35,225 nucleotides of DNA from Devosia sp. (GTDB lineage: Bacteria; Pseudomonadota; Alphaproteobacteria; Rhizobiales; Devosiaceae): assembly GCA_026126125.1 (NCBI GenBank), contig JAHCJW010000018.1:1-35225 (forward strand), read 5' to 3'. A program made the translations under genes and the position numbers. Below are positions 1-35,225 of the stretch, piece by piece. Under the pieces are notes generated by a model. That model had not been told where the DNA came from. It saw nothing but the letters and a program-made list of their open reading frames with translations, and searched no databases. How positions within the stretch are numbered: position 1 is the stretch's first letter; every line of letters begins with the position of its first letter.

Positions 1-113
1 AGCAAGACCGCCATGCGCCCGTCGACAATCGCATAAGGCAGCGCGCCGGCCTGCCGCAGCCCGTCGTTCATTTCGACCTTGGGGCTCCAATGTTTGAGAA
101 AATCGCGCAGCAT
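1..113 (-). CDS. NUDIX hydrolase, N-terminal fragment (partial)
   Basis: This is the first 37 codons of a leftward gene that runs off the left edge. The readable protein begins MLRDFLKHWSPKVE and continues into GALPYAIVDGRMAVLL. That strand-turn-strand opening is typical of NUDIX domains, whose hydrolase box would lie beyond the edge, so the catalytic motif cannot be checked. The ATG is chosen because a GGAGA ribosome-binding sequence lies a few bases upstream. NUDIX enzymes cleave nucleoside diphosphates linked to another group; no substrate can be assigned. Two hairpins separate it from the lipoprotein gene upstream, so it is probably a separate transcript. The family call is moderate because only 37 residues are visible. 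Confidence 0.5.
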   Translation of the reverse strand, partial: MLRDFLKHWSPKVEMNDGLRQAGALPYAIVDGRMAVL

Positions 114-180
114 CGCCGTCTCCACCGCTGAGAATGGAGGCTCTCTCGCATGAGGCGACGGCAAAAGTCTACCGTCACGA

Positions 181-216
181 CGAAAACACCCGGCAGGCGA
201 GGCCATGCCGGGTGTT
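181..216 (-). terminator. Rho-independent terminator (second of two)
   Basis: A perfect 10-bp inverted repeat (186-195 with 206-215, arm ACACCCGGCA) has a 10-base loop. On the minus strand it is followed by TTTTCG. It is the second hairpin downstream of the leftward lipoprotein gene and would insulate the NUDIX gene from read-through. Confidence 0.65.
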
Positions 217-236
217 GATGCGCCAGGAGAGGGCGC

Positions 237-267
237 AAAGGCCGCATTGGGGGCGATGCGGCCTTTT
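237..267 (-). terminator. Rho-independent terminator after the lipoprotein gene
   Basis: A perfect 11-bp inverted repeat (237-247 with 256-266, arm AAAGGCCGCAT) has an 8-base loop and A/T flanks on both sides, so it could work in either direction. It sits just beyond the stop codon of the lipoprotein gene that ends at 273, which makes leftward termination the likely role. Confidence 0.75.
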
Positions 268-272
268 CTCGA

Positions 273-548
273 TTAGCCGCGCGGGCAGGTGTCGATATAT
301 TGCGTGCCGTTGGGGCGGCGATAGACGCAACGGTCATTGCTGCCCTGCACCTTGCCGAGGACTTCGCCGGCTGCAGCGCCAACCACGCCGCCAATCCCGG
401 CGCCCACAGCGGTGCCGACGATATTTCCGCCTGTCGCGCTGGCACCGATGATGGCGCCACCGACGGCGCCTACGGTGGCACCCTGCTGCGTGGTCGTGCA
501 AGCTGCCAGCGAAAGAGCCGTCGCGGCGATGATCAGGAATTTATGCAT
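273..548 (-). CDS. Small glycine-zipper lipoprotein
   Basis: A 91-residue protein. It has a lipoprotein signal peptide (MHKFLIIAATALSLAAC, lipobox LAAC with Cys17) and then a glycine/alanine-rich stretch of GxxxG-like repeats (roughly residues 24-65), typical of glycine-zipper domains that pack as paired helices in membranes. The C-terminal part (NDRCVYRRPNGTQYIDTCP) has two cysteines that could form a disulfide. Comparable proteins are outer-membrane or periplasmic lipoproteins linked to envelope integrity or stress; the precise role is unknown. The start at 548 is chosen over a longer frame because it has a GGAGGC ribosome-binding site and begins the signal peptide. Two terminators follow the gene. 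Confidence 0.8.
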   Translation of the reverse strand: MHKFLIIAATALSLAACTTTQQGATVGAVGGAIIGASATGGNIVGTAVGAGIGGVVGAAAGEVLGKVQGSNDRCVYRRPNGTQYIDTCPRG

Positions 549-626
549 GAAAGCCTCCACTAGGAAATCGGCGGGAAAATGCCCCAGAACTGGTTTGGTT
601 CCCGCCTTGCTCACGATTTATTTAGT

Positions 627-1016
627 TTAATTGCGGCCAAATTTGTTCAACGCGCCGCACAGCGCCACCCCGCCCCAACCGAGCAGCATCAGGCCGCCGC
701 CGAGCGGCGCGGCGCCCGGAAACAGGCTCCAGCCGAAACGTTCACGCGCCAAAAGGTCCGCGACAAACAGCAGCGTTCCGATGGACAGCGCCCCGCCGGC
801 GGCGAAAAGCCCCCGCCCCCGCCCCGCGAGGCCCAGGGCCAGCAAGGCCGGGCCATGAGCGAGACAAATCACTGAAATCGCGGCAAGATTGCGCGGATCG
901 GTGCCATGCGAAGCCATGGCCGCGCTGGCCACGCCCACAGCGCCGAACACTCCGCCCAGCGCCACCAGCATTCTTGCCGACAGGTCTTGAATCGTTCCCA
1001 TCCTTCCCTGCGCCAT
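627..1016 (-). CDS. DUF423 family membrane protein
   Basis: A protein of up to 129 residues with about four hydrophobic helices. The family signature of a first helix rich in G and A followed by a conserved histidine is visible (VFGAVGVASAAMASHG). The DUF423/YgdD family is widespread, small and of unknown function; members are inner-membrane proteins. The start is uncertain: ATG at 1016 has a weak upstream site, and an in-frame ATG at 1001 lies directly after a purine-rich run with too little spacing. It is divergent from the MATE gene (start 1058), so the 41 bases between them probably hold both promoters or their overlaps. Confidence 0.8.
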   Translation of the reverse strand: MAQGRMGTIQDLSARMLVALGGVFGAVGVASAAMASHGTDPRNLAAISVICLAHGPALLALGLAGRGRGLFAAGGALSIGTLLFVADLLARERFGWSLFPGAAPLGGGLMLLGWGGVALCGALNKFGRN

Positions 1017-1057
1017 CCGTTTCGACTAGAGCATGCAGGTGAGAATGGGAAACGACA

Positions 1058-2470
1058 ATGACTGAAGATGTCGCGGTGGCGGGCGTAAATCCGGACACGT
1101 CAACCAGTTGGGCCGCGGAGTTTCGCGCCACTTTTGTGCTCGCCTGGCCGCTGGTCGTCGCGCAATTGGCGCAGAATGCGCTGCACACCACCGACGTGAT
1201 TCTGCTCGGCTGGCTCGGCTCGACCTATCTGGCCGCCGGAACGCTGGCGACCACCTTTCTCATGCCTTTTCTCATCGGCGGCGTGGGCGTCGTCGGTGCT
1301 GTGGCGCCGCTGGTGGCCCAGGCCCGGGGATCGCGCGACATCAAGGCCGTGCGGCGCATCGTCCGGCAGGGCTGCTGGGCCGCCATCGCCCTGGCGACCG
1401 TGCTGGTGCCGATCGTCTTGCAGATCAAACCGATTTATCAGGCGCTGGGACAGGACCCGCACGCGACCGAACTCGCCGATCAATTCATTCAGATCGCCGC
1501 CTGGACGCTGTTTCCAGCGCTGGGCATCATCGCCTTTCGCTCGCTGCTGTCGGCCTTTGACGCCACCCGCGCCATTCTGGTGATCACGGTCATTGGCGTC
1601 TTCGTCAACGCCGTCGTCGCCTATGTGCTGATCTTCGGCCATTTCGGCTTTCCGCGCCTTGAACTGCGCGGCGCGGCCATCGCCACGCTTCTGACCAATA
1701 TCGTCATGTTCCTGGCCATGCTCGGCTATGTCGTGCGCCATCGCCGGCTGAAGCGTTTTCATGTGCTCGTCCGCTTCTGGAAACCCGATTGGGCCCGTTT
1801 CCGCGAAATCTTCCGCATCGGCACGCCGATCGGGCTGACCGTGGTCGCCGAAGTCGGCATGTTCACCGCCGCCGCGCTGCTGATGGGGCGGCTGGGCACT
1901 GATGAGGTGGCGGCCCACGCCGTGGCGCTGCAATGCGCCTCCATCGCCTTCATGGTGCCGTTGGGGCTGGGCATCGCCGCCACGGTGCGTGTGGGCATGG
2001 CCTATGGGCGGGGCAATGCGGAAGGCATCCGCAAGGCCGGCTATACTTCGCTGGCCATGGGCACCGGCTTCATGGCGCTGTCCTGCATCGCCTTTCTCAC
2101 CTTTGCCCCCCATATCGTGTCGGTCTTCCTCGACCCAAGCGTCGAGGCCAATGCCAAGGCGCTGGGGCTGGCGGCGACATTTCTCGTCATCGCCGGTGTG
2201 TTCCAGTTGGTCGATGGGGCGCAGGTGGTGGCCGCCCATGCTCTGCGCGGCCTGAGCGACACCAAGGTGCCGATGCTTCTGGCCATTGTCGGCTATTGGT
2301 TTGTCGGCTTGCCGATCGCCTATGTGCTTGGTTTCGTTGCCGAATGGCGCGGTGTCGGCATCTGGATCGGCCTGGCGGCAGGGCTGGCTTTCGCCGCCAT
2401 CGTCCTCGTCACCCGCTTCGTGCTGCGCGAGCGCATCGGCCTCTTGGAGCGGATGCGGAAAACTACGTAG
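1058..2470 (+). CDS. MATE family multidrug efflux transporter (NorM-like)
   Basis: A 470-residue polytopic protein with the usual MATE length and about twelve membrane segments in two related halves. The first conserved block (LVVAQLAQNALHTTDVILLG) and the mirrored block in the second half (GLTVVAEVGMFTAAALLMG) are both visible, as is the late LRGLSDTKVPM motif typical of NorM-type members. MATE proteins export cationic drugs and metabolites in exchange for Na+ or H+; the substrate here is not predictable. The gene converges on miaA, and the two stop codons share the palindrome CTACGTAG (2463-2470), an 8-bp overlap with no room for a terminator between them. Confidence 0.92.
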   Translation: MTEDVAVAGVNPDTSTSWAAEFRATFVLAWPLVVAQLAQNALHTTDVILLGWLGSTYLAAGTLATTFLMPFLIGGVGVVGAVAPLVAQARGSRDIKAVRRIVRQGCWAAIALATVLVPIVLQIKPIYQALGQDPHATELADQFIQIAAWTLFPALGIIAFRSLLSAFDATRAILVITVIGVFVNAVVAYVLIFGHFGFPRLELRGAAIATLLTNIVMFLAMLGYVVRHRRLKRFHVLVRFWKPDWARFREIFRIGTPIGLTVVAEVGMFTAAALLMGRLGTDEVAAHAVALQCASIAFMVPLGLGIAATVRVGMAYGRGNAEGIRKAGYTSLAMGTGFMALSCIAFLTFAPHIVSVFLDPSVEANAKALGLAATFLVIAGVFQLVDGAQVVAAHALRGLSDTKVPMLLAIVGYWFVGLPIAYVLGFVAEWRGVGIWIGLAAGLAFAAIVLVTRFVLRERIGLLERMRKTT

Positions 2471-3365
2471 TCGGCAGCGCCCTGCCCTCAAGACCCAGAC
2501 GCGGCCAGTCGCCCATGCGGTTGCGGAACCAGGTGCGCTGGCGCTTGGCATATTGATGGGTGGCGATGGTGGCCAGCGCAATCGCCTCCTCGCGCGAACA
2601 ACTGCCGGCGAGCCAGCCGGCGATTTCTGGCACGCCAATGGCCTTCATCGCCGGCAATGCCGGATCGAGCTTTTGCGCCAGCAACGCCTCGACCTCCTCG
2701 ACCGCGCCATTTTCGAACATCGCCTCGAAGCGACGGGCGATGCGGGCGCGCAAGACCTCGCGGTCGGGGGCAAGCACGATACGCTCGATATCCCAGTTAT
2801 CCAGCAGCGCCGGTTGCGGATCGCCCTGAAACTGCGACAGCTTCCGCCCGGTGGCGCGCTTGACCGCCAGGGCGCGGATCACCCGTTGCGGGTCGGCGAC
2901 CTTGAGCCGCTCGGCGGTTTCGGGATCTTCCGCTTGCAGCAGCGCCATGCGTCCGGCCTCGTCCAGAACTTGAATCTCTTGTTGAACTTCAAGTGTAACC
3001 GCCTCCGGCACGGCGGGGACATCCGCGAATCCTTTTGTCAGCGCGTCGAAGTAAAGCCCTGTGCCACCAACGAAAATCACCTCGCGATCCGGATCGACGG
3101 AGCCCAGAACCGCATTGACCATCGCCAGATACCCGCCTGTCGAAAAGCGATGGCCGGCTGGCACTTCGCCATAAAGGCGATGCTCGGCCAGCGCTTCGTC
3201 TTCCGCACTCGGGCGGGCGGTAACGATGCGCAGCGTGTCATAAACCTGCATGGCGTCGGCATTGACGATGACGCCGTGCCCCTGCCAGGCACGGGCGAGC
3301 GCCAGCGCCGACTTGCCGCTGGCAGTCGGACCCGCTATCAGGACGCCACGTCTCTGGCCGTTCAC
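2463..3365 (-). CDS. miaA: tRNA dimethylallyltransferase MiaA
   Basis: A 300-residue enzyme that transfers a dimethylallyl group to N6 of adenosine 37 in tRNAs reading UNN codons, which stabilises codon pairing. The P-loop GPTASGKS is at residues 12-19, followed by the substrate-binding stretch NADAMQVYDTL, the GGTGLYFDAL block and a C-terminal KRQRTWFRNR segment, all characteristic of MiaA. The start is a GTG at 3365: no ATG lies close in frame, and GGGAG sits six bases upstream. It is divergent from serB with only 27 bases between the starts, so promoter elements for each must extend into the other gene or its leader. It overlaps the MATE gene tail to tail. Confidence 0.95.
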   Translation of the reverse strand: MNGQRRGVLIAGPTASGKSALALARAWQGHGVIVNADAMQVYDTLRIVTARPSAEDEALAEHRLYGEVPAGHRFSTGGYLAMVNAVLGSVDPDREVIFVGGTGLYFDALTKGFADVPAVPEAVTLEVQQEIQVLDEAGRMALLQAEDPETAERLKVADPQRVIRALAVKRATGRKLSQFQGDPQPALLDNWDIERIVLAPDREVLRARIARRFEAMFENGAVEEVEALLAQKLDPALPAMKAIGVPEIAGWLAGSCSREEAIALATIATHQYAKRQRTWFRNRMGDWPRLGLEGRALPTT

Positions 3366-3392
3366 CCATTTCTCCCGAAAGTGCCTGTCGTC

Positions 3393-4265
3393 ATGCCGGT
3401 TCTCAGCCTCATCGCCAATCCTGCCGACCCCGAACTCGACGCCGCGCTGGCCAGCGCAGTGGTGCAACAAACCGGCGGCGAACTCAACTGGCTGAGCCAT
3501 GGCGTCGCCTGCGACATCATTGAGCCAACCGCTCCCCAAGCCCTTGAGATCGCACGCGATATCATCGGCAGCAAGGCGATCGACGCCAATGTGGTGCCGA
3601 CCGGAGGCCGGCGCAAGCTGGTTCTCGTCGCCGACATGGATTCGACCATGATCGAGCAGGAATGCATCGACGAGCTGGCAGCGGCCCTGGGGCTCAAGGA
3701 ACAGGTGGCGGAGATCACCGACCGCGCCATGCGCGGCGAGCTCGATTTCGGCCAGGCGCTCGACACGCGGGTGGCGCTGCTCAAGGGGCTGGAACACAAG
3801 GTCATCGAGGAGATAAGGCGCGAGGCGATCACCCTGGCGCCGGGCGGGCGGGCTCTGGTGCAGACCATGAAGGCCTATGGCGCCTATACCTCGCTGGTGT
3901 CGGGCGGCTTCACCTTCTTTGCCGATTATTTCGCCAAGCGGATCGGCTTCGACGAGGCCATCGCCAATGTGCTGGAGTTCGATGGAACGGCGCTGACCGG
4001 CACGGTCACCAAGCCGATCGTCGACAAAAACACCAAGCGCGAGAGGCTGTTAGCTCTAGCGGCAGAACGCAGCCTGGAGTTGGGCCAGACCATTGCCGTG
4101 GGCGATGGGGCCAATGATCTCGACATGATCCGGGTCGCCGGTTTCGGCGTGGCGCTGCATGCCAAGCCCACCGTCGCCGCCGAAGCCGGTATTCGCATCG
4201 ACCATGGCGATCTCACGGCCCTGCTCTATCTGCAGGGTTTTGAAGAGGATGATTTCGTTCGATAA
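3393..4265 (+). CDS. serB: Phosphoserine phosphatase SerB
   Basis: A 290-residue haloacid-dehalogenase enzyme catalysing the last step of serine synthesis, phosphoserine to serine. The catalytic DMDST motif (Asp81 nucleophile, Asp83 acid/base), the SGGFTFF motif II and the GDGANDLDM motif that holds Mg2+ are all present. The first 75 or so residues form the small N-terminal domain seen in alphaproteobacterial SerB. Start: ATG at 3393 is preferred; a GTG 12 bases upstream is in frame, and neither has a clear ribosome-binding site. A strong bidirectional hairpin follows the gene. In many related genomes a degP-type protease gene lies between hflC and serB; it is absent here. Confidence 0.95.
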   Translation: MPVLSLIANPADPELDAALASAVVQQTGGELNWLSHGVACDIIEPTAPQALEIARDIIGSKAIDANVVPTGGRRKLVLVADMDSTMIEQECIDELAAALGLKEQVAEITDRAMRGELDFGQALDTRVALLKGLEHKVIEEIRREAITLAPGGRALVQTMKAYGAYTSLVSGGFTFFADYFAKRIGFDEAIANVLEFDGTALTGTVTKPIVDKNTKRERLLALAAERSLELGQTIAVGDGANDLDMIRVAGFGVALHAKPTVAAEAGIRIDHGDLTALLYLQGFEEDDFVR

Positions 4266-4364
4266 GCCAGCCGAACGGCTGCACGCACCCACTTGGGTGG
4301 TGACCTGGTTAGCGCACTGTGCACGTTGAGCGCCGCAAAACGCGTCCAAGGTGACAAAAACGAC

Positions 4365-4398
4365 AAAGGCCGACGCGGTTTCCCGCGTCGGCCTTTTT
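4365..4398. terminator. Bidirectional terminator between serB and hflC
   Basis: A perfect 14-bp stem (4365-4378 with 4383-4396) has a 4-base loop, a T-run on the plus strand and an A-run at its left foot. It lies between the convergent serB and hflC genes and can end both transcripts. Confidence 0.9.
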
Positions 4399-4417
4399 GG
4401 TGTTGCGCAAACGCTCT

Positions 4418-5515
4418 TTACTGCGCGGCTGGCGCCGGGGTTTCGGCCGCCGGAGCCTCGATGGGGGCCGGAGCTTCCGTGCCGACCGTCGGGGTCAGTT
4501 CCGAACCGTCTTCCAGCGTCAGGCTGGGGGCGGCGGTTTCCTCGATGCCGAGGCCATCCAGCGCCGGTTCGTTGCTGGTGGCCGGCAGTTCCGGAACCAG
4601 GGCCGGCGCGATGGGCGCGGCAAGGTTCGGATTGGCGGCCGGCAACTCGCCGGTCGAACCGAAATAGCGGAAGAAGGCGCTATCGGGCGACAGCACCATG
4701 GTGGTGCCGGTATTGGCCAGGGCCGAGCGATAGGATTCCATCGAGCGGTAGAACTCGAAGAATTCGGCATCCTGACCATAGGCGGCGGCGAAGATGCGGT
4801 TGCGTTCGGCGTCGCCCTGACCCCGGATGATTTCGGCATCGCGGGTCGCGGCGGCGACGATTTCCACCGCCTGACGATCGGCGATGGCGCGCAGGCTCTG
4901 CGCCTGTTCCTGACCGCGTGCGCGCAGCAGGGCGGCTTCGGCCAGACGCTCGGCGCGCATGCGCTCGAAGGTGGTGGCGGAAACATCGGCATCGAGATCG
5001 GTGCGCAGGATACGCACGTCAACGATGTCGAGCCCCAGTTCGGCAAGATCGGGACGGATCAGGTCACGGGTTTCCTGCATCATCTGGGCGCGCTGATCGG
5101 AGAGGGCAGCGTTGAACTCACGCAGACCATAGACCTGGCGCAAAGCCGCATCGAGGCTGGCGCCGATCCGCGCTTCGGCAACCGAAAGCTGACCGGTGGC
5201 GCGCTCGCGGAAGAGGCGGGCATTGGAGATGCGATAGGTGAGGAAGGCATCGACCTGGTAGAAGGCGTTGCCCGACACCTGCACGCGCATATTGGCGATG
5301 TCATAGCGCAAGAGGCGATCTTCGATGACCTGCACCGTATCGACGAAATCGGTCGGGATCTTGAAATAGATGCCCGGCTCGGTGCGCACATCGGTGATCT
5401 GACCGAAGCGCATGACGATGGCCTGCTCGCGCTCGTCCACGACATAGAGCGAGGAAAAGAAGATGTAGATGGCGACGACGACGGCGGCGCCGATGATGAA
5501 GAGGCGATTGTTCAT
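4418..5515 (-). CDS. hflC: FtsH protease modulator HflC
   Basis: A 365-residue SPFH/prohibitin-family protein. An N-terminal membrane helix (about residues 5-22) precedes the SPFH domain, which opens with YVVDEREQAIVMRFGQ; a long charged helical region follows (ERMRAERLAEAALLRARGQE). With HflK it forms a large periplasmic ring around the FtsH protease and limits its access to membrane substrates. The last 70 or so residues are an Ala/Pro/Glu-rich, probably disordered tail beyond the usual end of HflC. The gene starts three bases after the hflK stop, so the two are co-transcribed. Transcription ends at the hairpin shared with serB. Confidence 0.94.
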   Translation of the reverse strand: MNNRLFIIGAAVVVAIYIFFSSLYVVDEREQAIVMRFGQITDVRTEPGIYFKIPTDFVDTVQVIEDRLLRYDIANMRVQVSGNAFYQVDAFLTYRISNARLFRERATGQLSVAEARIGASLDAALRQVYGLREFNAALSDQRAQMMQETRDLIRPDLAELGLDIVDVRILRTDLDADVSATTFERMRAERLAEAALLRARGQEQAQSLRAIADRQAVEIVAAATRDAEIIRGQGDAERNRIFAAAYGQDAEFFEFYRSMESYRSALANTGTTMVLSPDSAFFRYFGSTGELPAANPNLAAPIAPALVPELPATSNEPALDGLGIEETAAPSLTLEDGSELTPTVGTEAPAPIEAPAAETPAPAAQ

Positions 5516-5518
5516 GGA

Positions 5519-6616
5519 TCAGTTCCCCGACGAGGTTTTTGCGCCGGGGCGCAGTTCGGGCAGCGGCAGATAGGGGATGACCCCCGATCCCTGCGCGCCG
5601 CTCTCGATGAGGACCTTCTCCGATCCGCCCAGAACCTCTTCCATCGTTTCGAGGAACAGGCGCTTGCGGGTCACTTCAGGCGCATTGACATATTCGGCAT
5701 AGACGGCGTTGAAGCGCTCGGCCTCACCGGTCGCTTCCTGCACCACGCGGTTGGTATAGGCGGCCGCGTCTTCGCGCAGCGCCGCCGCCTGACCACGCGA
5801 ATTCCCCAGAAGGGTATTGGCGTAGGAGCGGGCTTCCTCCTGCAGGCGCGTCTCGTCCTGGCGGGCACGCTGCACTTCGTTGAAGGCGTCGATCACTTCC
5901 GTCGGCGGGCCGGCATTTTCGATCAGCACCTGGTTGACCGAAACGCCCAGGCCATAGCTTTCGAGCGTGGCGCGGGTGATGCCCAGCACCTCGGTCGAAA
6001 TACCGGAGCGGTCGTCCGAATAGATGTCCTGCGCCGGGCGGCGGCCGACCACTTCGCGCATGGCGCTTTCGGCGGCGTAGCGGACCATGGATTCCTGATC
6101 GCGGACATTGAAGAGATAAGCGACCGGGTCATTGATGGCCCAGAACACGGAGAATTGAACATTGACGATGTTCTGGTCGCCCGAGAGCATCAGCCCGTCG
6201 CTGGTCGACTGGCCGCGCGGGCCCGAAGCGTTGGCCGCGCCGATCTGGGTCTGGTTGACCGTGGTGGTGGCGCGCTCGACGGTTTCGATCGGCCAGATCA
6301 TGAAATGCAGGCCCGGGCCGGACAATTCCGGCTTGGGCTTGCCGAAGCGCAGCTCGACGCCGACTTCCTGCGGATTGATGGTGTAGACCGAATTGACGCC
6401 CCAGAAGGCCAAAAGGGCGAGAACACCCCCGACAATGGCCCAGCGCCCACCGGGCACGCCGCCCCGGAACTGGTCGCGGCCACGATTGAGAATATCCTCG
6501 AGATTGGGCGTATTGCCGCCCGGACGGCGCGGGCCGCCGCCACCTCCACCCGGTGCCTGGCCCCAGGGACCGCCATTGTTGCGGCCACCTCCGCCTCCAT
6601 TATTCTCCCAAGGCAT
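5519..6616 (-). CDS. hflK: FtsH protease modulator HflK
   Basis: A 365-residue SPFH-family partner of HflC. The first 55 or so residues are a Gly/Asn/Pro-rich disordered cytoplasmic segment (MPWENNGGGGG), followed by one membrane helix at about 59-76 and the SPFH domain opening TINPQEVGVELRFGKP. A coiled helical region follows the domain. The start at 6616 is chosen over a frame opening seven codons upstream because GAAAGGAAAGAG lies just before it and MPWENN is the usual HflK beginning. It lies 63 bases downstream of folA and directly upstream of hflC, consistent with a folA-hflK-hflC operon. Confidence 0.95.
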   Translation of the reverse strand: MPWENNGGGGGRNNGGPWGQAPGGGGGGPRRPGGNTPNLEDILNRGRDQFRGGVPGGRWAIVGGVLALLAFWGVNSVYTINPQEVGVELRFGKPKPELSGPGLHFMIWPIETVERATTTVNQTQIGAANASGPRGQSTSDGLMLSGDQNIVNVQFSVFWAINDPVAYLFNVRDQESMVRYAAESAMREVVGRRPAQDIYSDDRSGISTEVLGITRATLESYGLGVSVNQVLIENAGPPTEVIDAFNEVQRARQDETRLQEEARSYANTLLGNSRGQAAALREDAAAYTNRVVQEATGEAERFNAVYAEYVNAPEVTRKRLFLETMEEVLGGSEKVLIESGAQGSGVIPYLPLPELRPGAKTSSGN

Positions 6617-6679
6617 CTCTTTCCTTTCGGCAATCACGAAAAAACGTCGCAGACATATATAAGCAAGCGCGCGACGCGA

Positions 6680-7204
6680 TCAATCCGCGCGGGCGCGAAG
6701 CCTTTCGTAGATCTTGATGGCGTAGCGCGCGCTGTCCTTGTCCGAGACGGGTACGTCCGGGGTGTCGACCACCGCCCACAGGGTGGGATCTATCGGCGGA
6801 AAACAGACGTCGCCCGCCGGTTCGAGATCGACATGGGAAATGTAGAGTCGGTCGGCCTGTTCGATCGCCTGCGCGTAAATGTCGCCGCCGCCAATGACCA
6901 TGATTTCATCCTGGCCCGCCGCGATCGCCAGGGTTCGCGCCAGTTCGAGCCCGGTTTCGAGATCGTGCACGATGCTGACGCCGGCGGCGGCATAATCGGG
7001 CCGGCGGGTGACGACAATATGCGGACGCCCCGGCAGGGGTCTGGAAAAAGTCTCGAACTGCTTGCGGCCCATGACCATGGGCTTGCCCATGGTCCGCGCC
7101 TTGAACCAGGCGAAATCGGACGGAATGTGCCAGGGAATCGACTGATCGGCGCCGATCACATTGTTGCGGGCCACGGCGGCGATGAGGGCGGTTTTAGGGG
7201 TCAT
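6680..7204 (-). CDS. folA: Dihydrofolate reductase
   Basis: A 174-residue enzyme reducing dihydrofolate to tetrahydrofolate with NADPH. Recognisable blocks are ALIAAVARNNVIG at the N-terminus, the substrate pocket IPWHIPSDFAWF with the conserved acidic residue, the NADPH-binding MGRKQFET segment, the second cofactor motif IMVIGGGDIYAQ and the C-terminal YAIKIYERL strand. Length is normal for chromosomal FolA. It probably leads an operon with hflK and hflC. thyA, whose product makes the dihydrofolate this enzyme recycles, lies about 2 kb upstream on the same strand; in many relatives the two are adjacent, and here a pseudogene, repeats and a DUF4424 gene separate them. Confidence 0.95.
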   Translation of the reverse strand: MTPKTALIAAVARNNVIGADQSIPWHIPSDFAWFKARTMGKPMVMGRKQFETFSRPLPGRPHIVVTRRPDYAAAGVSIVHDLETGLELARTLAIAAGQDEIMVIGGGDIYAQAIEQADRLYISHVDLEPAGDVCFPPIDPTLWAVVDTPDVPVSDKDSARYAIKIYERLRARAD

Positions 7205-7245
7205 GAGAGGCTTTCGGGGTTGGGGGCTCGCCGTTTATCCAAACC

Positions 7246-7320
7246 CACCGTCGCATTCCCACGCAAGCGGCAATCCATCTCACCTCATGCATGGACCGCC
7301 CGGACAGGCCGGCGGTGACG
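7246..7320. repeat. Decayed dispersed intergenic repeat
   Basis: The text ACCGTCGCATTCCCACGC, then CAATCCAT, ending GGCGGTGACG, resembles the dispersed proteobacterial element that begins CCGTCATTCCCGC and ends GGGTGACGG. The outer arms are complementary in part. The copy has several mismatches, so it looks old. It lies upstream of folA. Recognition is by resemblance only. Confidence 0.5.
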
Positions 7321-7435
7321 AGGAAAATGATGATCGGGATCCGATAAAACGTCCGGCGCACCGTCTGGGCGCTTCAGCTAAAACGCGTCGCGTTTGTTTC
7401 AGCTCGGCTCCCTGCGCTTTAAACCTTTGTTTTGC

Positions 7436-7482
7436 AGCATGTCTTTATCCCGAAACCGGTTCCCACTTTCGGGAGACATGCT
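7436..7482. repeat. Palindromic intergenic repeat of Hyphomicrobiales type
   Basis: A nested inverted repeat. The outer 9-bp arms AGCATGTCT (7436-7444) and AGACATGCT (7474-7482) are perfect, and inner 7-bp arms CCCGAAA (7449-7455) and TTTCGGG (7467-7473) enclose an 11-base loop. Elements of this form (CATG ends with an AAACCGG centre) are scattered between genes in many Rhizobiales genomes. It abuts the stop codon of the GNAT pseudogene and could also act as its 3' hairpin. Confidence 0.7.
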
Positions 7483-7920
7483 TCAGGCCCCCAACGCCAG
7501 CAGATCCTCGCCCTCGATGCGCACCTGGTCCACTGTCCTGGCATCATGCCACCTTTGCTTATGAACTGGATGGACGGTTCGTTCCAGTCGAGCACCCACC
7601 ACTGAACCTGCCCATTCTCGCGCACGCAGCGCTGCGCTGATGCGCCGGCAGCGCCTGTTGAGCTCATCCGCTATCGGGATCGATATGGGATCCTCGAGCC
7701 GATGGCACCTCGGAGGAATAGGTAGAAACCAGAGCGTGAAACGGACCGGCCTGCCATCTTATCGCGGGTCTCGCAACACGCGCGGCGTGGCGTCGAACAG
7801 GTCGCGCCTGGAGACGCGGCAGCGATCTCACCTCATAAGAGTTTTTCATATTCGGCCAGATCGAGGATGAACTGCACGATAAGGCCCGCATCGGCCGCAA
7901 TGGCGGGGCGGATGGCGAGA
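7483..7920 (-). pseudogene. Decayed GNAT N-acetyltransferase
   Basis: Read leftward, the region holds pieces of one acetyltransferase in different frames. The N-terminus is LAIRPAIAADAGLIVQFI and continues DLAEYEKLL, then meets a TGA stop near 7841. A mid/late piece is VQWWVLDWNEPSIQF, and the C-terminus is VDQVRIEGEDLLALGA, ending at TGA 7483-7485. These match the usual order in GNAT enzymes of the spermidine-acetyltransferase-like group. The acetyl-CoA-binding centre cannot be read through, and at least two frameshifts, a stop and a probable internal deletion are needed to explain it. No start codon is clear. The gene is almost certainly inactive. It sits between folA and the DUF4424 gene next to two dispersed repeats. 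Confidence 0.7.
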
Positions 7921-7944
7921 TGGTCGTTCCGGTTGGGCTCAGTC

Positions 7945-7974
7945 AAAATACCAGCCCCCGCCTCGGCGGGGGCC
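7945..7974 (-). terminator. Rho-independent terminator after the DUF4424 gene
   Basis: A GC-rich inverted repeat (about 7954-7961 with 7966-7973, arm GCCCCCGC) is followed on the minus strand by TATTTTGACT. It lies about 40 bases beyond the stop codon of the leftward DUF4424 gene. Confidence 0.75.
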
Positions 7975-8011
7975 TCCAATGTTCACAAAAAGGGTGGAGA
8001 CTTTATTCGCC

Positions 8012-9055
8012 TTACCAGTCGAACGGATGCAGCAGCAGGATTTCCAGCTCTCGGTCCCAGGGCGGATACCAGTCGGTCGCCGTCATCTGGAAAGTGGTCG
8101 GGCCGATCTTCTTGACGTTCTCGCCGCAGAACGAGACGAGATTTTCCACCGCGCCCTTGTCGACGGTCAGGGTGAACTTGCCGATCGGGCCGAACCAGTT
8201 ATTGCCGGTCGACCAGATATAGGAAATCCAGTTCTCGATATAGGGATAGTCGGTCCAGCCATCATGCGTGATCTGCTTCTTGCGCAGCGTGGCGATGATA
8301 TTGTCGTCTATGCAATATTTCCGGACATAGTCGGCATGGCGCTGCTGCTGAGAAGCATTGCCCTTGATCGGCATGAAGGTGGTGGCCACCGTGCCGCCGA
8401 TGCTGGGGGTGTAGGTGTGTACCACTTCCGACATCCCGGGCTCGAACGTGGCCTGCCAGCTATAGGTCGAGCGCAGGGTCCACAGCGGCACGAGATCCCA
8501 TTCGGTGCCCTCGCCCGCATCATATTCGGAACGATAGATGATACCGAGCGCGGCGAGCCGTTCGCCATCGGTGTCATCGAGTTCGCGGAGCGCCGCATAG
8601 GTGGCATCGCCAAAAGGGGCCAGCGGAATGTTCAATTCGCGCAGCAGGCTCGAATAATCGATATTGTGAGCGAAGGCATATTGATGCAGTTCCGCCTTGA
8701 CCCGGTGGCCATTGAAAGTGGTGGCGAAGCCGAACAGATTGTCGGGATTGGCGATCAGGGGCACACCGTCGCCATCCTGATGCTGGACCGGCACGTCGAC
8801 CATGAAATCGCCGCTACCTTCGACATCGGGCATGGGAAAGGCGATGAGAATGGTCTGCGCCTCATCCGAAATATTGTTGAACTCATAGGTCACCCGCACC
8901 TCGGTGGGCGAGATATAGAGGTCTTCCGAGGCCATCTGGATATTGTCATTGGCGACAAAGACCAGGCCCCCGGCGCCCAGTTGCGCCATCGTATCATTGC
9001 CGAGCGCCGGCGCGGCCAGCGCCAGTGCCAGCAAGGCAGCTCCACATACCCGCAT
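8012..9055 (-). CDS. Secreted DUF4424 family protein
   Basis: A 347-residue protein with a clear signal peptide (MRVCGAALLALALAAPALG, cleavage near residue 19), so it is exported to the periplasm or beyond. The mature part opens NDTMAQLGAGGLVFVANDNI and is rich in beta-strand and aromatic residues. Features such as LYISPTEVRVTYEFNN and the late IGPTTFQMTATDWYPP match the DUF4424 family, whose function is unknown. Two cysteines late in the mature chain (YCIDD, FCGEN) may pair. The start at 9055 is chosen because AGGGAAGGGAACGAC precedes it and it begins the signal sequence; the open frame extends further upstream without such support. Its own terminator follows. Confidence 0.85.
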   Translation of the reverse strand: MRVCGAALLALALAAPALGNDTMAQLGAGGLVFVANDNIQMASEDLYISPTEVRVTYEFNNISDEAQTILIAFPMPDVEGSGDFMVDVPVQHQDGDGVPLIANPDNLFGFATTFNGHRVKAELHQYAFAHNIDYSSLLRELNIPLAPFGDATYAALRELDDTDGERLAALGIIYRSEYDAGEGTEWDLVPLWTLRSTYSWQATFEPGMSEVVHTYTPSIGGTVATTFMPIKGNASQQQRHADYVRKYCIDDNIIATLRKKQITHDGWTDYPYIENWISYIWSTGNNWFGPIGKFTLTVDKGAVENLVSFCGENVKKIGPTTFQMTATDWYPPWDRELEILLLHPFDW

Positions 9056-9125
9056 GTCGTTCCCTTCCCTCAAAAAAGCGGGCAACCCGAAAAAGTGTCG
9101 CTGCCGCGTATTCGTGTCGCCGGTT

Positions 9126-9266
9126 TTAGCCGGTCTGCGGGCGCAAGCGAAGATGGGCGAACCATTTTCTCTCCAGCGCCGCTGCCAGATCGATGCCGTT
9201 GTGCCGCGCATGAAGATCGCAGACGTCCGCGACGCGCGCGCTCAGCGCATCCCGCGTGCTGGTCAT
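9126..9266 (-). CDS. 46-residue ORF coupled to thyA
   Basis: The ATG at 9266 overlaps the thyA stop in the arrangement GTATGACC, so the two reading frames share four bases and re-initiation is possible. The predicted product begins [20 protein letters not shown] and is mostly helical and basic towards the end ([15 protein letters not shown]). I do not recognise a family. It could be a real small protein, the remnant of a longer gene, or a chance frame; the exact 4-base overlap and the otherwise unexplained 206-base gap are the main support. Confidence 0.4.
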
Positions 9267-10057
9267 ACCGACACATCCGCCTTGATATGGGGATGGGGAT
9301 CGTAACCCTCGAAGCTAAAATCCTCGAAGACGAAATCTTCGAGACGCTTGCGCTCGGGATTGATCACGAGGCGCGGCAATGGGCGGGGTTCGCGCGTGAG
9401 TTGCAGGCGAGCCTGCTCGAAATGATTGTTATAAAGATGCACATCGCCAAAGGAATGCACGAAATCGCCCGCTTCGAGCCCGCTCACCTGCGCCACCATA
9501 TGGGTGAGCAGCGCATAGGAGGCGATGTTGAACGGCACGCCGAGAAACGTATCGGCCGAGCGCTGATAGAGCTGGCAGCTCAGGCGGCCATTGGCGACAT
9601 AGAACTGAAACAGGCAATGGCAGGGCGGGAGCGCCATCGCGTCCACCTCGGCCGGGTTCCAGGCCGAAACGATATGGCGGCGGCTGTCGGGCTTGGTGCG
9701 GATGCTCTCCACCACATTGGCCAGCTGGTCGATATGCCGGCCATCGGGCGCCGGCCAGCTGCGCCACTGGCTGCCATAGACGGGGCCGAGATCGCCGTTT
9801 TCATCGGCCCATTCGTCCCAGATCTTGACGCCGCGCTCCTGGAGCCAGCGCACATTGGTCTCGCCGCGAATGAACCACAGCAATTCATAGATGATCGACT
9901 TGAGATGCAGCTTCTTGGTGGTGAGCAGCGGAAAGCCCTGCGACAGGTCGAACCGCATCTGATAGCCGAAAAGGCTCCGCGTGCCGGTACCGGTGCGGTC
10001 CGACTTGTCGGCGCCGGTTTCGAGAATGTCGGAGAGAAGCTTGAGATAGGGCTGCAT
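9263..10057 (-). CDS. thyA: Thymidylate synthase ThyA
   Basis: A 264-residue enzyme, the same length as the E. coli protein, that methylates dUMP to dTMP using methylene-tetrahydrofolate and releases dihydrofolate for FolA. Diagnostic blocks are [12 protein letters not shown] near the N-terminus, the catalytic Cys146 in [12 protein letters not shown], the dUMP-binding arginines in [29 protein letters not shown] and the C-terminal KADVSV. All key residues are intact. The stop codon overlaps a small downstream ORF. The bases upstream of the start (10058-10207) hold no gene and presumably carry its promoter. Confidence 0.97.
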
Positions 10058-10207
10058 GACGCATGCTTATCCGAGGCGGAAACTGTTTTCTAGATGCGCG
10101 TCTCTACCCGAGAGATCCGGGATGAGCGGCGCGGGTTCATCGAAATCATTGCTTGGTTTCGCCTCGGATGGCCTCAAAACCGTGCGGAGAGTTTTCGGTG
10201 CGAGGCT

Positions 10208-10759
10208 TTAGCTGAGTGTACTGGCCAGCAGGGTCTCGTCTTTCTCCCAGTCGTGGGAGCGCTCGATATGGGCCAGCGACCAGGCGAAAACCTTCTGCAT
10301 CTCGCGCAGGTCGCGCGCCGCCACCGCTTCGGCCAGAAGCTCGTTCATGCGCATCTTCGCCGGCAAATGCCCCGGCGGACCGACCCGTTCGAACTCGACG
10401 CCGACGCCCTGCTCCACCCACGCCCCGATCATCCCGGCAAACTCTTCCGAGACGAGAAAGGCGGAAAGCTCGAGAATCAGCAGGGTGACGACATCCTCCT
10501 CGAAATGCTCCGAGCGGATGACGACGCCGCTGCGCACGGGATGCCAGTCCGACGTCAGCTCGGGCAGGAAAAACCAGCCGCAATAAAAGCCCCGGCACAC
10601 ATCCGGGCGCACCTCATAGACCGTGCAGCCGCTGGCCTCGGCGCAATGCGGGCACAGCGTATTGGCGGGTTTTTGCAGTTTTTCGGTGCGAATGGGCGGA
10701 AATTCACAGCAGGCCGTGCATCCCTCGCAGCCTCTGTCCTCGATGACGGGAAGTGGCAC
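10208..10759 (-). CDS. YkgJ-type cysteine-cluster protein
   Basis: A 183-residue protein with an N-terminal CxxCxxCC cluster (GCEGCTACCEF, residues 11-18) and further cysteines in LCPHCAEASGC and VCRGFYCGW, the layout of the YkgJ/UPF0153 family, thought to bind zinc or iron. The second half is helical and acidic without an obvious catalytic motif. Function is unknown beyond metal binding. It is flanked by thyA downstream and the thermonuclease gene upstream on the same strand; the gap to the latter is only 48 bases, so co-transcription with it is possible. An in-frame ATG at 10759 opens the conserved region directly, so the start is reasonably secure. Confidence 0.85.
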   Translation of the reverse strand: MPLPVIEDRGCEGCTACCEFPPIRTEKLQKPANTLCPHCAEASGCTVYEVRPDVCRGFYCGWFFLPELTSDWHPVRSGVVIRSEHFEEDVVTLLILELSAFLVSEEFAGMIGAWVEQGVGVEFERVGPPGHLPAKMRMNELLAEAVAARDLREMQKVFAWSLAHIERSHDWEKDETLLASTLS

Positions 10760-10807
10760 GCCGTTTCTCCTTGGCAGTCCAGTATTAAGCTAATCGATCA
10801 GCACCGA

Positions 10808-11347
10808 TCAGCACCAGCCCTCGCGCCGGCCACGCCATTCATGGGCAAGACCTTCACGCACCAGCATCTGCCCCAGCGACTGCCCCTCGCGCTCGACGAT
10901 GCGCAGCTTGCGGCCATATTGGTCTTCGTCGCGATCGATGCGGCGCAGCTCGAACGGGCCCGACGAGAGCAGCCGGGCAAAGCGCGACGTCGCCTCCCGC
11001 CCCAGCGCCGCCTCCGCCGAACAGCCCGGCTGGCCGATTTCCGGCGTGTCGATATCGGCCACCCGATATTTGACGCCCTCGAGCCAGAACGTGTCCCCAT
11101 CGACGACACAGCTGACGCGCGTTGCGCCGGCGCAAACCGGAAAAACCCGCGCCGCATGGCTGGTCGCGCTTTGCAGCGACGCCGCAGGGCTCAGCATCCA
11201 GTCCGCCAATCCGCTATCGCCCAGAAACAATGTCGTCGCGCCGCCGACCCCGAAGGCCATCACGGCGAGCAGAATCGCGCTCGGCCCAGGCCCGCCCCAC
11301 CGCCGTCGCCCACTCGCAACCGCCAGAAAATCGCGCCTGCTGGCCAT
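10808..11347 (-). CDS. Membrane-anchored thermonuclease (SNase-like)
   Basis: A 179-residue protein. A basic N-terminus and a hydrophobic segment at about residues 22-43 anchor or export it. The staphylococcal-nuclease-like fold spans about residues 78-175, with the conserved VVDGDTFWLEG strand, Arg95 and Asp98 in YRVADIDTPEIG, Glu103 in the same motif and Arg146 in DQYGRKLR, corresponding to the family's catalytic Arg-Glu-Arg and calcium ligands. It probably degrades nucleic acid outside the cytoplasm. A 10-bp tandem duplication (GATCAGCACC, 10796-10815) straddles the stop codon. A 12-bp direct repeat flanks the gene (10771-10782 and 11439-11450). It is the last host gene before the prophage. 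Confidence 0.88.
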   Translation of the reverse strand: MASRRDFLAVASGRRRWGGPGPSAILLAVMAFGVGGATTLFLGDSGLADWMLSPAASLQSATSHAARVFPVCAGATRVSCVVDGDTFWLEGVKYRVADIDTPEIGQPGCSAEAALGREATSRFARLLSSGPFELRRIDRDEDQYGRKLRIVEREGQSLGQMLVREGLAHEWRGRREGWC

Positions 11348-11865
11348 CTCGCCTCCCGATCCAAACGGGCAGCATCGGGCGAAGCTGTTAACCGTCGCTG
11401 AATCGTCATGGCAGAGTTTTTGTAACGCGTAACTTCAGTTGGCAGTCCAGGCCAAAGGCGGGATCACGTGGGATTGCGTGGTTTCAGATGACTTTTAGTA
11501 GGCTGTTCAAGGCTCTAAAGACGGAAGCTGCAGAGGAATAGACAGCTGGCAACGTCACGCCAACGCAAGTTCGTTTGGCATAGAACCTCCGTTTGCTACC
11601 CCATTGGCGCTTTGAGACATGAAAGCCCCGCAGAATGGCCGGAAGAGGCCAAGAGCCGTTAAATCAAGAGAAAATGGGCTTTGAAATCGGCGGCGGAGCA
11701 TTCGTTCGCGAGCGTTGAGGGTGGAAACGGCGAACCTTTTTATGAACGGATTTCCAACCTGAGCGAAAGCCAGCGTTTCCGGGCCGCTCGGTGCAAAAGT
11801 GCTTAACTGCTACAACTGCGAGGATGGAAATGGCACCGGAGCCCGCCCAACCCTAAATCCGCCGG
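11348..11865. other. Non-coding host/prophage boundary region
   Basis: No credible gene is seen in these 518 bases. The first 70 or so are the upstream region of the thermonuclease gene. The remainder should contain the left end of the Mu-like prophage and its transposase-binding sites. A candidate end is the TG at 11421, which opens TGTAACGCGTAAC (GTAAC repeated twice). Short purine-rich motifs such as GGAAACGGCGAAC (about 11723) and CAGCGTTTCCGGG (about 11771, opposite orientation) may be transposase sites, but they are too few and too loose to be sure. Confidence 0.4.
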
Positions 11866-12519
11866 TCAATCCAGAAAATGGCCGAACCAGCGGACCCGGT
11901 AAAACTCCGGCTCAGGTGTTTCGCGTGGATCGAGTTTTTCGGGGCCATGGCCCTCACCGTTCTCGCTGATCAGCGTCACGGTTTTTCGGCCAACATGCAC
12001 CCACTTAACTTGGACGCCATGTTGGCGAACGACGACATACATCTTGCCAGTCAGAGGTTTGCTCGCCCTCTTGTCGACGAGGATGGAATCGCCCTCGAAC
12101 AAAACCGGTTCCATACTGTCGCCGCGCACTTCCAGCAGCGAAATATCAGACGCCTTTATGGAATGGCGCCTGAGCCAATCTGCTCCGAACGGCATGGGTG
12201 TAGCGGGAACGGCAACATCTGCTGAGCCGCCTCCCGCACTGACGGCCAAATTAAAGCGATCAACCAGCACGACCGGAATGTCGTGATCGGCGTGCGCCTC
12301 TGCGGGCACCACGCTCTCACGTTTCGGCCCGACATAAAATTCCATCCCCATGACATCGGAGACCAGGCGGATGTTCGATGCAAGAACATCCCGCCCTTCC
12401 TGGATCGAGCGAATAACCCCTATGGGTATGCCCGTCCGCCTCGCGAATGGCCGCAAGCCTTCGTTTTGAACATGGGTGTCCAAAAGCTCCTTCAGCGCCG
12501 ATGTTTCAGCTTGTGTCAT
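11866..12519 (-). CDS. LexA/CI-type prophage repressor (S24 peptidase)
   Basis: A 217-residue repressor. Residues 1-65 form a helix-turn-helix DNA-binding domain (GLRPFARRTGIPIGVIRSI). The C-terminal part is an S24 self-cleavage domain with an Ala95-Gly96 cleavage bond in LAVSAGGGSA, nucleophile Ser135 in GDSMEPV and Lys172 in VQVKWV. It should keep the early operon silent and be inactivated through RecA after DNA damage, unlike the repressor of phage Mu itself. ATG at 12519 is preferred; a GTG 11 codons upstream is also in frame. A perfect dyad, GTGTCA-TGCG-TGACAC (12513-12528), covers this ATG, suggesting autoregulation. It is divergent from the early operon. Confidence 0.92.
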   Translation of the reverse strand: MTQAETSALKELLDTHVQNEGLRPFARRTGIPIGVIRSIQEGRDVLASNIRLVSDVMGMEFYVGPKRESVVPAEAHADHDIPVVLVDRFNLAVSAGGGSADVAVPATPMPFGADWLRRHSIKASDISLLEVRGDSMEPVLFEGDSILVDKRASKPLTGKMYVVVRQHGVQVKWVHVGRKTVTLISENGEGHGPEKLDPRETPEPEFYRVRWFGHFLD

Positions 12520-12593
12520 GCGTGACACGTATCGCCGTTTTGAGCTTGACACCAGCGTGTTGTGTATGACACAGAATGCGTTATAGACAACAC
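12513..12593. promoter_or_regulatory. Repressor operators and divergent early/repressor promoters
   Basis: Three related 16-bp sites lie between the repressor and the early operon. O1 (12513-12528) is GTGTCATGCGTGACAC, a perfect dyad over the repressor start. O2 (12557-12572) is GTGTTGTGTATGACAC. O3 (12578-12593), read on the minus strand, is GTGTTGTCTATAACGC. An extra TGACAC half-site is at 12547-12552. O2 and O3 are 21 bases apart, two helical turns, and cover a possible rightward promoter (TTGTGT at 12560, TATAGA at 12582, 16-base spacer). A leftward promoter for the repressor probably uses TTGTCT on the opposite strand. The roles are inferred from position and symmetry. Confidence 0.65.
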
Positions 12594-12703
12594 AGTTAAT
12601 TCCCTTTGTCGTTTAATTGAGAAGTTGGCGCACGGCACCAACCGCTCAACGAGCACGATCTCTCGTTTGGCGACGGGAAGTGGTGCCACCTACAAGCCTG
12701 CGC

Positions 12704-12874
12704 ATGCTTGACGATGCCGGCCGGCCCAAACACCGCATTTCGACGGAGCGGGTTGATCGGGCCATTCGGCGCCTCTCTGAGCTTTGGCCGCGCCATGTCC
12801 GCTGGCCGCATGGCGTTCAACGCCCCCCTCACTCCACAACACCCCCTCACTCCACAACAAGAGATGTCGCATGA
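12704..12874 (+). CDS. Small basic early protein, unknown
   Basis: The first possible early gene after the operator. The frame gives 56 residues from ATG 12704 (MLDDAGRPKHRISTERVDRA) and is open upstream to about 12617, with a GTG at 12680 as another start. An amphipathic basic helix (STERVDRAIRRLSELW) could bind DNA, in the place where Mu carries ner, but no Ner similarity is visible. The stop overlaps the next ATG as ATGA, which supports this frame. The C-terminus is encoded by an 18-bp tandem repeat, giving the repeated peptide PPHSTT. No good ribosome-binding site is seen. Confidence 0.35.
   Translation: MLDDAGRPKHRISTERVDRAIRRLSELWPRHVRWPHGVQRPPHSTTPPHSTTRDVA
12824..12859. repeat. 18-bp tandem duplication
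   Basis: Two exact copies of CCCCCTCACTCCACAACA lie side by side (12824-12841 and 12842-12859), just before the start codon of the small membrane protein gene. The unit length is a multiple of three, so the overlapping small frame stays open. Confidence 0.9.
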
Positions 12875-13041
12875 ATTTCATCATGTCGATGCTGCGTAAG
12901 CCTGCCCCAACCTGGTGGGAACGCGACGGTGCCCGGTTCATCGAGGTGTACGGCTACTCAGTGATTGATAGCCTTTTGGCCTTGCTGGCCGGCACGGTGG
13001 TTATTGCGGCGGCCATTGCCGTAATGGCGGTGATGCCATGA
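12871..13041 (+). CDS. Small single-pass membrane protein
   Basis: A 56-residue protein. A short basic, aromatic N-terminal part (MSMLRKPAPTWWERDG) is followed by one long hydrophobic helix at about residues 33-54 (LLALLAGTVVIAAAIAVMAV). No family is recognised. It overlaps the preceding small frame and the following one by ATGA junctions, so it belongs to the early operon. Position and size recall small membrane proteins carried in the early regions of temperate phages, some of which affect superinfection, but nothing here shows that role. Confidence 0.55.
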   Translation: MNFIMSMLRKPAPTWWERDGARFIEVYGYSVIDSLLALLAGTVVIAAAIAVMAVMP

Positions 13042-13157
13042 CACGCCCGGCCAACCAGGGGGTTCGGCGCGCGATGAAGGCCTTCCTCGCTGAAAAAGCG
13101 GCAGCTCATGCTGCCTCAAAGCATCCTCTAACTACCACGAGTATCCATGACCACTAA
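13038..13157 (+). CDS. 39-residue early ORF, unknown
   Basis: It starts with ATG at 13038, overlapping the previous stop (ATGA), and ends 11 bases inside the ParB-like gene. The product, opening MTRPANQGVRRAMKAFLAEK, is basic and helical. The tight overlaps on both sides suggest translational coupling. It has no recognisable family and is supported mainly by context. Confidence 0.4.
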   Translation: MTRPANQGVRRAMKAFLAEKAAAHAASKHPLTTTSIHDH

Positions 13158-14037
13158 GCGCGCTTTAAAGGCGGCTGCAGAGCCGCTCGCTATTGCCTAT
13201 TCGCTGATCCCGTTGGGGCTGATCGATGTGCCAGCCGACCGGCTGCGCCAGCCAGATGCGGATTGGGTGCATGTGATCGGCAAGAGCATGGCCGAGAGCG
13301 GTCAATTGCAACCGATCCGCGTCACGCCGGCCGAGGATGGCCGCTATGAGCTGGTGTTTGGCCTGGCGCGCCTGCTGGCCGCCCGTGAACTGGGCTGGGC
13401 CAGCGTGGATGCCGGCATCGTCGAAGCCGAAGCGCTTGACGATCAGCACAAACGGCTCGCCCATATTTTCGAGAACCTGATCCGTCACGACCTCAAGGCG
13501 CTCGACCGCGCGATCGCGCTGGCGGAGATGAAGCGCATCCACGAGGCCCTTTATCCCGAGACGAAAAACGGCGGCGACCGTAAGTCAAAACAATGGCTTA
13601 GTGATCAGAATGCCAAGTTGGCAGTCTGGTCTTTCAGCCAGGAAGCAACCGAAAAGACCGGCTTCTCGGAACGTGCCATTTTTCGCGCCGTTGCCATTGC
13701 CGAGGGGCTCACCCCGGCGAGCCTAGAACGCCTACGCGGCTCCGCGTTCGATAATGATCAGGCCGGGCTCTCCATTCTCGCCGAGCTGACCCACGGCCTG
13801 CAGGCGGCAGTGCTGGATATCGTGCTGGCCGAAAAGCCCCGCGCCAGCTCGATTGCCGATGCGTTGATCCTGGCGCGGGGTGGCAAACTCGCCAGTGCAG
13901 CGGAGAAGCGGTTTGCCTCGCTGGCCGATAGCCTGTCGCGCTTCAAGCCGGCCGAGCGGGCGCAGATTTTTGCCCTGCATGAGGATGAAGTTCTGGCCTG
14001 GGCCGAGAAGCGCCTGGTGGAGCTTGGTCGGGCATGA
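13147..14037 (+). CDS. ParB-like nuclease-domain protein
   Basis: A 296-residue protein with a ParB/Srx-type N-terminal domain at about residues 20-115. The strand-helix pattern PLGLIDVPADRLRQ, the block SMAESGQLQPIRVTP and the box FGLARLLAARELGW correspond to the domain's conserved motifs. A central linker (ETKNGGDRKSKQ) leads to a helix-turn-helix-like part (EKTGFSERAIFRAVAIAEGL), followed by a helical C-terminus. Genes of this kind stand directly upstream of the transposase in several alphaproteobacterial Mu-like phages and are absent from Mu itself. The role may be regulation or a CTP-dependent clamp near the phage ends; this is inference. It overlaps the transposase gene by four bases (ATGA). 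Confidence 0.8.
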   Translation: MTTKRALKAAAEPLAIAYSLIPLGLIDVPADRLRQPDADWVHVIGKSMAESGQLQPIRVTPAEDGRYELVFGLARLLAARELGWASVDAGIVEAEALDDQHKRLAHIFENLIRHDLKALDRAIALAEMKRIHEALYPETKNGGDRKSKQWLSDQNAKLAVWSFSQEATEKTGFSERAIFRAVAIAEGLTPASLERLRGSAFDNDQAGLSILAELTHGLQAAVLDIVLAEKPRASSIADALILARGGKLASAAEKRFASLADSLSRFKPAERAQIFALHEDEVLAWAEKRLVELGRA

Positions 14038-16295
14038 CCGCACAGTGGCTTTCCCTGGCTGAAATCGCTGACCTGAAGCTGGCCGGCCTTCCCAAGACGC
14101 GGCGCGGCATGGCCGCATATGCCGAGCGTGAGGGCTGGGACGGTTACGGCGCGCTTGCACGTATCCGTGCCGGTCGTGAGGGCGGCGGCGGCTGGGAATA
14201 CCACATCGATCTTCTGCCGATCTGGTCGCGGCTGGACTATCTCAGCCGCGACATCGAGATAGAGGTCACCGAGCAGGCCGTTCCCTTCGAAGATGATGAT
14301 GATCTGACCCCGCAGGGCCGCACCGCGCGCGATGCACGGCTGGCGCTGGTGGCAGCGGCGGATAAATTTGCCCGTCAAACCGGATTGAAGGTCGGTTCAG
14401 CCGACCATTATTTCGCGCTGCGCTATATGGGCGGGCCGGAGGAAAAGGCCGGCGTGCCCGATGCGGTGCGCGCCCAAGTCCGCTCTATCACGGTGCCGAA
14501 CTGGGTGCGCTTCAACGTTCGCACCCTCAGCGCCCGCAATATTGCCCGCTGGCGTAGCAAGGCCCGCAACCTTGGCACGGAAGCACTGGGCTTCGACCCC
14601 GCTCTGAGCCGCAAAGGAACCGGCATCCTCGACCGAGCTCATGGAGGCGAGGTCAAGCACTACATCCTGGCGCTGGTGGTGAAGAACCCGGCCTTCACGG
14701 CAGAATCGATCCGCAACACGGTTATCGAGCGCTATTGCGCGGACAAAGACAATCCCGAGCTTGCCGATGCCAATGGTGAACTCAAGACGCTGCCGAACCT
14801 GCGCGCTTTCCAGCGCACCCTGTCGATCTGGAAGGAAGAGCACAGCAACGAGCTGATGCGTCTGACCGATCCGGACGGCTATCTCTCGAAGGTCGAATTC
14901 GTCGCCACGGGCACCACCACGGCGCAACGACTCAACGAGCGCTGGCAGATCGACGCCAGCCCTCTCGACGCCAAGGTGTTTCCAGAAGGCGCCGTCACCA
15001 TGGATGGCAAGCGTCCGACGATCTATTCGTGCATCGACATTTTTTGCCGGCGCATGATCATCCTGGTCACCTCGACGCCACGCGCCTCGGCCGTTGGTCT
15101 GTTGCTGCGCAAAACCATTATTGCTTGGGGCGTGCCGGAAGAGGTCAAGACCGACAACGGCAGCGATTTCAAAGCGCATTATGTCCAGCGGCTGCTGCGC
15201 GATCTGAAGATCGAGATGATCCCGACCAAGGCGTACGATCCGCGCGCCAAGGGTGTGGTCGAGCGCTCCATCCGCACCTTCCAGCACAATTTCGCGGCCC
15301 GCCTGCCCGGCTTCGTCGGACATAACCCCGGACAACGCACGGTCCTGGAAAATCGCAAGGCCTTCAGCGAGCGCCTCGGGCTCGACGATGCGCACCTGTT
15401 CGGCGTCGAGTTGACCTTTGCCCAGGCGGCCGAAATGGCCGATCATTGGGCCGGTGTGGAGTATGAGCACCGCCCGCACTCGGGCAAGACGATGCGCGGG
15501 CGGACGCCGTTCGAGGTCGCTGCCAGCTATCAGGGCGAAATCCGCCGCATCGAGAATATCGCAGCCCTGGACATGTTGCTGGCGCCGGTGGCGGGCAGCA
15601 AGGGCGATGGCATCCGCACCGTTGGTCATGAAGGTATCGCGGTCAACAAGGCCCATTACCACCTCGGCACGCTCATGGTCGGCGACAAGGTTTTGTGCCG
15701 CCAGGACCCGATGGATTTGGGCCGGCTTCGCGTCTTCAAGCCCGATGGCGAAACTTATCTCGGCGAAGCGATCTGTCCGCAATTGCTAGGCCTAGACCCC
15801 GTCGAGACCATCGCCCGCGTGCGCGCGACACAAAAGGCCATGCACGACAAGGTGGTTGCTCCCATCCGCAAGATGGCCAGAAAGATCGGGCCGCTCGAGG
15901 TAGCGAACGCACAGCGTGCTGCCGCCGACCGGCGCAAGGGCAATCTCGTCGCCTTCCCGAACCCGACCGCCAAATATGAAACGGCGGCTCTGCGGGCGGC
16001 GCTCGATGCCGTCACGCCGGAAAAGCCGCGCGAAGTCGACGCGCGCACCAAGGCCGAGCAGGCAAGGCTGATCAGCAAGGCCAAAACCACGGCCAAGCCC
16101 GGCAATGTCGCGGCATTGCCCGAAACGCCCGAGCACCGGTATCGCCGCGCCATGGCGCTGCATGCTCGCATGGATGCCGGCCAGCCGATCCCGGCCGCAG
16201 AGGCCAAATGGCTCGAGCGCTACACCAAAAGTTCAGAATTCAGGGGGCTCTCGCGAATGGCTGCGCAACAGCGCGGACGTGCCGAAGAAGCCTGA
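14034..16295 (+). CDS. MuA-type DDE transposase
   Basis: A 753-residue protein that would cut and join the prophage ends for integration and replicative transposition. An N-terminal Mu-type helix-turn-helix region (SLAEIADLKLAGLPKTRRGM) recognises DNA, followed by further end-binding domains. The catalytic core has Asp307 in RWQIDASPLD, Asp374 in VKTDNGSDF and Glu410 in KGVVERSIRTF, a complete DDE triad with 35 residues between the last two. The beta-barrel Mu C domain follows, and the last 100 or so residues (Lys/Ala-rich, ending near YTKSSEFRGL) would contact MuB and ClpX. It is longer than Mu A (663 residues). It overlaps the ParB-like gene; MuB follows after 79 bases. Confidence 0.95.
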   Translation: MTAQWLSLAEIADLKLAGLPKTRRGMAAYAEREGWDGYGALARIRAGREGGGGWEYHIDLLPIWSRLDYLSRDIEIEVTEQAVPFEDDDDLTPQGRTARDARLALVAAADKFARQTGLKVGSADHYFALRYMGGPEEKAGVPDAVRAQVRSITVPNWVRFNVRTLSARNIARWRSKARNLGTEALGFDPALSRKGTGILDRAHGGEVKHYILALVVKNPAFTAESIRNTVIERYCADKDNPELADANGELKTLPNLRAFQRTLSIWKEEHSNELMRLTDPDGYLSKVEFVATGTTTAQRLNERWQIDASPLDAKVFPEGAVTMDGKRPTIYSCIDIFCRRMIILVTSTPRASAVGLLLRKTIIAWGVPEEVKTDNGSDFKAHYVQRLLRDLKIEMIPTKAYDPRAKGVVERSIRTFQHNFAARLPGFVGHNPGQRTVLENRKAFSERLGLDDAHLFGVELTFAQAAEMADHWAGVEYEHRPHSGKTMRGRTPFEVAASYQGEIRRIENIAALDMLLAPVAGSKGDGIRTVGHEGIAVNKAHYHLGTLMVGDKVLCRQDPMDLGRLRVFKPDGETYLGEAICPQLLGLDPVETIARVRATQKAMHDKVVAPIRKMARKIGPLEVANAQRAAADRRKGNLVAFPNPTAKYETAALRAALDAVTPEKPREVDARTKAEQARLISKAKTTAKPGNVAALPETPEHRYRRAMALHARMDAGQPIPAAEAKWLERYTKSSEFRGLSRMAAQQRGRAEEA

Positions 16296-16300
16296 AAAAC

Positions 16301-16353
16301 GAAAGGCCCGGTGTCGGACCCGGACCTTTCAAAAGGAGCCCGCAGGAGCGGGT
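16301..16353 (+). other. Two hairpins between the transposase and MuB genes
   Basis: An 11-bp stem with one mismatch (16301-16311 with 16320-16330, arm GAAAGGCCCGG) is followed by a 6-bp stem (about 16338-16343 with 16348-16353, loop AGGA). No T-run follows either, so simple termination is doubtful. They could protect or process the transcript, or tune the ratio of transposase to MuB. Confidence 0.45.
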
Positions 16354-16374
16354 CTGTTGCGAAAGGAAGATGTA

Positions 16375-17094
16375 ATGAAAGCTCAATCCCCCGTCAATCG
16401 CTACCGCGACCCAATCGCGGCCACGCGCAACGCGGCGACGTTCTCGGTCATGTTGCAGCGCCTCATCGACATGCCGATCACCCGCGATCGGATGGGGGCG
16501 TTTTCGGGCACGCCTGGCTTCGGAAAGACCAAGGCGGCAGCGTTCGTTGCCAATACCTATCGCACCCGCTACATCTCCTGCGGCCTCTTGACCACGGCGC
16601 GCTCGTTGCTGTCCGACATCCTCATGGAGTTGGGCGAGCATGAAGTTCGCGGCAACAATGTCGACCTGCTCAACCGCGCCATCTACCTGTTGGCGCACGA
16701 TCCTCAGCGCCCCCTCATCATAGACGAGGCCCATTATGTTGCCGCGCGCCGTTTCGTCGACGTGTTGCGCCATATCCATGATGCTGCTCGGGTCCCGGTG
16801 GTTCTGATCGGTGAGCCGACGCTGTTGCGGCGCCTGGAATCCTTTCCCATGGTCCGCAGCCGGGTCGGTCGGGTCGTAGCAGAGGCCCTGCCCTGCGACA
16901 TGACCGATTTCAGGCTCCTGGCGGAAGAGCACTTCCCTACCCTCGAAATTGCCGAAGACCTTGCCGTCAGCATTCTCGAGAGCGAGAGCGGCAATGCACG
17001 CGATATCGTCTCCCGCCTCAGCGATATCCACGAGCAGGCCTTGCTGCTCGGCCGTGATCGCATGACGCTGGCCGACATTGACGAGGCCGCGTAA
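16375..17094 (+). CDS. MuB-type AAA+ ATPase, transposition target selector
   Basis: A 239-residue ATPase that binds target DNA as an ATP-dependent filament, delivers it to the transposase and gives target immunity. The Walker A motif GTPGFGKT is at residues 45-52 and Walker B LIIDEAHY at 114-121. Sensor and arginine elements follow (VVLIGEPTLLRRLE, MVRSRVGRVV), then a short C-terminal helical domain. It lacks the N-terminal helix-turn-helix of Mu B (312 residues) and resembles the shorter ATPases of alphaproteobacterial Mu-like phages. ATG 16375 follows a good GAAAGGAAG site. The stop TAA overlaps the next start (TAATG). Confidence 0.93.
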   Translation: MKAQSPVNRYRDPIAATRNAATFSVMLQRLIDMPITRDRMGAFSGTPGFGKTKAAAFVANTYRTRYISCGLLTTARSLLSDILMELGEHEVRGNNVDLLNRAIYLLAHDPQRPLIIDEAHYVAARRFVDVLRHIHDAARVPVVLIGEPTLLRRLESFPMVRSRVGRVVAEALPCDMTDFRLLAEEHFPTLEIAEDLAVSILESESGNARDIVSRLSDIHEQALLLGRDRMTLADIDEAA

Positions 17095-17696
17095 TGAAGC
17101 CGGTCAATTTCCTCGATGCCCAGGTCCAGCTGCCGCGCGGCGACGATGGGATCTGGTCGCTGATCCTGCAGTTCGACGAGCGGCAGGGGCTCTGGTCCGC
17201 CTCCGACCTCAATGGCGCGGCTAATATGGACGATGGCACAATCCGCGACTTCCTGCGCCGGCTTCTCAAAGCTGGCAGGATCGAACGCGCCGGTGACCGC
17301 CCTGCCCGCCCACCATCCCGCAACAAAGTGGTGCTCTACAGACTGGTGGTGCGCTCGCTCGAGGCCCCCAGGCTGCGCCGGGATGGGACGGAGTATCCGG
17401 AGCCGGCGACCGAGCGTATGTGGCGCGTCATGCGGATGCTCAAGGCCTTTTCCGCCACCGACATCGCCGAGGCAACGCCGGTCAAAAAGGCCACGGCAGA
17501 GCGATATTTGCGGGAACTGGCTGCATGCGAGGAATCGCCGCTGCGCAGTGAGCGGTCAGTTGGCAAAGGCGTCCGTTACTTTGTGGCGCCGGCCGTGGGC
17601 CCCAAAGCCCCGAAAGTTCTGCGTGGTCATGTCGTTTTTGACCCTAACACCCGCAGGCTGCTCGGTGCGGTCAAGACCGAAGAGGTGCTGCCATGA
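17094..17696 (+). CDS. Winged-helix early protein, unknown role
   Basis: A 200-residue protein. Residues about 30-70 look like a winged helix (LWSASDLNGAANMDDGTIRD, then FLRRLLKAGRIERAG), and residues 108-145 a second helix-turn-helix (MRMLKAFSATDIAEATPVKK). The C-terminal part is basic and ends VVFDPNTRRLLGAVKTEE. The pattern suggests a DNA-binding regulator of the early operon. It starts in the MuB stop codon and overlaps the next gene by four bases, so it is translationally coupled on both sides. I cannot assign a named family. Confidence 0.65.
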   Translation: MKPVNFLDAQVQLPRGDDGIWSLILQFDERQGLWSASDLNGAANMDDGTIRDFLRRLLKAGRIERAGDRPARPPSRNKVVLYRLVVRSLEAPRLRRDGTEYPEPATERMWRVMRMLKAFSATDIAEATPVKKATAERYLRELAACEESPLRSERSVGKGVRYFVAPAVGPKAPKVLRGHVVFDPNTRRLLGAVKTEEVLP

Positions 17697-18115
17697 AGCG
17701 CGGACCTCGTATCGGCAGCAGTGCTGACGGTCGTAGCTATGCCGAGAAGGTGGCACATGCCTGGGGCGACGTGCCCGACTGGGTGGACGTACTCGCGACC
17801 TACGCCGACGCGAACAGCGCCAAGGCAGCGGCCGAGGCGGTCGGATATTCTGCCGCTGCCCTCTCGGTAGTGATGAACCGAGCGGAAAGCATCAAGAATT
17901 TCGATCTCGGCCGCATCGAGCAGGCCGTTCGTGGCGCCCTGATGGGCCTCACCGTCGATTGCCCGGTCGAGCGCACCATTGGCCGGGAAACCTGCCTCGC
18001 CAACCAGAAACTTCCCTTTTCTGCCCATCGCCGTGAGCGGGTGGCGCTTTATCACGCCTGCCGCTCCGGCTGCCCCCATTTTCTCGCCAAAGGAGGCTCC
18101 AATGGCACTGAATAG
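17693..18115 (+). CDS. Phage regulator with C-terminal cysteine motif
   Basis: A 140-residue protein. The N-terminal half contains a helix-turn-helix (SAKAAAEAVGYSAAALSVVM) of repressor-like form. The C-terminal half has CPVERTIGRETCLANQK and later ACRSGCPHF; the four cysteines, with a histidine, look like a metal-binding site. The same pairing of XRE-like domain and CP-x8-C / C-x3-CPH motif recurs in regulators of other Mu-like prophages. It probably binds DNA with a metal- or redox-responsive element, which is inference. The next gene starts inside its last codons (18102) with its own AAGGAGGC site. Confidence 0.65.
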   Translation: MKRGPRIGSSADGRSYAEKVAHAWGDVPDWVDVLATYADANSAKAAAEAVGYSAAALSVVMNRAESIKNFDLGRIEQAVRGALMGLTVDCPVERTIGRETCLANQKLPFSAHRRERVALYHACRSGCPHFLAKGGSNGTE

Positions 18116-18371
18116 TCAGCCGGTGAGCGCCCGTATGCGCTCGATCCAGCGCATGCTGCGCGATGTCGAATTGGGCCGGGCGATGTCGCCCACCCAGTTG
18201 TCCCATGCCATTCGCATGGCGAAGGACTGCGCCGACGATGCCGAGCGCCTGGAGATCGCCGCCGGCACCGCGACGGTCTCGGCCCAGCTCAAGGCCGCCA
18301 GGGGCAACCCGGTGATGATGCGCGAAGTGCTGCGCCAGGACGCGCTCCGGAAGGTGGTGCGTCATGGCTAG
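18102..18371 (+). CDS. Conserved-looking early protein, unknown (89 aa)
   Basis: An 89-residue, mainly helical protein opening MALNSQPVSARMRSIQRMLR. ATG 18102 has a strong AAGGAGGC site nine bases upstream and lies within the end of the previous gene. The stop overlaps the next start by eight bases. No motif allows a functional call. It belongs to the run of small early/middle genes between MuB and Gam. Confidence 0.6.
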   Translation: MALNSQPVSARMRSIQRMLRDVELGRAMSPTQLSHAIRMAKDCADDAERLEIAAGTATVSAQLKAARGNPVMMREVLRQDALRKVVRHG

Positions 18372-18720
18372 GGGTTTTGCGATCGTCGATCAGTCGATCA
18401 TGGCCGATCTCCTGCGCTCGGAGGCCGATTTCCGCACCATCATGGTGCTGACGCGCCGGATGAGCGAAGGCGAATTCGAGATCAACGCGGACACGCTCAG
18501 GCTGATCGAGGGCTTTCTGTTTACGGCAGGCGTCGGGCTCACCGCTGCACGGATCAGGGCGGGAGAGCGGCTGGCGCAGTATCGCGAGCTTTGCGAGAGC
18601 GCATTCGATGCAGTGGACGGTCTGGACCTGTCGGATAGATTTGCGGTGTCGCCTTTCATCGTCATCACCGGCTCTTATCGGCCGGTACCGGCCAATGATC
18701 AGGTCGGAGGCGTGGCATGA
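18364..18720 (+). CDS. Early protein, unknown (118 aa)
   Basis: A 118-residue protein opening MARGFAIVDQSIMADLLRSE. It is acidic and helical in the first two thirds, with a hydrophobic patch (LIEGFLFTAGVGLTAARI) too short and charged at its edges to be a clear membrane helix. It overlaps both neighbours by a few bases, consistent with one translationally coupled operon. No family recognised. Confidence 0.55.
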   Translation: MARGFAIVDQSIMADLLRSEADFRTIMVLTRRMSEGEFEINADTLRLIEGFLFTAGVGLTAARIRAGERLAQYRELCESAFDAVDGLDLSDRFAVSPFIVITGSYRPVPANDQVGGVA

Positions 18721-19040
18721 GCAGCCCCGACCTGATCAACGCGGTGCTCGTCGCCCATCGCGTGCTTGAAAACCCCAAGAGCTTCCGCGTCTCGATCCAT
18801 GAAGAACTGGCCATGGCCGATTGCCTGCTCGGGCTTTGCGCCGAGCTGGACGTGGCCGAGGCCCGGCCGGTGATGTCCGCCAGTCTCGCCGCGGCCATCG
18901 CCACCTTCATCATCGCCGAGGACGATCTGGAGGCCAGCCGGCTGCCCGACGGATACTTCCCGATGCCGAAATTTGCGGCGCGGCGGCAGGCCTTCAACAC
19001 TCTTAAAACGCTCTTTGAAACGGAGTTTCCCCATGGCTAA
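18717..19040 (+). CDS. Early protein, unknown (107 aa)
   Basis: A 107-residue helical, acidic protein opening MSSPDLINAVLVAHRVLENP. ATG at 18717 overlaps the previous stop by four bases, and its last codons overlap the Gam-like gene. No conserved catalytic or binding motif is visible. Nearly gapless packing with its neighbours is the main evidence that it is expressed. Confidence 0.55.
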   Translation: MSSPDLINAVLVAHRVLENPKSFRVSIHEELAMADCLLGLCAELDVAEARPVMSASLAAAIATFIIAEDDLEASRLPDGYFPMPKFAARRQAFNTLKTLFETEFPHG

Positions 19041-19272
19041 GGCCAAGACCCTCGGCACCAATCTGCCCGTTCCCCAGGACCGCGACGAGGCCGCCGCAAC
19101 CATCACCACCATCGGCGAATTGCAGCGTGAGCTGACCCGGATCGAAGCCGACATGAATGATCGGCTCGCCGCCATCAAGGAAACGTGGGGCATCAACCAG
19201 GCTGACGACAAGGCCAAGATCACGCTGATGAAGCGGCTGGGCTCGCGCATCCGCGCGAAGGGTGAATGCTGA
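19033..19272 (+). CDS. Shortened Gam-like host-nuclease inhibitor
   Basis: Mu Gam binds DNA ends and shields them from RecBCD-type nucleases. Residues 1-50 here match the Gam N-terminal pattern: a VPQDRDEAAATITTIGELQR block followed by a coiled helix ending near EADMNDRLAAIKETW. Gam is normally about 170 residues. This protein has only 79 and ends with an unrelated basic stretch (DKAKITLMKRLGSRIRAKGE). The DNA-binding middle and C-terminus of Gam are missing, so an internal deletion fusing Gam to the tail of another gene is likely; gemA, often found next, is also absent. It may be inactive. The stop overlaps the next ATG (TGATG). Confidence 0.6.
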   Translation: MAKAKTLGTNLPVPQDRDEAAATITTIGELQRELTRIEADMNDRLAAIKETWGINQADDKAKITLMKRLGSRIRAKGEC

Positions 19273-19502
19273 TGGCCCATCGCTCCTGGAAGATCAAAGC
19301 ACCAGCCGAACACGTACAGCGTGTGGCCGCCGCCGTGGTGCCCGATCACGCCGACCGCATGGCTCGAGGCTTCCGCCTTATGGCGTCGTCTGGCCTGTGG
19401 CGGACCAAAAACGCAGGCGTCACTGGTCGTTTCGTCTATCGCTTGGCCAGCACGAGCGGTGAATTCGTCGTCACGGTGACCATGCGGGGCCTGCCGCTCT
19501 GA
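19272..19502 (+). CDS. Small basic phage protein, unknown (76 aa)
   Basis: A 76-residue basic protein opening MAHRSWKIKAPAEHVQRVAA and ending in beta-type sequence (TSGEFVVTVTMRGLPL). ATG 19272 forms a TGATG junction with the Gam-like gene; an ATG two codons earlier is also in frame. The last base of its stop is the first base of the Mor-type gene. No family recognised. Confidence 0.5.
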   Translation: MAHRSWKIKAPAEHVQRVAAAVVPDHADRMARGFRLMASSGLWRTKNAGVTGRFVYRLASTSGEFVVTVTMRGLPL

Positions 19503-19879
19503 TGTCCGAGCCGATACTTCCCCCGCTCATGGTCGAGATTGCCGAGGTGGCAGGCATCAGCGCCGCCTGGGCGCTCGTCCGCTCTCGCGGGGGGACCAAG
19601 GTCTATATTCCGCATGATGTTCGGCAGGACCATTGGCTGGCCCAATTGGTGGGGCTTGAAGAAGGCCGCCTAATCTGTCAGCGTTTCGGCGGCAATGACA
19701 TCATCCTGCCCAATGCCAAAGCTCAGCAGGTGCGGCAAGCCATGGTGGACGCGCTCAATGCCGGTGCCACCACCAATGAAGTGGCGCGGCAGACGGGCAT
19801 GACGACCAGGACCGTGTTTCGCGTTAAAGCCGAATTGAAACGCGATGGCGACCCGCGCCAGGGCAGGCTTTTCGACTAG
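19502..19879 (+). CDS. Mor/C-type transcription activator
   Basis: A 125-residue protein of the Mu Mor family, which switches on the middle or late promoter by contacting RNA polymerase. The N-terminal dimerisation part shows the family pattern PLMVEIAEVAGISAAWALV, then GGTKVYIP and DHWLAQLVGLEEG. The C-terminal helix-turn-helix is ATTNEVARQTGMTTRTVFRV. It is the last gene before the late region. A dyad GGTGAC-GCCT-GTCACC lies immediately downstream, upstream of the lysis genes, and may be its own binding site. Confidence 0.88.
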   Translation: MSEPILPPLMVEIAEVAGISAAWALVRSRGGTKVYIPHDVRQDHWLAQLVGLEEGRLICQRFGGNDIILPNAKAQQVRQAMVDALNAGATTNEVARQTGMTTRTVFRVKAELKRDGDPRQGRLFD

Positions 19880-19881
19880 GC

Positions 19882-19949
19882 GGTGACGCCTGTCACCCTT
19901 CGAACATGCTGGTGACATGGCCACCCTAGACCCGAATTCAAATCGGGTC
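19882..19949 (+). promoter_or_regulatory. Probable late promoter dyad and hairpin
   Basis: Downstream of the Mor-type gene is a perfect 6-bp dyad, GGTGAC (19882-19887) and GTCACC (19892-19897); a further GGTGAC lies near 19911. Mor-family activators bind such dyads next to a promoter. A 7-bp hairpin follows (19929-19935 with 19943-19949, arm GACCCGA), ending only five bases before the lysozyme ATG, where a ribosome-binding site would be expected and none is seen. It could end the middle transcript or control lysozyme translation. Confidence 0.5.
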
Positions 19950-19954
19950 GTTTC

Positions 19955-20737
19955 ATGTCTCCCTCTCAGAAATTCCTCGACTGCCACAAGGTCACGGCCG
20001 GCTGGGAAGGCACCTGGTCGAACCACCCGTCCGATCCCGGTGGCAAGACCATGTATGGCATCACCGAGGCGGTGTTTCATGCCTGGCTGAAAAAACTCGG
20101 CCGTCCGCTGCGGCCTGTCCGATCGATCACCAAGACCGAAGCCCTCGAAATCTATTTCTCCGATTATTGGCTGAAGGCCGGCTGCGAAACTCTGTTCGCC
20201 GGGGTCGATCTCGCCACCTATGACGCTTCCGTCAACTCCGGGGTGTCGCGCGGGCGGAAATGGCTGGTGGTCGGGCTCGACAAGGCCAATCGCCACGACC
20301 AGACCGTGCGCAATATCTGCCGGCAGCGCCTCGGTTTCGTCGAAGGACTGACGAACTGGAAGGTGTTCGGCAAAGGCTGGGGCAATCGCATCGCCGATAT
20401 CGAAGCCAAGGGAGTGGCCCGCGCGTTGCGCGCCATGGCGATGAACGACAGCCAGGTGCCGGAAGCGCTGATCGACGAAGCCCAAAAGGCCAAACAGACC
20501 GCCGCCGCCCAGAACAAGGGGGGCAGTGCCTCGGGCGCGGCCGCTGCCGGCAGTGGCGCCACCATCACCCTCGACCCGGCCGGCGCCGATCTTCTGGCGG
20601 GCTTCCTGCTCTCGGGCTTGCTCGTCGGCGGTGTGGCCCTTGCGGTCTGGCTGTTCTTCCGCGCTCGCGTCAATCGCCAGCGCGCCACCGCCTATGAGGA
20701 TACGGCTCGTCAGGTTGCTGTTGGAGGGGCCGTCTGA
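19955..20737 (+). CDS. GH108-family endolysin with C-terminal membrane helix
   Basis: A 260-residue lysozyme-like enzyme that cleaves peptidoglycan glycan strands. The GH108 signature is at the N-terminus: catalytic Glu18 in AGWEGTWSNHPSDPGGKTMY, then GIT. The catalytic and peptidoglycan-binding parts fill residues 1-165, with the conserved ATYDASVNSG helix. A Gly/Ala/Ser-rich linker follows, then a hydrophobic helix (about 208-231, LLAGFLLSGLLVGGVALAVW) and a basic tail. A C-terminal anchor is unusual for an endolysin and would hold the enzyme at the inner membrane until the holin acts. It is the first late gene; its stop overlaps the holin start (TGATG). Confidence 0.85.
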   Translation: MSPSQKFLDCHKVTAGWEGTWSNHPSDPGGKTMYGITEAVFHAWLKKLGRPLRPVRSITKTEALEIYFSDYWLKAGCETLFAGVDLATYDASVNSGVSRGRKWLVVGLDKANRHDQTVRNICRQRLGFVEGLTNWKVFGKGWGNRIADIEAKGVARALRAMAMNDSQVPEALIDEAQKAKQTAAAQNKGGSASGAAAAGSGATITLDPAGADLLAGFLLSGLLVGGVALAVWLFFRARVNRQRATAYEDTARQVAVGGAV

Positions 20738-21273
20738 TGGATTTGTCGTCTGTTCTCATCGGGCTGGCCACCGAAGTCGGTGCGCCCATCGTCAAGCAGG
20801 TTTTGGAGCAGAAATTTGGCCGCGCCTCGGGGCAGATCGCCGAGGCCGTGATCAAGTCGATCGCCGACAATTCTGGCGTATCGGTCGAACAGTTGCCCGA
20901 GATTATTGAGAGCCGACCCGCTGTCGTGAAGGACGCCATCGCGGTCACCGAAGTAATCGCGCCGGAGCTGGTCAGTCTCTATGCCCGTGGGCTCGATGGG
21001 CAGTTCTCTCTCCTTCAGGCCGAAACTGCCGAGGGACCGCTGCAATCGGGCTGGCGCTGGGGCTGGATGTATCTGCTCGGGTTCTTCTGGACCTGGGTGA
21101 TCGTCATCCTGCCGGTGGTCGACCTGTTCGGTGTCGAGGTGCCAGCGATCGATCTGGGCATCCTGCTCACGCTGACCAGCTGGTTCATCGCGCTCTATAT
21201 GGGCGGCCACACGGTCAAAGAGCTGGGCAAGTCGGCGCTCGACGCGGTCAAGAGCTGGAAGACCGGCGCATGA
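20737..21273 (+). CDS. 3TM-type holin
   Basis: A 178-residue protein. An N-terminal soluble helical part (about 1-100) is followed by hydrophobic segments around residues 107-155 (MYLLGFFWTWVIVILPVV and ILLTLTSWFIALYMGGH) and a short charged C-terminus. The layout fits the three-transmembrane holin family found in gene transfer agents and Mu-like phages. It would permeabilise the inner membrane and release or activate the lysozyme. It overlaps both neighbours by a few bases. Confidence 0.78.
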   Translation: MDLSSVLIGLATEVGAPIVKQVLEQKFGRASGQIAEAVIKSIADNSGVSVEQLPEIIESRPAVVKDAIAVTEVIAPELVSLYARGLDGQFSLLQAETAEGPLQSGWRWGWMYLLGFFWTWVIVILPVVDLFGVEVPAIDLGILLTLTSWFIALYMGGHTVKELGKSALDAVKSWKTGA

Positions 21274-21482
21274 GCGGCTTTGGCGAACGGGATTTCGAGA
21301 CCGCGCAGCTGCGGATCGAGCAGGAGCGCTCGGCTGGCATCGGCTCGGTGCTGGCGGCCATGGGGCGCACAGGTTCGGACACCTGCGATGATTGCGGTGA
21401 GATGATCGGTGCCGCCCGGCGCCAGGCCATGCCATCGGCCCGGCGCTGCGTCTCCTGCCAGTCGACTTTCGAGAGGGCATAA
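21270..21482 (+). CDS. TraR/DksA-type C4 zinc-finger protein
   Basis: A 70-residue protein with a helical N-terminus and a C4 zinc finger: Cys39 and Cys42 in DTCDDCGEMI, Cys60 and Cys63 in RRCVSCQSTFE. Short phage TraR-like proteins enter the secondary channel of RNA polymerase and mimic DksA with ppGpp, changing host promoter choice. An N-terminal acidic motif like that of TraR is not obvious (ERDFETAQ is the nearest). It is coupled to the holin (ATGA overlap) and the next gene. Confidence 0.85.
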   Translation: MSGFGERDFETAQLRIEQERSAGIGSVLAAMGRTGSDTCDDCGEMIGAARRQAMPSARRCVSCQSTFERA

Positions 21483-21811
21483 TGGATTTCGATTCCGCCC
21501 GTAACGTTGCGACTTTCGGTGGAACGCTCATCTCGATCGGTACGGCGGTTTACGCCTGGCTCACCAGCCGGTCGAAGATCAACGCCGCCGAAATCCGCGA
21601 GTTGCAGGCGCTGGTCAATGCCCAGGCCGCCAAAATCCAGGCGCTGGAAACCACCCTACAGAACATGCCGAGCAAGGACACGGTGCATAAGCTCGACCTC
21701 AAGGTCACCACGCTGAACGGCACCATCAATGTCGTGGCCGAAAGCCTGCAGGCCGTGGAGCGCACCGCCCATCGTATTGAAGAATTTCTGCTCAGCCAGG
21801 CCAAGAAATGA
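21482..21811 (+). CDS. DUF2730 family phage protein (Mu gp25-like)
   Basis: A 109-residue protein with one N-terminal membrane helix (about 10-27, VATFGGTLISIGTAVYAW) and a long coiled coil (residues 35-105, including EIRELQALVNAQAAKIQALE). Size, topology and position just before the terminase genes match DUF2730 proteins of Mu-like phages. Such one-TM coiled-coil proteins in lysis modules are suspected spanins or lysis accessories, which is inference. Its stop overlaps the next start by four bases. Confidence 0.78.
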   Translation: MDFDSARNVATFGGTLISIGTAVYAWLTSRSKINAAEIRELQALVNAQAAKIQALETTLQNMPSKDTVHKLDLKVTTLNGTINVVAESLQAVERTAHRIEEFLLSQAKK

Positions 21812-22110
21812 CCGGAACTTTTGCCGACTATCTCGTCCAGGATGCCCGCCTCGTAATCCTGCGGGCGCTCGCCGATCAGGTCGATGGCCGGCTCAATGAG
21901 ACCATCCTGACCGCCGCCCTGGCGTCGTTCGGGCACAACCGCTCTCGGGACTGGGTGCGCCAGCAGCTCCGCCACCTTGCTGATGTCGGCGCCGTCGCCA
22001 TCACTGAGGCCGGTTCGATCATGATCGGCGAGCTGACCAGGCTTGGCTATGATCATGTTGGCCGGCGCGTCGTCATCGAGGGCGTGGCACGTCCCTCACC
22101 GGGGAAATAG
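21808..22110 (+). CDS. Winged-helix phage protein (Mu gp26-like)
   Basis: A 100-residue protein with a winged-helix pattern (ALADQVDGRLNETILTAALA, SRDWVRQQLRHLADVGAVAI). It fits the VpaChn25_0724 family, which occupies this place in Mu-like phages between gp25 and the small terminase. The role is unknown; DNA binding during packaging or late regulation is possible. It starts within the previous stop and ends three bases before the small terminase. Confidence 0.78.
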   Translation: MTGTFADYLVQDARLVILRALADQVDGRLNETILTAALASFGHNRSRDWVRQQLRHLADVGAVAITEAGSIMIGELTRLGYDHVGRRVVIEGVARPSPGK

Positions 22111-22112
22111 AA

Positions 22113-22712
22113 GTGAGCGCCCGTCGCGGCCGTGGCCGGCTCAATGCTTTCGATTTGCTCCCGGAAGAATGCGACCCGATCATCGCGCGGGCCGCCGAGG
22201 CGCTGCGCGATCGCGAGCGGACCCAGCTCGAGATCTACACCGCGTTTTACGACGCGTGCCAGACGCTCATGGCCGAAAGCCATGGCGAGCTGGTTTTCGA
22301 CATCCCGTCGAAATCGGCCTTTAACCGCTATTCAATCCGCCTTGCCACCATGACGCGGCGGATCGAGGAAACCCGCGAAATCGCCGCTTCCATCGCCTCG
22401 CGCTTCGATCCCGAGGCGTCCGACGATCTCACCCTGATCGCGGCCGAGGCCATCAAGACGCTGGTGTGGGAGGTTCTGACCTCGGCCGGGGAAAGCGGCA
22501 TCGATCCCAAGGGCGCCATGTCGCTGGCCAATGCCCTGCGCTCGGCCGTCCAGGCGCAGGGGCTTTCCACGCAACGCCGGCTCAAGATCGAGAAGGATTT
22601 TGCCGACAAGGCGACGGCAGCAGTGCAGACGGCGGCCAAGGCACGCGGCCTCAGCCAGGAAACGGCCCAGGACATTCTTTCCCAAATCCTCGGTGTCGAG
22701 GTGCCGAAGTGA
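22113..22712 (+). CDS. Small terminase subunit (DUF3486, Mu gp27-like)
   Basis: A 199-residue, mainly helical protein opening with a GTG start (SARRGRGRLNAFDLLPEECD). It matches the DUF3486/Mu gp27 family, the DNA-recognition subunit that brings phage DNA to the large terminase. The basic N-terminus and a helix-turn-helix region (GELVFDIPSKSAFNRYSIRL) agree with DNA binding, and the C-terminal helices probably form the ring. A zinc-ribbon gene overlaps its stop (GTGA). Confidence 0.82.
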   Translation: MSARRGRGRLNAFDLLPEECDPIIARAAEALRDRERTQLEIYTAFYDACQTLMAESHGELVFDIPSKSAFNRYSIRLATMTRRIEETREIAASIASRFDPEASDDLTLIAAEAIKTLVWEVLTSAGESGIDPKGAMSLANALRSAVQAQGLSTQRRLKIEKDFADKATAAVQTAAKARGLSQETAQDILSQILGVEVPK

Positions 22713-22987
22713 GGCCGATCCGCGCGTGTTCGTGCTGCCAGTGCGGGGCACCGATCCGGCTCACGCCGTTTCTCACCATCGCCGATGTCGTCGATTTGAC
22801 CGAGGGCCTTTGCAAACACTGCCTTCGGCTCGTCCCTCCAGATCGCCGGGATCTGTTTGGCGCGTGCCGTCTCGAGCAGCGCGTTCAACCGGGCCTTGAG
22901 CAGCTTGTCATGTTCCTGCGCGCCTGGGAGGCCGTCAAGATGAGTGTGCGGGAACGCGCGCCGCATATTTGCCGGAGGGTCGCGTGA
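22709..22987 (+). CDS. Zinc-ribbon phage protein, unknown
   Basis: A 92-residue protein from a GTG at 22709 that overlaps the small-terminase stop. CxxC pairs at Cys9-Cys12 (CCQCGAPI) and Cys35-Cys38 (GLCKHCLRL) form a probable zinc ribbon; the rest is helical and basic. It is coupled to the large terminase gene (GTGA overlap at 22984). A small zinc protein between the two terminase subunits is not part of the Mu layout; it may assist packaging, but nothing proves it. Confidence 0.6.
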   Translation: MRPIRACSCCQCGAPIRLTPFLTIADVVDLTEGLCKHCLRLVPPDRRDLFGACRLEQRVQPGLEQLVMFLRAWEAVKMSVRERAPHICRRVA

Positions 22988-24621
22988 CCGTCCCGATTAC
23001 AAAGCAACAATGGGAGGAAATGCGGCGCGAGGCCACCAGCGCCTTGCCAGCCGTCATTGCGGAAGTTGGGCTCCCCAAAGCCCTGCTGCCGTATCAGGCG
23101 CGCGCGGTAGCGCTGCTGGAATCGGTCTCGACCGAAGTCCTGTTCATCGAGAAGTCCCGTCGCATTGGCCTCACCTGGGCACTCGCGGCAGAAGCGGTGC
23201 TCCGAGCCGCCCGGCAAAAACGCGCTCGCGGGATGGACAGCATGTACATCTCGTACAACCGCGAGATGACGCTCGAATTTGTCGATGCATGCGCGATGTG
23301 GGCGCGTGCCTACAATCTGGCTGCAATGGAGTCCGAGGAGTTTTTGTTCGACGACAGCGATGAAACCGGCGACCGGTCCATCCAGTCTTTCCGAATCCGA
23401 TTTGCCTCCGGGTTCGAAATCGTGGCCCTCTCGTCTGCCCCCCGCACGCTGCGCGGTAAGCAGGGTCTGCTGATCATCGACGAAGCCGCCTTCATCGACA
23501 GCCTTAAGGAAACCCTCAAAGCCGGCCTCGCCTTCCTGATGTGGGGCGGGCAGGTGGTTGTCTGCTCGACCCACAATGGCACCGACAACGAATTCAACGT
23601 CCAGATTCAGGATATTCTGGCCGAGCGGTCGCCCTATGCGCATATGCGGATCGATCTGGACGAGGCGCTGCTCGACGGGCTCTATCAGCGCATCTGTCTT
23701 GTTCGTGGCATCGAGTGGACGCCCGAGCTGGAAGCAGAATGGCGCCAGAAGACCATCGATTTCTATCGGGACGCCGCCGACGAAGAGCTTTTCTGCATTC
23801 CTACCCAGGGCTCTGGCGCCTGGCTGACGACGCCGCTGATCGAATCCCGCATGACCTCGGACGGCCCGATCCTGCGCCTCGAGCTACCCGAGGACTATCT
23901 GCAACTGCCCGAGCAGCGCCAGAAACAGTTGATGGCGCCGTTCCTGGAAGAACTGGACGAGGCTCTGGCCCGCCTCGACAAGCGCAAGAGCCATGCGGCC
24001 GGCTTCGACTTCGGCCGCGTGCGCGACCTGTCCGTATTGCCCTTGCTCTCGATCGATAAGGTGCTCAACCGCAAGCTCGAGCTGACAATCGAAATGCGCC
24101 GCGTGCCTGGTCATGAACAGAAGCTCATCACCCGTCGCGTTTTGGAGCGCGCGCCGCGCCTGGTCGGCGCTGCCTTCGACGCGGTCGGCATGGGCTGGAC
24201 GGTGGCCGAAGACATGGGCCGCATTTTTGGCCTGCGGGAAACCGAGGAGGAGACAGGTCTTTGCTGGGCCATCAAGCTCTCGGAGAACTGGTATCGCCTG
24301 CATATGCCGCCGGTTAAAGCCGCATTTGAAGACGGCATTCTGGCGATCTCGAAAGACCTCGAGCATCTGACCGACCTGCGCATCGTCAAGGTCGTTCGCG
24401 GCACCCCGCGCGTTCCGGACGTTCGCACCGGCGATGAAGGCAAGAAACGCCATGGTGACTTCACCATTGGGCTGGCCCTCGCCTATTTCGCCAGCCGCAT
24501 GCAGTGGTTCGAATATGGCTATGTCGCGGTGAATGAGCTGGAGCGCCTCGGCCGCCCCTCTCTGTTTGAAGAACCTATGCGCGGCGGCATCGACCCCGAT
24601 TTTGATGAAGGACTATTCTGA
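22984..24621 (+). CDS. Large terminase subunit (Mu gp28-like)
   Basis: A 545-residue packaging motor. The ATPase half has a Walker A variant IEKSRRIGLTWA (residues 55-66) and Walker B LLIIDEAAFID. The RNase H-like nuclease half opens with Asp in AGFDFGRVRDLSVL, with further acidic residues in VGAAFDAVGMGW and KRHGDFTIGLALAY. This is the normal order and length for Mu gp28 relatives. GTG at 22984 is preferred because GGAGGG precedes it; a TTG five codons upstream is also in frame. It overlaps the portal gene by one base. Confidence 0.92.
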   Translation: MTVPITKQQWEEMRREATSALPAVIAEVGLPKALLPYQARAVALLESVSTEVLFIEKSRRIGLTWALAAEAVLRAARQKRARGMDSMYISYNREMTLEFVDACAMWARAYNLAAMESEEFLFDDSDETGDRSIQSFRIRFASGFEIVALSSAPRTLRGKQGLLIIDEAAFIDSLKETLKAGLAFLMWGGQVVVCSTHNGTDNEFNVQIQDILAERSPYAHMRIDLDEALLDGLYQRICLVRGIEWTPELEAEWRQKTIDFYRDAADEELFCIPTQGSGAWLTTPLIESRMTSDGPILRLELPEDYLQLPEQRQKQLMAPFLEELDEALARLDKRKSHAAGFDFGRVRDLSVLPLLSIDKVLNRKLELTIEMRRVPGHEQKLITRRVLERAPRLVGAAFDAVGMGWTVAEDMGRIFGLRETEEETGLCWAIKLSENWYRLHMPPVKAAFEDGILAISKDLEHLTDLRIVKVVRGTPRVPDVRTGDEGKKRHGDFTIGLALAYFASRMQWFEYGYVAVNELERLGRPSLFEEPMRGGIDPDFDEGLF

Positions 24622-26237
24622 TGGCGCGCTCGCCCCAGCTGCTCGATCATCTTGGCATGCCGGTCAATCTGGCCTCCCTACGCAAGCCAGTCGCCGCGCC
24701 GGCCGTGGGCGATGTCGTTTCGGTCTGGACGGAATCGGTCGCCTCGGGCCTCACCTCGCGTTCTCTGGCTCAAATCCTGAGCAGTGCCGCCCGAGGCTAT
24801 CCCGACCGCTTCTTTGGCCTTGCCGAAGACATGGAAGAGCGCGACCTCCATTATGGTTCGGTACTGGCCACCCGCAAGATGGCGGTGACCGGCGTCGAAC
24901 CCATCGTAGTGCCGGCGTCGAAGGATGCCGAGGATATGAAGCTCGCCGACGCTGTGCGTGAGCTGGTGACCGACCCGGTCTTTGCCGATGACTATGTTGC
25001 CGATCTGCTCGATGCGCTGGGCAAGGGCTACGCCCTCGTCGAAACCATCTGGGACCGATCGGGCAAAGAATGGCGGCCGAAGGGGTATGAGCGCAGAGAC
25101 CAGCGTCATTTCGTGCTCGACCAGGTCGACGGAAGAACTCTGCGGCGCAAGGTGCCTGGAAAGATCGACGGCGAGGACCTGCCGCCCTTTCAGTTCTCGA
25201 TCCATCACCCCAAGCGTAAATCCGGTCTTTCTGTTCGCGGCGGTCTCGCCCGTCTTGCCGCCTGGGCGTTTGTGTTCAAGTCGTACACGCTCAAGGACTG
25301 GATGGCCTTTATCGAGGTCTATGGCATGCCGCTGCGCCTCGGCCGTTTCGGTCGCGATGCCAGCGACGATGACAAGCGCGTGCTGTTACGCGCCGTGCGC
25401 GACCTCTCCAGCGATGCTGCCGCCATCGTGCCTCAAGGCATGGATATCGAGTTCATCGAGAGCAAGGGTGCCACCGGTAATGCCGTTTTCGACGGCATGG
25501 CGGGCTATCTCGACCGGCAAATCTCGAAGGGCGTCCTCGGCCAGACGATGACCACGGACGATGGCTCGTCGTTGTCTCAGGCCAAAATTCACGAAGGGGT
25601 GCGCATCGACATCGCCCGCAGCGACGGGCGCCAGATTGCCACCACGGCCAATCGCGATCTTGTCCGGCCCTTCGTCGATCTCAACTTTGGGCCGCGCGAT
25701 CGCTACCCCACCGTGGTCTGGCCGATCACCGAAAGCGAGGACATCAACATCCTCTCGGAGGTTGTCGAGCGGTCGGTGCGGATGGGCGTGCAAATTTCGG
25801 CCGATGAGTATCGCGAGCGGATCGGGTTCGGGGCTCCCGAGACCGGGGCCGCCGTCCTCGTCGCCGCGCCGCCGGCGTCGATCAGCCGGCCAGGAGAGCC
25901 GCCTGTTGATCACGATGCCGAGCTCGAAAATGAAGACGAAGCCCAGGCCCGGTTCTGCGGCCATTGCTGCGGCTATCACACCTCGACGGCGGCCGCCCAG
26001 GACGCCCATGGCGAGCTTGATGGGCTGGTTGAAGATGCGTTGAAGGACTGGCAACAGGACCTTGAACCGCTCATCGCGCCGATCCGCGCTTTGTTCGAAC
26101 GGGCACAATCCTATCAGCAGCTGCTGGCGGGTCTCGAAGACCTCGAGGCAAAGCTCGATAGCGGTCCGCTGGCCGATCGCCTGGCCAAGCTGATGATGAA
26201 GGCGCGGGGCCTCGGAGACACCGGCGAGGCCAATTGA
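24621..26237 (+). CDS. Portal protein (DUF935, Mu gp29-like)
   Basis: A 538-residue protein of the DUF935 family, forming the dodecameric ring through which DNA enters the head. Recognisable stretches are LAEDMEERDLHYGSVLATRK near the N-terminus, DLLDALGKGYALVETIWDRS, the IEVYGMPLRLGRFGRDASDD core and the late TVVWPITESEDINILSEVVE. A CxxC motif (RFCGHCCGYH) near residue 453 is followed by a helical C-terminus. It lies between the large terminase and the gp30-like gene, as in Mu. Confidence 0.9.
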   Translation: MARSPQLLDHLGMPVNLASLRKPVAAPAVGDVVSVWTESVASGLTSRSLAQILSSAARGYPDRFFGLAEDMEERDLHYGSVLATRKMAVTGVEPIVVPASKDAEDMKLADAVRELVTDPVFADDYVADLLDALGKGYALVETIWDRSGKEWRPKGYERRDQRHFVLDQVDGRTLRRKVPGKIDGEDLPPFQFSIHHPKRKSGLSVRGGLARLAAWAFVFKSYTLKDWMAFIEVYGMPLRLGRFGRDASDDDKRVLLRAVRDLSSDAAAIVPQGMDIEFIESKGATGNAVFDGMAGYLDRQISKGVLGQTMTTDDGSSLSQAKIHEGVRIDIARSDGRQIATTANRDLVRPFVDLNFGPRDRYPTVVWPITESEDINILSEVVERSVRMGVQISADEYRERIGFGAPETGAAVLVAAPPASISRPGEPPVDHDAELENEDEAQARFCGHCCGYHTSTAAAQDAHGELDGLVEDALKDWQQDLEPLIAPIRALFERAQSYQQLLAGLEDLEAKLDSGPLADRLAKLMMKARGLGDTGEAN

Positions 26238-27445
26238 TGGTCGAGGTTCCGGAAGTCTTCAAAACCGCGCCGGCCGAGGTCAAGCGATACTTCGAGGCCA
26301 AGCGCAGCCAGCCCAGCTTCGATTGGCGCGACCTCGCCCCAGAAGAACATGCCTTTTCCTTCACCGTCGCAAAATCGGCGGGCTACGATGTGCTCGACGA
26401 TATCCGGGCGGCAGTCGATAGCGCCATCACCCATCGCGTGCCCTTCGAGCAATTCCAGCAGAACCTGACGCCGATCCTCCAGGCGAAAGGCTGGTGGGGC
26501 AGCACCAAGGCCGTCGACCCGCAGACCGGCGAAACGGTCGACGTGCAGTTGGGCAGTCCTCGCCGGCTGCGCACCATCTATTGGGCCAATACGATGACGG
26601 CGCACGCGGCCGGCGAATGGGACCGGACCCAGCGCAACAAACGCTTCCTGCCCTTCCTCGTCTACACGCGCAGCACCGCCGAGAACAAACGGCCAGAGCA
26701 TGAGGGCTGGGTTGGGATCGTCCTGCCGGTCGATCATCCTTTCTGGGATACGCATTACCCGCCCAATGGCTGGCTCTGCAAATGCGGCGTTCGGCAGATC
26801 TCGCGCGCCGAGGCGGAGCGGCTTGGCTATCGACCAGACCAGAAGGTTATCGAGATCAAGACCTGGCGCTGGTACAATAAGCGCACCGGCGAGTGGCACG
26901 AGGTGCCGGAAGGCGTCGATCCGGGCTGGGCGAACAATCCGGGCAAGAACCGGGCCGCGAACGCATCGCGGTTCCTCTACGATCAACTGGCGGCGATGCC
27001 GACGCATCGTCAGGCTGTTGCCATCGAGGACATCGTCGGCTCGCCCGTACTGAAGGCCATGGCGGATGGCAAAATGGCCAAGGGCAGCTTTGTGCCCATT
27101 GCCCAAATGCCGGAGCCGGCAGTCTCGGCCTTCGAGGCATCCACGCCCTTGGTTCGCCTGTCCTCCGACAGCGTCCAGCACATCATCTCCGAATATCCCG
27201 AGCGGGCGCTTCATGTCGCCGATTTGCGCCAGGCGCTTTCCGTGGTGCTGCGGCCCGAGGCGATCATCCAGGGCGACCGGGCCGCGGTGATGATGGGCGC
27301 GGCGGCCGGCGTCTGGTGGAGGGTGGTGGTAAAGCCCGCAAAGGACGGCGAGCAATGGTGGCTCACCAGCTTCCATCGCAAAAGCGAGAAGGAAGCATTG
27401 CGGGCAATTCGGCGTGCCAGGGAAAACGGAAAGCTGTTGGAGTGA
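26237..27445 (+). CDS. Head morphogenesis protein gpF/gp30-like with PBECR-type C-terminus
   Basis: A 402-residue minor head protein. Residues 40-190 form the phage Mu F domain, including the conserved RTIYWANTMTAHAAGEWDRT, the GWVGIVLPVDHPFWDTHYPP block and the WLCKCGVRQ cysteine motif. Residues about 300-402 form a separate domain (SSDSVQHIISEYPE, VWWRVVVKPAKDGEQWWLTS, FHRK) resembling the PBECR group of phage-borne barnase/EndoU/RelE-like nucleases that is often fused to this protein. Such a domain may be injected with the DNA and act in the new host; activity is inferred. ATG 26237 overlaps the portal stop. Confidence 0.88.
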   Translation: MVEVPEVFKTAPAEVKRYFEAKRSQPSFDWRDLAPEEHAFSFTVAKSAGYDVLDDIRAAVDSAITHRVPFEQFQQNLTPILQAKGWWGSTKAVDPQTGETVDVQLGSPRRLRTIYWANTMTAHAAGEWDRTQRNKRFLPFLVYTRSTAENKRPEHEGWVGIVLPVDHPFWDTHYPPNGWLCKCGVRQISRAEAERLGYRPDQKVIEIKTWRWYNKRTGEWHEVPEGVDPGWANNPGKNRAANASRFLYDQLAAMPTHRQAVAIEDIVGSPVLKAMADGKMAKGSFVPIAQMPEPAVSAFEASTPLVRLSSDSVQHIISEYPERALHVADLRQALSVVLRPEAIIQGDRAAVMMGAAAGVWWRVVVKPAKDGEQWWLTSFHRKSEKEALRAIRRARENGKLLE

Positions 27446-27564
27446 AGAGGCGCGGAGGGGCGTCAATCCCTCACGGGTCCGGTAACCGTCCCGGTCGAAC
27501 TGGCTCGCGCCTGCTATCAATATCGGTCATGGTGCGGCGGAGTGCAAGAAGGGTTGAACAGGAC

Positions 27565-27996
27565 ATGAAACGATCAGTGGCGACGGCCGTATTTGTATTG
27601 CTTGGTGTGGCGGCTGTTCAGGCAGACGCCCGTACCGACAGCCTCGCTCTGCTCAATGTGTCGATCGAGGCAAGCAACAAGCTGGCCCCCGCCGTGGAGA
27701 ATTGGGATCAGGTCGCATCAAAAGGCATGGAGGCTGTGCTGCGATCCGATGTGCTTGAGCCGTTGGAAGCCGCCAACAGTGCCTGGTTCGATGCTGGCAT
27801 GAAGTTCGGCGGCGGCGATGACAACCCGTATCGTCGCTACATGGCCTGCAACCAGGGCGCCGACGCACTTCGCCTGCAGGCCATACAGTTGATCCATTTC
27901 CATGCGGGACGGTGGACCGCAGACAAAGTTACCTTTGAGCACGTCGAGCCCGCCATGGCGAAGCTGGACGAGTGCCTGACGGCTTTGAAGGAATAG
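27565..27996 (+). CDS. Secreted cargo protein of unknown function
   Basis: A 143-residue protein with an N-terminal signal peptide (MKRSVATAVFVLLGVAAVQA), so it is exported. The mature chain is helical and acidic with two cysteines (YMACNQGAD and LDECLTAL) that could form a disulfide. No family is recognised. It has 119 bases before it and 202 after, unlike its tightly packed neighbours, and interrupts the usual gp30-to-protease order. These are marks of a moron, an extra gene expressed from the prophage for the host's benefit. No good promoter was identified upstream. Confidence 0.7.
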   Translation: MKRSVATAVFVLLGVAAVQADARTDSLALLNVSIEASNKLAPAVENWDQVASKGMEAVLRSDVLEPLEAANSAWFDAGMKFGGGDDNPYRRYMACNQGADALRLQAIQLIHFHAGRWTADKVTFEHVEPAMAKLDECLTALKE

Positions 27997-28144
27997 CGCG
28001 CCACAGGCCGCCAGAGAGCCTTTGCGGCCACCAATGTCACGCAGGGGGCGATTCTCGCCTTCTGCCCCGTTTAAAACCCCTTTAATGGCGCGGATAACGT
28101 CCGGCGCCGGGGTGCATCCTGACAATGGCGGAAAGTTGCACTGG

Positions 28145-28176
28145 GTCTGACAAGGGTCAGACGGGATCATATCCCG
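28145..28176. promoter_or_regulatory. Paired inverted repeats before the protease gene
   Basis: Two adjoining perfect inverted repeats share a base: GTCTGAC with GTCAGAC (28145-28151, 28156-28162, 4-base loop) and CGGGAT with ATCCCG (28162-28167, 28171-28176, 3-base loop). They end 22 bases before the protease ATG. No T-run follows, so a regulator site or an mRNA 5' structure is likelier than a terminator. Confidence 0.45.
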
Positions 28177-28198
28177 GTGCGCATCCATGTTGTCGCCC

Positions 28199-29254
28199 AT
28201 GACGACGCGCACCGCAACCACCGATTTGTTCACCGATCTTGCCGCCGAAAGCGGACAGGCCCCCGACTGGGTGCAGCTGCTTCCGGCTGGGCCGGAGATT
28301 GTTGCACGCGACGGCCGGCGCTGGACGTTCGAGCCGCAGACCATCCTCAACGCCTTCACAGCCAATCGCGGCCCGCTGGTCATCGACTACGAGCATGGCC
28401 AGGATCATCTGGCGACGGCGGGCGTCAAGGCGCCGGCCGCTGGCTGGATTACGGCCATGGAAGCCCGCGACGGCGCCATCTGGGGCAAGGTCGAATGGAC
28501 CGCCACGGCCGCCCGCGAAATCGTCGAGCGCGCCTATCGCTTCCTCTCCCCCTCCATGCGCCACACCAAAAATGGCGTGCTGACCCGTCTCCAGGGCGCC
28601 GGCCTCGTCAATCGTCCGGCCCTCGAAATGACGGCTCTCAGCCGTGAAGAACACTCCCACCAAAAGGAACCTTTGATGACCCTCAAGGCCATCGCCACGG
28701 CCCTTGGCCTGGCAGACAGCGCCGGCGAGGCTGCAGTTCTTGCGGCCATCGCCGGGCGCGACACCGAGCGCGAGACCCTGTGCTCCGCCCTCGCCATCGA
28801 TGTGGCGTCGGATACGGCGGCGCTGACCACTGCAGTGACCACATTGGTCAATGACCACAAGACCGCTCTGGCGCGCGCCGAGGACACCTCCGAGCTGGAA
28901 ACCCTCCGCACCTCGCTCGCCAGCATCCAGGCTGATCGTCTCACCGAGAAGATCGAGAAGGCGCTGGATGACGCGCAGGCTGCCGGCAAGATCACACCGG
29001 CCAGCCGTGGCGATTATCTGGCCATGTGCCAGGTCGAGGGTGGACTGGGCCGCTTCGAAAGCCTCGTCAAGACTTTGCCGGTCATTGGTGAGCCGAGCGG
29101 CATCGGCAACACAAGCCCCGCCACCGACGATGCTGCCGAGCCAGATTCCGTCGCGCTGGCCGCCGCCGCCCGCAAATACCAGGACGAACAGGCCGCCCTG
29201 GGCATCCATATCTCGACCGCCCAGGCGGTCCTGCATGTGAGGGACACGAAGTGA
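28199..29254 (+). CDS. Head maturation protease with scaffold (Mu gpI-like)
   Basis: A 351-residue protein. The first 145 or so residues are the Mu gpI protease domain, with the pattern RRWTFEPQTILNAF, then PLVIDYEHGQ, GWITAMEARDGAIWGKVEW and YRFLSPSMRHTKNG. The remainder is coiled coil and acidic, as in a scaffold. The protease trims scaffold and head proteins during capsid assembly. ATG 28199 is chosen; an ATG four codons upstream is also in frame. A nested start at 28676 would make the scaffold alone. Its stop overlaps the DUF2190 gene (GTGA). Confidence 0.88.
   Translation: MTTRTATTDLFTDLAAESGQAPDWVQLLPAGPEIVARDGRRWTFEPQTILNAFTANRGPLVIDYEHGQDHLATAGVKAPAAGWITAMEARDGAIWGKVEWTATAAREIVERAYRFLSPSMRHTKNGVLTRLQGAGLVNRPALEMTALSREEHSHQKEPLMTLKAIATALGLADSAGEAAVLAAIAGRDTERETLCSALAIDVASDTAALTTAVTTLVNDHKTALARAEDTSELETLRTSLASIQADRLTEKIEKALDDAQAAGKITPASRGDYLAMCQVEGGLGRFESLVKTLPVIGEPSGIGNTSPATDDAAEPDSVALAAAARKYQDEQAALGIHISTAQAVLHVRDTK
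28676..29254 (+). CDS. Nested scaffold protein (Mu gpZ-like)
   Basis: Inside the protease gene, in the same frame, ATG 28676 follows AAAAGGAACCTTTG, a good ribosome-binding site. The 192-residue product (opening MTLKAIATALGLADSAGEAA) is exactly the helical scaffold part. In Mu, gene Z is likewise translated from within gene I, giving free scaffold in excess over protease. The nested start is seen in the sequence; its use is inferred from Mu. Confidence 0.65.
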   Translation: MTLKAIATALGLADSAGEAAVLAAIAGRDTERETLCSALAIDVASDTAALTTAVTTLVNDHKTALARAEDTSELETLRTSLASIQADRLTEKIEKALDDAQAAGKITPASRGDYLAMCQVEGGLGRFESLVKTLPVIGEPSGIGNTSPATDDAAEPDSVALAAAARKYQDEQAALGIHISTAQAVLHVRDTK

Positions 29255-29643
29255 CCAGCTACACCCCGACACTCACAAAATCCTATCGCGTTGCCAGCGC
29301 CATTGCCGGCTATCTGATCGTGGCCGCTTCTGCCACCGACAAGGTGGTCGAAGTGGCAAACAGCGCCACCGATCCTCTGCTCGGCGCCGCTGGCTCCATG
29401 GGTGCCCCCGAGGGCGGCCTTGTCGATGTCGATCTTGCCGGCATTGGCGAGGTCCGGATCGGCGGCGATGTCGATTTCGGCGATCCTCTGACCTCCGACG
29501 CCAATGGCAAGGCGGTCAAGGCCGTCCCGGTTGCCGGATCGGTGGTGCGCATCATCGGCTTTGCCCAGGCCGACGGCGCCGATGGCGATATCGCGCCCTA
29601 TCTCATCGCCCCCGGCGTCCTCGCCACTCCGGCCGCTGGCTGA
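29251..29643 (+). CDS. DUF2190 family capsid decoration-like protein
   Basis: A 130-residue beta-rich protein with a GTG start that overlaps the protease stop. It opens TSYTPTLTKSYRVASAIAGY and contains the glycine-rich DUF2190 pattern GLVDVDLAGIGEVRIGGDVD, then FGDPLTSDANGKAV. DUF2190 proteins lie next to the capsid gene in many phages and resemble head-decoration or stabilising proteins. It is intact, and the capsid start follows after 38 bases. Confidence 0.82.
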   Translation: MTSYTPTLTKSYRVASAIAGYLIVAASATDKVVEVANSATDPLLGAAGSMGAPEGGLVDVDLAGIGEVRIGGDVDFGDPLTSDANGKAVKAVPVAGSVVRIIGFAQADGADGDIAPYLIAPGVLATPAAG

Positions 29644-29681
29644 CAGCGACCGCTTCCCCTCATTTTCGAAGGAATTTCTTG

Positions 29682-29951
29682 ATGGCGACCAATCGCCCGT
29701 TTCCCATCGACGCGACACTGACTGCGGTCGCCATCGCCTATCGCAATCCCGCGCATGCGCTGATCTATCGCCGTGCGCTGCCGCCCCTGCAGGTGCTGTC
29801 CGAACAGTTCAAGTGGAACGAGTTCCCGATCGGCGAGGCCTTCACCGTCCCCGAACTGGAAGTGGGCCGCAAGGGTCGCCCTGGTCAGGTCGAGTTCACA
29901 GCCGAAGAGCGCGACAGCTCGGTACCCGCGTCGGTTCGACCGGCGATGTAA
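29682..29951 (+). pseudogene. Major capsid protein, truncated after codon 81
   Basis: ATG 29682 follows GAAGGAAT. The first 81 residues (opening MATNRPFPIDATLTAVAIAY, later VGRKGRPGQVEFTAEERDSS) are the N-terminus of a Mu-like major head protein, normally about 300 residues or more. After Val81 the frame continues for eight unrelated codons (PASVRPAM) to TAA at 29949-29951. From about 29924 another frame encodes the C-terminal part of a tail protein. The rest of the capsid gene is therefore deleted, not merely frameshifted. The fragment lacks the HK97-type core and cannot form a shell. Confidence 0.85.
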
Positions 29952-30853
29952 CGGTCTGCATCTGCAAGCTCAATCCGGCCGGCGCGCCGGATTATGACTC
30001 GGTCATTGCCAAGGCCGTAACGCCGCATGCCGATCTGCATGAAGGCTGGGTCAGGCATTTGCTGCCGCCGCACCTGATCGAACAGGGCAATCGCTATGCC
30101 TGGTTCGTGGTCACCTCGGGCAATCACCAGATTGCCGCCAACACCGGCGCCAATACCTTCGCCGGGGGCAGCAAGTTCGTTTGCACCGATGGCATCTGGA
30201 GCCAGGGCTCAACGACCGACGATTTCTCCTTCCGCTACAACGGCGCCAAGTTCGAAAAGAACCGCACCGTGGTGGAGATGAACGCCGCCGTGCTGCCTGG
30301 CGGGTTCACCGAACTGCGCATGGTGTTTCAGGGCTGGGAGCCGGCCGGCACCCAGCGCAGCTGGGAAATCAAACCCTTCGGGGTCGAGGACTGGATTCCC
30401 TTCGACGCCCGGCCCGACAATCCCCTGGCCAATTTGCCGGCGCAGGCGAGCCTGCGCATGGTCATGCAGGGGACCGAGGATCTGGCGCCGATGATCATCC
30501 TCGACACCCATGCAGTGATGATCACCGGTCGCATGCGCAATGACCTGCGCGGCGTCTCCAAGGACCTGGCCTTCGGCTTTGCCACCGAGACGATCGAAAT
30601 GATCGTCAACATGGATGCCTTTGACATTGCCCATCATGACCTGGTGCCGCGCCTACGCGTCGGCGCCGCGGTCGTTGATGCGGATTCGGTCACGGCGACG
30701 GTCGATCCGACCAAGCCGAGCCGCACCACGTACAAAGCCATTTTTGATTTCGCCGGCGCGCCGATCACCGGTGCTCGCGTCCAGCTCGAAGGGAACACCG
30801 ACACGGTGGTGAAGGTGCCTTTCGTTCAGGACATCCAGCTCAACGCCTTCTGA
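29924..30853 (+). pseudogene. Phage tail protein, C-terminal fragment without a start
   Basis: An open frame of about 309 codons begins at the deletion point (TRVGSTGDVTVCICKLNPAG) and ends at TGA 30851-30853. It has repeated beta-sandwich-like segments (NRYAWFVVTSGNHQIAANTG, NRTVVEMNAAVLPGGFTELR) and a C-terminal part with GARVQLEGNTDTVVKVPFVQ. It resembles the distal part of large tail or host-recognition proteins of alphaproteobacterial phages. The N-terminus and any start codon were lost in the deletion. It cannot be made as a normal protein unless by re-initiation after the capsid fragment. Confidence 0.72.
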
Positions 30854-30863
30854 GGACGGGACC

Positions 30864-31043
30864 ATGGCCGAACCAATCGAATATGAGGCGGACGCCAGTT
30901 TCATCGCTCGCGTCAAACAAATCGTCGAGATCGGGCCGATCAAGTATCTGCCGCGCGACGAAATGAAAGTTAAGGGCCGGCTGCTCAACAAGATCGTCGG
31001 CAAGTATGGGGAGAGCGTGATTGACTACGCCAATCCCGCCTGA
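30864..31043 (+). CDS. Small phage protein, unknown (59 aa)
   Basis: A 59-residue charged, helical protein opening MAEPIEYEADASFIARVKQI, starting ten bases after the tail-protein fragment, with a GAGGACGGG sequence upstream. It overlaps the next frame by 23 bases. Its position after the tail protein suggests a tail-associated or chaperone role, but no family is recognised. Confidence 0.55.
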   Translation: MAEPIEYEADASFIARVKQIVEIGPIKYLPRDEMKVKGRLLNKIVGKYGESVIDYANPA

Positions 31044-31203
31044 GGGCTATCAGATCCCGCCCCACAACCCGAGCGGGCGCGCCTGGTGGCAGGCCACGCT
31101 CAACAATCTCAACGGGCGTCTGGTCGATATCAAGGCTGAGATCGCGGTCACGCTCGAAGGTCTGGGCGAGAACGCGACCACGACCGTCATCGCCTATGTA
31201 TAG
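31021..31203 (+). CDS. Small phage protein, unknown (60 aa)
   Basis: A TTG start at 31021 gives 60 residues opening MTTPIPPEGYQIPPHNPSGR. GGGGAG lies six bases upstream, and a stop directly before the TTG leaves no earlier start in frame. It overlaps the preceding gene by 23 bases, and the fibre-like gene follows six bases after its stop. The central part (WWQATLNNLNGRLVDIKAEI) is amphipathic. No family recognised. Confidence 0.5.
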   Translation: MTTPIPPEGYQIPPHNPSGRAWWQATLNNLNGRLVDIKAEIAVTLEGLGENATTTVIAYV

Positions 31204-31209
31204 AATTCA

Positions 31210-31725
31210 GTGGCGCCCAATATCGCTCAGCTGCAGGCGCAGATTGCCGCCCTGGTCAGCGAGTTGAACCTGGCCGAAGACGTCCTCGCCGCCCTGCAGA
31301 ATTCAGGCATACCGGCCTCGAACGTGCCGGTCGCCGAGACGGACAGCTTTCCGGAGGGCACCACAGCGCAAGAGGCGCTGGAGCTGCTCGACAGCCTCAT
31401 TGAGGCGCTGGCCTCCGCGACCGAAACGGCGCTCGGTCAGGTCGAACCGCCGCAATTGGTGCGGACGGTCACCGTCAATACCGAGCTGGCTGCCGGCCGC
31501 GCCTATCGCCTGCGCAATACCGGCATCACGTTGACACTGCCGGCCGCGCCTGTCGCCAATGCCACGATCCGGATCACGGATGGCGAGGTGTTGAGCGCAA
31601 CAGCGACAGTCGCGCTCGCGCGCAATGGCCAGACCATCATGGGCCTACCTGAAAACCTCACCCTCGACCTCGGTGGGGTTGATCTCCTGCTTTGGTTCAA
31701 CGGCGTCACCTGGAGGCTTTTCTAA
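31210..31725 (+). CDS. Tail-fibre-like structural protein
   Basis: A 171-residue protein with a GTG start. A coiled-coil N-terminus (APNIAQLQAQIAALVSELNL) is followed by a short acidic linker containing EGTTAQEALELLDSLIEALA and a beta-rich C-terminal domain (RTVTVNTELAAGRAYRLRNT, ending VDLLLWFNGVTWRLF). The trimer-like coiled coil plus beta domain fits a fibre or fibre-base protein. The next gene starts directly after its stop. Confidence 0.6.
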   Translation: MAPNIAQLQAQIAALVSELNLAEDVLAALQNSGIPASNVPVAETDSFPEGTTAQEALELLDSLIEALASATETALGQVEPPQLVRTVTVNTELAAGRAYRLRNTGITLTLPAAPVANATIRITDGEVLSATATVALARNGQTIMGLPENLTLDLGGVDLLLWFNGVTWRLF

Positions 31726-32700
31726 GTGAGCAATCTTTCTGATTTTTTGAACAGGCCGCAGCCGCAAAAGGCCGCCCGCATCGGTGCGCCCGGCTCGAAT
31801 GGCTATTGGCGGCGGGATATTTTTGGGAAGCCTGGCACCTATATCTGGAAAGCGCAAAAGGCCGGGAAGATCAAAATCCAAGGGATTGGTGCGGCTAGCG
31901 GCGGCTCGGGCGACGTCGCCGGGGCTTCAGGGGCATTCGGCGAGAAGACGTTGACTGTAGCTGTTGGAGACCAGTTGGCCATCGTGGTGGGCGCGGGTGG
32001 GGCGGGCAGTATCAACACCGTTCTCTCAACGCCGGGCGGCTCATCATCTGTAAGCGGCACCCCGGTGGGCGGCACGCCTCTTACGCTCGCTGGTGCGGCT
32101 GGTGTTACGGGCAGTCCCGTCTCAGGAACCATCGCGGGGGTTCCGTCTGGCCCTTGGGATCTTTCGTACTCGGGGGCTGTCATGACGGTGAACAACACTG
32201 GAAGTCCATCCTCGGCCTCGCCTTTCGGTCCGGGACTAAAATCGACTGGCCAAGGTGGCGCCGGGTGGGGTGGTGGCGCTTCCGGACAGGGGGGTGGATC
32301 TACTCATAGGCCAGCTGTAGGCACTAACGGCGCGCGGGGCTTGTTCGCTCTCGGGGGACGCGAAGGCCTCAAGGAAGTAGAACTGCACGGCCAAACCTAC
32401 GGCGACATATGGGACTTGCGGGACGCCGACAGTGGCGGCGGCGCCTGGGGAAGCTGGACGCGCGATAGCGGCACGGCCGTTACCGCCAACGGCGGCACCG
32501 CTGGCCCTGGTGCGGGTGGCGGGGCGTCGGCAGCCATAGCAGGAGCATCTTCATTTGGTGGCGGCACTGGAAAGTCACTCAGTAATGCGGCGGACTTGAA
32601 ATCTGGTTCAGGTGCCGGAGGCGGAGGCGCGCAGAACGGGTCCGGTGGTATCGGTGGCGATGCAATATTCTTTGTCTTCTGGGATGAGGTCGCGGAATGA
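31726..32700 (+). CDS. Glycine-rich tail adhesin-like protein
   Basis: A 324-residue protein from GTG 31726. After a short N-terminal domain (RDIFGKPGTYIWKAQKAGKI) it is dominated by glycine-rich runs (GAGGAGSINTVLSTPGGSSS, GQGGAGWGGGASGQGGG, PGAGGGASAAIAG, GSGAGGGGAQNGSGGIGGDA), the composition of polyglycine-helix adhesins at phage fibre tips that decide receptor specificity. It closes with DAIFFVFWDEVAE. Codon choice in the middle is less GC-biased than in its neighbours, consistent with recent exchange of a fibre tip. The next gene overlaps it by ATGA. Confidence 0.72.
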   Translation: MSNLSDFLNRPQPQKAARIGAPGSNGYWRRDIFGKPGTYIWKAQKAGKIKIQGIGAASGGSGDVAGASGAFGEKTLTVAVGDQLAIVVGAGGAGSINTVLSTPGGSSSVSGTPVGGTPLTLAGAAGVTGSPVSGTIAGVPSGPWDLSYSGAVMTVNNTGSPSSASPFGPGLKSTGQGGAGWGGGASGQGGGSTHRPAVGTNGARGLFALGGREGLKEVELHGQTYGDIWDLRDADSGGGAWGSWTRDSGTAVTANGGTAGPGAGGGASAAIAGASSFGGGTGKSLSNAADLKSGSGAGGGGAQNGSGGIGGDAIFFVFWDEVAE

Positions 32701-33149
32701 AAATCTGGGCACGTATTGAAGACAGCGTCGTGGTCGAAACGCTTCGGCACCCGGAAAGCCCGGCCGCGCTTTTTCCCGCCGAATGGGTTTGGGTCGAGTG
32801 TCCCGAAGGCACCAGGCCCAACGCCAGCTATGACGGCGAGGCCTTCACCAATCCCCCCGATCCCGAGCCGCCCGCAGTGCCCGAACCGCCGCCCCCGCCG
32901 GAGCCCGTCAACATCCCGGTACCGCATTTCAAGATGCGGTTCACCCCGCAGGAGCGGGTGTCCTTCAAGACCGCCGCCGCAAGCGCAGACCCTCTCGCTC
33001 CATACGTCGCCGACTGGCTCGCCCTACTGGACGATCCTCGGCTTGAATATGTGACGATCGGTGACCCAAACCTGACGGCCGCGCTGCAGATGCTGGTCGA
33101 TGCCGGGCTGCTCACACTGGAGCGCAAGGCCGAAGTGCTGGGCGCATGA
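32697..33149 (+). CDS. Phage tail accessory protein, proline-rich
   Basis: A 150-residue protein opening MKIWARIEDSVVVETLRHPE. A small beta domain (1-55) is followed by a proline-rich linker (PPDPEPPAVPEPPPPPEP) and a helical C-terminus (VSFKTAAASADPLAPYVADW). Proteins of this form often lie just after fibre genes and act in fibre assembly or as baseplate accessories; this assignment is by position. It starts within the stop of the glycine-rich gene. Confidence 0.6.
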   Translation: MKIWARIEDSVVVETLRHPESPAALFPAEWVWVECPEGTRPNASYDGEAFTNPPDPEPPAVPEPPPPPEPVNIPVPHFKMRFTPQERVSFKTAAASADPLAPYVADWLALLDDPRLEYVTIGDPNLTAALQMLVDAGLLTLERKAEVLGA

Positions 33150-33253
33150 AGTGGCGGGGTCGCCATTGCGATCGCGCACCCAGCGCACCATCCTCGCGGC
33201 AGAAAATATTGCGGGCTTCACTGCGGCGCTACCAGCGCGGCGACAGTTAACAT

Positions 33254-33517
33254 ATGTTCACCCAGCATTTCTTGGAGAATCCGATGCTGCTTTTGGGAAC
33301 TGTTGTATCTTGGTTGGCCATTATTTTTGGCGCTCTGCGTGTGGGGCTGGGTTTCTTTGTGGCCAGCGGAGCTGATGCCGCAACGCGGGCTGAAATGGCT
33401 GCCCGGTATCTGGGCTCAGCAACTTCGGGGCAGGCTATCGACGCCGGCGTCATGACGTTCGTTTTTGGCGTTACCTTGGGTGTCCTCGTCAAAATCGGGC
33501 GCTCGCTGAACCGTTAG
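33254..33517 (+). CDS. Small two-helix membrane protein
   Basis: An 87-residue protein, or 77 from the ATG at 33284. Two hydrophobic segments (LLLGTVVSWLAIIFGALRVG and a later GVMTFVFGVTLGVLVKIG) flank a short polar loop (ASGADAATRAEMAARYLGSA). No family recognised. It stands apart from the tail operon with 104 bases before it. The sequence before 33254 (AGTTAACATATG) contains no clear ribosome-binding site, while GGAGAATCCG precedes the ATG at 33284, making the shorter form more likely. Confidence 0.55.
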   Translation: MFTQHFLENPMLLLGTVVSWLAIIFGALRVGLGFFVASGADAATRAEMAARYLGSATSGQAIDAGVMTFVFGVTLGVLVKIGRSLNR

Positions 33518-33541
33518 GTCGACCCTCTAAACGGAGCCGTC

Positions 33542-33790
33542 ATGAGTGCTTTCACCGGCTCCGGCGCTGTCTATCCATTCCGGGCCGCCGATACCGGCAA
33601 CTGGGAATGGGTGCTGGCCGAAGACCTGATCTGGGAGGTTCGCGGGCCGGAAGCGACCTTCGCCATCATCATCCCGGCTGGCTTCCAAACCGATCTGGGC
33701 TCAATCCCCTGGTATGGCCGCTGGCTGGTCAATCCCGCCGATCCCCAGCTCGCCAAGGCCTTTGGTAAGCGCCAAGGCGGCCGCGTCTGA
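33542..33790 (+). pseudogene. DUF1353 family phage protein, cut by IS66
   Basis: The first 74 residues follow the DUF1353 pattern: EWVLAEDLIWEVRG, then IIPAGFQTDLGSIPWYGRWL and NPADPQLAKAF. In the family this continues into a conserved HDWLY-type motif. Here the frame enters the IS66 end at 33765 and gains eight foreign residues before TGA at 33788-33790. The remainder should lie beyond the other end of the insertion. DUF1353 genes occur near phage tail and lysis genes; function is unknown. Confidence 0.8.
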
Positions 33791-33847
33791 CGCTTTGGCT
33801 TGATTTGGATTATTTGCACCTCTGATTTTATGACGGTGTGAGTTTCT

Positions 33848-34225
33848 ATGTCTGCTCCTATGGCCAGTGATAGAAGTTTCCAATTGCTGGAGGTGGTGCC
33901 GGGCCGGATGGACAGCAGTCCTGCGGTATCGCGGCGGAACTGGCCCGATGAGACCAAGGCTCGGATCCTTGAAGAGGCGCTTGCCCCGGACGCGAACGTG
34001 TCGGCCGTAGCGCGCCGATACGGACTGTCGCCCTCGCAATTGTTCGGCTGGCGGCGCAAAGCCTTTGCCAAAGGCCAGGTTGAGCGGCTTGAGACGCTGA
34101 GCGAGAAGCATGCTTGCTCGGGCGGGACTGTCGAGATCGAGATCGCAGGTGCCGTGATCCGGGTTGGCCCGACAATCAGCGAGGATCACCTGCGCCGTGT
34201 CGTTCGCGCTGTTCGGTCGGCATGA
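33848..34225 (+). CDS. tnpA: IS66 accessory protein TnpA
   Basis: A 125-residue protein with a helix-turn-helix of the transposase-8 type (WPDETKARILEEALAPDANV, SAVARRYGLSPSQLFGWRRK) and a short beta-rich C-terminus containing GTVEIEIAGAVIRVG. It is needed with TnpB for IS66 transposition and probably binds the element ends. ATG 33848 is the first good start inside the element. The stop overlaps tnpB by ATGA. Confidence 0.92.
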   Translation: MSAPMASDRSFQLLEVVPGRMDSSPAVSRRNWPDETKARILEEALAPDANVSAVARRYGLSPSQLFGWRRKAFAKGQVERLETLSEKHACSGGTVEIEIAGAVIRVGPTISEDHLRRVVRAVRSA

Positions 34226-34566
34226 TCCCCTCGGGCGCCAAGGTGTTTTTGGCCAGCCATCCAGTAGACTTTCGGAAAGGACCCGATGGGCTGATCGGCT
34301 TGGTGCGCGACGCCGGAGCAGATCCGTTCGACGGCTCGCTCTACGTGTTCCGCGCGAAACGGGCGGACCGGATCAAGATCGTGTGGTGGGATGGCACGGG
34401 TTTGTGTCTGTACGCGAAACGGTTGGAAAAGGCGGCGTTTTGCTGGCCGCGGGTCGTCCACAGCCGGATCCACCTGAGCCATGCGCAACTGCTGGCACTG
34501 GTGGAGGGCATGGACTGGAAACGGGTGCACGCGGTGACTGAGAGCCGGCCGCAATCGGCTGGGTAA
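34222..34566 (+). CDS. tnpB: IS66 accessory protein TnpB
   Basis: A 114-residue protein of the IS66 Orf2 family. The signature VFLASHPVDFRKGPDGLIGL, the DPFDGSLYVFRAKRADRIKI block and WWDGTGLCLYAKRLEKAAF are all intact. It is essential for IS66 transposition, but its biochemical role is not settled. It is not related to the RNA-guided TnpB nucleases. It is coupled to tnpA and lies 73 bases before tnpC. Confidence 0.95.
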   Translation: MIPSGAKVFLASHPVDFRKGPDGLIGLVRDAGADPFDGSLYVFRAKRADRIKIVWWDGTGLCLYAKRLEKAAFCWPRVVHSRIHLSHAQLLALVEGMDWKRVHAVTESRPQSAG

Positions 34567-34639
34567 AAGCCTGCGGCAGACTGACTCACTGACGCAAAAT
34601 CCCAGGCAATCCGGGGTTGTTTTGTGCCATGATGCGCCT

Positions 34640-35225
34640 ATGGCTCCGACCGATCCACAGCAGCTCCCAGACGACATTGACGCGCTCAAGGCGATGATCG
34701 CCGCTGCCCATGCCGAGATCGCCGAACTCAAGGTCATCAATGCCACGGCCGACGAGCGTATCGCGCGACTGACCTCGATCGTTGCCATGCTGCAGCGCGC
34801 CCAATACGGCACACGCTCTGAACGGCTGCGGCACGACCCGCTCAACGATGAGCAGATGGCTTTCGTGTTCGACGAGATCGAAACCGGCATTGAGCAGATC
34901 AAGGCTGGGCTGGAGGCACGCGATAGGAACAGTGCCGCTCCCCGTCCGTCGCGGCCGCGAAAAGGCTTTGCTCCACACCTGGAGCGGATCGAGCAGGTCA
35001 TCGAGCCGGAGGTGCCGGTTGACTGCATTGGCCTTCAAGCCGTGCGTATTGGCGAAAACGTCTCGGAGCGCCTCGACGTGACCCCGGCCACGTTCCGCGT
35101 TATCGTCACCCGTCGTCCAAAATACGCCTACCGCCTGGCTGACGGCGAAGACCGCATCGTGCAGGCGCCGGCGCCCGATCACCTGATAATCGGCGGCATC
35201 CCCACCGAGGCGCTGCTGGCTCAGG
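34640..35225 (+). CDS. tnpC: IS66 transposase TnpC, N-terminal part (cut by window edge)
   Basis: The first 195 codons of the IS66 DDE transposase. A leucine-rich coiled coil (about residues 20-55, IAELKVINATADERIARLTS) is followed by the RAQYGTRSERLRHDPLNDEQ motif and the SERLDVTPATFRVIVTRRPK domain. The zinc finger usual in this place is not formed: where many relatives have paired cysteines, this one reads VDCIGLQAVRIGE and YAYRLADGE, with a single cysteine, as in a subgroup of IS66 elements. The DDE catalytic domain lies beyond the window. ATG 34640 is the start that opens the conserved frame. Confidence 0.92.
   Translation, partial: MAPTDPQQLPDDIDALKAMIAAAHAEIAELKVINATADERIARLTSIVAMLQRAQYGTRSERLRHDPLNDEQMAFVFDEIETGIEQIKAGLEARDRNSAAPRPSRPRKGFAPHLERIEQVIEPEVPVDCIGLQAVRIGENVSERLDVTPATFRVIVTRRPKYAYRLADGEDRIVQAPAPDHLIIGGIPTEALLAQ

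Follow-up and report, generated by a model that had tools for sequence, protein, structure and literature searches.

A capsid gene cut after codon 81 and joined to the end of a tail-region gene: a probable internal deletion in a Mu-like prophage of Devosia sp.

Ochrobactrum phage POA1180 (Abaiavirus) is a myovirus that was recovered with mitomycin C, according to the accessible part of its description (PMC5492332). Its terminase, portal position, head morphogenesis protein, protease, small gene, and capsid follow one another in the same order as in the Devosia prophage described here. Identity between the two is 70% over the capsid remnant, 58% for the portal, 52% for the protease, and only 36% for the terminase. 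Unlike the Devosia prophage, POA1180 has a complete capsid gene, and it gives no match to the C-terminal tail part at E 1e-3. On the tail side, counterparts are found in Aurantimonas phage AmM-1 and in the IMG/VR prophage L007. Both have a long tail-region protein (760 aa in AmM-1 and about 795 aa in L007) after the baseplate genes, and these proteins are 43% and 54% identical to our remnant, respectively. Their capsids differ in type, with 28% and 21% identity to our capsid remnant. In contrast to the Devosia prophage, their capsid and tail-region genes are whole, and the sheath, tube, and tape measure genes lie downstream.

Degenerating prophages undergo deletions, and an IS element can also replace head and tail genes, as described in the accessible part of one report (PMC6379469). 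Going by that part, deletions in resident prophages are familiar, and the present case therefore opens no new question. For phage DMS3, the accessible text describes transposition-driven deletions of host DNA and no mutations recovered in the phage (PMC11406979), so to that extent it offers no precedent for a deletion such as ours. The phrase “truncated capsid” did not occur among the literature matches listed. Compared with defective (“grounded” or cryptic) prophages in general, only the breakpoints of this prophage are new. We regard it as a cleanly documented case of structural gene loss by a transposable prophage, and thus as a new instance of a familiar thing.

The window (the whole stretch of DNA that was analysed) is the entire contig C90, 35,225 bases long, from a 3.9-Mb draft assembly of 302 contigs that is 91% complete. 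It encodes a MuA-type transposase and a MuB/TniB-type ATPase, which mark the element as a Mu-like transposable prophage. The Mu-like head genes for portal, gpF, and gpI are present, and the capsid gene is represented by an 81-codon remnant only (Table 1). For comparison of the capsid we used 49 matching loci among 156 fetched, 22 of which are Bartonella prophages and hence non-independent. For the tail region we used 66 viral loci, all of which match; in four the frame continues open to the end of the contig, and these four were left out of the frame-start count. Duplicate loci of one phage occur in the set (L014 and L040; L015 and L022). A second tail-region set came from 397 genomes sampled from the host's order.

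Table 1. Prophage and insertion sequence features in the window, in order of position.
Feature	Position	Strand	Evidence
Mu-type transposase, open	14034..16295	+	phrog_310 E 2.8e-101; PF09299, PF02316
MuB/TniB-like transposition ATPase, open	16105..17094	+	phrog_296 E 1.9e-39, residues 95-328 of 329; PF05621, PF13401
Endolysin, open	19955..20737	+	PF05838 E 3.9e-23
Terminase small subunit, open	22113..22712	+	phrog_426 E 1.1e-38
Terminase large subunit, open	22969..24621	+	phrog_2 E 4.3e-27
Portal protein, open	24621..26237	+	PF06074 E 1.1e-104, profile 3-335 of 336
Mu gpF-like minor head protein, open	26234..27445	+	PF04233 E 3.3e-11
Head maturation protease (Mu gpI-like), open	28187..29254	+	PF10123 E 2.2e-55, profile 1-317 of 330
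Small head protein (scaffolding family by PHROG), open	29251..29643	+	phrog_673 E 1.5e-26
N-terminal 81 codons of major capsid gene	29682..29924	+	phrog_1005; POA1180 capsid; 49 related loci
Probable deletion junction (last capsid base 29923 or 29924; tail part from about 29924)	29922..29926	.	Homology limits, 12 capsid and 13 tail relatives
Last ~310 codons of a tail-region gene (product ~750-860 aa), other frame	29924..30853	+	phrog_17470; 66 viral loci; 29 places elsewhere in the order
59-aa gene after the tail-region gene, likewise in relatives	30864..31043	+	22 of 156 loci match
Tail-region gene, probably split by in-frame TAG at 31201-31203	31021..31725	+	Both pieces match L007 frame
Glycine-rich tail-fibre-like protein and small neighbour	31726..33149	+	Order common to L077 and L080
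DUF1353-type gene, apparently cut by IS66	33542..33790	+	PF07087 positions 2-44 of 91
IS66 element (TnpA, TnpB, start of TnpC)	from ~33749-33848 to 35225	+	PF01527, PF05717, PF13007, PF13005

The capsid frame (29682-29951) encodes 89 aa and ends at a stop at 29951. Its residues 4-81 match positions 7-82 of the 315-position PHROG profile phrog_1005 (major head protein; E 9.5e-16), and Pfam gave no match for the capsid part. The highest identity to the remnant is 78%, in the capsid of a Nitratireductor prophage (L094). Among 12 capsid relatives, codon 81 (V, 29922-29924) is the last matching position in 10; the similarity stops at codon 80 in L039 and already at codon 70 in L024. Within five residues past the match end, 10 of the 12 have the motif -DYG-, which the window does not have. 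The C-terminal part of the capsid is kept in all 49 relatives, and the N- and C-terminal parts share one open frame in 47. A frame break within the capsid gene occurs in L009 and L012, where both parts are retained; the capsid frame of L010 reaches the contig edge.

The second half lies in the frame 29915-30853, where residues 4-308 match positions 446-751 of the 755-position PHROG profile phrog_17470 (function unknown; E 3.2e-94). The only Pfam match for this part is below the cut-off (E 0.041). By the position of the gene, the product would be a tail protein; the family is annotated as hypothetical or unknown. Across 13 relatives, the first residue to match is residue 4 (29924-29926) in five, residue 5 in five, residue 6 in two, and residue 7 in one. 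The frame starts inside the locus in 62 tail relatives, at least 231 codons upstream of the homologous part (median 469). Matches to the family occur in 28 of the 397 genomes of the order, our own included, and the best of the others reaches 44% identity. Outside our own genome there are 29 such places; the frame is 744-938 aa long at 28 of them and 517 aa long at the other, and our own frame has 453 aa. A shorter tail frame is seen in L084, which has a separate capsid gene upstream, and at one place in genome G065; in the sequence covered, no capsid fusion was seen at either.

The capsid matches end and the tail matches begin at about 29923/29924, so the two halves meet without a gap. An earlier sequence-only reading of this DNA had proposed exactly such a switch of frame after capsid codon 81, and profiles and relatives now bear it out to the codon. 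Third-position G+C agrees with a frame change at this point: the capsid frame has 0.79 up to the junction, and the tail frame has 0.58 ahead of that point and 0.81 beyond it. Because the two frames differ, no fusion protein is expected, and the capsid frame simply ends after 89 aa. Capsid relatives are 47-78% identical over the remnant and tail-region relatives 55% or less, identities too low for exact breakpoints or microhomology to be read. In the 10 relatives with the capsid V codon, its last base is C or G, whereas other bases precede the tail segment; judged from these distant relatives, the breakpoints probably share zero to two bases.

A fused order as the normal arrangement was rejected, because the C-terminal capsid part is present in 49 of 49 relatives and a long upstream tail part in 62 of 62. 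Homologues thus do not have this fusion as their usual arrangement, and the halves are separate, longer genes in the capsid and tail relatives. Seven loci carry both genes in order, and the distance between the equivalent breakpoints is 7,129 bp in L035, 7,291 bp in L039, 6,857 bp in L054, 6,806 bp in L076, 7,126 bp in L087, 7,636 bp in L119, and 7,907 bp in L163. The other 42 capsid relatives have no match to the tail family in the stretch examined and bear on the full-length capsid only. In relatives, the remainder of the capsid gene lies between the breakpoints, along with connectors, baseplate genes, and roughly 60% of the tail-region gene. In POA1180 and AmM-1 this region contains the rest of the capsid, small genes, baseplate genes, and tail protein, with a virion-morphogenesis gene in POA1180 and the first part of the tail-region gene in AmM-1.

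In view of these comparisons, it is very probable that one internal deletion removed about 7 kb from an apparently decaying Mu-like transposable prophage. The lost block would begin after capsid codon 81 and extend to around codon 450 of the tail-region gene, with the remnants joined out of frame, presumably by illegitimate recombination with little or no microhomology. The junction fits illegitimate end-joining or a replication slip. The element would no longer be able to make its own capsid, connectors, or baseplate, and we infer that it makes no particles. The sequence-only reading had the whole tail and head-completion block missing at this point. A large deletion stands (6.8-7.9 kb by the seven relatives, from most of the capsid gene through most of the tail-region gene), and the absence of the whole tail block at this place does not, as sheath, tube, and tape measure lie downstream in POA1180, AmM-1, and L077. 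That first impression is corrected accordingly: sheath and tape measure genes are not expected at the junction. Since these genes come further downstream in relatives and the contig ends first, they are not expected within the window either.

An assembly artefact, by which separate phage contigs, or separate stretches of a single intact prophage, were misjoined, is unlikely, although a fragmented draft that lacks part of the genome and a contig end inside an IS element leave some room for it. The junction does not resemble a repeat that collapsed during assembly. No direct repeat of at least 13 bases was found between the 80 bases around the junction and the rest of the window (the longest has 12), and the assembly contains the sequence around the junction a single time. 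Both halves are also in the correct order and on the correct strand. A misjoin of this kind is further opposed by the search for the missing block, which revealed no leftover contig. With the POA1180 capsid as query for the capsid remainder, our own assembly returned the window remnant and nothing else, and queries for the N-terminal tail part and baseplate J matched nothing else in this assembly, which is 91% complete. Sensitivity can be roughly judged from the 156 loci, of which the J query matches 81, the N-terminal tail query 67, and the tape measure query 37. The protein searches were run on our assembly by itself, and control genomes accompanied the Pfam searches only. The junction could also be a minority variant.

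The element has the character of a defective prophage: genes essential for the particle are lost, and the capsid remainder, N-terminal tail part, and baseplate J are unmatched at this level of completeness. Sheath was not found elsewhere in the assembly by protein search or by Pfam PF04984; that family gave hits in 3 of the 14 control genomes. A protein query for tape measure likewise found nothing elsewhere in the 91%-complete assembly. Both genes may be lost, unassembled (about 9% of the genome is missing), or too divergent.

No undeleted sister was found by exact-peptide patterns in 2.9 million viral contigs, where the best relative has 56% identity, and such patterns for the tail part gave no relatives in the genome collection. 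An alignment scan with the protease in the genome collection gave 70 loci, none above 57% (L094; 54% over full length), and a protein search of 61 genomes gave distant relatives only (best other 46%). Records close to the window's own genome may be absent from some of the collections. The fused layout was not seen a second time in these searches, which reach close relatives and a sample of the order.

It is very improbable that the locus is a functional rearranged gene whose product, either the short piece of capsid or a capsid-tail protein made by frameshifting, is maintained by selection. The capsid start and the purine-rich stretch before it are intact by eye, and the flanking packaging genes are open; against this, the halves are out of frame and other prophage genes look broken. 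The 23-mer across the junction also has no exact match in viral contigs, and the fusion occurs in none of the fetched relatives. Equally improbable is a young satellite, which would keep its transposition, terminase, portal, protease, and lysis genes and spread by packaging into capsids and tails made by a related intact phage, with the 89-aa fragment disturbing assembly of the helper. A restriction scar, with the block between two GGTACC sites cut out and the ends rejoined, is rejected as scarcely credible: one of the four GGTACC sites in the window does lie at the junction (29921-29926), but none is found at the matching place in 11 capsid and 13 tail relatives, and joining of GGT and ACC alone can yield the site, which is probably a by-product of the join.

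The probable internal deletion is accompanied by further apparent lesions downstream. Both pieces of the gene at 31021-31725 align in one frame to a single open 232-aa frame of L007 (68.6% and 48.0% identity). The TAG between them is a probable nonsense lesion, judging from one good comparison (L007) and in part from L032. The IS66 insertion is the third lesion, and together with the capsid deletion and the probable nonsense codon it makes the prophage look like a decaying one. The suggestion that the prophage is a natural test of what such an element is kept for found no encouragement: we saw no sign of retention, and a probable nonsense codon and an IS insertion are present. The contig ends inside the IS66 TnpC gene, and the right phage end is beyond the contig end. 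Two further IS66 transposases in the assembly, on contigs C265 and C281, belong to different elements; further stretches that match the window's IS66 are all on C265, short, and 73-81% identical. Much of the window's gene order recurs in L077, with tail segment, 59-aa gene, glycine-rich fibre, small neighbour, and a short DUF1353 match, but no split gene. The DUF1353 match (27 residues, 52%) stands directly before the sheath gene at 4394, which is followed by tube at 5590 and tape measure at 6725.

The packaging, lysis, and transposition genes are open, as had been noted from the sequence; this holds for the terminase, portal, protease, endolysin, and transposase frames. The left phage end is probably between host thyA (9263-10057) and a peptidase S24-type gene on the minus strand (11866-12552), whose product is a repressor candidate. 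A ParB-like protein (13147-14037) is encoded immediately upstream of the Mu-type transposase. The terminase large subunit is 66% identical to that of L154 (Pseudoruegeria) and about 36% identical to those of POA1180-like phages with similar capsid and portal, suggesting a mosaic origin.
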